Positions 1 through 64,000 of a stretch of 64,000 nucleotides of DNA are shown one piece after another. How positions within the stretch are numbered: position 1 is the stretch's first letter; the number at the start of each line of letters is the position of its first letter. Source of the stretch: Hydractinia symbiolongicarpus (taxonomy: Eukaryota > Cnidaria > Hydrozoa > Anthoathecata > Hydractiniidae). The translations under genes were made by a program, and so were the position numbers. The notes beneath the pieces are model-generated. The model did not search any database. It was not told the origin of the DNA and saw nothing but the letters and a program-made list of their open reading frames with translations. The stretch is from NCBI RefSeq assembly GCF_029227915.1, contig NC_079889.1:2356001-2420000 (forward strand), read 5' to 3'.

Positions 1-1480
1 ACAATATCATAGGGTTAAAAGTGTATTATCTAGCTAGGGTCAAGTGGTTTATACAAAATTCAAGTATATATTTATTCGATGGAAGCCTGGAAACATATTT
101 TGTAAATGCTTCTGTTGGGTTAGGGAATTTTGAAAATGTGCCTAGCTAACCTTTCAGATAAAAAATCGGAGGGAAAGAGGTATACCTACGTCCAGTTGGC
201 AAAATATTAACCCAACTAAAAACTTCGCTTTTCTGGTACCTCTATATTGAAGTCTCAGTAATCAAACTACACGATTTTGAACAGATAATATCATATCCAA
301 GTATACTATAATATAAACTGCTCAACTGCTCTGGAACACGTGGTGATTTTAGAATTGGGATACCATCTTTAATTTTTTATCGCGGTGGAGCAAATTGGAC
401 TTTGAACCCCTGTTTTCAGTAGCGAAGCCTAGGAAAACTTGCTAAAAGAAGAGGCCTATTTGAGATTTTGCAGCTTTTCTTGAGATATTTTTCCTTTTGT
501 TTATGCGTTAAAATCATATTTTTATGGTGGCCGACAAGTGCAAAAAAAGATCTTTGTTGTGTAAATTTAAAAAAAGGGGTAAAAAATCATGTCCCTATCC
601 GAGGTTTAGGGGTCCAGGATTAAATAGTGATCCTGGATGTAAAGGGAACTCCAGTAAAAATCACTTTTTTTTTTTCTTTTATATGTACTCAGAAAAGCAT
701 AAGAAATAAAAAAACTTACTTCACTTGTTTTCCTTATTTAAAATTGTTGTACTAGCTTTCGCATATTCAATTTTTTGTAATAAAAAACAGACAGGCGCGA
801 TTTCATTTTAGGACTGGACCCGATTATGAATAGTGACATCACATCGTGCATAAAGTTTAGGCGAGCGCAGAGAACGTTCATGTTAAGACCTATAGCTTAC
901 ATTAAATCGCTTTTTGTATGTAATTTACGTTTAAGTCTTTTAAAAAATAGTTAGTTGCTCTGCGTTTCGATGTACCAATCGATCAGAGAAGTGTAAAGAA
1001 GTCAATTTTCACAGAATCCCGTCTGTGAAAAAGAAAGTAGGCAAAATTTGCTCAACAAAATACGTCGTACAGGTCATCTACCAAGCGATCAAAGATTTAA
1101 TGTTTGTTTGTCGCACTACACAGATAGTTCTTTTAAAAGAGATCTCCAGGAAATAAAGTTCCATCAAATATTGCTACTTCGTAAAAATGCCATTTTAGCT
1201 AGTCAACGTGATCAAAGTTTCTCATTTCTTCTCATTTCATTATTTGTACTTATACCCACAGAAAACAACCAAATAACGTTTTGTGCATTTTTATATTAAA
1301 TAAAAGAACATTTATGAAACACCCAATTTATGAATTACAATTATTTTCGCAAATTGGGTTTTGCCCAAATTTAAAACAAATGGTACACGCCACCGTTACA
1401 TTACAGCCATATTAAAATGGATTAACTTTATTTATAAAATGTTTTTTATGCTGTCTAAAAAAGGATAAAAGAAACTTGAA
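1..1480. other. No gene seen
   Basis: AT-rich sequence with only short open frames full of stops and homopolymers. I see no domain, RNA gene or clear repeat structure in it. Confidence 0.5.
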
Positions 1481-1484
1481 TTAC

Positions 1485-1556
1485 AGCATTAAGCCAGGTA
1501 GGGTTCGAACCCATGTCGAAAATGTTTCCCGCTCTGCCAACTGAGCTACTGCCTCC
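1485..1556 (-). repeat. tRNA-like SINE head or tRNA relic
   Basis: Read on the minus strand this has a perfect A-box (TAGCTCAGTTGG) and B-box (GGTTCGAACCC), the internal RNA polymerase III promoter of tRNA genes. The acceptor ends do not pair and the anticodon arm does not fold into a normal stem. It is therefore more likely a tRNA-derived SINE or tRNA relic than a working tRNA. Confidence 0.45.
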
Positions 1557-1682
1557 AAAAGGTTTTATCACAATCAAATAATATTAAAATTTTTGTACTC
1601 AAGTGACAATTCTTCATTATTTTGTCTTTCACCACCAATGTGTTTACAAAATCGTAAAGTTTTATATACATGCTGTGGCAAT

Positions 1683-1782
1683 CTCGATCCCAGGGCTTTT
1701 TTTCTCTTTTTCATATAAGTGACAGCGAGAAAAAATATTTCTTTCTTGCTGTTCCTTATATAAAAAAAGCCCTGAGATCGAG
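1683..1782. repeat. Palindromic MITE-like repeat, CTCGATCCCAGGGC family
   Basis: The left end CTCGATCCCAGGGC is matched by the right end GCCCTGAGATCGAG with one mismatch, and the interior continues as an imperfect hairpin (TTTTTTTCTC... against ...ATATAAAAAAA). It is one of many short hairpin repeats in this window with related ends. Confidence 0.7.
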
Positions 1783-1787
1783 CTTGA

Positions 1788-2035
1788 TGCAGCGGCGGTG
1801 TAGTGGTAGCGTATTCGTCGTGGAATCATAAGGTTTAAGGTTCAAGTCCCCACTCCCGGTGCACTTTAAATGTAGTGCTGATCGCGAACCGGCTTTTGTG
1901 TTTTAGAACAATGCTTTGTGTATCTCTGCCTCAATGCAACATAGATACAGTCGGTGAGGAAGAAGAGTCAGCCGTTAGGATGGAATCTCCGAGGACGTTA
2001 AACTTTCTGTTACTTACTAACTTACTAGGGATCAA
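1788..2035 (+). repeat. tRNA-derived SINE-like element
   Basis: It begins with a tRNA-like segment holding an A-box-like TGTAGTGGTAGC and a good B-box GGTTCAAGTCC, followed by a non-tRNA body and a short TTACTTACTAACTTACTA tract at its end. That is the usual order for a SINE (pol III head, body, simple tail). The acceptor ends do not pair well. A second copy would be needed to set the true borders. Confidence 0.45.
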
Positions 2036-2108
2036 AAACAGTGACATGTTCTTTAATTGAATAAAAAGTACTGAGTGCTTAAGAATTCAATCGATTTACT
2101 TTTACAAA

Positions 2109-2399
2109 TCATCCATGATTTGCTCTCGTTGACGTAATAACCGTAGTTTTTTCCGTCTTTAATCTCAACGTCCACCACTTTTTCAAGGCGATAATTTTAC
2201 CGGCACCAGTTGCATCATCTGCCAGCCATACCTGTTTCACATCTGCATTAGATTTTAAACGTTCTTGCAATAACACAGTACTTAAAGCATGGAAAGACAT
2301 CGTAAGGTTATCACCTTGAGTTGTCCCTTCTTGCGACAAAATTTCTCTCCCATCGCCGATAATAAGACGCAAATGACTGCAGTATGTATTGACAAGCAC
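2109..2399 (-). pseudogene. Reverse transcriptase fragment (decayed retroelement)
   Basis: The minus-strand frame encodes EGTTQGDNLTMSFHALS and then VWLADDATGAGK, matching the conserved GTTQGDPLAM and VWYADDA motifs of a reverse transcriptase class widespread in invertebrate retroelements. The YADD tyrosine is replaced by L (LADD), and only these motif blocks survive. No start, endonuclease or integrase remains nearby, so this is a dead fragment. The open frame runs on upstream without recognisable similarity. Confidence 0.7.
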
Positions 2400-3320
2400 A
2401 GTTGCAAATTGCGAATATTGTATGTTATGTAGTGCTTAAGAATTGCAGAAAAATCTAAAAACCAAAAAAAAGTAAAACGTTGCATATATGATTATTACGA
2501 GAAAAATAAAAAAGGATGCAAACAATATTATTTAAAAAAATAAATTTTAAGATAACGCCATCTTATATATTTTAAAATGTGAAATAAATTAAAGCAGTGG
2601 AAAATACTTTTCTTTTTTATGATACTACAACAAAGCTTGTTATCAAAAAGGGTGTTTTTTTGGTAATGAAATGAGAATTAAACTTCCAAGTAAACACGAG
2701 ACGTCTCTAGGAATTCTCCCACCGGTCCGAAAGCTCAACGCCTAAAGAAGCCTTTGAAAGAAGGGAAAGACGTCTTTTGTGACGTCTTGAAGATGTATCA
2801 GAGACGTTCTCGTTGATAACAAAACGTATTTGTACATCGTGTCCTTATTTCGACTTATTCAAACAACCTTCTCTAGATGATTTTAGTCTGGTGTTTACGT
2901 GTCAAACAAATAAAAGATAATGTTTTAGGGAAAAATCTAATAACAATGAGTTAATAAAAAATATATATTTCTATAACTTAGCAACATACTGTAATTCCTC
3001 TTTTTAGCCTTTACTTTTTATTCATCCACCTTCCCTCCCTTCATCATTATTCACACGTACTGTCCACGGAAATATTAGAGCCAAATCAAAGGAGCAAAAG
3101 ATGAAATATCCAAGCATGGGAACTATTGCCCAAAGAAATCGTTATTCGGTCCTTCAAAGTTTGCGCATTGCAATTAAATCTGACAGATCGGTTGACAATC
3201 ATGTGCGTCAAGTATGGTGTTTGCACCGGTTTACTGAATCGACTGCAGAGTACATCTGACAATGCAGATGATAGCATGGATCCATTCGACATCCCATAAC
3301 AGCAGCGGTGCATGTGAGTC

Positions 3321-3428
3321 GTAGAACTTCTTCTGTTAAAGGAAGATGATGATAAAACAGATGAAGTTAATATTGTAGAACTTCTTCTGTTAAAGGAAGA
3401 TGATGATAAAACAGATGAAGTTAATATT
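3321..3428. repeat. Exact 54-bp tandem duplication
   Basis: Two identical 54-bp units, each starting GTAGAACTTCTTCTGTTAAA, lie head to tail. The length is a multiple of three and the plus frame is open across both (VELLLLKEDDDKTDEVNI twice), but a stop lies just upstream, so no gene is claimed. Confidence 0.9.
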
Positions 3429-4174
3429 ATGTAATTATTTGAAAAATGGATATTATATTATTTATTTAGCTCCTCCCTTTAGGATCGAGGTAATTGTCCT
3501 GGAACAAAAATTTAAGTGGTTTTTAGTATAATTTTTGATAAGAGCACAATCTCGGTAATCATCTCGTCCCGCCTCTCATATAAAAAGTCCCTTACCTTGT
3601 TCTTAAAATTTGAGCATTTTTTAATTTATTTTACGGTAGTCATTGCAAATCTTTTTCCACCTACAATCTAGTATCTACAAATTTTGCAAACTGCAACAAT
3701 TGATTCTGTGAGCCTTGCCATTGTTTTCACTTTGTTCTTGCTTTTCACCAATTGTCAGCCTTATTGTTCTTAAAAAATTTTTCTTATAAAATATAAGTGT
3801 AATAACTGAGAGCCCCTTGCTAGCTATGTGTTGGAAAAGGTCATTGCCGGTAATTTCTTAAAACTGAAGATGACTGCCTTATTTCCCTATCTTTTATTAT
3901 ATACCCTCTTTATGAATAAAATTGTGAATACCAGAGTTTATTCCACCGGTTTTTAAAAGACGAGAAAAAAATCTTTGAGCCATTTTATTCAAATGAAACA
4001 CCAGCTATATTCAACTTTAACAGTTACTTCCATATTACAGATAGCCAATCAAATTTAAGTATTTTTCTTGTTCCGGTCGGATCCCTTTGGTTTTTGAGTG
4101 CACACACACCTTAAGTCGTTTCAAGTCGTTTCTTTCTAAACGAGATTTGAGGGGTCTTGTACAGACAAAATAAA

Positions 4175-4276
4175 GACGTCTTTAAAACGCTGTGTTAGAC
4201 ACGAGAAAAGCCGTCACTAAGACGTCTTTGAAATACCGTGTTAGACACGAGAAAACTCGTCACTAATGCGTCTTTG
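4175..4276. repeat. 46-bp tandem repeat, just over two copies
   Basis: Units begin GACGTCTTT and contain GTTAGACACGAGAAAA. They start at 4175 and 4221, with a partial third at 4267. Related words occur near 2695-2810, suggesting a dispersed family. Confidence 0.7.
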
Positions 4277-4395
4277 TATTTACTGGGTTAGTAATTTATG
4301 AACTCTAGATTGCCGGAAAACGCATAAAAATCCAACAAGAAATTTGGTGAAAATGTTTGGTTTTGAAGGGGAGAAGGAAATAGTATTCTTTAAAA

Positions 4396-4489
4396 CCTCG
4401 ATCCCAGGGCCTGTAGCGTTTTTTTATATATGAGGTTGAAAGCGTTTCATCCTCATATCAAAAGAACGCTACAGGCCCTGGGATCGAGG
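4396..4489. repeat. Perfect-armed palindromic MITE-like repeat
   Basis: The arms are 25 bp and match without error: the left begins CCTCGATCCCAGGGCCTGTA, and the right ends with its exact reverse complement. They enclose a 44-bp loop that itself pairs in part (TATGAGG against CCTCATA). This is the cleanest member of the CCTCG/CCCAGGG hairpin family in the window. Confidence 0.85.
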
Positions 4490-4758
4490 CTGGTATTCTT
4501 TAGTATTTTTTTAAAAAAACTATTTATCCCTCTTTTTTAGTTTTCACAAAATATCTACGGGAAATGTTGTTACCAAACGCTTCATCTTTTTTTTTTACAA
4601 AAAGCGGTTTAAAAAATATTTAGACTTTGATCATCCGCGGAATGTGCAAAAACTTAACAATGCCAGGCGTTGTCAATTTAATGTATTTTACAAATTTCTG
4701 TTGATACTTACATATTCTGTCATTACCTATAGTTTTAGCATAGATAGTAGAAACCGAA

Positions 4759-4830
4759 ACTCCTGTGGTCTATCGTGAGATCCTTATTCAAAATGTTATA
4801 AGGAATCCAGGTTCAAATCCTGGCAGTAGT
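4759..4830 (+). pseudogene. tRNA-like sequence, probably non-functional
   Basis: A 72-nt segment folds well in part. The T arm is perfect (CCAGG-TTCAAAT-CCTGG), the acceptor stem pairs at six of seven positions and the D stem pairs at four. The anticodon stem CTTAT/ATAAG encloses ten bases instead of seven, so it cannot present a normal anticodon. A tRNA relic or SINE head is the likeliest reading. Confidence 0.4.
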
Positions 4831-5337
4831 TATTAAACATTTTTCTACCTTTGTTACTTGACATGTGGTTTTCATCGTTAGTAATCCCATGAAGAGCAGT
4901 TTTTAAAAATAGACTTACGCACCATCTTTTTGAAGATTTACCTTTTCTTGTTCAGACAAATGCAAGCTAAACCTATTTTCTAAGCATTGATACATACAAT
5001 CACTTGCGGAGTAGGACAAAACAAAATTGAGGTCCTGTTTCATAAAAAATATTAAATACTTTAACGCTTCTCATTTTGGAGTGAATTGTACGATTTTCCT
5101 TATAAGCAACCAAACTGGATTATAAAAATTATTGAGCGACTTCAGTTCTGTACAAACAATAAGACAAGCAACACAAAAATTTATTTGTTTTTATTTGATA
5201 CAAAAAGACACGCTTTCAAAGCAAAAAAAGGTAACTCCAAGAAGAGAAAACATAAGAAAACGTCTTTGTTGCACTCTTCTCAGTTTATTTTCAAAAACTT
5301 TTACCAAGAATATGACCCTTTCTTCTAATATACCTTC

Positions 5338-5645
5338 TACCGGGCCCGTGGCCGAGGGCACCCTAGTTGTCTTTTTATATCATAATAAATACGAACTAGT
5401 CGTTGCCCGTGGTAAAATCCACGGGTTCGCCCGTCCTTTATATTTACCCGTCGCAACAAAGTGGATAAATCGTGTCTCCGTGACATTATTACGCAGAGAC
5501 AGACAGGCTATTACTATAGAGAACTAGTCGGTAGCCCGTGTAAACATCTACAAGGTCGCCCGTCCTTTATGTATCGCATTTCGTGTTTCCGTAACAAAAA
5601 GACAAACAGACGCACGAACAGACAGACGGACTACGGCTATTATTA
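5338..5645. repeat. Dispersed repeat, GCCCGTGG..CCACGGG family
   Basis: Contains GTTGCCCGTGGTAAAATCCA followed by CGGGTTCGCCCGTCC, then ACTAGTCGGTAGCCCGTG. The same words recur, in either orientation, at 8,480-8,990 and 37,430-37,850, always with a CCCGTGGAT...ATCCACGGG dyad, ACTAGTC and a CAGACAGAC-type stretch. Confidence 0.65.
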
Positions 5646-5789
5646 ATTATTATAGAGAATAGAATATACGATAGTAGCGTGATAAATCATAAATCCTAGA
5701 ATCTCTGTAACGACAAGATGTGACATACTTCTTGCAAATACAGTCAACTTTATAATTACCAAAGTATTAATTATTTATATATAATTACT

Positions 5790-5888
5790 CTCTCTAATTA
5801 GCGGACACCGTTGGTGCATGAACAAAGTGTCCGCTAATCAGAGTTTGGCGCCTTTTAGAGTGTCCGATAATTGGAGAGAATACTGTAT
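5790..5888. repeat. Short palindromic MITE-like repeat (GCGGACAC ends)
   Basis: The left end CTCTCTAATTAGCGGACAC is matched in inverted form by GTGTCCGATAATTGGAGAG at the right, with an internal GTGTCCGCTAAT copy between. This is the layout of a small non-autonomous DNA element; pogo/Tigger-like families often look like this, but that assignment is a guess. Confidence 0.55.
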
Positions 5889-8479
5889 ATTGGAAAGATT
5901 TATGGTAATATTTACAGAACCGCTATTCTCAGTGGACAATTTGAGACATATGAGATATAGTGAACTGTTTCGATAAGCAACAGTTAGCAGTATCATGTCA
6001 TACTAAATTTCATAAAAAAAAATTTCTATTTCAACAGATATAACTCCTTTCTCAAAAAGGAAATCTAAGGAAACTGAAAGATTTCGCATAAATGTGTTTG
6101 TAAAGTTTGCAAAAACACCGAAGTTTTCATCAGAGGAATTAGCGCATTTCATAAAGATTTTTACACTACTAACCTATTGTCACGCATAAAAGCGCAGCAC
6201 CTACAATTGCAATCTTTAAGAATCGAACTTTTTACACTAGCTCGCAGATGCTAGGGTGTTCAAATACAGCTGTCCGTCCCAAAATGGAAATTTTTGCCTC
6301 TCTGAGCACCGACACGGGATTAGTCGTGTGTTCGAATCTCATCTTGGTAACTATTTTTACTTTTTTTTTTCTTTTTACTATCTTGCCTGCGAGGATGTGT
6401 TTCCAACTCGTAACTAACTAACCAAATGGTCAATTGAAACGTCACAAATTTAAACTTCATACCTAAACTCTCTAAGTACTTAGAAGTCATCGGCCAAAAT
6501 TGGTATTTGTTTTCGACAAAATTTGGCACAGTTAACAAAAAGAAATAATGCTGAACATAATAGTGACATCAAAATTTTGCTTTTTGTCACCTAAATGTCA
6601 TTTTAGGCCAAAATTGGTCCGAAAATTAAAATTACTTTATTTTCAACAAAATTTGGCAAAGTTAACCAAAAAAGTATGCTAAACATGATAGTGACATCAA
6701 AATTTTAACTTTCAACCATGAATGATAGGCTGTAATTTTTCTTTTTTCTAGTAATTTGTTTTTTTTTTAACTAAAGCTATTTCCTTTTTCGAACAATTAA
6801 GATCGTATATTATTTTTCTTTATTTTGCTTTTTCTCACTAAGTGACTTTCTTATAACCCGTTTTTTTTTTTTTTTTTTTTTTTTTGGGGGGGGGGGGTTA
6901 CTGAATTTTAATAATAAGCTTTTTATAAACTTTGTTGGCGAGCTAGTTTACGTATATTATACGTCTTGCTTGTACTTCAATCGATGATTTTTTTAATAAG
7001 CCTTAAATAGCTCTTGGGACAATTTTAATTGAAAAGTTTGTATTTTATCTGATTCAATTTATCCCGGAAATCTAGCCATCCAACCTCGTCTACAGAGATC
7101 TCGCTGTCCATGATTGTCAAAAACAGTAAAAGAGCTCTACTATAACAAGGGCTGTCTATATGTGATTACAGATTGCATAGCCTTACGCGCAGACCTTTCT
7201 TACAATCTTTTTATTCTGTCGCATGAACATGCATTTTAATGAGAATTCTTTGAAGTTCATGCCATGAGAAATGTTATCAATGAAAACTCTTCAGGTGCAC
7301 ATGGTCAGGAAAACAAAATCAGGACGCCATTACCTTCACTTTTTCAAACCGTCAACCTGTAACAAACCTATTCTATATACCATCCTCATCCCCAGATTTT
7401 GTTGCCTTATGGCAAAATCGCTATCCCTTACTTGACGCCTCGTTGTCAATAAGTCAAGAACTTCTGGGAAAGAGTTCGTCTATATACATCAGTAACGTCG
7501 ACCTGGAGATTTAGATTTTCTTGCAATGTTAACTCTCCCCCATGGTTGTCCATATAATTTTTGAACCAATTCTTTCGTCTTTAAATCATTTTCCTTAACT
7601 CTATGCAGGTTAAGCGAGAACAAGGCAAAACTGCCCTACTCCCAGGATTTTGGGCTATACTAAACGTCATAAATTTTCACAGACAGTGTTTTTCAAAACT
7701 TGGGTCATTTGAAAAATTCTATTAATTCTTGATAATATTTCTCAATACTCTTTTTTCTGACGCCTTAAGACTTTCTTTGACGTAAAAATTAAGGTTTTCG
7801 TCAATATCTTCTTAAAATAATACCCGTATTTCTTTCTGACTATTTAAAAATGATCGCACCGGGATGCTTTAGAAAACAATGTGAGAAATAGGTGGGACAA
7901 AATGATATTCACTGCAGAACTATTTAATTTTTATACATTTTTACAGGTCAGGATTAATATTTAACTTTTTTTAAAAAAAATTAATGGTTTGGGCTACTAA
8001 CGCAATAGCTACATAAGAGCTGTTTATCCAGCCAACATTATTTCTTTGTGTTTTCTTCACCATTCTGATTTTACTAGAGTAAGCAGCAATGATACGGCTA
8101 GCTAAGCTATTAGCTACCAGTAGATAAAATGTGGAATGTAGCCTAAATGCAGTTAGATAGCTACAATTTTCACTGTATTATAAACTTTGAGTACTAAGGT
8201 AATTGTTATGCTTAGCTAGAATTAAATTAACCACAAGTAATTTTGTAACGACTAAACTGACAAATACTTTCGCGAATTTCCAGAAAAGTTATTCCATAAA
8301 ATACAAATGTATTGTTGTTTCAGCTGTACAGAGTAACAACCTGTATTTTTTACTGATAAGATTCTTCGAAGGGTATTACACCTATTATGGCGCACTAATA
8401 TAAGCAGTGTATATAGATGTGCCCCATAGTTTACTTTTTATAAGTACTCAACATACCACTCGCTGTAATACTCAACTGG
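5889..8479. other. Intergenic; T25-G12 homopolymer pair at 6861-6897
   Basis: No supported gene. Near 6,300-6,345 there is a B-box-like GTGTTCGAATCTC that may be a SINE remnant. Similar CAAAATTTGGCA(A/C)AGTTAAC blocks at about 6,517 and 6,648 indicate a local duplication of roughly 130 bp. Confidence 0.45.
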
Positions 8480-8990
8480 ATTTGTGACCCGCGGCCTAAA
8501 GATCCCTGACACGGTTGTGCAACACAGGCTATCTGCACTTAGCGTCCAACCTGGCAGGTCACACAGCTACTCATGGTTTAACCCGGTGCTTTGACGCAGT
8601 CCCCTTGTCTTGTCACTGTCTCTTTAATAATAGCCTCCTCTGTCTACCTCTGCGCGGACGCCACGCTGAGTTAGAAAATCGTGCTACGGAAACACGAATA
8701 TCAAATGCGATATATTTTTATCCACATTGTTGCGACGGGTAAATTTAAGGGACGAGCGAACCCGTGGATTTTTCCAGGGGCTTACGACTAGTTCTATAAT
8801 AAAAGCCGTTCGAGTTCACCCGTGGATTTATCCACGGGCACCGACTTCTCTGTAAAAATAGTCCCAAAAACAGCTGTTTTTGGAGAAAATTTGTAAACAT
8901 TTTTAACAGGAATGAATTTTTCTACAGGTTACATTATGCTGACCAATGAACCCGTGGAAAAATCCACGAGTGAATGACTAGTCATTATAC
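8480..8990. repeat. Dispersed repeat, GCCCGTGG..CCACGGG family (cluster)
   Basis: Several family words are clustered: CGAACCCGTGGATTTTTCCA, then TTCACCCGTGGATTTATCCA followed by CGGGC, then AACCCGTGGAAAAATCCACG, with ACTAGTC or ACTAGTT nearby. The cluster looks like two or three overlapping partial copies. Confidence 0.6.
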
Positions 8991-10160
8991 TAATGCCCAT
9001 ATTCGGTCTATTCAAAATAGTAGTCACTGCAACATCTTTTGGATGCTCCGTAGAGTAAATAATTTGCTGACACATGAGCCTGTAGATATTTCCACATCTT
9101 AACACGCTGGATTTACTTCAGACATCTCCGGAGTATTTCGACTACTTAGTGCCAACAGGCACAAAATATCAATACGGGAAATATGTACGACGAAAGTCTT
9201 TCATGGGCTACAACTTGTTACTATTTTTATGCGATCAGTTTGACAGTAAAAATTTAGTACATGAAAGATGCGTGTTTTAACCCTATTTATACTGGGAGGG
9301 AGAATTCCATCACCAACTCACTTTTTATTATAAATTCTAAACTCCAACTTCAGGAGAGCAAACCTTCGATAGTTCTAATAACAAGACCTATAGAAAACAC
9401 TAATGCCAACCTTGTTACTGAGCCTGACCCAGAAAAATTGTTTTGTATTAGCTGACACGTATTCCACGTCATAGCAAAATTCTGAACTAAGAAATTTCTT
9501 TTCAATAATGCTATATTCTTAATAAGTATCATTAACAAAATTTAACCCATTCTAAAATCTTTTAAAGTGGTTAAATGACTCCTTCCCCTCCAGGATATTT
9601 GATACAAAAATCCTGTATAAAATACTCTAAGGTCCAGAATAAACGTCCCCTCCCCCCCCCCCCTGTTTAATATATTTTAAAAAATATTCGGACATCCATC
9701 TCCCCCAGCTTGTTAATGTCCCCCTCCCCCCTATTATTCGGAACCTTAGAGTAGGGTTAAGTATCGTATTACCGTGACTGTTGGTTCACAAAGTCAATAA
9801 TATCTAAACATAGTTATAAAAACAACAAAAAATAATAAGAAAAATAACACAGTAGAAATTGACTTTGCTTAACAAACTGCGCCACGAGAAGGCCAGTCAT
9901 CGGATTTTGCAGTTCGCCACCCGAGCAACAACAAGAAACAATCAGTCCCTAAAGTGACTTAACATATAAAAATAATTTTTTATTTCGTTTTTGTCACCCC
10001 ACAACAACACTTACACGACTCGACACAAACAAAGACGTGACTTACAGTTGCTCAATTCCACCCTCACATAAAACAAGGCAGACAATATTCCCAACAAACG
10101 ACACGAACAACAAAAATAACACACACTAACATATGTAAAATAAAGAACGTAAAACAATGT
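8991..10160. other. Intergenic with C-rich repeat at 9620-9760
   Basis: No supported gene. A C-rich segment at 9,620-9,760 (AATAAACGTCCCCTCCCC and GTCCCCCTCCCCCCTATTAT) resembles the C-rich repeat at 19.37-19.55 kb. Confidence 0.45.
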
Positions 10161-10194
10161 TGTGATTTCTATGAAGTGTTGGAATTTTTTAATT

Positions 10195-11345
10195 ATGGAG
10201 TGTCGGGGTTTTGTGTGTCATAGAGTGTCATGGAGTGTTGACGTTGTCGTTAGGGTGTTGAGATTTTTATGGAGTGTTTGGGTTATTATGGAGTGTTGGG
10301 GTTGTTACGGAAAATTTTTAGGCAGAGTTGCAGTTGTTATGGAGAGTTGGGTTGGTAGGGAGAGTTTGGATTATGGAGTGTTACTGTTGTTATTGCGAGT
10401 TATGGATGTTATTGCGAGTTGGGGATGTTATGGCGAGTCAGTGTAGTTATTGAGAGTTGTTAAGCATAGTTGGGATGTTAAGGAAAGTTGAGGTTATTTT
10501 GGAATGTTGGGGTTGTTATGGAGTGTTGGGGTTATTATGGAGTGTTGGGGTTGTTATGGAGAATTGACAGGGAAATTTTGAGTTGTTATGTAGATTTGGG
10601 GTTGTTGAGGAGATTTGGAGTTGTCGAGGAGATTTGGCGTTGTTTTGGGGAGTTGGGGGTTGTTATAAAGAGTTAGGCTGTTATGGAGTGTTGTAAGGGA
10701 GTGTTGGTGTTGTTATGGTGATTTAGGATTCTTATGGAGAGTTATTAGGGCAAGTTGGAATTGTTAGGGAGAGTTGGGGTTGTTACAGAGAGTTGAGGCT
10801 GTTATAGAGAGTTGGGGCTGTTATGGAGTGTTGTAGGGAAGTGTTGGTCTTGTTATGGAGTGTTAGGATTCTTATGGAGATTTGATATAGAGAGTTGGGG
10901 TTGTTAGGGAGATTTATAAGGGACTGGTGGTGTTGTTATGGAGTGTTAGGGTTCGTATGGAGAGATAAGGTGGGTTGGAATTGTTGGGGAGAGTTTGGGT
11001 TGTGTGGAGTATTATCATTAATTGTTGGGGTTGTTATGGAGTGTTCGGGCTGTTTTCTTATGGAGAGTTGTTATCGAGAGTTTGGTTTGTTAGGGAGACT
11101 TATAAGGGAGTGTTGGTGTTGTTATGGAGTGTTAGGATTTTTATGGAGATTTGTTAGGGAGAGTTGAGGTTGTTAAGGAGTATTGTAAGGAAGTGATTGG
11201 GTTCTAATGGAGTGTTGGGTCTCTTATGGAGTATTGGAGTAGTTATGGAGTGTTATGGAGGATTGGAGTTGTTATGGGAAGCTCAAGGTGTTATGTCAAG
11301 TTTCGGTTGTCATGGAGAGCTGGGTCTCTGGTGGATTAATAGGAT
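10195..11345. repeat. G/T-rich minisatellite, about 19-bp unit
   Basis: About 1.15 kb built from degenerate copies of TTATGGAGTGTTGGGGTTG; the purest run is near 10,510-10,565. The plus strand is almost free of C. Unit length is not a multiple of three and reading frames shift, so the open frames here are by-products. Confidence 0.85.
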
Positions 11346-11599
11346 TGCTATAAAGATTTATGTGGAGATTTCATAGAACGTCGGATTTTAATTGGGTATC
11401 GAGATTTTATTTTTTTATTGTGTTGGCTGCATGTAGGATTGGTTTTTTTTAAGGGGAGGGGGGGGAAATTGTTTGGGTTAGAGGTAAGTTAGCTTTGCGA
11501 ACTTTTAGTGTAGGGAACTTTTAGTGTCCCTTTAATCATTGTCATGGATTTAGCGGAGATAAAAGAAGTCCACCAAAAGTTTTATTAGCGGTAACAAAT

Positions 11600-12110
11600 A
11601 TGTTTAACAGACCGATGCAACAGCAAATAATTTCAAAACCATGGCAACAAATGAAAATCAAAGCAATATACAATAAAAGGGAAAAGGAGACAGAAAAGCA
11701 TGAAATCAAGCAGAGGATTATTTCTGAGAAACATTATCAGTAAGATATTTGAGAAAAAGTAATAACCAAATGATGTAGCGTTCAGAAAGAGGTTAGGTAA
11801 ATTTTAGTGTAGAAGAATTGCAGAACCATCAATGACTGATCAAATAATGACATTGCAAGCAATAATTACGAAAAACAGATCTAAGAGACAAGGAACGTAT
11901 GTTGTGTGTTGGGATGCAGAAAAATGCATTATTAACTTCTTGTTACACGGTGGAATGAAAGAGCTGATTAAAAGATGGTATGTTGATTACGCAGATGAAC
12001 CAGAAAGTTAGAGTCATAGTAGATACATTGATACTGATGAAATTACGCTGAAAAACATGGTTAGGAAAGGAACATCATGGACTACGGGTAAGATTGTGTG
12101 ATAAATGGAC
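11600..12110 (+). pseudogene. Decayed reverse transcriptase fragment
   Basis: From about 11,835 the plus frame reads MTDQIMTLQAIITKNRSKRQ, continues YVVCWDAEKC, then (in another frame) VRVIVDT and VRKGTSW. These correspond in order to the TDH/TDQ, F(V)DAEKAFD and (V)KQGT blocks of non-LTR reverse transcriptases. Stops and frameshifts break it. A weaker upstream piece (WQQMKIKAIYNKR, near 11,640) fits the start of the same domain. The FxDxxK-type aspartate is present but the catalytic YADD block is lost. Confidence 0.6.
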
Positions 12111-12734
12111 TGACACAACCAACAAAATAAAGAAGAATAAGAAATAAAAAAAAAAAGAGTTGAGCTGCGAAATATACACGTAACAGTTGGCAAACGTGTA
12201 GTATGAATATAAAATAATACACTATATTTTAGAATACTATTTGAAACTGATCACTGGACAATGAAAGAGGGTTGAAGAAAGGAACTTATACTGTTGTACT
12301 ATATAGTAACATCCGATGAAGAAAGGGTTAGGAAAGAAAATAGTAGAGGAATGACAAACAGGAAACGTGGATAATGGCAGTGATGGATATAATGGTAAAG
12401 TATGTTATCAACATGGTAATATAGTAAATAAAGAAAACGAAGAAAGAAAAAGGAAGGAAAAAATTCAAGAAAAAATGACTAATAAATAAAATAAAAACAA
12501 ATGCAAAAGAGGAAACTGCAAAAATATGAAAGAAAGAAAATGTAAAGGGACTAACAAAAAAAACAAGTTATAATGGAAGAATTGCAATTGAGCATGTTAG
12601 AAGTGTCAGGAAATTAAGTTAGAGATCAAGAGATGTATGCATTGTGTGAAGGCGTAGGTAGAATGAAAAAAGGAAAAAAAATGCCAAACTTGTGAACATT
12701 TGCATGTGAAAGGACTGATAAACAACAGAAATGC

Positions 12735-13620
12735 TTTTAGGTCCCAATTCGGGACAGCCTTTAAATACAAATTCCTGCGTTTTAGGTCCCAGTTTAGGAC
12801 AGCCTTTAAATATATGTTTATGTGTTTTAGGTCCCAATTCGGGACAGCCTTTAAATATATATTCATGAGTTTTAGGTCTCAATTCGGAACAGTTTTAAAT
12901 ATATTTTTATATATTTAGTGTCCCATATTGGGAATTATTTAAATGTATATGTTTTTAAATATACATCAATAAGTTTTAGGTCCCAATTCGGGACAGTCTT
13001 CAAATATATACATATGTGTCTTAGGTCCCAATTCCGGACAGCCTGCAAATATATGATTATGCGTTTTAGGTCCCAATTCGGCACAGCTTTTAAATATATG
13101 TTTATGTGTTTTAGGTCTCAATTCGGGAGAGCCTTTAAATATATTTTCATGGGTTTAGGTCCTAATTCGGAACAGCTTTAAATATATTTTTTATATGTTT
13201 AGCGTCCCATATTGGGAATTCTTTAAATGTATAAGTTTTTAAATATACATCAATAAATTTTAGATCCCAATTTGGGACAGTCCTCAAATATATACATATG
13301 CGTTTTAGGTCCCAATTCGGGACAGCCTGCAAATATATGTTTATGCGTTTTAGCTTCCAATTCGGGACAGCCTTTAAATATATGTTTATGTGTTTTAGGT
13401 CCCAATTCGGAACAACTTTAAATATATTTTTATATATTTAGCGTCCCATATTGGGAATTCTTTAAATGTATATGTTTTTAAATATACATCAATAAGTTTT
13501 AGGTCCCAATTCGAGACAGTCTTCAAATATATACATATGAGTTTTAGGTCCAATTCGGGACAGCCTTCAAATATACGTTGTGTTTTAGGTCCCAATTCTA
13601 GACAGCCTTTAAATATACAT
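12735..13620. repeat. Satellite A: about 45-bp units with GTCCCAATTCGGGAC core
   Basis: Nineteen or so units of about 44-46 bp, consensus near TTTTAGGTCCCAATTCGGGA then CAGCCTTTAAATATATGTTTATGTG. Each carries the 15-bp dyad GTCCC-AATTC-GGGAC. A longer variant unit with GTCCCATATTGGGAAT recurs at about 12,917, 13,203 and 13,441, giving a higher-order pattern. Open frames with 15-residue repeats arise because 45 is divisible by three; they are broken by unit-length changes and I do not call them genes. Confidence 0.9.
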
Positions 13621-14844
13621 TCATCAGTTCTACTACGTTCCAGGTGTTAATCGTATATCTCTTTGAAGAGCAACTTTAAAGCATACCTACTTTTTATACG
13701 TACCAATTTCCTTTAGAGAATCTACGTTTTTAGTTTACAAAACTGCTGCCATTCTTTTAAACTAAAACAATTCTTAATAAGACATTCACATTAGTCTGCG
13801 TACCACACAGAAAGCACCAAAGAATTTTACAATTGATGTTCTAGTATTTATAGGCATATTTACGTTTATACATACCGATTTCGATGGATGAATCAACAAT
13901 TTTTAACAGCATCATCATCAATACACGTGCAAGATTTCTTTGTCGAATTCGTTTATAGTTACATTTATTCCCGCAATATTATTGAAAAGATCCGCAGTCT
14001 ATAATAAAAATTGTAAAGCTTGATTAAAATGAAGTTAAAAATAATAAACGTTTGACTTACCTTGAACAATAACTTCTTTTCTTCTATTGAAACTTTGGCT
14101 TGTGATGCAAATCGCCTCTGGTAAAAAATGCTTGACATGTCAAAAAACTAGCGAATGAAGAAAATATCCAACAAAACGACAAAAAATTCAAAAACGAAAA
14201 ACCGCCGCTGCCGTGTTGTTTTGAAATCAACTATGTCGTAAGTTTAGGGGGGGGGGGTGAAATTCCGTAGTGCTTATGAGCACTGTACGCAATTTCTATA
14301 ACAAACTAGTTGGTGGTCCATATTATTATAATATAGACAATAAAAAAGAATAAACACAGCGAAAACCTTTCGCGTATATACAATAAAAATAATAATAATT
14401 TATAAATTAAATAAATAAGCAGACTTCCGTCCCCACCCCGGATTCTCCCGAACCCCCACCCACCCTAAATACTCTAACGCCGCATAAGTTAATCAATATA
14501 ATTATAAATAAACACAAACATTCGCAAAGCGCACTCAAAACCTCTCAATAGAATGAAAAAATCACAACCCAAGGCCAATGCGTTACCCACAATCCGATTG
14601 AAAAACAGTTATTCTCGACTTTATTTTTTTCAGCTCTTGGGTTGTGGTTTGTAATATAAATGTAAGGTACCTTGAACATTGCCATGCATCTCATCAAATA
14701 AGCCATTAAATAAAATCTTTAAACCATATCGTAAATCCATAACTACTACTTCAATAAATCTCTTTTTAACAAAATAAATAGTACGGTCATAATTTCAATA
14801 TTTGTTTTAAATTTCATTCTAGTAAAGCTTTGTCGAACTTCTTG
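13621..14844. other. Spacer between the two satellites
   Basis: About 1.2 kb without repeat units or a supported gene. A G9 run lies near 14,249. Confidence 0.5.
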
Positions 14845-16220
14845 TTTTTAGTCTCAAATGAGGACAGCCTTTAAACATGTATTGATGTGTTTTAGGTTCT
14901 TAGTCGGGACAACCTTCAAACATATATTGATGTGTTTTAGGTCCCAAGTCAAGACAGCCTTTAAATAAATATCATGTGGTTTAGGACCCAAGTCGGGACA
15001 GCTTTCAAACATATATCATGTGTTTTAGGACCCAAGTCAGGACAGTTTTAAAATATATATTGATGTGTTTTAGGTCCCAAGTAGGGGCAGCCTTCAAACA
15101 TATATTGATGTGTTTTAGGTCCCAAGTCGAGACAGCCTTTAAATAAATATCATGTGGTTTACGACCCAAGTCGGGACAGCTTTCAATCATATATCATGTG
15201 TTTTAGGACCCAAGTCAGGACAGCTTTAAAATATATATTGATGTGTTTTAGGTCCCAAGTAGGGGCAGCCTTCAAACATATATTGATGTGTTTTAGGTCC
15301 CAAGTCGAGACAGCCTTTAAATAAATATCATGTGGTTTACGACCCAAGTCGGGACAGCCTTCAATCATATATCATGTGTTTTAGGACCCAAGTCAGGAGA
15401 GCTTTAAAATTTATATTGATGTGTTTTAGGTCTCAAGTAGGGCAGCCTTCAAACATATATTGATGTGTTTTAGGTCCTAAGTCGAGACAAGCTTTAAATA
15501 AATATCATGTGGTTTACGACCCAAGTCGGGACAGCTTTCAAACATATATCATGTGTTTTAGGACCCAAGTCAGGACAGCTTTAAAATATGTATTGATGTG
15601 TTTTAGGTCCCAAGTAGGGACAACCTTCAAGCATATATTGATGTGTTTTAGGTCCCAAGTCGAGACAGCCTTTAAATAAATATCATGTGGTTTACGACCC
15701 AAGTCGGGACAGCTTTCAATCATATATCATGTGTTTTAGGACCCAAGTCAGGAGAGCTTTAAAATTTATATTGATGTGTTTTAGGTCTCAAGTAGGGCAG
15801 CCTTCAAACATATATTGATGTGTTTTAGGTCCTAAGTCGAGACAAGCTTTAAATAAATATCATGTGGTTTACGACCCAAGTCGGGACAGCTTTCAAACAT
15901 ATATCATGTGTTTTAGGACCCAAGTCAGGACAGCTTTAAAATATGTATTGATGTGTTTTAGGTCCCAAGTAGGGACAACCTTCAAGCATATATTGATGTG
16001 TTTTAGGTCCCAAGTCGAGACAGTCTTTAAATAAATATCATGCGGTTCAGGACCCAAGTCGGAACAGCTTTTAAACATATATCATGTGTTTTAGGACCCA
16101 AGTCAGGACAGCTTTAAAATATATATTGATGTGTTTTAGGTCCCAAGTCGAGACAGCCTTTAAATATGTATTGATGTGTTTTAGGTCCCAAGTCGGGACA
16201 GCCTCCAAGCATATATTGTT
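14845..16220. repeat. Satellite B: about 45-bp units in 178-bp and 355-bp higher-order repeats
   Basis: About 31 units of TTTTAGGTCCCAAGTCGGGA then CAGCCTTCAAACATATATTGATGTG. From about 14,990 to 16,080 the array repeats every 177-178 bp (four units), recognised by the unit that reads TTTACGACCCAAGTCGGGAC. Marker variants such as CAGGAGAGCTTTAAAATTT recur exactly 355 bp apart (about 15,395 and 15,750), showing a further eight-unit level. The unit is homologous to satellite A but with CAAGTC in place of CAATTC. Confidence 0.9.
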
Positions 16221-17279
16221 TGACGGCCTTTTAAATTTAGGTATGAAAATTAATTCTTTAACTTCCACTTTGGTAACGCTTATATCTGATCAATCTTCTT
16301 ATGTCCTTTTTCTTCTTTTCTTTCTTCTTTCTTCTTTTCTTCACTTTTTTTTTTCTTTTTTCTTCTTTCTTGATGTAGAAAAATGTACGACTTACCGATA
16401 TAAGAAATTTATGTTGACAACTGACATTTGGTGTGTGTGAGTAAAACAAAAAATAAGTTTGCTTCAGAAACATGTTTTTGAAACAAACTTGTAGGCGTCC
16501 GAAGGTTGATGTCAGTTGTCAAAAATCCGAATAAGCCTTTTAAATCATACTTTTTGAAAATTTTTTTTTTGATAAAAATGTTTTTTGTTAATGTAATTTT
16601 TAAATTTTCATAAAGATAAGAAGCAGCTTATTTGGACTACCTTCGTTTTTGGGGTAAACTTAAAACTAAGAATGCTTTCAAAACAACACTTAAAAACGCG
16701 TGCTCGTTATATGTATCTTTATGACAAAGCCATTAATGGCATAACCATAAAACACAACGTATGTTGTGTAACATAAACAAATATTAAAAAAAGAAAATAA
16801 ACAACACACCTGATTGCTTAACTGCTCATCCATCGAGAACATCTTAACCTATATGGTGAAGGATGAGCAGTAGAAATATCAAAAAATGAAAGACGCGTCC
16901 CTTATCTAAGCCTGCCTACCTGCCTACTTACTTAGAGACCTCCCTACCTTACGCGCGCAGTCCTGCCTACCTGCCTACTTACTTAGAAACTTACCTTAAG
17001 CGCGAAACAGAAACAAAAGAGAGACAAATTCTACTTGAAATGCTGCTTTTTCCTTTTTTCTTCGTTTTCATTCTCACTTGTCAATGCTTTGACCATTCAT
17101 CCTTCTTCTGGTTTTGTGTTGTCAGCATCAATGTTTCTTCTTTTTTTTCATTCTTTCTTCTACTTTCTTCTCTTTTATCTTCATTGGACATTGTGTTCGG
17201 ACATTCAGTCTTTCTCTTGATTTGTGTTTCAACGACAACTTTCCTTCCCAAGCTTTCTAATAAGGGAAAAAATGAAACA
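16221..17279. other. Intergenic, pyrimidine-rich tracts
   Basis: Contains TC-rich tracts (16,300-16,370 and 17,040-17,220) and a duplicated CCTGCCTACCTGCCTACTTA word near 16,911 and 16,962. No supported gene. Confidence 0.5.
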
Positions 17280-17283
17280 AAAT

Positions 17284-17321
<38 letters not shown>

Positions 17322-19000
17322 GGAAAACAAAGTGCAAGCAGTGAAAAAGACAAACGAACAAAAAAAACCAAAGAGAAAAGGAAACAAAAAAAATGTTATT
17401 TTCAACCCAACTCCGAAACCAGCTTACTAACCAATCAACTAACCAACCTACTAACCAACTTCCTAACCAATCAACTAACCAACAAAACAAACTAACAAAC
17501 CAACCAAACAACAAGCCACCTAACCAACCAAAGATTACACCAACCAACAAATCAAACTACCGACTTACCAATCCACCAACAAAATAACCAACCAACAAAC
17601 CAACCAACAAACAAACAAACAAACCAATAAAGCAACCAACCAACACATCAAACCACCAACTTACCAATCAACCAGCATACAAATAAATTAAATTAATAAG
17701 CCAATCAATTAATCAATCAACCACTCAACCATCTTCCCAACCATAAAAATGTTTAATCCATCAACTGATCCACTAATCAACCAACAGATATAACCAACCA
17801 ATCAAACTACCAACTTACCAATCAACCAGTATGCAAATAAATCAAACCAATAAGTCAATCAATCAATCAACCAACAAACCAGCTTAGCAACCACCAAAAT
17901 ATTTAATCAACCAATCAAACCCATTAACCAACCAAACTATAGATCTACCAATCAACCAGCCTACAAATAATTTAAACCAACAAACCAACCAACAAACCAC
18001 CAAACCGAGCAACCAAACATCCAAACAATCAACTAACCAATCAACAAATTAAACCAAACAACCAAACTACAAACTGGCCAATCAACCAGCCTACAAAAAA
18101 CTTAAATCAACAAACCAACCATATAATCAGTAAGCCAAGCAAGCAACTAAATAAACAACCAACCAATCAATCAATAAGTCTACAAGTAAATTAACCAATC
18201 AATAAAACAGTTCACCAACCTAGTGACCAGTCTACTAACTAACCAACCAACAAAAAAAGTCAACCAATCAACTTACCAGCCTCCAAACCAATTAAACCAA
18301 CCAACCAAACCACCAACTTACCAGTTAACCAGCCTACAAATAAATTTACCAAACAAATAGCCAAACAACTAAAACACAGACAAACTAAAGCAACGAACCA
18401 ATCAGCCAATCAAACAATTAAGCAACCGAAATAAACCAACAAACCAACCAACAAACCAATTAAACAACCAGCCAAATTACCAAACAATCAACTAACCAAC
18501 CAAGCATTCTCTTAATAACCTATAAATAAGTGAACCACTCAACCACTCAACCAATCAACCACTTAAAAACCAAAGAAACTGCAAGGATCAGCGAATCAAC
18601 CAACTTACCATCCAACCTAGAAACAAGTTAAATTAACTACATAATTAAACCAACCAACCGGCCAAAGAACCAATCAAATAACCGACCCAACCAATCAATC
18701 AACTTGCCAACTAACAAAAAAATCAAACCAACAAGACTACCAATAACTAACTAATCAACTAAGCGATCAACCGACCAACTTACCAACCATACAATTAATT
18801 AATCAACCAGTCAACCAACCAAGAAATTAAATCAATTAATTAACCAGGAAGCAAGGACGGACAAGCTAACAAACCAGCCAACCATTTAGCACACTGAACA
18901 ATTATACCTATCAACCAACCAACCAACCAACAAAAAATTGAATCAATGTAGCAACAAATCAAAAATATAAAAATTAACAAACAACCAACAAGAAACCATT
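17280..19000. repeat. CAA microsatellite and degenerate CCAA/TCAA array
   Basis: A pure (CAA)n run at about 17,284-17,321 is followed by 1.6 kb of degenerate AACC/AATC tetranucleotides with very little G on the plus strand. A longer motif, CCAACTTACCAATCAACCAG then C(C/A)TACAAATAAATTAAACCAA, recurs near 17,650, 17,805, 17,940, 18,065 and 18,310, so the array also has a unit of roughly 130-150 bp. Confidence 0.85.
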
Positions 19001-19369
19001 AAAATAATAAGCATAGTATAAGAAAAGCGTGTAATTTCTTACTAGAATCACCAAAAAACTTGAACATTTTCATCATAAAGAACTTAGCTTTGTCTTGGAA
19101 AGAAAAATTGGAAGTGGCAAACACGTATTTTTTTTATAAGCATGACATTTATAAGCATTTGTAGGCTTGAATTGATCATTTTTTAGGTATATGTTAAGCA
19201 TTATGTGAAGCCTAAGAATATGTTGTGAAGTTTTTTTGTTTTTTGTTTCGTGAGCAATTTTTCTTGACAACAATACAGTTTAAAACTTTTCATACTACAG
19301 TATTAATAACAAAAGATTTCTACTTAAATATAAGGATTTTTTATGGATTGATATTTTTTTTCCAATACC

Positions 19370-19545
19370 GTAATGCTTCGAGTAAACGCCCCCTTCTATT
19401 GAGAGCCCCCTTCTATTAAACGCCCCCTCGAATACACCCCCCCCCCCCCCCCCGTTTCAGTCATTTTGTAAATAAATGCCCCCTCCCCCCAAATAGACGC
19501 CCCCTCCCCTCATAAGGGGGCGTCTATTTGGGGGGAGTTCAATAC
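19370..19545. repeat. C-rich palindromic repeat (AACGCCCCCT type)
   Basis: Repeated AAACGCCCCCTTCTATT-like words and a C-run lead into AAATAGACGCCCCCTCCCCT, which is closed by its inverted copy AGGGGGCGTCTATTT at about 19,512-19,532. Confidence 0.6.
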
Positions 19546-19583
19546 GTAGATATTATTAGTGATTTATAAAAAAAACCCTGTGA

Positions 19584-19670
19584 CTCCACCTCGCACCTAA
19601 AGCCCTTTTCTATTTATCCTCGCCGTCTACGATTGTTAGAAATAGGAAAGAAGCCCTGGGAATGAGGTAG
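19584..19670. repeat. MITE-like repeat, CCTCG/CCCTGGGAATGAGG family
   Basis: Left end ACTCCACCTCGCAC, right end GCCCTGGGAATGAGGTAGAGT, with partly pairing interior (CCTTTTCTATTT against AAATAGGAAAG). The left end is decayed. Confidence 0.5.
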
Positions 19671-21763
19671 AGTGAGACTTTTTTATTTCCGTAAATTAAT
19701 TGTGCTTCCAATCATGAATAAAGATTTAAAAAGAGTTTTCAAAACTTTAACGTAAGGCTGGATGTCCACTCGAAAGAAAATAGATCGGAACGGAGCAAGA
19801 AAAATACTTAAATTTAATTGGCTATCTACTAATAATTCATTTCATTTCCGTTGCTGTCCGAAAGAAAAGTTAAAACGGGTTTAACTTTCCGATCCGTTAA
19901 TTCGTTTATGAGTGGAAATAGACCATTCCTGAATTTCTTTTTATGCCAAAATCAATTAAAGAGGTCGATACCAAAAATGATTCTTATCCCTAAGGTTCTT
20001 ATCACAAGGTAGAACAAATAATCTAATTTCATAAATAATTCTGTTCGTTAAGTGCCTCATTTCTGAGCTGAAAGTTACGGTCAAACCCTTTATATAGCCG
20101 AGCTTTCTAAGAATAGCCTCGTTTTTTGAAATTAATATTTTCTTCAAATCTAAATAAAATCCAGAATATTATATTGCCCTAAAAACTTCAAGTTTTGTCA
20201 TGATAATTTGATATTCTATATGAACATCCTTATTTCATAAAATTTTGGTTGACGTCATAATTATTATAATTTATGAAATTTGGGAAAGGTGTATTCACAA
20301 ACAAAAAATAAGAGCAAATAAAACACATACCTGTGCGTTTTTACTAAAATACGACATCGAAATGTTGTAGCGGGGTTGTTCGTGTGTTTCGTCTGTGCTG
20401 TTCAAGAATCTAAAATTAAAATATTTTGAGGTAAAACTAACTAATTTAAGGAGATTAATTTGCGCGTAAAAAAACTTTATATTTTTTTTTATTATTATTA
20501 TTATTTTTTTCTATCTCACAAAAATTTTGGAAAACTCGGTATTCGCGAAATTCGCAAAAATTCAATTATCGCCAAATTTATTTCCTATTTCCGAAATTTG
20601 AAGAATATTGTAAGAATAATGCGAAGGCTCGATCCTCAGACAACATATATTTTTTATTTCTAAAACAATTGAAAAGGTGTTTGAATTTTATTATTGCCTT
20701 ATTAATTTACCAATTGTTTAAATGATACCGTCTTTTCCACAATTTTACTCAATGTTAGATGATTTCAAAATTATTTGAGGTTCGAAAAGTCATGAGCAGA
20801 AAATACAATATTTATAAAGATTTTTATTCTCCTAAATAAAGCTCTTAAGGATCTGTATAAATTTGAAAAAATGTCCTTAAATCCTTTGTTTCAAAAATTC
20901 ATTTTATTGTCACGAAATATTACTTGCTTAATTGGCGAAAATTGGTTCTCACTAAAATTAATTCAAAGGTAATTTTTCAGCACAACATTTTTTTCTCGGA
21001 TTTTTAAATATAATTTTTAAAGGAATAAAAAAGGACTATTACTTTTCTTGGCAAATATTCATAATTATATAATTACATATATCTTTTTTTTCTTACGAAA
21101 ATATATTTTCTTGCAAAATTTTAATTTCAATTATAATTTTAATTATATTAATTTTCGCTATTTACCTCACCTTTTTTTCCAACTTTTAAAGCTTTTTTTT
21201 CCAATTTTCGAGGTCTTTTTCTGATTCTCGTGTGCATTTCAAGCCACTTGTTCAGAAATTGCCGCCAAATTGAACAATCATGTCAATTTCATGGCTCTCC
21301 TTATTAAACTTCTTTTTATCTTATTAGTTTAGATTTCAGTTTTGTCTCCGAGAAGAAGAGTATTTTCTGTAGTACAATCAATTTTGTGTAAAAATAGATA
21401 TTCGTGAAATGTTAGCCTTATAGAAAAAGAGCAGTCTCTTCGGTGCAATCAATTTCGATTAAAAATAGAAAAGTTAGCCTTCTTTTCTTTACAGTACAGT
21501 CAATTTCATTTAAAAATAGATAACCATAAAAAGTAGGACCTAGTCTCCTTTTGCTTAAAAATGCACATGTGTAAACAACAATGCTCAAGTTGGAATAAAA
21601 ATTTTGTCAACTTTTACGGACAATTTCTTTCCTGGGTAGTATACAACATCGGAATTTTTTATTCTTTCCAATTTTTCGATTTATTTATTTATCTAAAATT
21701 ACCATTTTATGATGAATGGATGAAGGTTGTCAGGCAAAACAAAAATAGCCACAAAGTATCCCC
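19671..21763. other. Intergenic, AT-rich
   Basis: No gene or repeat that I can support. Local near-duplicates near 21,360-21,530 (ATCAATTT..TAAAAATAGATA words) suggest a decayed tandem repeat. Confidence 0.5.
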
Positions 21764-21833
21764 AACCTCGTCCCTAGATTTTTTCTAGCCTATAATATTC
21801 AGACGGAACATCTTCGTACCTGGGGACGAGGTT
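21764..21833. repeat. MITE-like hairpin, AACCTCGTCCC..GGGGACGAGGTT
   Basis: Ends AACCTCGTCCCTAG and CCTGGGGACGAGGTT are inverted copies of one another with one or two differences; a 40-bp AT-rich interior separates them. Confidence 0.7.
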
Positions 21834-22308
21834 GAATAACCCCTATCACATTAGTCGTTGAATATTATTTGTCGGGGAAAAAGTTAGTCGAGAAAATACA
21901 CTCGATAGAAAAAATTTTGTTAGCAAATTTTCGTTTGGGAAAAAAAATCGTGGCTTTTCTCAACGAATTTTTTTCTCATGAAGTGCAAGATATTGCCACA
22001 AGATAGGAGTAAGCAACCAGTCAGCGTGAATTTTTTGGAAAATTGGGCAAAATCGAGTTCGAGCGAAAAACTCTTCAACACGTGGTCGTGCAAACTATTT
22101 TCCTAAATTTGATTGGTTGTGCAAATTTTTTTTTCAAACCTGATTCGTTAATAACCACATTTGTTTCGAGTTGATTGAGTGCCGATGTGAACACAAATAA
22201 TCATCAAGTTCATTGGGTGCTGATTAAACATAAAAAACTAGTACGGTGACACACTGGGGCGACGGCCAGACAACTATTTCTTTGTTTAAATAGGCCAAGC
22301 AATAGCAA
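21834..22308. other. Intergenic, no gene seen
   Basis: Contains repeated words GTTCATTGGGTGCTGAT (22,207) and GTTTATTGGGTGCCGATGTG (22,769), and GTGCCGATGTGAACACAAA at about 22,180 and 22,778, marking a dispersed duplicate of unknown type. Confidence 0.4.
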
Positions 22309-22367
22309 CCTCGATCACAGGGCCTGCAGCGTGATATCCTCATATCAAAAAACGCTTGGGATCGAGG
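22309..22367. repeat. MITE-like hairpin, CCTCGATC family
   Basis: Left end CCTCGATCACAGGGCCTGCA, right end AAAACGCTTGGGATCGAGG. It is a shorter, partly deleted relative of the copy at 4,396-4,489. Confidence 0.65.
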
Positions 22368-23000
22368 TTAAAATCAATAGCAACCTACGCTACGCTTGGA
22401 CTCCAGGTTAATGTCATCAAATTATAAAAGAGAAAACAAACACTTTTATAAAACTGAGTGGTGTATTTGAATTTATCAGCAAAACCTGCGTCACTGTGTG
22501 TTACGTTCGCCGATACAAACTAGACAACACCGTCGAGAGCTCGTCCCCACGCAGTGATTGATGGAGATAGCCATCAGCTCAAGAAAACATGTTTGAGTAA
22601 TTATAATGATTTCCCTTATCCAAAGAGTACTGTTGTTTTTGCCTCGCGTTAACAATAGATATAATGGCACCGAAACTGCGCATCAAAGTACAACTCTATA
22701 CAAAAAAACCCAAATAATATCAGGGATGATATCGCGCCCTAATCACCCTCAAGCGGTTAATCATTAAGTTTATTGGGTGCCGATGTGAACACAAACGCTT
22801 TTCTCTAAGATAACGTTCACGGATGTTATATCTTTTCAGTGCAAATATTAAATTCTGTCTCTTTTAAATAAAGGATTTGTTTATGTCAAGACTGAGTTTT
22901 TATTGGATCAAACATATTTTAATTATAGATTTACGATAAGCTTAAATAGCAACATGACCTTCGAAAAAACAAAATTAAACGTAAAAGGAGGATAGAGGGC

Positions 23001-23112
23001 AACCTAGTGCCCAAGTCATGATGCATCTTTTCTTGCATCAATCGGCGATACTTCGCCTTTAGTTTAGCCATGGGAACAAGGTTGGTGAGAAAAGGAAAAC
23101 CTCGTCCCCAAG
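23001..23112. repeat. MITE-like repeats, AACCTAGTGCCC..GGGAACAAGGTT and partial copy
   Basis: A copy with ends AACCTAGTGCCC and CCATGGGAACAAGGTT (to about 23,086) is followed by a partial same-orientation end AACCTCGTCCCCAAG. Confidence 0.55.
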
Positions 23113-24063
23113 ACATCTTTTCGATGTTCTTTGTATTGACTCCGTCTGCAGTTAAGACATGGTTACTTATTTCATTTTTTTTTTCTTTCTTGAAATTAAA
23201 ACTTCGTGTTTCTTATTAGAAACTGGCCTAGTTAACTATGCTTTCTACAAGGATATCAAATACAGTTTCTTTCAAACAGAAAGCTTAGCCTCAAACAAAT
23301 GTCAGAGCAAATCCCTAAAATTCAAATCCACCTCATAGCAAACCCTGGATTACAATAAATGCACAGGTGGCATGCTCAATTATATTTGTTCTGGTAAGTG
23401 AGATCATTTGCACTCAGAACAACGGATATTTCACGTGAACAAGGAATAGATTTAACCAATCAAAAAGCGCGGTCAGTATTTTGACCGCAGAAAAAAACGT
23501 TTAAGTCCCAGCGTAATTTTTCCCATAGCTATTCCGATTTTCTGGTGGTAATAAAAATTATGCTCGGCTTCCTGGTTAATTAGAAACACGTGTGTATAGA
23601 TGATACCTGATCTATTGTTGGCACTATAGATGATTCCTGATCTATTGTTGTCACTTCTAGACAAGTGAATCAGACGAATAAAATTGTTGCTTCCAATTTC
23701 ACTGTTTTTTTAAAAAAAAGACGAAAAAGGCATTTCATTTATTTAATTTTTTTTGTATACATGTTGATGAATTATGATTTTAATTAAATATCAAATTAAA
23801 TATACCTTTTTTAACTTTAAAATTTAAGAATTTTTTGCTTGTTGTCCGTGCTTGCTTGGTTTCTTATAAGAGTAGTGCTTAGAATTTTTAAGATTAACAA
23901 GTATATTATTAATCGAGCACGGATTTTTATTTCGTTTTCCGTGCTAACGCTTGTGGTAAAGAGCGAGAGTGTTCTTGATTTTGAATAGGCGACCTATTTC
24001 TGTTAATTAGACTATCAACATGGTTTCTGCTGCCTGTCGCTTTTTCATTGCTTCCGTATTTCC
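23113..24063. other. Intergenic
   Basis: No supported gene. A short direct duplication of TAGATGAT(A/T)CCTGATCTATTGTTG occurs at about 23,597 and 23,629. Confidence 0.45.
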
Positions 24064-24480
24064 TCAAATAAGCGCCGCAACGCTTAATAAATTTTCTTGA
24101 TTAAAGGGCGGCGCTAATAAGAGGGCGGCGCTTATTAAAAAGTTTTATATTTCAGCTATTAAATATTTCGGGGGTATAAACATTTAAGCACAAAAAAGAC
24201 AATTAGAATTATGTTTTTGAAATGCTTCTAGCCAAGTTTCAATGTTTTGCAATGAATAAAATTTTTCCTCAAATTATGCACGAAGAAAGGAAATAATCAA
24301 GAAGTGGAAGAATTTACAAATAAAAAAACAAAAAATATGAATAAAAATAGTCGTTTTTGTTTCTCTATAAGTACGCATTTTGATGTGGCGCTTAATAGAG
24401 GGCAGCCCTTATTTTGCATTCTAAATTATAGATGCGGCGTTTATTAGTGGGCGGAGCGAATAAAAGGGCGGCGACAATGT
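24064..24480. repeat. Repeat with GCGGCGCTTATT dyads
   Basis: AATAAGCGCCGC and its inverse GGGCGGCGCTTATTAA recur, with related words GCGGCGCTAATAAGAGG and GGCGTTTATTAGTGGGCGG, giving several nested hairpins. The layout suggests a decayed palindromic element. Confidence 0.5.
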
Positions 24481-24744
24481 TAGCTGAAAACGTTTTATTG
24501 AACTTTCAATGACCCAAGTATATATTTGATTACTATTTGTTATCAGAAAATTGCGTTTTGTTTGTTTTGATTTAAGAATGCATGTCATGTCTTCTTTTCT
24601 TAACAGCCACGGTTACATCTGAAAAACGACTAAATTTTATGCAGAATATTTTCGAAATAGCCTAAATAAATAGCCTAATAAACATTTCTGGAGATTCTCC
24701 TAAGTCATTATTCTAATAGTCTAGTCTAATTTGCTGTTGTCACT

Positions 24745-25063
24745 TATCCACATCCCCAGGGTCCCTTAGCCCCTGAGCTGTTATTACGGAAGCGCTATCA
24801 AACTTATCAAAAATGCCCTGGGAACGAGATTTGTTGTCACTTACTGTACACTTTTTTGTCAGCAGGTATCGCGCTTATGCATGGATTTTGATTTTGTTCT
24901 TAAATAAGCACTGGTGTAAAAAACTAAAGCATGCATGAGAACGATTGGCAAGCAAAAGGATTATAATCGGAAAAGAAAGTAATTTCAATTTTCATGCTGT
25001 TTTATGCTTGTCACAACCTTGTCCCCAAGTTTTGTTAGGCTTTGCGGACGAGGTTGACGCTTG
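24745..25063. repeat. Two MITE-like hairpins of the CCCAGGG/GAGG family
   Basis: The first (about 24,747-24,829) has CATCCCCAGGGTCCC and GCCCTGGGAACGAGATTT as ends; the second (about 25,016-25,060) has AACCTTGTCCCCAAG and GCGGACGAGGTT. Confidence 0.55.
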
Positions 25064-25859
25064 TCAATCAAAATTTGATGTAGTTTTATATTATTGATTT
25101 GTTTTTTTCGGTTTCGTTTAATTTAGTGAAACGAAAGTTTTATAAGTTTATTGAATTAGACGTTTTGTTAAAATTATTGTGGATTTGATTTAGATGGGCC
25201 AAACTAAAGAATTTCTTTCTTATTTTTAAAGTTCCAGTCTCAGTATTTTCATATTGTCAAAATCTTATTCATAATAGTATTCCAGTTATGTATCGATTGA
25301 GTTAATTGCTTGTTTGTGTGTCTTTATTAGCGTTACGTACCTTACAAATTCAAATTTGCAAATCACATTTTTCAAACACATGTTGAGAATCTTTATAATA
25401 GTTATTGTTAAAAATAATTCTCTTTTAAATAAAATAATTGTAATACACATATTTGTGGGTTTTATTATTTGAATTGGATATTTGTATAATCTTGTTTTGG
25501 ATGTTAATGATCCCCCTGTGAACAAAATTTAGTAGTGAACGGAACGCATAAGAGATAACTACGATTAGTTAATATATATTTTGATCATTGGTAAGCTTGC
25601 ATCACTGTGACTCTGTCCCTAACACTGCCTTCACTGTTCATGGAGAAATTTCACGCGAAAAATATTGAAACGGATATTATCGAGACCAATATAAGCTGCA
25701 TCAAAATTAAGCTTTGTCACTGGACTCTAGGAAGCTGAATTGATTATACATAAAGTTTTTCTCGATTCATTGCTTTGTCCGTTTAAAGATCTTATTATGT
25801 TGCGATTGTAAACCCTTCATGCAATCTTATGATCACGTCAGCGATTGTAAAACCAGCAT

Positions 25860-27128
25860 TTATGATTTTCTTTTCGACATTTCTGTCATTTGTTTCATCA
25901 TTTCTTTTTTCCATTCAAACGGTGCACAGTCTTCTTTTGAAGACCAAATATCCTTATATCGTCTACCGTATCTGTTTTCGTGCAACGCTTTACAAAGTTC
26001 ACACATTTTTTCATATCCTATCCGCTTATACTTTCTTTTCCAAGAGAAATATTCATTGTAAGCTGTATCATTGTGATCTAGATAATTTAAGTAGCTCCCT
26101 AGCTGTTCTATAGATTTAAACTTTGACGCGTCAATATATGAGCCTGGTATAACATTATAGTTATCATAACGCGCTCCCATAACAACAGGGACTAATCCAA
26201 AATCAATTCCTTTGTTCCAGTACTTTTCACTGACGTAATAATCGCAGAAGGAATTCTCGAAAGCAAAAATGAATTTATGTCTTTTAATTAACTTAATGCA
26301 ATCATCTGATCCGTAGTCACACTTCTCTTCCTCGTTAAATATTTTCATGGCGCATTTGCCCCCGACTGTGATGGCAACGTATCGTTTCAGTTCCTTCATG
26401 AAGTTATCGCGCGGGTGACCACAATTGCTAATGAACCATACGCCAACTTTATCTTTGTTTTGTGCGTAATTTACTGTCTTTGAAGGAATAGGATCCCATG
26501 GTTCAAGAAGTTTAAAATGACCGTACGGGTTTTGAATGTCTGATGTATATTTATAACTCATAAGCCAATTAAATAAACCTTCGTATTCTGAAAAATCGTT
26601 GTAATTATCTGGACTTTCCTGGATAAAAAACACCCATTTTTGATCCCGTCGTCTTTGCGTTGAAACGTTCCGTAAAATAGACGGTGCATAATGTTTATTG
26701 TTTTTTACGTCAACACCATGAAACAGTACAGCGTCGACAGAACTGATTTTTTCTTTATCGTAAGTTATTGTGCACTCTTTGACGTCACAACGATTCATAA
26801 ATGTTTTGATTTCTTTTAAACTTAAAGTGGGCCAATACTCTAACCCAAACAATGTCGAATATATAAGAATAGATTTAAAAGGTCTTTTAATTTTTTTCTC
26901 GCTTGTGGTAAAAACAACTTCTTTATTTTCAACTTTATTCTGTAGTAATTTTTTCACATCATATTTTTCTCCATCTTCGTTCCTTCTTGACAATTTTTTT
27001 AACTCAGATTGTCTCAGCTCTTTAACTTTTTCTCTCACATTTTTTCTTACGTATATTAATAGCAACAAAGATAATATAATATAACAGAATAAACTAATCA
27101 AGGATAATTTAGACAACGTCACTTTCAT
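25860..27128 (-). CDS. Alpha-1,3-fucosyltransferase (GT10 family)
   Basis: Encodes a 422-residue type II Golgi membrane protein expected to transfer L-fucose from GDP-fucose onto N-acetylglucosamine or glucose units of glycans. Residues 1-8 are a short cytosolic tail and about 9-27 a hydrophobic anchor followed by RKN, giving lumenal orientation. The stem is lysine-rich to about residue 85. The catalytic domain shows FNWLMSYKYTSDI (187-199) then PYG, WFISNCGHPRDNFMKEL (231-247), and the GT10 signature FAFENSFCDYYVSEKYWNKG (288-307) followed by a GLVPVVMGA segment. These are the family landmarks, including the glutamate and lysine of the donor site. Start chosen at the ATG at 27128, which places the anchor correctly; the upstream in-frame codons lack an ATG. 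It is a single exon with no lesions. The acceptor linkage cannot be predicted from sequence. Confidence 0.93.
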   Translation of the reverse strand: MKVTLSKLSLISLFCYIILSLLLLIYVRKNVREKVKELRQSELKKLSRRNEDGEKYDVKKLLQNKVENKEVVFTTSEKKIKRPFKSILIYSTLFGLEYWPTLSLKEIKTFMNRCDVKECTITYDKEKISSVDAVLFHGVDVKNNKHYAPSILRNVSTQRRRDQKWVFFIQESPDNYNDFSEYEGLFNWLMSYKYTSDIQNPYGHFKLLEPWDPIPSKTVNYAQNKDKVGVWFISNCGHPRDNFMKELKRYVAITVGGKCAMKIFNEEEKCDYGSDDCIKLIKRHKFIFAFENSFCDYYVSEKYWNKGIDFGLVPVVMGARYDNYNVIPGSYIDASKFKSIEQLGSYLNYLDHNDTAYNEYFSWKRKYKRIGYEKMCELCKALHENRYGRRYKDIWSSKEDCAPFEWKKEMMKQMTEMSKRKS

Positions 27129-28215
27129 TGTATCTTCATTTCTGTAGTTGAACAAGCCACGTTATTAGGACGCTTGTTAAAAACTTAAATTTTCGTGTAG
27201 CGTAGGAAGCGTAAATCTTTATATAAACACTTTACAAATGTCTGTCATTAATTTTTTAATTTTATAAAGGTCTCCTATGACATTCAATTGTTTTACGACT
27301 AACACTCAGTTCCATCAATAGAGAGTATTATTCCCTAATTATATTAGACAATGTTATAATAGCATCAATTACGGCTTTTTGTCAATCTCGGATGCTTATA
27401 AACGGTATAACCAGAGGTTACACGTCTTCCTTAAACAAAATACCGCTGATTCTTAATGTCGATCAGTATTTTGAAGCTTGGTGGTACAGAACAAAACAAA
27501 ACGGATTAGAACGTGAATAGTTACTTTAATTTGATTGGTTGATCGGCAATTTTTTAATTTTTTTTATATAACTTATAATTATTTCCGCAGCGTTGCAGGA
27601 AGTTAGGTTTAAATTTATTGTCACCGCGAGGAAACCCATGGTCTTCGTCAAGGGGATGGTTTTAAAATTAGCACCTCTAGATAGTCGGAAAGGTTATTGA
27701 AATTGTTTCTGTCTGTAAGAAAATTTGAATTGCTTTCAGTTTGGATAAAAACGAAGCAGAACGAAAAACAATTTTGAAAGTTTTAAAAATTATGCAACAC
27801 AGTTTGTGACATTACTCAGACTACTTAGATTCGAATCTTTTCCAGCTGGCCAGAAATTTCAGCAAAAGTTTTAGACACTCTAAAATGAGGCTAGAATCAA
27901 TAGACTGTAGACTAAGCATAAATTTTTTTATGAATTTTTTTAAAAATATTACCTACCACCACCCACAACGAGAAGCCCTGACTGATCTGACGATGATGTA
28001 ATCATGTGTATCAATTATTTAGCTATACTTTGTAGCGCAGGAAGCGGTAGCTAGAACGTTTTTTGCTGACGTTATGGGACAAATACAATTCAGAAGCAAA
28101 TAAATCAATACGAAGTGTTAAGAAAAGAATATTTTTTTTTAGCTTTTTTAATATACAAAAATAAAATAAATCTTTGCTGGATTTCTGATTTTTTGAAATT
28201 TGCTCTCGCCGACGA
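27129..28215. other. Intergenic between fucosyltransferase and receptor 3' end
   Basis: AT-rich; presumably holds the fucosyltransferase promoter and the receptor 3' UTR. No further gene is supported. Confidence 0.45.
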
Positions 28216-28518
28216 TCAGAAAAGAAACGAACTGTCGGACTTTGATTGACGTGTATGTTGTATAACATCGCACGCAGATGAACCGATTTTTCCGACTGAC
28301 GTTTGATGACGAACGTCGCTGTGTTTGTGTCTATGGTTACTGTCGACAAAAAGTTGCGCGTCTTTTGTTGTTGCATGATTCTTCCCCGTGCTCAATTTTG
28401 CTGGTAGTGGAGCAAACGTGATTGGTTGATAAACCGTCGTTGTATTTACCAAGGAGGATTCAGCAAGTTTTTTACGTTTATCTGAGGTCAGCGCAGTAGA
28501 TGGAACTACTTGTTTTAC
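28216..28518 (-). CDS. Possible alternative last exon of the LRR-TSP1 receptor
   Basis: A strong acceptor (pyrimidine tract ending TTCTTTGTTCAG) precedes a 100-codon open frame starting VKQVVPSTALTSDKRKKLAE and ending in a stop at 28216. If the long exon used a weak donor (ACG|GTTTGT) at 28675, the frame would continue into this exon and replace the last six residues of the unspliced form with these 100, giving 2,721 residues. The intron would be 156 nt. Whether this form, the unspliced form or both are made cannot be told from the sequence. Confidence 0.4.
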   Translation of the reverse strand, partial: VKQVVPSTALTSDKRKKLAESSLVNTTTVYQPITFAPLPAKLSTGKNHATTKDAQLFVDSNHRHKHSDVRHQTSVGKIGSSACDVIQHTRQSKSDSSFLF

Positions 28519-28656
28519 CTGAACAAAGAAAAGCAAAGTGATATCTCATCACGTCGAAAGAAATTTCTCATCTATATTATAAAACAACACATTCAACAAA
28601 TTTACGGAGTAATATCTCATCGTTGTCTACAGACAGTTGTCAATGCAGCTATAATA

Positions 28657-31600
28657 CTAGTTATTTTTACAAACCGTGTTTTGAAGCACTTTAAGAGATA
28701 TAAGGCAATCCTCTTCTCTTTTGGAATTTGTCTGACCAGTTATGAGTGCACTATCAACTTCTTTCTCCAACCCAACTGATGGAAACAATCTCGAGGCTTC
28801 CTCTGATGTTCTCCTATATATCTTATCCCCCTTATCTTCCATTTCGGTTGAACTTTGAACACAAGAAAGCATGCTGATTGAAGATGAATTTTTTTCCTTT
28901 ATGTTTTCATCTTTTGACTTATCTGATTTTCTTACTCGTTGGAAAGTGCGTTGTGTAGCTTTCACAGCTTTTGACAGCATTTTAAATCGCTTTTTCTTCT
29001 TCTTCTTTTCCTTAGTAAAAATGGTCGTGTCCTGGTTGTTTATACTTTCAAGGCTTGCTTGTGCATCATGATCATCTTCTCCATGAAACGAATTCCAGCT
29101 TCCTTTCATGTGCGCTTCCGAAACAAGCAGATTTGAATCGGTTGACTTTTCTATGCATGCATTTGTTGACGAACCAATCAGTTGATCGATTAGACAACTG
29201 GAATTGCACGCAGACAAATCAAGTTTGTCATAATCAGAATCAATAGGCAATTCATTATCATTAGAAATACAGCATGCACCATACTCCACGGTGATTGAAC
29301 TTTCTTCTATTTGTCGTGCCTTTGAAAAACCTTGTGAGCTTTGGTCCTGTATGTTTTCAATTTTTTCGTATTGTAAACTTTGATGCTGAGTGCATTCTCT
29401 TTTTTCGTGAATTCCAAAGTTCTTATTTTTCTGGAGATCTTGCTTGCAATCAACTTTCTCACCTGCATCAACTGGCAGCTGTTCTTGCAATAATCTCTCT
29501 GAGCTTTCGGTATACCTATATACATCCTCACATAGATATTTTTCAGTTGTCGTACAAACACCATTGTCCACGATGGTTGTATCTTCCTCTATTTGTGGCG
29601 ACCTTGGGAAGCGTTGTGAACTCTGATGCTGGGTGCTTTCCACTTCTTTATATAATTCCAAGGTATTATTTCCACCGATACTTTGTTGACCATCTACTCT
29701 CTGATTCATAGAAGAACCAGTTGGTGGCTGCCCTTGCATACATTTCCCTGTATTTTCAGTATCTTTAGAAACATACTCATCTACGAACTGTACGTTGCAA
29801 GACCCGGTGGTAAAATCTTTCTCATTTGTTGCACATACATCATTGTCCCCGATGGTTGGGTCTTCCTCTATTTGTGGCGGCTTTGGGAAGTATTGTGAAC
29901 TCTGATGCTCCTTGCTTTCTTTTTCTCTATATTTATCCATGGCATTAACTTTGCTGAAATTTTGTTCGTCAATTACTCTTTGATTTACCGGAGAATCAGT
30001 TAACTGCTGTTTTTGTATAAATCCATCTGTGTTTTCAGTATCGTTAGAAACATACTTATCTCTGTACAGTGTTTTGCAAGACCTGTTGTTACAATTTCTT
30101 TCAGTTGTTGCACACGCATCATTGTCCACGATGGTTGAATCTTCCTCTGTTTGTGGCGGCTTTGGGAAGCTTTGTGGACTCTGATACTGTGTACTTTCCA
30201 TTTCTCCATATATATTCAGGGTATTATCTCCAATGATATTTAGTTGGTTATCTACTTTTTGGTTTACAGAAGAATCAGTTGGTACTTGTTCTTGTAGGAT
30301 TCTGTGTGAGTTTCCAGAATCCTTAAAAATATGCTCATCTCCGAAATTTGTCTGATCAAACCTGCTGGTAAATTCTCCTTCAGTTGTTGCACACACACCA
30401 TTGTCCACGATGGTTGTATCTTCCTCTATTTGTGGCGACCTTGGGAAGCGTTGTGAACTCTGATGCTGGGTGCTTTCCACTTCTTCATATAATTCCAAGG
30501 TAGTATTTCCACCGATACTTTGTTGACCATCTACTCTCTGATTCATAGAAGAACCAGTTGACGGCTGCCCTTGTATATATCTCTCTGTATTTTCAGTATC
30601 GTTAGAAACATACTCATCTACGAACTGTGCGTTGCAAGACCCGGTGGTAAAATCTTTTTTATTTGTTGCACATACATCATTGTCCCCGATAGTTGGATCT
30701 TCCTCTATTTGTGGCGACCTTGGGAAGCGTTGTGAACTCTGATGCTGGGTGCTTTCCACTTCTTCATATAATTCCAAGGTATTATTTCCACCGATACTTT
30801 GTTGATCATCTACTCTCTGATTCATAGAAGAACAAGTTGACGGCTCCCCTTGCATACATTTCCCTGTATTTTCAGTATCGTTAGAAACATACTCATCTAC
30901 GAACTGTGCGTTGCAAGACCCGGTGGTAAAATCTTTCTCATTTGTTGCACATACATCATTGTCCCCGATGGTTGGGTCTTCCTCTATTTGTGGCGGCTTT
31001 GGGAAGTATTGTGAACTCTGATGCTCCGTGCTTTCTTTTTCTCTATATCTATCCATGGTATTAACTTTACTAAAATTTTGTTCGTCAATTACTCTTTGAT
31101 TTACCAAAGAATCAGTTAATGGCTGTTTTTGTATAAATCCATCTGTGTTTTCAGTATCGTTAGAAACATACTTATCTCTAAACAGTGTTTTGCAAGACCT
31201 GTTGTTACAATGTCTTTCAGTTGTTGCACACGCATCATTGTCCACGATGGTTGAATCTTCCTCTGTTTGTGGCGGCTTTGGGACGCTTTGTGGATTCTGA
31301 TACTGTGTACCTTCCATTTCTCCATATATATTCAGGGTATTATCTCCAATGACATTTAGTTGGTTATCTACTTTTTGGTTTACAGAAGAATCAGTTGGTG
31401 CTTGTTCTTGTAGGATTCTGTGTGAGTTTCCAGAATCCTTAAAAACATGCTCATCTCCGAAATTTGTCTGATCAAACCTGTTGGTAAATTCTCCTTCAGT
31501 TGTTGCACACACATCATTGTCCACGATGGTTGGATCTTCCTCTATTTGTGGCGACCTTGGGAAGCGTTGTGAACTCTGATGCTGGGTGCTTTCCACTTCT

Positions 31601-34600
31601 TTATATAATTCCAAGGTATTATTTCCACCGATACTTTGTTGACCATCTACTCTCTGATTCATAGAAGAACCAGTTGACGGCTGCCCTTGTATATATCTCT
31701 CTGTATTTTCAGTATCGTTAGAAACATACTTATCTACGAACTGTGCGTTGCAAGACCTGGTGGTAAAATCTTTTTTATTTGTTGCACATACATCATTGTC
31801 GCCGATGGTTGGGTCTTCCTCTATTTGTTGTGGCTTCGGGAAGTATTGTGAACTCTGATGCTCCTTGCTTTCTTTTTCTCTATATCTATCCATGGTATTA
31901 ACTTTACTGAAATTTTGTTCGTCAATTGCTCTTTGATTCATAGAAGAATCAGTTAACTGTGTAAATCTATCTGTGTTTTTAGTATCGTTAGAAACATACT
32001 CATCTCTGAACTGTGCTTTGCAAGGCCTGTTGGTACAATCCTTCTTAGTTGCGGCACACACATCATTGTCCACGATTGCTAAATCTTCCCCTATTTGTGG
32101 CAGTTTTGGGACTTTTTGTGAACAATGATGTTGCTTGTTTTCCCCACTCATCTCTTGGCATTCCACTTTGTGACTCACAGACGAATTATATGGATGCTGT
32201 TTTTGTATCACAGTTTGATTTTTGGCAAAACCTGCACATTTATGTTCCTCTCTAAACTCTGATGCATTAGATCTGTTGGTTAAACTTTTCTCATTTGTTA
32301 CACATCTACCAATGTTCTTCATGGTGAAACTACTGTCTATTTGTGGCGGCGTTTGATACTGCGTAAACCTCTGGCAGTGCATGACTTCTTTTTCTTGATT
32401 TCTTTCATAGCTAAATCTACCATGGAACTTTTGTTGGTCATCTCCTGTTTCAGTTAGAGAAAAGTTATGTGGTTGCCGATCTCTTATGTTTTCTTGCGTG
32501 TTATTTCTCTTTAGTATATACCTGTCTAGCAGTTTTAAATCTGTTCCTTTTTCATCATTTATATATGCTGTATTCTTTGATTGGCAGTCGCATTTCATTT
32601 TTTCTCTATTTGTCTGCACCAACCCAATCCTTTTTTCAGGAGATATTCCCATCACAAGAACTTTCAAATGTTTTACGTCTGCGTACAGCAAGTCATTACT
32701 ATGGTTGCTTCCCAACAACGTTTCAGTGCTGCTCGATTGGTCCAAGGAGCTCTCTGCGCTTTCGTTTTGTGCTAGTTTACCTTCAAATCTTTTACTGGGG
32801 ATATGCATCCATTCTTCATCTTTATCTTGGAGCATCGGCTTCAGTGGCTGTTTATTTAAATCCTTCTCAGTTATTGCACGTGCATCACTGTCCACGATGG
32901 TTGTACTTTTCTGTTTTTGTGGCAGCTGTTGTAAGTGTGGTGGACTATGGTACATGCGTTCTCCTTCTCCATGCTTTTCAGAGTCAGTACATTCGCCAAT
33001 ATCTTGTTGGCGATCTACTTTCTCACTCCTCGAAGAATCAATTGACGGCCATTTTCTTATCATTGCCTCTGTGTTTTCAATATTTGTGCGCATATGGTCA
33101 TCCCGGAGCATCGACTTAGATAGGTGTTTATTTAAATCCTTCTCAGTTATCGCACGTCCGGAACTATGGTTGCTTCCCAATAACGTTCCAGTGTTGCTCA
33201 ATTGGTCTAAGAAACTCTCTGTGCTTTCGTTTTGCGCGAGTTTACCTTTCAATTTTTCACTGACAACATGTATCCATTCTTTATCTTCATCATGGAGCAT
33301 CACATTAAATGGGTGTTTATTCAAATCCTTTTCTGTTATCGCACGTCCGTCACTATCCACGATTGTTGTACTTCCCTGTTTAAGTGGTGGCTGCTGGAAG
33401 TGTTCTGGACTATGGTACACGCGTTCATTTTCTCCATACTTTTCATAATGAGTACGTTCTCCAAGATTTTGTTGGTAATTTACGATATCAACTGCAGAAG
33501 TATTGATTGTTGGCTGATCTTTCGACAGGTTTTGTGTGTTTTTCATATCTGTGCGCATATGGTTACCAAGGAGCATCGTCTTATATAGGTGGTTATTTAA
33601 ATCCTTCTCCGTTATGGCACGCTTGTCGCTGTCCAAGATGGGTGTACTTCCCTGTTTTTGCGGCGACTGTTGGAAGTGTTGTGGACTACGGTACATGGAT
33701 TCTCCTTCTCCATGCTTTTCATAGCGAATGTCTTTGTCAAGATTTTGTTCGTAATTTACTTTATCACCTGCAGAGGTATCGATTGTTGGCCGATCTTTTG
33801 ACATTTTCTCTGTGTTTTCGGTATTGATGCGCATATGGTCATCTTGGAACATCGATTTAAATGGGTGTTTATTTAAATCCTTCTTCGTTATCACAGGTTT
33901 GCCGCTGTCCAGGATGGGTGTACTTTCCTGTTTTTGCGGCGGCTGTTGGAAGTGCTGTGGACTACGGTACATGGATTCTCCTTCTCCATGCTTTTCATAG
34001 CGAATGTCTTCGTCAAGATTTTGTTGGTAATTTACTTTATCACATGCAGAAGTACCGATTGTTGGCCGATCTTTTGACATTTTCTCTGTGTTTTCGGTGT
34101 TGATGCGCATATGGTCATCTTGGAACATCGATTTAGATGGGTGTTTATTTAAATCCTTCTCCGTTATCGCACGTTTGTCGCTGTCCAGGATGGGTGTACT
34201 TTCCTGTTTTTGCGGTGGCTGCTGGAAGTGCTGTGGACTACGGTACATGCGTTCTCCTTCTCCATGCTTTTCATCACTGTCTACATAGTTGAGGCTTTCT
34301 GGTGTTCGCAGTGGCTGCAGGGAGTATTGCGGACTATGATGCATACTTTTTCCTGTTCTGTGCGTCTCATAGCCAATGGTTTCGCCAAGATTCTGCTGGC
34401 CATCTACTTTCTTACTTTTCAAAAAATCAATTGACGGCTGTTTTCTTATCATTTTCTGATTGTTTTCAATATCTGTGGGTATATGGTCATCTCGGAGCAT
34501 TGTTTCCAATAGCTGTTCACTGGAACATTTCTCCGTTATTGCATGTGCATCACTGTCTACAATGAATTGGTTTTCCTGTTTTTCCGACTGTTGAAGGAAG

Positions 34601-37600
34601 TGTTGTGAATTCCGATGTAGACTCTCTCTTTTCATACAATCTTCTTGTTCTTGTTCTTCGTAGCTGTACATTTTTCCGTCTTGTAATATATTTGGTAAAA
34701 TTATTACATGGGAATTTGATGGAGGACTTTCTAAAGTGTCTTCGTCTTCCAAAGATTCTTCTTGCAGATGCGCTTGATTCTGATCGATTTCTAAACCTTT
34801 ATCCTGCTCGCCTATACCACAATAGGAACTAACATCCTCAGGTATTTCTTCATACACTGGCTGGACATCCACGACGCAATCTGGTTTATCATGTTCTAAC
34901 TGAACTGTTGAATATTCCACTGACTCCATACCATATTGGTTCCTGTCATCCTTTTGCGTCATGTAACATTCATTCGCTATATCTATCCAATATTCGATAT
35001 TTAGGTGATTGACACTATCAGACTCTGGTGAATCTGTTATTGGGGGTGTTGAATTGGATGTGGACGATATTATAATATCAGGTATGTCGTCCCAAGTGTC
35101 CATAATATTTTTGGTCCTGTAGAAAAAAATTTCAAAAGAATTGAACCCTTTTTAATTGGTTTTTAACTTAAACTTGCAGAATAAAAAGCTTAGAGTTACG
35201 ACTGAGAATGAAAGACAAATTTATTTTGTCACTTTCTTTTCTTACGCAAAGTTGTCCAGAAATTATAAGCTTTTTGATTTTGTTTCATGTTGCAAGAACT
35301 GGCTTCGTATTTCTTGGTTAGGGTAATTATTATCAATCGCATGGCATTGTATGTTTTGTACAAGGGAGGGCTTAAGATTGTAAGTACGTAAGAAGCAACT
35401 TAGGCAAACAAGGGGAGGAAGTTAAAAAAACAGATTGGCTTACTTTAAACAGACTTCTCGTTCAGTTGGTAGATATGTTTATATAGGAAGAGATCCTAAC
35501 ACGAGGATATTCTATTGTTTCGTTTTAAGTGCTCATATTTTCATCTTGGAGCAGCGAATTAAATTAAGTGGTAGTAATTAGAACTCCGCTTACCTCATTT
35601 CATTCCTGTACAGCAAACATATAGAACCCACTGCTATTATCATGAGAAAAAGTTGGATTAGTATACAAGTCCACAATACTTGTGACCATGTACGAGCAGT
35701 TCTTATAATATTGTTGTATTGCTCTTTGTGCTCTGCGAAGGGATCAATGAGTGTCTCTAAAACATAGAATACGCCATGAAAATCATGTACATGTCGATAA
35801 TACAATTCTTTTTTTTTTACTTTAAGATCTACAGCTTACTTTTAAAGTGTTCGGAGCAAGTAACTGTACAATTTCTCCGTTCACGGTTGTGTCCAATGCA
35901 TCGGACTCCCCCTTTGCTTGGAGCAGATGTCAAGCATGTTCGTATTCTAGAGGTAACACCATTTCTGCATTTGCTGGAGCATCGTAACCATGACGACCAT
36001 TCTGACCAAATTCCATACACTGTAAGTATAACAAAGATGTATAAACAGTAGGATTAATGTTGATAAAAAGGTAAAACACTGATTTTTTAGCACAATTTTC
36101 ACGTGAAATATTCATTGGAAATGAAGGTGTGACTTTAAAAATTCAAATAATTTGGCTAGGCGCAGTAATCAAGCAAGGTTGCTAGAGGTGTCGAAAGTTT
36201 TAAAATAAGCCAAATGATCAGTCTCCTTCTCAGGGTTTTGCATTCTTGATATAAAAGATGACGGCGAAAAATATTTGCCGCTGATTTCTTTCATATTAAC
36301 AAGGCAAAAATCCCACGGGACGAAGGTGCCAGACAATATTGAAAGCATATTTAATTACCTACCGCACGGATGATAATTACAGCTTTTCGTCTCTGTACCC
36401 TTTTCTTCTGCTCCCTCGCACAATTCTTGTGTTATAACCTTCTCAGCTCTAATACACGGTCGTGTGCGATTGACGATACCTCCATTGCATTCAGCAGAAC
36501 ACTCTAAACTCCATGCAGACCATTCGCCCCAATCTCCCGCGTCTAAAAAAGCATGGCGCTATGAGCTACTGCGGATAATCATTATAGTTTTACTCTCTTT
36601 AAACCTCGGTTAAGCAGATGATTTGTAACTGCTTACAAACGTTCGAAATTAATTTTTTACATGCACTTTCATTGCGTAAAAAGCCAATACTGGAAGTCAA
36701 TTGATGACTGATAAACGAACTTAATTAAGTGTTTACTTGATATATGATGAACATGAATAGTAGTGACAATGTATAACATAAATGACAAAAAACATTTCAC
36801 GCTAAAAGATAACAATTGAAGCATAAAGTTGACATTACAGAGCATAATGAACATAAAAATCTCTCAAAGCTATTAACATTTTATTTTATTAATCTTATCT
36901 TTGTATTTCTTGATCCTCGAACAAAAATGATTGTTGGATACAGTAAAAAACGAAAACATACTAGAACATGAGGTAGGGCTGCAAACTTCATACATCTTGT
37001 TTGGTCCAGGGCACACGCCTTCACCATTTTTGCATTCCCGGTGGCGATATCTTGTTTTGGTGTCACACGAACAGTCAATCCAACTCGTCCATGGCGAAAC
37101 CCATTTTCCTAGAGTAAACAGAGACGACTTCGTTTTAATCTTCCCCACTATGACGGCATTTTTTTATTTTTAGAAATTAAGGTTGAATTGTTTTCTTTGG
37201 TAAAACGGATATTTTTGTTACTAAGTATTATTGTGTTTTTGAACAATTGAGCCAGAAAAAAAGAAACGACCACATAAATTCTATCTTGGCTTATTTTTAA
37301 GACACAATGGCAAAATCTGACTCGTATCATTCTTAGTTTCGAAAACATTGATTTGAGGCTAAAGCTGTTCCTATTTTGTTCTTATTATTTTGGCAAATTC
37401 TAAGGTTTGCATCTCTTTAATAATAACCGTATTCCGTCTGTCTGTCTCTGCGAGGACCCCCCGCTTAGTTAGAAAGACGTTTTACGAAAACACGAATATC
37501 AAATGCGATATATTTTTATCCACTTTGTTGCGACGGGTAAATTTAAAGGACGGGTAAACCTGTGGATTTATCCATGGTCACGACTAGTCTCTTTAATAAT

Positions 37601-40239
37601 AGCTGTATCCGTTTGTCTATTTGCGCGCAAAAAAAAGCATCGTGCTACGGAAACACGAAATATGCAATATAAAAGACGGGCGACCCCGTGGATTTTTCCA
37701 CGGGTTAACGGCTAGTCTATATTATATTATCCGTATACGTCCGTCTGTCACGGAAAATTAGTGCCGCAAGAGAGAGACGCAAGGAATATGGTATAAAAAG
37801 GACGGGTGAACTCGTGGATTTTTCCATGGATTAACAACTATATTTTGAAAATACGCTAGAGGTTATATCACCTGTGTAACCATCTTTGCAGAATGACAAA
37901 TCGACATCATCAAAAGTATGTTTTTGTTGGTTCACAGGATCGTAGCATGTCAGCGGTGGAAACTTGTCCTGTATATACCCCACGTGATCTTTAAACGTAT
38001 TAGCTGTGTGATGGAAACCAGACAAATTTCGTGGCAAGATATTATAAATATCTTTGTAATCTTTCCACAGCCAACCGATAGAGCAGTCACATGGGAACAT
38101 GTTGTTACCAAGAGACCTAGTAAAATCAAACAACGCATTAAAAGAAAATACTAAAAGATAAAACCTCACCCCAGGGCTCTTTTACTTCTATGATATTCTG
38201 GCGGTACATCTCCGTAATAACCTTGTCCAGACTGACATACGGTCCAGACTAACATACGTAATTTGATTGGATGAGCATCTTGAATAGAAATGGCGAGTGG
38301 TCCCAGCCCCCATGGTTTCTTGCTTGTGTCAAAGCCGCTAACGTTTACTTGACGGCGCCGGTCTCGTTGTCAAAAAGGCAAAAGTCCCTGGGGACGAGTT
38401 TGTGCAATGTAAATAGAAATAACGCAGAAATGCTTAGAGGATTCTACCAAAAAAATTAGCTGTAGGGAGGCATCAGACTATCATAGGTATGTAAGAGCCC
38501 TCATGACGAGGTTGTCAAAGATGAAGATGTAGAAAGTGATAGCAGCGTACTCCGCATACTTACAGTACTTTTAAGGAATGGTGGCGAGTATTTACAATAT
38601 CTTCCGGTACAAATGTCAACCCACTGTCATGAAGTTGTCTAATATACCAAAAAAAGAAATATGAAACAACCAACGAAAAAATAGTTTTATTTTTTATTTG
38701 TATGGGTTATCTTTATTGACTACGCCCCTGGATATCAGACTCTATTTTAAGGATATGTCTAGATACAGAAAACTTAGTACAAAATCAGACAAAGTAAGAT
38801 CCTCAATCCCAGAGTCCACTGTGTTTTTTATATGAGCGATAAAGTGTATTCTTAAAAAAGCTACAACTCTGGAATCAATATAAACTTACATCACTTGTAT
38901 ATTTGGCAAGTAAGCAAATGAATTCTTCGCTATAGTCGTTAACTCTTTGTTATCGTGGAGGTCTCTGAAAGAAAGAAGAAACGCGTATATCACGCTGATA
39001 GAGCCCTGGTGACGAGGTTGTCCAAGATAAGGATATAAAAATCATATCAAAGCTGAATTTTCAAAACTATACGGTAAAATACTTTAATTTCATTGGCTAC
39101 CCTACTAATCATGCTTTGGTTATTTTAAATTTTTTCCGTTCGTTACTCTTTGCAAGAAAAATTAAAATGTCAAAACGGAAATTTTCTTATAGATTCCGGA
39201 TAACATAGTTGTCTTTTTAATAAGGAAAGTCTAAATTCGTTTTAAGCGCAAAGGCAGCAAGCGAAGGACTTTTCCTGTTTCTTGCTTAAAACAAACAAAC
39301 AAACAAACAAACAAATAAAAATCAATTAAACGTATTTCAATCTTACAAGTGTCTCAAACGAGGCAAATTTTTGAATGTATCAGCATTGATTATTTGAAGT
39401 TGCGTGTGATGGAGATCTCTAAATAACGAAATGTGTTGTTTACAAGTGAGTGGGTAAGTGGGTGAGTAAGGAATTAGGTGGTTGGGAGGGAGGGTGGGCA
39501 GGCGGGCGGGCGAGCGGTCAGGCGAGTGAATTACAGTGGGTAAGTGAGTGGTCAGGCAAGCAAGCGGGCGAGTGAGTAAGTGGGTGAGCGAGCGAATAAG
39601 TGATTGACTGGGTGAGCAAGCAAGTACTTACACGTAAGTAAGAGACGACAAACTGGTAAACGTGTTTCCACCCAAACTTGATATTCGATTGTGTGACAGG
39701 TTTCTAAAAACAACAAAAGACACAATTTACCACCCTAGAATGGAGACATGACACGGGTTGGTTTAATTCCATTTTTGCATATAAAGAATAGTTGACCGGA
39801 ATAAATTAATTGAGAAGTGTATAGAGTGCAACTGAATGGGATCCCGTTGAAATCAAATTTTTGTCTACTATATGAATAAAATAACTTTTAGTGCTACCGT
39901 TGGGGGATGGGGGCTGGGATCTCTTTCTTCACCGTGGCTTTTTATATAAACAACTCCGGGGGTAAGAAGAAATAAAAACACACACACACACAAAAGAAGA
40001 TAGAAGGAAAGTCAAAATGATACTTACAGCGTTCGAATATATTTGATGTCTTGTGCAAATGTCGGAACAGAGGTCATTCCCATGTGTTCACAATCAACAC
40101 GCCATCCCCAATTAATTCCACCGTGATGTTGATCATAAAGATGTGCTCTACATTCTGTCCCGCCCCAAGTATGACAACTCCTCGCAAAAAGTATTAAAAT
40201 AAAAAACAAAAAAATAAACTTTAAATCATTGTCACGCAT
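28657..40239 (-). CDS. LRR-TSP1 transmembrane receptor with giant repetitive cytoplasmic tail
   Basis: I rebuilt one gene from eleven exons whose GT-AG junctions all keep frame: 40239-40028, 39703-39632, 39418-39347, 38964-38890, 38638-38564, 38116-37872, 37108-36962, 36542-36363, 36019-35840, 35756-35594 and 35116-28657, giving 2,626 residues. Order: signal peptide (1-22), cysteine-flanked LRR cap, four LRRs (exons of 72, 72, 75, 75 nt, all phase 2), LRRCT (FPCDCSIGWLW), three TSP1 domains (WTSWIDCSC; WGEWSAWS; WSEWSSWLRC; phase 1 exons), transmembrane helix (about 446-468), then the tail. The tail has VEYSTV (Y542), VYEEI (Y562), about 20 degenerate repeats of 85-95 residues and a polybasic run near the end. 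LRR plus TSP1 ectodomains normally bind protein or glycan ligands; the tail has no domain I recognise. The exon joins are inferred from splice sites and phase. Confidence 0.85.
29300..34650 (-). repeat. Coding tandem repeat in receptor tail (about 255-285 bp units)
   Basis: About 20 degenerate copies encode, in order, an xQHQSSQxF-P-PPQIEED-like block, a I(V/G)DxDxxAxTEKD block, an F(R/V)DEYVSNDTENT block and an SSMNQ(R/K)VDxQQ block, closed by Y-x-E-x-E. Units toward the C terminus (28.9-32.1 kb) are nearly identical in DNA in places and are arranged in larger blocks of three to four units, so the array has expanded recently. Units toward the N terminus (32.8-34.6 kb) form a second subfamily with QHFQQPPQKQ and RAITEKDLNKH. 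Confidence 0.85.
37430..37850. repeat. Dispersed repeat, GCCCGTGG..CCACGGG family, in receptor intron
   Basis: Words GTTGCGACGGGTAAATTTAA, GTGGATTTATCCATGG, ACCCCGTGGATTTTTCCACG then GGTTAACGGCTAGTC, and CTCGTGGATTTTTCCATGG mark two or three partial copies within the intron before the first TSP1 exon. Confidence 0.6.
38160..38525. repeat. MITE-like fragments (CCTCG/CCCTGGGGACGAG family) in receptor intron
   Basis: AACCTCACCCCAGGGCTCTT, AAGTCCCTGGGGACGAGTTT and GCCCTCATGACGAGGTTGTC lie close together. Further single ends occur at about 38,800, 39,003 and 40,915. Confidence 0.45.
39440..39610. repeat. GTGA/GCGG tetranucleotide-like array in receptor intron
   Basis: A degenerate run of GTGAGTG, GGTGGGCAGGCGGGCGGGCG and AGCGAGCGAATAAGTG, almost free of T-rich sequence, within the first LRR intron region. 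Confidence 0.7.
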
Positions 40240-41119
40240 GTTTAAACATGGTAACAAATACAACTTTTTTGTTGTCACATCTTTTTTTTTGATAAGACAC
40301 GCGTTCTTTCACTTTGTGTTGAAGAGGTTGTAATTGACGTCAAATAAAAAATCAAACTTTATGAGGCAAAAAAAACTTCTGTTTAAATAACGTCAGCTTA
40401 AATGATGTCATCGTTTCCATAGCAAATATTACGTTTTATTGACGTCTTTTCATCTAAGAACATATCGTTCTAGTTTTCATGAAGTTAGGCAGCAACCCGA
40501 TCCCAAATGTTTTTTTTGGGTTACCGAAAAAATTCGTCTGGGTCAAAATCACTTAACATAAGCTTGAGTAGAGTCGATGGGGTACAAACCTAACCGCATA
40601 AAAATTATATAAAGATAAGTCAAAATAAACTTTCTTAATTTCAATTTTGTTTATAAAGCATTTCTCGGCAACCGGCAAAAAAAGACAAGAAATGATCGCA
40701 GAGCGCAAATGCAAAGAAAGCAGAACGCAAAGCGACAAATACGTGCTCGGAAAAATGGAACTCGTTTTATGAAAATCAAACGTTTAAAAACAAGTTTGCT
40801 CTCCTGTATTAAAACAGAAACTAGGTTTCCGGGGCAAGGTTGCACTTACGGTATGTAGTTAGACAAGATTCCTCACGACGGGTTTGCTCTTATAGTAGTG
40901 GTAGCTGCTGAAGAGAGTTACTGGGGACGAGGTTGCAATCATGATGTTGTTAGTGATTAAATAGAGATTTTTTTTATTTCCTAAATCAAAATGGTAGAAT
41001 AATCTAAGATTTGAGGAGTCGTGGGATAAGATAATGACGTCATAAGAATGGTTGTATATTATTCACGCGAAACAAAATAACACAACTTGCACGTAATACA
41101 TATTTCTACAAGGTCATTT

Positions 41120-41174
<55 letters not shown>

Positions 41175-41915
41175 TAATTAAATAACCGAGCATTTAGAAA
41201 ATATTAATAAGACCTGGGTTTGTTCTGTACATAGAAGGTACGTACCAAGCTATATTTAATACGTCCAACCAATTACAGTCGAGAATAATTGCAAACATTT
41301 TTTTTTTTTTCTACACACGACAAGGTAAATTATTTTAAGACTTATAAAAGTAAATGTTCCAAAAAATTTAAATAAGAAAATGACGCAGTAAGAATGCGAG
41401 GAAAAGGGACAAACACTTCTCGGAAGAAAATTAAATAAATAAATGGCAGAATGAAAACGTAAAATAGTATAAAAAAAGTAAAGATTCATTTGTACTGTAC
41501 GCATGTACTTTTGTTATAAAGATCGCACAATAGTAGAAAAGTATCCTTTCTATGTCGATTAACAGAACGGCAAAGTGTTAATTTACTTCTAGGAAGTTTG
41601 GCCAGCGTTATTAGGACCGGCATTAAATGGCAATCGTTTTAAACCAACACGCCGGTAAAAATAAAAAATAACCGGTCATACTATATTTAAAATTTGTGTT
41701 GTCTATATTGCATTCAGAACTTAAGTAGGATGGTATGTACAAACTTACCAAAATAAAATATAACAAAAAAATAACCACTGAAAGCGGTTTAATCGCTAAC
41801 TATTTACAAAACAGTTTATGTGTAGAATACAAAACACATCAGGGAGCAAGTGTCTACGCCGTTGGTGCTTTGTACAAACATCATGTTACGTCGAAACTCA
41901 ACTTGGACACAAAAT
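40240..41915. other. Intergenic; (ATCA)n at about 41,118-41,172
   Basis: Between the receptor start and the Ras 3' end. It holds a pure ATCA microsatellite of about 13 units and presumably the receptor promoter. No gene is supported. Confidence 0.5.
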
Positions 41916-44900
41916 TTACAGAATAGTGCACTTGAATTTCGATTTTTTCGAATCACTTTTCTTTTGACCCTCTCTGCGTCGACGCTATGAAAAATATAAA
42001 GGAAAACATTAAAAACAAAAAACAAGCAGGTCTGCTGTTATATCGGATTTCCATCTTACATATCTGTGGTACGAAAATGGTTTGGTTACGTAACGGGCCA
42101 GTGATTTTCTACGTTATAAGAACTATGAAGAAAGATTCAGCTTATTCGCAATCGCGCTGAAAGTCATCTCGCACAAGCCTTAGGGTCACAATGTTCATCT
42201 CAGAGTACTAGATTAGTTTTTGCGGTTACTAATTTACGCCAGATTGATTTTCGCAAATCGATGATTGCGGCATTTTTCGCTAACTTTATTTTTTTACGAA
42301 TGGCTGCATAGGTTAACAAAAAAGGGAGATCATAAATCAGATCACAAAACGACAAACTCATTAGCGTTTGAAATAACACAAGTCACAACGCAATATAAAC
42401 AAAAACAAAACTGTCAAAGATTTCCAAAGAATTAAATCTCGCAAAAATATTCACTAATTACTTTGCGTGCACAGAAAGACGCAAATAATAAAAATGAATC
42501 TAAAGTGTCACGTCTGATCGGGCAAGCTTTATAGTTTTAATTTGAGGGTTATGCTGTAATAAATACTGCTGATAAATTCCACCTATAAAAAATGTAATAA
42601 TGCTAAATCATGCTTACATCAGCAATTATTTCTCGCACCAGGGTGAAAAACGCTTCTTCCTACGATAAAAAAGCAACAAGAATATATGAAAAAAACTAAA
42701 CAAATCATGACAACAAAACACGAAATACACAGAGTGTGAACTACTCACCACGCCCTGTTTGGTTTTCGCAGACGTTTCCACGTATGGTATATTGAAACTC
42801 TGTGCTTTCTCGTTTCCGTCTTTCGTCGACACGTCACGCTTCGGTAAGTCGACTTTATTTCCTACCACTAGCAAAAAGAATAAGTAACGTAATTAATATA
42901 ATCACGATGGTGGTCACAAAGTAAAATCCAAAGATGACGTCAACAACAGAACATTTTGAGAGTTTGGAACTAAGAAAATAACCTGAGATGCAAAAACTCA
43001 ATTTAAAACATTGAAAAGTTCAAATTGTGTGAATCTAGTATGAAAAAGGCCTACATAATTACTTGTGGATTGTGGAAATTATATTTTGTGGAAGGATTGT
43101 AGGCTTGTTGTTAAACCATGCAGATCAAATCAAATTTTAAATGCACAAAACACATAATCCCGATAAGTTACAAAGTTTAGAATGACTTTTAAAAAATCTA
43201 AAGTGCAAGTACAGAAAAACTTGTTTACACTTTAACAAGAAGATTTAAAATTGGTCCAAACACCCAATTTAAGGTAGCCCTAAGAGATTCATGCAGGCTG
43301 GCTGTATCACCTCGTCTTTGTAAAATTAAAAAGGGAGTTTAAAGTATTACTTACAAACCATTGGTACTGATTCTGCATCTTTTACCCTCAGTGCCTAAAA
43401 AATCGAAATATACATTAAACAAAGCATGTTAATTAATTTTTTGAGGAGGCGCTTGTTAAATATTTTGCTTTTTTTCTTAGGAAAGGCGTTAACTTTTAAC
43501 GCAACAATTGCAACAATTATTTATGAGTGAGTCTTCGATATTTTTGTATCTAGGTCTGGTCAGTATAGGATTATTAATTAAAACAAATTTAGTTTCAGGG
43601 TTTTGATGACCTATTCTAGTTAGTTCATGAAAGTCCCTAAAAAATTCTCCAGGCTAACATCCGAAAGATTTGCAGGATTTTTAATAAGTTACTATACCTG
43701 CAGTACACGTTCCTGTTAAAAAAAACATGGCCATCTTAACCAGCTTAGTATTTTTTCTTTAATAATTGACCAAGAAATATATAAACCAGTATTCTGTCTG
43801 TCTGTTTGAAATACTACAGGACACAAATATTTACAAACTAAATATCAAATGCTATATAGTTTACAGATTTAACCCTCGCACAGATAAATTGCTATTTGAT
43901 GCTAACAATGCACGAAATATCCATGTGGATATTCCACAGGACAACAACTGTCAACTCTTGATCTTCTAAACTACTTCATTCAGTAACTACAGAAATAAAC
44001 ACTATACCTGCGTTCTAAAGTTATCTATTTCTTGAAAAGATTTTAAACTAGTAACAGCGAAGACACAAAGGAAACCTTCTCCAGTTCGCATGTAGTGTTC
44101 TCGCATGGCACTAAAAACAACAACATTATTTATATGCATTTAAAGAAGAGAGTGGATAAACACATAACAAAGACTTAACATCAAACCTGTATTCCTCCTG
44201 ACCTGCAGTATCAAGTATATCCTAAAAAAAATAATGTATAAAAAAATTTGGATCATGGTTGTGACTAAAAGCTCTTCTTCAATTTTCAGTGTAGGTTACC
44301 CAGTTGAAGAGTAAAAAAAAATTCTGCGAAGTTGCAGTGACTCTTACGTCCAAAGCTTAAAACGGTGATAATTACCTGATTTTCAGGCGAGCTGTGAAAC
44401 AAGAGTTCGTTTAAAATACCTGAAGGATAATATCTACCTCTTGCATGAGCAAAATTATAGTGGAAAAACTTTTTATGTTACTTTTTTTCACTGTGATTAT
44501 ACATGGCAGATTGTCCCTTCACATGTCAGGTAGGGTGGTGACTTTCCCTTCTTACAATAGGTGGCCAAAGAATGAAAAAAATTACCATTTTAGGATATGG
44601 TAAGAGAATACAGGAGGTTTTAGGGAGAAACATTAGTAGAAAATGCTAAAATGTACTAAAACAGCATATTATAGGAGCTAACTTGAAGTAATTATCATTT
44701 TTTTTATCATCTTAGCAGAAACAATTTCAGATTTTAGAAGAAACCATTATTCTGGATTTTATTTTTATGTTACTTAGAGGATTTAAGCAGGCGACCATTT
44801 ATAAATTACAGTTTATATAGATTGATGGTAGTATGCTGTGTAGTTAGTGATGTGACAAGCTCGAATATGAGAGGGTTTACAATTTGCTATACATGCAAAA

Positions 44901-47037
44901 TTAAACATGTACACAAAAATTTATTTTCACTCCCAGTGCTCGAATCAGCAGGTCACAATTCACAATTTGTGAAAAAATGCCATCTTTCCAAATCTTTCTG
45001 TGAAATAATATTTAAAACTGTAAATCCCAGTTTTTACCCAAATCATTTTTATTAGCTATTTTTGGAATGGTAGTTGCCAGACCTCAGCTGCAAAGAGCTT
45101 TTCTCTACAGACAGCAATTTTTTACAAACAAACTGGATATTTGTAATTCAAACTTAATGTGCATGACAGTCCTCACCAGTAATGGCGTGTGGCCACACAC
45201 ACCGCGAAACGTCCATAAAATAGCTCACCCGAGCTTATTATTACATCGCATAAAAACTAAAAATTAGTTCTATAAAATAAAATTTAAATATTTCTGCAGA
45301 AAGTTTAATTTATTTTCAACAGAGTTTAAAAGAGACAGGTGCGCATAACTTTTATTCTCAATTTAAAACTTTCCCCACATATCTCTGGCATAAAAAAAAG
45401 TTTAAAAAAATGCAACCACACACTACTGCACACCTTGACATGTGGTTATGACACGCCAAAATATTCTGAAATTAGATATGGCATGCAACAAACCACATGG
45501 TATTACTTTTCTGTCTGGCGAGCTCTGCATGACTTTTTTCTGAAAATCTACAGGCTAATTAAACTACACAGCCAACTTAGAGTAACTTGAAACAGTTCCG
45601 TTTTAACTTTATACAAATTAAAAAAAAAAATCCTACCAGTATACAAATAGAGCCATCCACTACAACTTGCTTGATATAGGAGTCCTCTAAAAATTGAATT
45701 TTCTTACTAATGACTAAAATTTTGGCAAACATATTCATATTTCTCCGGCTGGACAACATTTATGTGGGATAAAAAACAAACAAAAGGATTTCAGGAGTTT
45801 AAACAAACTTGTTCAGTCAAGGTTTTGGAACAATTATCATAGTATGGGGTAATAACAAACAAAATGGTAGCAATAAATCTTTGGACACCTTACTAACACT
45901 TTCTATTTGCCACATTTTAAGCTGATTTCATGTAAACAAGCAACAAACAAAAAAAAGTTACCGATGGTTGGGTCATAGTCTTCCACGAAACTAGAAAAAA
46001 GAAATAAAACAAAATGAAAGACACATGTGATACGTATCACAAATGCATCAATCTTGCATTTATTTGAATTTTGCTAATAGATAGTAATAATACAATTAGT
46101 TTTAAGGGCAACTGAATTACGCGAAAGCCCAAACTGATCTTGTTCCTAATGGCTATTTACGCAACACAGTCCATAAACATGCAGAGCATGAGTTCTCCAC
46201 AAGTAGGATGTTAAAAACTTTCAGATAATTAGGATTATGAAGATGTAGTAATGGGAAAATAATCTAGAAACTGGGATATTAAATTGAATGCAATGGAAAT
46301 ACCTGTTACTATAGTTACTATACTATATAGTTACCATATACTATAGTACTACTATAGTATATGGTAACTATATAGTATAGTAACTACTATAGCTGCTTTA
46401 TTACATAGTTACCATATACTATATAGTTACCATATACTATAGTACTACTATAGCTGCTATATTATTAAGTTACTATACTATATAGTTACTATATACTACA
46501 GTACTACTATAGCTGCTATATTATATAGTTACTATATACTATATTTTATAACAAATTGTGAAAACTTTTTTTGCAAATTTTTGAAGTAGGCTACAACGAT
46601 AAAATTGAACAAGTTTAATATTAAAATTGCAATTCACACTTATACAACACACACCATGAATCTCACCATGTAAAATGAAGAAATGACAAAATTGTTTTGA
46701 GCCATGCTTTTAAACCTGGACAACATTATACATAGCTGTTATAACTCCTAATTTGTAACATACCCTTATTGTAAACAAGGTCTAGAAAGTTTTTGTTTTT
46801 GTCCCTACTTTTAAGGCAAGGCTGAAATTAGTGTAATATATACTGTATGTACAGAAACAAATAACTAACTGGTTTTGAATTAGCTGTATTGTTAAAGCGC
46901 TTTTTCCAACACCTCCAGCTGAAACAAAAACAGAAGTAGGTTAACAATCTTATAAACAAACTGGTGAATAAAAAGATTATAAATATACCTCCAACTACAA
47001 CCATTTTGAACTTGGTTGGTTCTGACGATGAAGACAT
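41916..47037 (-). CDS. ras: Ras small GTPase (classical H/K/N-Ras type)
   Basis: A membrane-anchored GTP switch for growth signalling (effectors such as Raf and PI3K in animals). Ten coding exons join in frame to 194 residues: 47037-46989, 46918-46870, 45990-45962, 45686-45637, 44221-44187, 44110-44008, 43394-43355, 42867-42749, 42659-42618 and 41984-41916. Visible motifs: P-loop [11 protein letters not shown], switch I YDPTIEDSY, switch [18 protein letters not shown] and ETSAK. The tail is [18 protein letters not shown] followed by CTIL, a polybasic stretch plus CaaX box; leucine at the last position favours geranylgeranylation. An N-terminal extension ([11 protein letters not shown]) precedes the usual start of the fold. 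A 5' UTR acceptor (TTTAATTTTAG at about 47,092) suggests an upstream non-coding exon. The first two introns hold palindromic AT sequence. Confidence 0.95.
46310..46545. repeat. AT-rich palindromic repeat in Ras intron
   Basis: At 46314-46384 two perfect 35-bp arms, starting GTTACTATACTATATAGTTA, flank a single base. The flank to 46,545 holds three more partial copies of ATATAGTTACCATATACTAT and AGTACTACTATAGCTGCT. Confidence 0.9.
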
Positions 47038-47475
47038 TTTCGTTAAGTGTTTTGTTGTAACTTTTTTTGGAAGTTTTGTGTATTTTGTCCTAAAATTAAA
47101 GAATTAATTTTTTCAAGCTTTATCAGTTAAGTTGAAATATAGTTTTTACAATGTGTCTGTGAAAAATCTTGTGCAAGGTGTTTATTCGGAAAGTAAAGGA
47201 CTAGAAATTATACAGCAAAAATCGATTCACTAGCTAATAAAAAATGTATATTATCATGTGCTATTGAAAAACGGTTAGGAAGATATAAAGGTTTAAAAAT
47301 TTTGCCGACGTCAGCAAAGTACCTAATAAAAGTACTGAAAATTTTTCTTCTGAAATTCATAAAACCTTTATCATATAGATCTTGAATATTCATCGCAAAG
47401 AAGTGGGTAGAAAAAGTAATAGATGTCATGCATGTTATTAGTCGTATTTTAAAAGTTTAAAGTTTTTGATAGGTA
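47038..47475. promoter_or_regulatory. Ras upstream region
   Basis: Holds the probable 5' UTR acceptor at about 47,092 and presumably the Ras promoter; no specific motif can be named. A decayed retrotransposon in the opposite direction begins at about 47,480. Confidence 0.35.
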
Positions 47476-50310
47476 ATAGAACTGTCACGTTCATGTCAGA
47501 TTATGCTCCACAGTATGGACCTAGTGAGGAAGGTAAAGATAAATTTTATGATGAGTTAATAGCACTCACATAAATGTTTGTAGACAGTGAACTTGTCATG
47601 GTAAGCGGCAATTTTTATGGTCATGTTTGGAAGTCATCTGAAGGTTATAGAGGTGTACATGGAGGCCATAGATTTAGAAGCAGAAATAAGAAAAGGGAGA
47701 GATTGCTTGAGTTTATAATGGGAACGAACATCATGGTTTGGAACACATCATTCAGTAAGAAAGAGGGTAGGCTGATAACATATTAGTCAGGTGGTTGTCA
47801 GGCACAGATAGATTACTTCCTTGTTAAAAAGTCAGATAAGGTGGTAAAGGGTATGAAGAGTGTGTTTTCCCAGCATAGGTTGTTGGTTTGTGGTATTATC
47901 TTGAAGAGTGTTGAAGAAGTCAAGGGAAAGCACAGACCTATCGTAAAGTTTTGAAGTTGAAGAAAGAGATTGTAGCAGTGCAAAAGTTCAGCAGTTGGTC
48001 CACAATGGTCAATGTGATAGTGAAAATGTTGAAAGTACTTGGACTACATTGAAGAATTGTCTTCCTGAAGATTCTGATGATACCTGTGGGTGGATGGAAG
48101 AACTAGCTAGATGTAGACAAACCTGGTGGTGAAATAATAAGGTTGACAGTGTAAACAGGAAACTATGGAAAGTCAGTAGAAGTCAGGTGGTAGTAAAAAT
48201 ATTTACTTAGAAGCTAATACAAGCTCATAAGCAATTTACAGATGTGATAAGAAGAGAAGACCAGTGCAGAGAGGTGTTCAAGATAGCAAAGCAAATGAGG
48301 AAAAGTAATCAAGGGTGTTGCAGGCGAAAATTGTAACAGTAACGATGAAAGTGTCTTGGCTAGCACAAAGGAGGAAAAAAAGCTAACTTGGAAGAGTTAT
48401 TATCAAAGGTGCTTAACACAGATTTTGATTGGTTTAAAGATAATTTGCCTGATGATGATGTTGAGAAAGGCCAGCTATTCAGATTAAGACAGAGTGGGTA
48501 GTGGTGGCTATTAGGAAAATAAACAGCATGGCTGCAGGAGTATCAGGGTTGTTGTAGAGTTGGGAATATTGTCTGGATATACTAGAGATGAGCGTTATAC
48601 AAGTCTTGCTAATCAAATATAAAGGATGGTGTTATGCGTAGTATAATAGCGAATTGAGAGGTAACTATAGAGGGTTAAAGTTGGTTGATCAAGTATATTA
48701 TGAGAGTTTTTAAAAAAGTGATTGATAAGTTACTTAGAGAAAGTTATAATAAATTTCTTGACACATTTTTAACTAAAGCTTTCTGCTATTTTTAAATTAA
48801 CAGTCATAGAGTATATTCCTATATGGAAAAAAAATTGCAAGGTCATAAAATGAATATTTGAACTCTATACCATAATGTCAAAAAAAAAACACAACATGAA
48901 AACTAATCAAAAAACAATAACTGATCAAGTAATGAAAGTTATTGAAAGAGTGATTGATAAGTTACTTAGAGAAAGAATTGATATAGATAAGATGCAATTT
49001 GGTTTTGTTCCAGGGCGTGGCACTACAGATATTTTTACTCCGATAGCTTCAGGAAAAGTATTTAGGAAAGAGAATCTCTATTTTGCCTTTGTAGATTTAG
49101 GGAAAGCTTTTGATAGAGTGCCACGTAAGGTTATTTGGTGGGCTATGAGAAAATTAGGTGTGGATGAGTGGCTAGTTACGATGGTACAATCTATGTACAG
49201 CAATGCTAGTAGTCGTGTCAGGATTAACAATTCACTTAGTGATGAATTTAGTGTAAATGTTGGTGTACATCAGGGTTCTGTACTTAGCCCTTTGTTGTTT
49301 ATTCTAGTCTTAGAGGTGCTGTTGATGGAGTTCAGAACAAGTTGTCCATGGGAGTTATTGTATGCAGATGACTTGGTTCTCATAGCAGAGTTGATGGAAG
49401 AATTAGTTGAAAAGTTTGAGAAGTGGAAGAAAGGACTCGTGATTAGTAGCATTGCAGCCAAGTGTGACCTTGTAGTTGAAAAGTGGCCTTGTGGAGTTTG
49501 CAGGAAAGGGGTTGGTAGTAACTCAATTTTTTGTCAGACTTGCAAGCATTGGGTACATAAGAAGTGCAGTAGTATTGGTGGAAGGTTAAGAGCTGACATT
49601 CAGTTTGTATGCAAGCGTTGCAAAGGTGAGATTATAGAGAATGAAGTATTTCCAGCTTTAATGATGTACAACAGTGGCTCGTTAGAGATAGTTAAGAACT
49701 TCTGTTACTTAGGTGATATGTTGGGCAGTGAAGGGGGTGTTGGAAGAAGTGTTACTTGTAGGATAAGTTCTGCTTGGAAAAAGTTCAGAGAGTTACTTCC
49801 TTTGTTGACTAGCAGAGTCCTGTCAATTGACGTAAAAGTTAGGTTGTATAAGGCCTGTGTAAGAAGTTTTATGTCGTACGGTAGTGAGACATGGGCAGTG
49901 AAGCAGGAAGATCTTGGCTGTTTAGAAAGGAATGATATGAGAATGGTTAGGTGGATGTGTAATGCCAATCTGAGAGATAAAAAGAGTTTAGATGAGCTAA
50001 GAAGCTGGCTAAGTATCCATAGAATTAAAGATGTTATCCAGATAAGAAGATTGAATTGGCTGGGGCACTTGGAAAGAATGAAGGAGGATAATTGGGTAAG
50101 AAAGTGTAGAGACTTGATAGTTCCTAGGGCAAAGCCCAGAGGCAGACCGAGAAAGACTTGGCAGGAGGTTATAAGGACAGACTTGATACAGAGGAAGTTG
50201 AGTTTAGATCTAAAACAGTCTAGATCAGATTGGAAGAGGGCCATTAATATACCCCGTCCAACCCATGCTAGCATGGAAAACAGACGTTAAGCCGAGAATG
50301 ATGATAATGA
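47476..50310 (+). mobile_element. Decayed non-LTR retrotransposon (APE endonuclease + RT)
   Basis: A 5'-truncated, broken LINE-like element. From 47,480 the frame reads MSDYAPQYGPSEEGKDKFYD, then (after a stop) MVSGNFYGHVWKSS, SGGCQAQIDYFLVKKSD: the order of motifs of an APE-type endonuclease, with the GDFNGH motif changed to GNFYGH. The reverse transcriptase follows at 48.66-50.29 kb. No LTRs are seen. The 3' end is a short ATGATGATAATGATGA-like tail near 50,305, typical of simple tails of such elements. The clade (RTE-, CR1/L2- or related) is not resolvable by eye. Confidence 0.8.
48660..50290 (+). pseudogene. Reverse transcriptase ORF of the non-LTR element, with PHD-like zinc knuckle
   Basis: An open frame from 48,875 keeps most of the RT: QFGFVPGRGTTD, FAFVDLGKAFDRVPRKVIWW, GVHQGSVLSPLLFI, and LLYADDLVLIAE. 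The finger region is shortened (TPIASGKVFRKENLYF) and about 20-30 residues are missing after WKKGL. It is followed by a cysteine/histidine cluster CGVCRKGVGSNSIFCQTCKH then W-VHKKC and CKRC, which resembles a PHD finger, and by a conserved C-terminal region (RLNWLGHLERM, PRGRPRKTW). A 58-bp segment around GTGATTGATAAGTTACTTAG occurs twice (about 48,684 and 48,918), flanking 175 bp of unrelated AT-rich DNA, so the 5' part is rearranged. Not expected to be functional. Confidence 0.8.
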
Positions 50311-51564
50311 TGAATAACGGTAAATTAATTCCTAACATGTGTGTGAGCAGTACTCCCAGATATATTTATATCTAGTAAAAATAAGTTTTATCACTGAAAA
50401 TCTCTCTCATGCAAAATTATTGTGTGTAGATATAAAGACATTCTGCAGAGTTCTATTTCTTTACACTACGTTGATTCTTAATGTTTACATATAAGTTGTG
50501 AGTGACTGCAAACTTTTTATTGAATTACTGTTGTTCTGTTTTGCTTCAGGTTGTGTGTCATATCCATCATTGTGAAATTATCTCCCCGGTTGGCATTTTA
50601 TACTTTTAACCAATTACAGATCCATATTTTTTTTTGGAAAGCTATTATGATTTGAGAGAAAACATACCGTTTACCAGTCAGATCTTTATAAATACGGGGT
50701 GGGTTTTTAAAAAATCTTTGATCACAAACTTCAAACCTGAGACATTATGTATTTTTAAGTAAATTTATGCTAATTTAGCTTTACTTTAATTCAGATACTT
50801 GTAGTTTGTTTAATCAAAGCCTCTTCTGTGAGAGTTTGACCGTTTTACAAGTCTGTGTTTTCTCTAAACCAGAACTGGTACTGTGACATTGCGACCAGGA
50901 GAATAAAATGTAAAATGTTAGCTATTGCTAGTTTTACACGGCTAGACTTATTTACTGTTCTGAAGAAAACAACCTGGTAATTTGTGGCTTTAAACACAAA
51001 ACTGTGAGGTCACAAAGCCAAAGCCTTAACGCATTGAAGCCCCAAAAAGCCGTAAACCACAAAGCCTGGTTTCGTAGGGTAATTAAGGAATTTTATGCGG
51101 CAACTCTTGTGCTAATTTAATGCTGACTTTGCTGTATCCTATCAGAGTAACCCAACTAAGAGACGGAATTCCTTAGTTCTAATGACAACTCATGTTCACA
51201 CACACCCCTAAAACAGTCCCGTCCAGCCCGCCTGTGTTAACACTTAAAGCTAGCTACCTAGGTCGCTTTTAGAAAAGATTAAGACAGACACACGGACAGA
51301 CATAAAATTTTACAGAAAAAAGCAACAGTTGTAGCTACGCACAAAAACTGCCATCATGAACCCTTCCATGTTGTGCCCATTTTACTCTGATTGTTTTGCA
51401 GTAAACTTTCTGGATAGGGGAGCGTACTTTTATCCAGACTGACTAAAATGCGTAGGAAAAATCAAGGCTTAGTTGATTTGGAGTTAATTGCGATTCCAAA
51501 TTGCAGGCGTCAGCATTGCGACAAAAGAAGCATGGGCACCGAAATTTCCGACCAATCAAGATAC
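50311..51564. other. Intergenic between LINE and DNA transposon
   Basis: No supported gene. A small cluster of CCACAAAGCC/CACAAAGCCAAAGCC words lies near 51,010-51,070. Confidence 0.45.
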
Positions 51565-51568
51565 AAAT

Positions 51569-51615
51569 CACGGCTGTTTCAGCTAGCGAGATTTCGGAAA
51601 CTCAGACTGCGCATG
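51569..51615 (+). repeat. Left terminal inverted repeat of the RAG1-like element
   Basis: CACGGCTGTTTCAG, then ten extra bases around CTAGCGAGATTTC, then GGAAACTCAGACTGCGCATG. Preceded directly by AAAT. Confidence 0.88.
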
Positions 51616-52048
51616 TCAAAAAAAAATTTAAAATAAGGACTGGGGCGAGTTGCGCTTAAAAGTAAACAAATTTTAGGGTAGCTAGCACCAGGTTTAATAG
51701 GCATTTTAATCACATAAACCAACTTAAGGACTGGAAACTAAGTGGTTTAAATAAAATATAGTCCTATACCAATAAGATTAATTCAAATACAAAGCTATTC
51801 GCTTGTTGCCTAGCTAAAACAAAACAAAAACTTTCAACCTCCATTTTGAAGACTGTGGACACCATGCCAACTTAAAGCAAAATATTTTCAGATACGAAGT
51901 TATCCCACAGATAATTTTTATAAAAATCATTCCAAGATAGTTACGAGATACGAATAAAAAAAGAACTGTAGGTGTATCAGTACATTACGAATTGATATTG
52001 TATCAAACATTAGGTACTTTTTTTTCAAAATTTTTGTTAAAGTTCAAG

Positions 52049-55000
52049 ATGGCTACTGGGGATTTACACCTAGCTCGGTTGAACAAGCTGTGTCGAATAT
52101 GTGGAAACACTCTGCCTGGACGATCACATATTGTCCAAGAGCACATAAAGAACTTGGACAGTATTTTCAGAGCTGATTTTTATTCTGATCGGGCAGGCAT
52201 TCACCCAAAAAAATTCTGTCACTCGTGCTTTGCTACAATAAGTAATGTCCTAAAACGTGACTCAGCTACCGCTATTGTGCCTGTTAAATGGTATACACAT
52301 AAAGACACCGAGTGCAAAACATGCATATTAAGTGCACAAAAAAAGAGAGGTGGCAAACCTATGAAAAGAAGGGGCGGTGGTAACCCAACACACAAAGCTG
52401 TGGATTCCGCAGAAAAAACTTGGACACCCCTAGAACTTAATAAAATTTACAGAAAAACCTCTGAACTTTTTGACTATAGTGGAAACGTTCTCTCAGACAT
52501 AAATATCAGTGAAGGCAACTGGGAACATCTGATTTGTGCTTTGTGTAGCAATATTTTAAAAAGGCCATTAATGATAAACCAATGTAACCACGTGTTTTGT
52601 GCCTTGTGTTTAACAAATTGGTTGGAAAATTCAAATAGATGTCCCACCTGCAGCATCCCAACAACACCCGGGGATGTCTCGCCTGGTTTGTGCATTTCCA
52701 GGATTTTAAACACACGAGTTGTCAAGGGAACATGTGGTTGTTCATTTAAACTGCTGTCTGCACAATCGCACACATGCTCTCCAGCATTGTCATTTACAAC
52801 ACTAGAGATGATGCAGTTGAGCCCTTCCAAGCCTGTACCGAAAAAGGTAGAAGAATGCATTGCTCATGTGGTTGGAATAAAAATGCAGCAGTCAAACTTG
52901 CCGAATAAAACTGTCCAATTGCCCAGTGGAAGTTCACAAGTAAGATTACTTATGTATGGAGTGGACTCAGTAAAAGTGATTTGACATTGACTTTTTTTAA
53001 CAAGCAACTGATTTTCAAACGGCTGATAAAGCAAAAAACTTTGATCTTAGCAATTTTAAGGCTGAAATCAAAACTGAAAATAAGTTGCTTTTGTATATGT
53101 CTATATATGTGCATACCTAGGTTATCATTTTTTTACAATTCCAGTGAAATGTTTCTTATACACATTTTTTATACAAAAAACAAGCCATAATAAGAACAAG
53201 ACAAATTTTAAAATGTTCAGAGTAAATAATTAAAAATAATAATAAATATAAGTAAGTGGCTAGAGGGGTCACAGAATATAGGAAGTTTTGGGGGTCAATA
53301 AAAACCATTCTATATATTAGGAGATTTACTAAAATTTTGATGTGCCCACCCTAAATGCTAAGGCGTCTACATCGTTAAGTGATCTTATATAAAAAATGTG
53401 TATAACTACTTTATACAAAAATACAAAACTATGCTATGTTATATTAAAAATAATGTACACATAATTGTCTGTAACAATATGATAATTTTAATAGTAATAT
53501 TACATTTTACATAAAACAAATTAATAACATATGTTCCATATTTTAGCCATTGACAATAACACCCATTAGAATTCCTCGCAAGTCTTCTGATGAAACATGT
53601 GAAAGGAATGTGCGGAAAAGAGCAAATACAGCCAAGGAGTTAATCCATCTGATGTCTGGTGAAGAAACCCAATCTGTCACAAAACAGACCACAGCACTGC
53701 TAAAGTCTATGGAAGAAAGTGACAGAAATACTATCATTAAAAATTTGGGTACAGAAGTCATTATTCCAGCCAATCACATCACAGCAATGAAATCAAATTT
53801 AAACATGCCATGGAATCAACTACGTGAAATATCACGTTGGTTGAAAACATTCAACATAAAAATTGAATCAGAAAAAAAAGCAAGAAGTGTCGCTGCTGAA
53901 TGGGTAGGCCAAGGACTGAGAGTTGAGCTGGCTCCTCTCACCAAATTATCAGTTGGAAACAGGGTATCCGTTATACCTAGGCCCTGGGGGTATCTGTATA
54001 ATGTAGTTGGCCACATTCTGTATCAACTCAAAAAGCTAGAATGTCACAATTTACTTGTAAAACATAGTTTCATTCCTGACAATGAGATCCATGTTAAAAT
54101 TGGTGGAGACCATGGAGGAAATAGTTTTAAAATGGCATATCAAATAGGCAATGTTCTAAACCCAAACAAGAAGGAAAACACAATAATGTTTAGCATTTTT
54201 GAAGGTAACAAACATTAATGCAATATATTACAAATATGAAAAAAAAAAAATTAAAACTGGAATTTCCAAAATTCTATGCATGTGATGTCTAATTGTGATC
54301 TAAAGTAGAAATGATCTAAGTGATCTAAAGTAGAAATCAAAACATTTTTTATATTTTTTTTTTAAATTAGGGAAAGACACAAGAACAAACTTAAGAGTCT
54401 GCCTTGAACGGTTTCGACCACAAATAAAAATGCTGCAACAAGTCAAATATAAAGAGTCGATATTCCGTGTATTTATGTATGGCGACTACGAATTTCTGTG
54501 TGCAATGTATGGTATAACTGGTGCAAATGGTAAATATTAATTACTTAAGATCTGGGGCAAGTTGCTAGTTGATAATCAAAATTAATTAATTTTTGACCAC
54601 AAATAAAAATGCTGCAACAAGTCAAATATAAAGAGTCGATATTCCGTGTATTTATGTATGGCGACTACGAATTTCTGTGTGCAATGTATGGTATAACTGG
54701 TGCAAATGGTAAATATTAATTACTTAAGATCTGGGGCAAGTTGCTAGTTGATAATCAAAATTAATTAATTTTTACAGAACTTTTTTTGCAACTTCATAAA
54801 GTTCCTGTAGTTTAACAATGGGTTTTTACTACGCAGATATGGGAAATGCATAGTTAAAAATGGTTTATTTTTAAAAGTTTCTAATAAAATATGTATACTT
54901 TAACATTTGTGTTTAGGGCGTCACAGCTGTTTGTTTTGCAACATTACCTCAAAACTAATGAACATCCCAGTGTTTACTCGCAAGAAATTTAAGAAAAGGT

Positions 55001-56693
55001 CACTGGCGACACTTGAAGAAAATTTAGCAGATTTCCGTGAAAGTGGTGGGAGCCCTAAAAATGCGAAAGAATTTTATAATGTCATTGACAACATATTTTT
55101 TGACATACCTATTGATCAAGTATACATCATATTTTTATGCTTTTCCACTGCAAGTTGATTTAATAATCCCAAAATAAAATCTATATAAACACCTAATTTT
55201 AGGTCTGTATTCCTGGTCTTCATATTTCCTTGGGTGTATATCAAAAGATGTTTAAAATGTTTGAGTCTTCTTGCCAAGACTATGATGTAAAAATAGCTCT
55301 GCTGTTGGCAACAGAAGACAATGAACTGGATTCAGATTATGGTGACTACATCGAAGTCCTTAAAGAAACAAATGACTTGCAGCAAAAGCTGGAAGATGAA
55401 AAAGCCAAATTAGCAAACCAGCAAGATCAGTTAAACTGGCTTGTAATATCTGGTGGCTTACAACGAAATATACTGACGTACGAGAAAAGTATAATAAAAA
55501 CTGAGAAGAAAATCACAGAATTAGAATTAGAAATCTCAACCTTGGGAAACAACAAAAGAATTTTAGTGGGTATGATCATTTTTATTACCTAAGTAATTTT
55601 TTGTGATATTCGCAAATGTTTTTTTGTCTGGAAATTCCAAGAAATTTAATTCCCGAAAAAAAACTTTCCAAAATTATAATTTTCATTCTGATCTTATGAT
55701 GCAAGCCTTATATTCTCTCCAATCTAAAGCTATGTTTAATAGTTTGTTCATCTTATTTTAGGTGTTGGTCCTTGTGCTTCTTCAATAGATAAAACGCTGC
55801 AAAAAATGGGTGTTGAACGTCAGGCCTACCATGGCCAAAGTTTTATCGGCAACCATGTACATAAATTGCTAAAGGTTTGTTAATACTAACAATAATGTAG
55901 CAATTTAAAAATAACATATTTAAAGAAAATTAAAAAAACAATCTTGCTCTTATAGAAAGAAAACATCCAAAATTTAACATCCAGCATTAAAGAGATTGTT
56001 GCAGCACAAAAGCATGATGACCAGCTTATTCACAGTGTGAATTTAGAAATGGATAAGTACGACATGTTATTTACTTACTTTGCAGAAGTTCATAACATTT
56101 ACAATTCGGCAAAATATCTGTCATGTGAGGAAATACTGGCTTTAGGTGAGAAACTTGTTCCTTTTTTTAATAATAAATAAGTTTTTTTTAAAATTTCATG
56201 TGCCAAAAACAAAACAAAAAGAAAGAATAATATACATATAGTACATAATTCTAGAAATTTCAATTAATAAATTCATGATGCATCTGCGAACTAACTGGCC
56301 AAAAGTTAATATTTCACCAAAACTGCATATGCTTGAAGATCATGTCACTGAGTTCATAGCAAAATGGAATGTTGGATTTGGGTTTTATGGCGAACAAGGT
56401 AAACAGCCACTTAAATTTGTAACCTGGTAACACCAAAATTTGTGTTTTTTACCAAAATGTGTTATTTTTCAGAAAATGTGTAGCTAGCTAGCTTAAATGT
56501 CAAATTATAACATTTTTAAGGTGGAGAAAGCTTGCATCATGAAATCAACAGGATGTCGAGCAGGTACAGCTGCATCAAAAACCCAGTCGAGCGGTTACGA
56601 AATACATTAAAGCAACATTTTGTTAATGTAAATCCTGAATCGAGCCAATTAAAACCAAAAATTAAAAAAAGAAAAATTGCACGTGAAGAATAA
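52049..56693 (+). CDS. RAG1-like DDE transposase with N-terminal RAG1 zinc region and RING
   Basis: Nine exons join in frame to 965 residues: 52049-52939, 53547-54204, 54371-54529, 54917-55119, 55203-55569, 55762-55874, 55956-56145, 56255-56398 and 56521-56693. The N terminus follows the RAG1 order: CRICGN (C15, C18), IHPKKFCHSC (C57, C60), W81-H84-C89-C92, then a C3HC4 RING finger (C163-C201, QCNHVFCALC). Exon 2 covers the position of the RAG1 nonamer-binding and dimerisation region, with a lysine/arginine-rich start. Catalytic signature: D485 (KIGGDHGGNSFK), D555 (VFMYGDYEFL), C574-x2-C577, L643-H644, H885-x4-H890 and E911 (GEQGGESLHHE), the pattern shared by CACTA-Mirage-Chapaev, Transib and RAG1. 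A coiled-coil insertion lies at about 680-755. The tail is lysine-rich (KPKIKKRKIARE), a probable nuclear signal. It should bind the terminal repeats and cut them in the nucleus. No stops or frameshifts are seen. Confidence 0.9.
54416..54773 (+). repeat. Exact 179-bp tandem duplication over a catalytic exon
   Basis: 54416-54594 and 54595-54773 are identical. The unit covers the last two thirds of exon 3 (with D555), its splice donor (G|GTAAAT) and part of the following intron. The second copy keeps the donor but has no AG acceptor before it, so it is best read as a pseudo-exon that is skipped. If it were retained, the frame would break. Confidence 0.9.
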
Positions 56694-57484
56694 CTTTTAG
56701 ACTTACAGCTTAGATAGCTAGTTATATCTTTAACTGCATATTAGCATTACTTTGCAAGCTCCTTTAGTCTTTGCATTATTTCAAAGGTGGATCAGCTGGT
56801 CTAGAAAGAAAAAGAATTGAACAGTTAATTAGCTTACTACATGCATAGTTCATTTTTATTTGACTTTTTGTCGAGCTTACGTTAGTAGTGTATGAGACGC
56901 AGAAACCTTATTTAGAGTTACAGAATTGTTTATATAGAATGTTGTTTAGTGTTGTTATTCTGTGAAATATTAGCTTAGTAAACTACAACAGTTTTAATGC
57001 CTACAATAAATCATACAGTAGATTATGTCAAAGAGGGAGTTAAAATTTTCAGGTTTTACACTAACTTTTATTGCCAGAATTCAGCGCTCTAGCATTCTTT
57101 CAGAAGTACTGATACAGTTTTTTCGTTTTTCTTACCTTGTAGATGAGCCTTTCAGCTTTCCAAAAATATATAATACACCAGCCACATAACTTCGCAACGT
57201 CCACAAAACCAAAAATTAGTTGGAACAAGTTGCCATGTTAATTTTAACAAAAAAAAGTATGCCTTCAAAACTGCCACAGTATTACTCCAACAGCATGCTT
57301 GTCGCAAAGGTAAAAGAAAGATTTAGCTTCCAGCGTGTTGAAATGCTTTAAAAAACTAAATTAAATCCACTGAAATAGATTCTATCATGCAAAAGCGATT
57401 TCAAAAAGTTAGTTACTTATTTATCATGATTGTTTTTATTTGCGCCCGCCATCTTGCGCCTCAACGTGGCCGTAATTATTGACG
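56694..57484 (+). other. 3' part of the RAG1-like element
   Basis: Non-coding 3' portion between the transposase stop codon and the right inverted repeat. No open frame or RAG2-like sequence is present on either strand. Confidence 0.6.
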
Positions 57485-57521
57485 CATGCGCAGTCTTAGT
57501 TTCCGCTCTGAAACAGCCGTG
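57485..57521 (-). repeat. Right terminal inverted repeat of the RAG1-like element
   Basis: Read inward (minus strand) it is CACGGCTGTTTCAG, AGCGGAAACT, AAGACTGCGCATG. Followed on the plus strand directly by AAAT. Confidence 0.88.
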
Positions 57522-57525
57522 AAAT

Positions 57526-58263
57526 GTGAAACTAAAAATAGAACCGGCAACCTAGTGCCCCAGCAGGAATAAAAAGGTTGTTAAAAAACGCACTTTATAC
57601 AAAAATCTATTTGCTGGGAATGAAAGAAAGCAGTTTGAGCAAAAAATAAAACTGCACATATAACAGTAAAAGACAAAAGAAAACTTTAAAATAAAAAAAT
57701 GAGTTCAAGTTTCGTAACAAACACGCTTTTATATATGAAACATAGATGTAACGTAAAAAACAATAAAAACAACTATTTTTGATTTATTTGTTTTTTTACT
57801 CTAAATTTTTAACGGCAAATAACTTGCGCTATACTATAGTCTAACAATCACTTTAAGTGCGATGCTGCTTACAGGCTTTTATTTTGAGAATGTTAATTTT
57901 TTTTTCGCAATTGTTTAGATTTTATAAGTAATATTATGACTGAAAACAAGACTAATAAAGAAAGATGTTGGGTCAGTTTAGAAGTTCACTTGTTTCAAAC
58001 AGCTGGACAAAGTAAAAAGTTATTCATGTGTATAAACACATAGTCAGTATAATACCGAATATGAGGTATGATACCGAGTATGAGTTATGAAGAGATCACA
58101 CTTTGATCCCGAATTAAAGTAAACGTGGTTTATTTATAAATAAACATGCCGCCTCTCTAGATATAATTTTAAAATAAAAATTTTATCATTAAAAAAATCT
58201 GTTTTTTTATAAAAAAGAAAATTAAAAAAAAAATCATTTTAATAAAAAAAAATTATAAGATAT
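57526..58263. other. Intergenic, AT-rich
   Basis: Holds one lone GGCAACCTAGTGCCCCAG end of the MITE-like family at about 57,547 and A/T runs. A short duplication of ATACCGA(A/G)TATGAG occurs near 58,050-58,085. No gene is supported. Confidence 0.5.
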
Positions 58264-58640
58264 TCAACCTCGTTCCCAGGGCATTTTACCTTGCTGATGA
58301 AGTTGATAGCCGTAATAACGGCTCCGCGGGCACAAGACCCTGGGGACGATATTCAATAAGATATTCAATGTTTACATTAAATTGCACACAAGTTAAACTT
58401 TCCTTTTTCGTAATTTTTTGTTTTTATTTTGAAATTCCAAACCTCGTTTTGAAATTGTATTTCAAAATCTGATTGGTTAGTAAATTCTCATTAGCCGTGT
58501 GGTATGGTAGTTGAACTTATTTCAACTACTGCGATAAATGCTGACGAATGAGAGAAAATTACGTATGCTGAACATCCTCGTTCCCAGGGTTTGTTGCCTA
58601 TGTCAAAGCCGCTAGCGCTTTCATGACGGCTAAACAAGTA
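58264..58640. repeat. MITE-like hairpins, CCTCGTTCCCAGGG family (one copy plus fragment)
   Basis: A copy at about 58,264-58,352 has CAACCTCGTTCCCAGGGCA and AGACCCTGGGGACGATATT as ends. A single left end, ATCCTCGTTCCCAGGGTTTG, lies at about 58,577. Confidence 0.6.
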
Positions 58641-58694
58641 ATTTTCGCCTTTATGCTCATCAAGCGAGAGCCTTTTTTTCATATGACGGGATGA

Positions 58695-59115
58695 GTCTTA
58701 CAGTCGACGCTCGTTATCTCGACCTTCCACGGGGATGGTAAGGAAAGTTCGAGATAGTGGAGCGCGATCGTAAAAAATGTCGAGATAATTAAAGTTTATC
58801 AATATCATCCACACATTAGAAAAGTTATTTAAATTTTTAAACCTGATCAGGGATGTATATGTATTTAATCATTTACGCTTTATATCCCAGACTAATGTGT
58901 AAAACCGAAGAGAAAATTGTAAACATTCGAAATCTTGATTTTGAGAAATTCGAACGTTCGAATGTTTTCCAGATCGAATTTACTTGTGCGATGAAATTCA
59001 AAAATTACAGAAAAGGTCGAGATAGCGTGATATGAAATATACTAAAGAAGGGATCCTAAAAATAGGTCGAGATAAGGAAAGTTCGAGATACGGGTAGTCG
59101 AGATGTTGGACGTGT
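58695..59115. repeat. Decayed palindromic element with GTCGAGATA words
   Basis: Starts CAGTCGACGCTCGTTATCTC and contains GGAAAGTTCGAGATAGTGGA; the far side holds GGTCGAGATAAGGAAAGTTC and GAGATACGGGTAGTCGAGAT. The two flanks are inverted copies in part. Such CAGTCGAC..TCTCGA ends are common in short pogo-like elements of invertebrates, but that link is by memory only. Confidence 0.5.
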
Positions 59116-59149
59116 TTTAGCCTACAAGAGGTTTAAAATGCCGAAGGGA

Positions 59150-59215
59150 CCGATGAAAATAGGTGGAGCTGTCCGAGAGAAAAAAAAGCTCTGGGAATGA
59201 GGTTGACACTAAATT
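59150..59215. repeat. MITE-like end (GCTCTGGGAATGAGGTTGAC)
   Basis: One recognisable end of the CCTCG/CCCAGGG family; the opposite end is decayed (GGGACCGATG). Confidence 0.4.
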
Positions 59216-59475
59216 AATTTTAACATGATAGGAATATGTTTCCTTTTATTAAGAATTCCTGCTTTGAAACCTGATTCGATGGTTTAGGGAGAAAGCGAGA
59301 AGAAAGACGTGCGCTTTACAAAGTTGCATCTAATTAACTTGCGCCACGTGACCTTGGAACAGTTGAAAATAGAAGGGGTGATGGCTTGAGCAGCTGCGTA
59401 CATGTTCGCATCTAATGTAAACGCAGAGTGACATCATTGGGCTCATGTATATAAACAACAGTTACAACAAGATCA

Positions 59476-62400
59476 TCACATAATACGGCATTTATTTTTA
59501 TTAGACACGTGCGTTAAACAGAAGTCATACGATTCTTGAGTTTGAATAGTCTCCCTGTGGAGTTTTCCAAGAACAGATTCTTGTTTCACAAGCAAATTTT
59601 TATATAAATTAAGCGCCTTCTCATGTTTTCCTTCTTGGTGGAAACAATTTGCAATTTGTTTTTCAGTTTCAATTGTATCATACTGTAGCTCACCTAAAAT
59701 CTCTCTTTGAAGCTTTAAAATTTCTTCCAGCTTTCGTTTTCTTTCCTGAATGTCCAAAGAAAACATTGCAATGTTATATAAAGTTTTTAAAGTATGAGGG
59801 TGATCGGGTCCAAGAACAGATGTTTGAAGGGATCTAACGTCTCGTAAAATCTCGAGACCTTCGCTTATTTTTTCACGCTTAAAAAGAGTTTTTGAAACGA
59901 TGACCTTTGCTAGCAGTAATAATGGGTGACTGTCGCCAAGTTCAGAAGCATTCTGCATCGCTTTCGTTAATGTGTCGTAAACTTGTTCAATTTCGTTTTT
60001 TTCCAAGTCATTGATCAATAGACACTCTGCGTGCAGAATCTTTGACTTCACTTTCAAAACATGACATTCCTCTAATTCAGAACCAATCCTCAGTACTTCA
60101 TTAATATTATCTATAGCTTCTTTCGTTTTACCAAGGTAGAAATAGCTTCTCGCAAGCTCATAATAAGCTCTCAGTTTATAGATGTCATCAGGTTGGTAAC
60201 ATTTGGAATCTGTTATGGTAATCAGCAGGTGGATTGCATCTTGATACTTGCTACAGTCAACAAGACAACTTGCAAAACGAAATTTAGGGATAACTGTTTC
60301 TGGTTTAACTTCGCCATGAGTGACTAGGTATTGTTGATAGACATTGTCGTATATAACATGAGCTTCTTTGTAATGACCCATATGCTGCAAGCAAATGCCA
60401 ATGTTGAGTTTGTGTGTTAAATTAGCTATTGACTTTCTGCATGCACTTAATTTCTCGACTTTCACGTACAATTCGTAGGCTTCTTTGTACTCTCCCAGTT
60501 GCAGCAGGCAATTGGCTATGCAATTGTCAACAAATTCATACTTTGTCAGCGTTTCTTTCACATCCATATAAAGATGTAAAGCTTTTCTATAATTTCCTTT
60601 AAAATAATATGTTTTTGCAAGTTCAAGTTTGGTATGTCTGACATCAGTATGATCCTCTCCATGCAATTCTATTCTAACCTTTAGAATGTCACTGTATTCT
60701 TTAATAGCAAGAGAATAATTTCCTTTCAGGCAAAAACATTCTGCGATATCTATCCTATTTAGCAAAGAGTGATGATTGAAATCGTTTCCTAATTGTTTTC
60801 TTTTTTCTTTTATTTCTAGAAGAAGATTTAGAGCTTCTTCAATCTTTCCAAAGCTTTTGAGAGCATTAGCGAGGCAATTATACACATTTAATGTTTCTTG
60901 ATGGTGATCACCAAGTGTTTTGATGCATTCTGGCAATAAATTATGTAGCATATCTATTGCTTCTTCGTGCTTACCTAGTCTAATAAGAAATATAGATTTA
61001 TTTCGATGTGCTAAGAAATAAACGACTGCTTTTGTAGGATGGGATTTCCCATATAGTTGAATAGCATTGTCAATCACGGCCAGAGCTCTTTCGTTGTTTG
61101 CTAGATAATAATATTCCATTGCTATGTTTATATCTGTTGTAAGTTTTGATTGGTTAAAAATAGGAGTTTTTTCTTTTAATCTTAAATCTTCATATGCGTT
61201 TAGAGCCTCTTCATTGCGGCCAAGACGTGAATAGCAAAACGCAATGTGATGTTGGACATCAGTAGCATTTGACAGCTTTGTACCTGGTATAGCACTGGTA
61301 ATTTCTTTCATCTGGAAGCAAATATCTAACGCTTCTCTCCATTTCCTTAGGTTAATCAAGGACAGAAGAATCAATTTCAAGGTATCGAAAGTAGTTTGGT
61401 TTGGTTCGTGTTGATCTTGAATAATACATTGCAGAAAGTCTAAAGCTATATCATCATTGCCAACATTGGTCAAAGCAGCCGCAAAATAATACTTTAAACG
61501 AGCAAGGAACTTTCGCACTACAATGTCATCTTTTGATGTGTGAAATATTTGAATGATGTGATGCAGCCACAGGGATCCAAAATTAACATGTTCCACATTT
61601 TCTTTTTCGTCAATTATACATTGAAATGCATTGAAAAGTACTTCCAGGAATTGATCACTTTTAGCCAAAATTTTAGATAATTCTCGAACAACTCGCTGTA
61701 CCAAACCATGAACAGTTATGTAGCATTCTCGTGTAAGATAATTGCGATGAATTTGGATAAGTGAGAACTGCTCCAATGACTTCATGGCATCTTCTATGTC
61801 TTCAATACTGTAACAATCAAACAAATTAAATAATTGCTTTTCAATTTTTAGACCGTCCATGAAAGATAGTATTCCCATGAGATCATTTACAATGTTATTC
61901 TCACACTGTTCAAGAGAGTTCAACGTCATCATGATGGCACTGTAGAAGTTGTGTTTGTACATAACATCATCAGAAGCAAATGACAACAATCTATGTGCTT
62001 GTTGTTGTTCTTTAAATTTCTTAATATACTCCTTGGTTGTGATAACATGATGTTTCATAAAGTTTATGCTTTGCTGCAGAGCTAATGGAAAACCTTCTAA
62101 CAATTCATACAGTTCGTTTAAGTTATCGTTATCTTCGATGAGTTCTTTAGGCAAGTAATTGCGAATGAGCTCTGTAGATTCTTCTTTTGTTAACGTTGTG
62201 AGGCTCATTTCATTCACTCTTTGTCCCCATTTAGACAATCTTGACGTGATCAGGATAGTCGAATTCGATGCAGGCGATGAAAACGATTTAGGTAACACAT
62301 CCAAAATCGTTTCATGTTCGTCAGCGTTATCGAATACAAACAATATTTTTCTGTCTAAAAATTTGTCGAATATTTCTGCTAACAAAAGTTTAACATCAAA

Positions 62401-63288
62401 AGACTGCTCGTGATCTAAAAGTTTCAAATGTCTTGCTAGACCAGCAACTGATGTTTTTAAAGCTTCAATTCCATTTGCGTTTAACCATATAATGTTATTA
62501 TCATAACTCTCTGAATATTCGTAACAATAAAAAAGCGCAAGAGAAGTTTTTCCTGTGCCTGGTAATCCAGTTATAACAGTCGGGATTCTAGAATCTGATG
62601 ATAACATGGAATGTAGCTTCACTACATCCAGCTTTCTTCCTGTAAAAGAAGGAATTAGCGACACCACTCCGAAAGAAATACCGCCTTTGAACGGAGTCTC
62701 AAAATCAAGGAGGGCTTTTGCAAGCTCTAAAACTTTTTCATTTGACTTTTCTAAATCTTTCTCTTTTAGTTTCAGCAATGCTGAAGTATTGTTATCAAGG
62801 GGCATGTTAATGATCTTTTTCACAAACTTCAGGTCACAACCTAAGGCGACCATTGAATTACCAATGTCGTTTAGGAAGTCATGATATTCAACATCCGTTT
62901 TCTTCAATCGATTGTGCATTAGTTTATTTCTGCTAAGCTGTATTCGAACAATATGAGCGGAATCCGATTTATCAGTGTTTAACGGTGGATTATGCCATCC
63001 CGTTTTTGGTTTTGGTATTTTTCTCACAAATCTGAGCAAAGCTGCCAAGAGACTAGCATCATAAGTTGTAGGATCAGATTCTACAGCACCGTTTGGATAT
63101 ACGATTTCAACTTGATATGGAAGTAATTTAGATCGTAGATTCTTCTCTTCTTTCCTGAGAACATCTTGAAATGTCAATGGTCCAGTTTTATAGGGAGCTG
63201 TAAGATATTCTCGAAGTGTGTTGAGTGACTCGTCTAACAATTTGTGTAACCGAAGACCTCTCTCTTCATCTTCTGTAATGGTACTCAT
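59476..63288 (-). CDS. HEPN-NB-ARC-TPR STAND protein (NLR-like), possible CaaX end
   Basis: Single intact exon, 1,270 residues. Residues about 10-160 match the DZIP3-type HEPN domain (LLRFVRKIPKPKTGWHNPP, then RNKLMH); R120-x4-H125 is the HEPN Rx4-6H motif that serves as the RNase centre in active members. The NB-ARC domain follows: P-loop GLPGTGKTS (241-249), Walker B ILFVFDNAD (315-323), TILITSR (344-350) and GFPLALQQS (399-407). A winged-helix-like part precedes tandem TPRs from about 590 to 1,260, of the kinesin-light-chain type (GPDHPHTLKTLYNIA). This is the layout of STAND switches that oligomerise on sensing a ligand through the repeats; cnidarian genomes hold many. The protein ends KNKCRIM, a candidate CaaX box, so it may be prenylated. 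The start ATG at 63288 is in good agreement with the domain start. The ligand is unknown. Confidence 0.9.
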   Translation of the reverse strand: MSTITEDEERGLRLHKLLDESLNTLREYLTAPYKTGPLTFQDVLRKEEKNLRSKLLPYQVEIVYPNGAVESDPTTYDASLLAALLRFVRKIPKPKTGWHNPPLNTDKSDSAHIVRIQLSRNKLMHNRLKKTDVEYHDFLNDIGNSMVALGCDLKFVKKIINMPLDNNTSALLKLKEKDLEKSNEKVLELAKALLDFETPFKGGISFGVVSLIPSFTGRKLDVVKLHSMLSSDSRIPTVITGLPGTGKTSLALFYCYEYSESYDNNIIWLNANGIEALKTSVAGLARHLKLLDHEQSFDVKLLLAEIFDKFLDRKILFVFDNADEHETILDVLPKSFSSPASNSTILITSRLSKWGQRVNEMSLTTLTKEESTELIRNYLPKELIEDNDNLNELYELLEGFPLALQQSINFMKHHVITTKEYIKKFKEQQQAHRLLSFASDDVMYKHNFYSAIMMTLNSLEQCENNIVNDLMGILSFMDGLKIEKQLFNLFDCYSIEDIEDAMKSLEQFSLIQIHRNYLTRECYITVHGLVQRVVRELSKILAKSDQFLEVLFNAFQCIIDEKENVEHVNFGSLWLHHIIQIFHTSKDDIVVRKFLARLKYYFAAALTNVGNDDIALDFLQCIIQDQHEPNQTTFDTLKLILLSLINLRKWREALDICFQMKEITSAIPGTKLSNATDVQHHIAFCYSRLGRNEEALNAYEDLRLKEKTPIFNQSKLTTDINIAMEYYYLANNERALAVIDNAIQLYGKSHPTKAVVYFLAHRNKSIFLIRLGKHEEAIDMLHNLLPECIKTLGDHHQETLNVYNCLANALKSFGKIEEALNLLLEIKEKRKQLGNDFNHHSLLNRIDIAECFCLKGNYSLAIKEYSDILKVRIELHGEDHTDVRHTKLELAKTYYFKGNYRKALHLYMDVKETLTKYEFVDNCIANCLLQLGEYKEAYELYVKVEKLSACRKSIANLTHKLNIGICLQHMGHYKEAHVIYDNVYQQYLVTHGEVKPETVIPKFRFASCLVDCSKYQDAIHLLITITDSKCYQPDDIYKLRAYYELARSYFYLGKTKEAIDNINEVLRIGSELEECHVLKVKSKILHAECLLINDLEKNEIEQVYDTLTKAMQNASELGDSHPLLLLAKVIVSKTLFKREKISEGLEILRDVRSLQTSVLGPDHPHTLKTLYNIAMFSLDIQERKRKLEEILKLQREILGELQYDTIETEKQIANCFHQEGKHEKALNLYKNLLVKQESVLGKLHRETIQTQESYDFCLTHVSNKNKCRIM

Positions 63289-63625
63289 CTTCTCGCTTTT
63301 GGTAAAAGCTCTGAGCTTAGGTAATCGCCATGCAGTCTATCTAAACATTTGAAATTTATTTAATTCAGAAGTCATATGATGCGCTTTAAGCCAATTATAA
63401 TGACGTTAGATAAAACAGTTATCAAGGGATAGTGAGTCATTTTTATGGTAAACTCTTTCTACTATTAAGGTCGGTTTATTCAAGGAAATTCTTTAGTTTA
63501 TTTTCAACCAAAAGGTGTTTCAAAAATTTAAATTTCCTTTTAAATAGACGAATTGAAGTTTCCTCATTGTATAGAAATACAAAATTTCTAGAGCTACATT
63601 ATTTTGTTCTGAGTACGTTTTGAAC
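63289..63625. promoter_or_regulatory. Upstream region of the HEPN-NB-ARC-TPR gene
   Basis: Presumably contains its promoter and 5' UTR. I see no motif strong enough to name. Confidence 0.3.
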
Positions 63626-63692
63626 ACTCTTGACCCCAGAGCTCTTTGAGATAAACCTAGATTGTAATTTCCAAGAGCTCTGGGGACGAGAA
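63626..63692. repeat. MITE-like hairpin, CCCCAGAGCTCTTTGA..
   Basis: Ends TTGACCCCAGAGCTCTT and AAGAGCTCTGGGGACGAGAA are inverted copies; interior about 30 bp. It belongs to the CCTCG/CCCAGGG family by its terminal words. Confidence 0.65.
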
Positions 63693-64000
63693 TGCGTTTT
63701 GAATAGTTCCTTAACATGTTCCTAATTTTTGGCGAAATCTCAGCCTGAACGTTCTTTTACAGTAGCTTCTTATAAAAAGTCGTATAAAGGTTTTTTTCTA
63801 TAAGAGTTTAACTCTCATAAAAATTTATGTCTACTTCTATTAATATTGTCAAGCTAACTCTAAGAATGGCTAAGCGTTTGTAAACAATATAGTTATTATT
63901 TGTGCTACTTACCACAAGTTTTGCAACGTTCAAAAGAAAATTCTCACATCCATATCTATCTTAAAGTAGTCATCGCTACAATAAACGTATAAAAAATTCT

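Follow-up and report, generated by a model that had tools for sequence, protein, structure and literature searches.

Chapaev DNA transposons are characterized by CAC/GTG termini with target-site duplications of 3-4 bp (PMC4079192) and by a D-D-E core with C2C and H(3-4)H motifs (PMC12730594). In 2015 Kapitonov and Koonin reported Chapaevs that contain both Chapa and RING domains (PMC4411706). The duplication is a 3-bp TWA in Chapaev3 (PMC4079192) and is 5 bp long in both ProtoRAG (PMC8289069) and Transib (PMC8355894). Views on the ends of such elements diverge: according to one review, only a few Transibs show asymmetry of the 12/23 type outside V(D)J recombination (PMC8355894), whereas it has been argued elsewhere that asymmetric ends may be common in ancient RAG transposons (PMC8289069). 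The locus described here lies in the genome of the colonial hydroid Hydractinia symbiolongicarpus (assembly HSymV2.0), within an analysed stretch of 64,000 nucleotides (the window). The reading that we favour, with modest confidence, is that it is a complete, young Chapaev of the RING subgroup, a cut-and-paste DNA transposon that is probably autonomous and for which we infer that one short end is paired with one long end.

The whole element spans positions 51569-57521 of the window, opening with CACGGCTGTTTCAG at 51569 and closing with CTGAAACAGCCGTG at 57521, such that its termini are inverted (5′-CAC ... GTG-3′). These boundaries, previously proposed from a sequence-only reading, proved exact to the base, with AAAT on both flanks. 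The 14 perfect terminal bases and second conserved block noted in the same reading are also present; the block has the consensus GGAAACT[C/A]AGACTGCGCATG and is 19/20 identical between the two ends. The features of the ends are:

51565..51568, unstranded, left target-site duplication AAAT (from copy comparison)
51569..51582, + strand, 5′ terminal block CACGGCTGTTTCAG
51583..51595, + strand, 5′ spacer of 13 bp, long form (from pattern search)
51596..51615, + strand, 5′ second conserved block GGAAACTCAGACTGCGCATG, with A at positions 30-32 from the end and GCGCATG at 41
57485..57504, − strand, 3′ second conserved block GGAAACTAAGACTGCGCATG, with A at position 20 from the end and GCGCATG at 31
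57505..57507, − strand, 3′ spacer of 3 bp, short form (from pattern search)
57508..57521, − strand, 3′ terminal block CACGGCTGTTTCAG
57522..57525, unstranded, right target-site duplication AAAT (from copy comparison)

The genome search for further copies that had been proposed as a check recovered no fewer than 23 near-identical loci, spread over many chromosomes (family A). Perfect 4-bp target duplications were found in 25/25 family A copies with both ends readable. This count was drawn from 28 loci, from which one with a rearranged 5′ end (L025) and two with one end each (L027 and L028) were dropped; L016 and L017 represent a single insertion that was duplicated together with its flanks. The full frame is kept in 19/23 loci, and an alignment of 22 loci contained 19 singleton substitutions in 128,439 bases, corresponding to a private divergence of ~1.5e-4 per base. 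The near-identity of the loci, the perfect duplications, the retained frames and the low private divergence indicate that the family multiplied very recently, and the number of copies, their identity, the intact frames and the target duplications strongly support the initial description of the element as complete, recent and probably autonomous. No clear target-site consensus was detected among 24 insertion sites. Heterozygosity in H. symbiolongicarpus is 1.33% (PMC11067881), compared with ~0.015% private divergence between copies, and the copies are predicted to be polymorphic in populations. The long intact frame would also be expected of a RAG1-like gene domesticated by the host, with repeats that are fortuitous and no transposon, but this explanation is refuted by the copies: the 23 or more near-identical loci are scattered over many chromosomes and have separate 4-bp duplications, and we give it virtually no weight.

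Splicing of the gene in silico bore out the claim of an intact nine-exon frame, yielding 965 codons plus a stop without a lesion and GT..AG boundaries at 8/8 introns:

52049..52939, + strand, exon 1, Chapa zinc region (PF12560 match, residues 38-103) and RING (residues 163-201)
53547..54204, + strand, exon 2, DUF1280 region and first putative catalytic D (GGDHGG, D485)
54371..54529, + strand, exon 3, second putative catalytic D (GDY, D555)
54416..54773, + strand, tandem repeat of two 179-bp units, covering the exon 3 tail, its donor site and the start of intron 3
54917..55119, + strand, exon 4, C2C zinc motif (C574, C577)
55203..55569, + strand, exon 5, LH..LG motif
55762..55874, + strand, exon 6
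55956..56145, + strand, exon 7
56255..56398, + strand, exon 8, H(4)H (H885, H890) and putative catalytic E (GEQ, E907) close to the exon 8/9 junction
56521..56693, + strand, exon 9, C-terminus and stop

The transposase contains the Pfam domains RAG1_imp_bd, RING and DUF1280. The D, D, C2C, H4H and E motifs of its core are common to seven families of this genome, with the C2C pair not recovered in family F.

Judged by sequence, the element is a member of the Chapaev superfamily and not a RAG1-RAG2-like transposon. It has the CAC...GTG inverted termini, the 4-bp duplication (in all 25 family A copies with two readable ends) lies within the 3-4 bp range, and the aligned motifs provide the D-D-E core with C2C and H(3-4)H, for which catalysis is predicted. 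The Chapa zinc region followed by RING, a combination also present in RAG1, corresponds to the RING subgroup. As in the Chapaevs of PMC4411706, these two domains precede a distant Transib/RAG1-type core; what differs here is that the family is young, multi-copy and complete at its ends, and that the second boxes of the two ends are displaced by one helical turn. Membership of Chapaev3 was ruled out by 4-bp duplications of varied sequence. An assignment to RAG1-RAG2-type (RAGL/ProtoRAG) or Transib transposons would account for the RAG1 N-terminal homology, the CAC ends and a core colinear with that of RAG1; however, the duplications are 4 bp rather than the 5 bp of ProtoRAG and Transib, and the core matches DUF1280-bearing relatives with E values down to 1e-211 and RAG1 cores only marginally. 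Moreover, a search for a RAG2-like partner found no second long sense frame beside the transposase (antisense frames of ≤129 aa were listed), which together with the 4-bp duplication led us to reject RAGL/ProtoRAG. We consider an assignment to either group very improbable.

The relationship to RAG1 is clearest in the N-terminal part, where residues 38-229 match RAG1 156-357 (E 4e-11). When the core was aligned with 12 vertebrate RAG1 cores using hhalign, a colinear match over 466 columns was obtained (score 33.4, P 0.0034, probability 9%), compared with scores of 15.2-22.3 for six reordered controls. This improved score followed the addition of 11 further vertebrate RAG1 sequences to mouse RAG1, which alone gave a weak match (score 25.2, P 0.034, probability 1.5%; controls 14.1-19.8). 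A profile of relatives searched against PDB sequences reached RAG1 significantly only via the N-terminal part, and the closest PDB entry to the full-length protein was a RING2 chimera, via RING alone. With the RAG1 core as a protein query, 43 proteins were retrieved, and those that bear a name are vertebrate RAG1. Relatives were also sought in viral contigs (45 stretches matched a pattern, 0 confirmed) and in a prokaryote genome collection (104 matched, 0 confirmed). The original label "RAG1-like" therefore holds for the N-terminal part and, more weakly, for the colinear D-D-E core, but not for the type of transposon, which is Chapaev. N-RAG-TP of Aplysia shares the RAG1 N-terminal homology and is described as wholly RAG1 N-terminal-like (PMC8355894), while the present element adds a catalytic core and both ends. 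Survival of the frame had been taken to bear on RAG1 origin; by itself it is not new evidence, because this is a Chapaev transposon and the combination of Chapa and RING has been on record in that superfamily since 2015 (PMC4411706). The part that might bring such evidence is the asymmetry of the ends.

Within family A the second block is displaced: at the 5′ end 13 bp separate it from the terminal block, against 3 bp at the 3′ end. A search of 481 Mb with the two-block pattern, leaving the spacer free at 0-30, returned 57 matches, whose spacers were all either 13 bp or 3 bp long. The reversed pattern returned 0 matches in the same 481 Mb, which excludes chance as the source of the two-block pattern. 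Adjacent facing end pairs consisted of one short and one long end in 31/31 cases, and 29 of these carry one related group of ends. Several other matches were discarded: those of 44-45 bp that overlap an opposite-strand 51-bp match are by-products of the palindrome GCGCATGCGC, as is a single 51/45 end pair, and 34-bp matches look like one unrelated repeat. The sequence-only reading had not described the difference in spacer length.

Ten further loci (L029-L038) were examined, with both ends read in seven and one end each in L037 and L038; no ends were found for L032, and family F is represented by its sister copy L035. Ends of families C, E, F, G and I were chosen by a 4-bp duplication and similar termini, with an extra bonus in F and G for a GCGCA motif near each end. 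The offset was no criterion in this choice, and the duplications of these five families are not independent evidence. A 12/23-like displacement of about one helical turn (10-11 bp) was strong in family A and in four of the six other families with both ends read (E, F, G and I), with 0/2000 shuffles in each, and the joint score of the seven families was 115 against a null maximum of 43, in a shuffle test uncorrected for end choice. The offset was weak in families B, where a shift of 10 ties with 4, and C, where the best shift is 1. All families with a strong offset carry RING, whereas B and C lack it. The long form lay upstream of the transposase at 19/19 ends and the short form downstream at 9/9 (28/28 ends tested). 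All 13 types of 3′ end have A at position 20, and all 13 types of 5′ end have A at position 31, the positions at which the nonamers of 12- and 23-RSSs begin.

Like 12-RSS/23-RSS pairs and the asymmetric Transibs (PMC8355894), these ends combine CAC at the cut with a second-box A at 20 versus 31; unlike V(D)J RSSs, they differ in the sequences of both boxes and have an extra GCGCATGCGC box at 31 and 41/42 and no RAG2. Amphioxus ProtoRAG also has bipartite asymmetric ends, CAC at the cut and a related core, but its spacers are 27/31 (4 bp apart), its duplication is 5 bp and it has a RAG2-like partner protein (PMC8289069). End spacing is likewise unequal in the P element (9 versus 21 bp), which its authors liken to 12/23 RSSs, although that element belongs to another superfamily with an 8-bp duplication and a GTP-binding insertion domain (PMC7776569). 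In the available portions of the literature on Chapaevs, including those of PMC4411706, we found no mention of a one-turn end offset.

These features are consistent with a model in which the 965-aa transposase would bind both ends, cut 5′ of CAC with a predicted D485/D555/E907 active site and insert with a 4-bp stagger. A DNA-binding part in an asymmetric position would read the second box, in the manner of RAG on 12- and 23-RSSs, so that one short-spaced end would be paired with one long-spaced end. We infer a 12/23-like pairing requirement from the arrangement of the ends. Alternatively, in the same young Chapaev the spacer difference could be an inherited indel with no role in synapsis, the long 5′ spacer being kept by promoter overlap or by descent; we regard this as a serious possibility, though short of probable. 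All families read share common ancestry, every end tested on the promoter side has the long spacer, and B and C deviate from the offset. However, the offset holds at 9-11 bp in 13 five-prime end types although spacer sequence varies between families, and most of the 31 facing pairs, known from their ends alone, are 797 bp to 3.7 kb long, below the size of the autonomous elements read, and still have both forms, making a gene or promoter a less likely reason.

Asymmetry, if functional as in the pairing model, bears on the origin of the 12/23 rule. A one-turn spacing rule could be ancestral to Transib, Chapaev and RAG1, with Chapaev 3′ ends 12-like and 5′ ends 23-like and RING-bearing transposases needing one of each; we put this forward as an unlikely proposal, under which the 12/23 rule would be older than RAG2 and vertebrate immunity rather than having arisen with them. 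Because asymmetry tracks RING presence across the seven families, the N-terminal part that resembles RAG1 may assist in reading the asymmetry. Chapaev ends would supply an outgroup for the disagreement between PMC8355894 and PMC8289069. The element gives a distant branch of the RAG1 superfamily a representative that is probably mobile and resides in a laboratory animal, and its intact copies and defined ends make this branch biochemically testable. Finally, a 179-bp tandem duplication that the sequence-only reading had not described was observed in the transposase gene, with units at 54416-54594 and 54595-54773; the number of units is 1, 2 or 3 among copies.

The element (window positions 51569-57521, forward strand) is 5,953 bp long, begins and ends in perfect inverted termini of 14 bp starting CAC, and is flanked on both sides by AAAT. 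Its predicted gene, spliced in silico, has nine exons, GT..AG at every intron and 965 codons plus a stop, so that the termini, flanking AAAT and intact frame described in the sequence-only reading were borne out. A EukProt-sourced protein aligns with 99% of the 965-codon model at 28% identity, and motif-bearing segments of the model were found again in other Chapaev families of the genome, giving the predicted gene indirect backing. Chapaev hallmarks include CAC...GTG termini and 3-4 bp duplications (PMC4079192; this and the other papers are cited from excerpts), and two Chapaev subgroups with Chapa, the zinc region PF12560, and RING were already reported in 2015 (PMC4411706). With its CAC...GTG termini, 4-bp duplications and Chapa and RING regions, the element is a new member of the Chapaev group with Chapa and RING. 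Other features of the window and its right edge are:

25860-27161, reverse strand, 433-aa frame, fucosyltransferase (Glyco_transf_10)
28657-35151, reverse strand, 2,164-aa frame, rich in repeats
48854-50290, forward strand, directly upstream of the element, reverse-transcriptase frame (RVT_1) that also has a PHD finger
59476-63336, reverse strand, next to the element, long frame with HEPN_DZIP3, NB-ARC and TPR domains, STAND-type protein
G000:C15:2420192, 192 bp past the right edge, start of a 5′-type end identical to that of family G, another Chapaev family

The search for further copies with the same ends that had been proposed earlier was carried out on 481 Mb in 76 contigs (HSymV2.0 was published as 84 scaffolds, 483 Mb; PMC10411563). 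DNA matches numbered at least 40, comprising at least 23 near-identical loci (L001-L023) plus three more distant loci with 86-92% identity (L024-L026), together called family A; exon 2 as query recovered the same 23. Two of these, L016 and L017, have common flanks and represent one insertion, later duplicated. The ends were located first and the target duplication was checked afterwards: among 28 loci examined, all 25 with both ends readable carried a perfect 4-bp duplication. Alignment of 22 loci (L001-L023 without L017) covered 128,439 bases and showed 19 singleton substitutions, or 1.5e-4 per base; one additional base peculiar to the window copy falls together with a shared variant. The heterozygosity of H. 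symbiolongicarpus is given as 1.33% (PMC11067881). Of 23 loci, 19 keep an intact frame, and in five of the 19 a single amino acid is changed. L014 has lost 12 bp of exon 1 with the frame kept, L022 has lost 226 bp of exon 1, in L015 the stop is affected, and exons 2-5 are missing from L023. A protein from another sequence source (P0015), a 311-aa frame corresponding to exon 1 read through its donor, has 3/297 amino-acid differences. It represents another copy or an allele, closely related and located elsewhere.

A protein search of the genome gave 145 matches, and both ends were read in seven families: A, B (L029, L030), C (L034), E (L031), F (L035), G (L036) and I (L033). The ends of family B were inferred from comparison of its two copies, which have target duplications GGCC and TCCA. 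For C, E, F, G and I, a 4-bp duplication and similar termini were required of every candidate and the best-ranking one was taken (a GCGCA motif earning an extra bonus in F and G); the duplication, having been a condition of selection, is therefore not a result in these five. Further copies of these families carry several of the same ends. From one family to another, conserved core segments share 45-65% identity. By Pfam, exon 1 of all six families other than A carries PF12560; four of the six, E, F, G and I, also show a RING, and the other two, B and C, show none. A small tree shows two groupings: A, B and C with P0001 and P0004, the two nodes having support of 0.66 and 0.91, and E, F, G and I with each other, supported at 0.93. 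The RING-less family B (exon 2 identity 56%) is also young, since it has 15 exon-2 matches of almost equal score and its two copies (L029 2232-6780, and L030) are 99.96% identical over 4,549 bp.

Each end consists of a terminal block, a spacer and a second box. When any spacer of 0-30 bp was allowed across the whole genome, 57 ends had both boxes exact and the spacer was always 13 or 3 bp; among the copies read, the longer spacer marked the 5′ end and the shorter one the 3′ end. From one end to the other the second box is displaced by 10 bp in A and G and by 11 bp in E, F and I, each score being reached by 0/2000 shuffles. In family B a shift of 10 tied with 4 (17/2000), and in family C a shift of 9 was low-scoring (71/2000), the best shift being 1. 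Taken jointly, the seven families score 115; the 2000 shuffles averaged 30.3 (sd 2.3) and never exceeded 43. A loose pattern, CACGNNNNTTN{10,40}GCGCATGCGC, matched 216 times genome-wide and 0 times when read backwards; among the 100 listed of these 216, 23 were 40 bp long, 42 were 50-51, 14 were 34 and 21 other. Restricted patterns found 60 short ends, 54 of them exactly 40 bp, and 96 long ends, 83 of them exactly 50 or 51 bp.

Among ends fitting the two restricted patterns, to which the counts, pairing and polarity apply, all 31 adjacent facing pairs less than 8 kb apart joined a short with a long end, against 47% expected under random type pairing (29/31 from one related end group, 2/31 from another). 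Polarity was assessed at 59 of the 145 protein matches, a sample omitting near-identical A copies, the B set and some of the partial matches: 28 correctly oriented ends lay within 6.5 kb, all 19 upstream ones long and all nine downstream ones short. At G000:C13:19555520-19560612 and C5:11704698-11723422, elements of equal length that share the same short and long ends lie in clusters or back to back, which suggests local duplication.

On balance, we lean towards family A being a young, probably autonomous Chapaev transposon that pairs one short with one long end. The encoded protein would act by DDE cut-and-paste transposition, cleavage and insertion would have a 4-bp stagger, and synapsis would join one short end with one long end. 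A somewhat less likely alternative is that the spacer difference in the same young element is an inherited indel with no role in synapsis. Ends are asymmetric in ProtoRAG (27/31; PMC8289069), some Transibs (PMC8355894) and the P element (9/21; PMC7776569), and asymmetry can therefore arise more than once. For protostome RAGL transposons, end asymmetry is regarded as of little importance (PMC7204232). Within a literature collection with few subscription papers, no paper dealt with Chapaev, terminal inverted repeats and asymmetry together; the one that mentions both Hydractinia and RAG1 is a review of innate immunity, and N-RAG-TP occurs in three.

The geometry of the ends can be set beside that of V(D)J recombination signals. 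GA at 19-20 was invariant in 13/13 distinct 3′ end types and A at 31 in 13/13 distinct 5′ end types, where the GA step lies at 28 in one, 29 in five and 30 in seven; the types were hand-chosen from pattern searches and family readings, are not all separate families, and in part had the GCGCATGCGC box range fixed by the search pattern, with the A left free. Signal nonamers start at 20 and 31, given a heptamer and a spacer of 12 or 23 (spacers: PMC8289069). The box sequences differ from those of the signals, and the Chapaev box boundaries are the analyst's choice.

Pfam domains of the predicted transposase:

Residues 38-103, RAG1_imp_bd
Residues 163-201, RING
Residues 373-540, DUF1280

The best PDB chain match was a RING2-BMI1 chimera, via RING (1e-11), followed by full-length RAG1 (residues 38-229 against RAG1 156-357, E 4e-11). 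With a profile of 14 relatives, the N-terminal domain structure of RAG1 came up at 2.6e-10, and no core match to PDB chains was convincing. The core retains D485, D555, C574/C577, H885/H890 and E907. A core profile of 11 sequences is colinear with 12 vertebrate RAG1 cores, pairing the C2C motifs, LHISLG with LHCDIG, the HxxxxH motifs, and GEQGGES with SEGNES, the motif with the RAG1 catalytic glutamate. This alignment is of modest significance: P is 0.0034 and the probability 9%, and its score of 33.4 compares with 15.2-22.3 in the controls (one reversed, five permuted). LOC130613560 is a relative protein in H. symbiolongicarpus.

Family A copies also differ in a 179-bp unit that runs from the exon 3 tail through its donor site into the first part of intron 3; the window copy has two such units (54416-54773). 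One unit is present in L018-L022, two in L001-L015 and three in L016/L017, L023 being without the region; L011-L013 have a small intron 1 replacement in common. Since these variants are present in several copies, they suggest more than one recent source, with repeated loss of units a possible alternative for the 179-bp variation. Surplus units would leave the frame untouched, provided the first donor is used.
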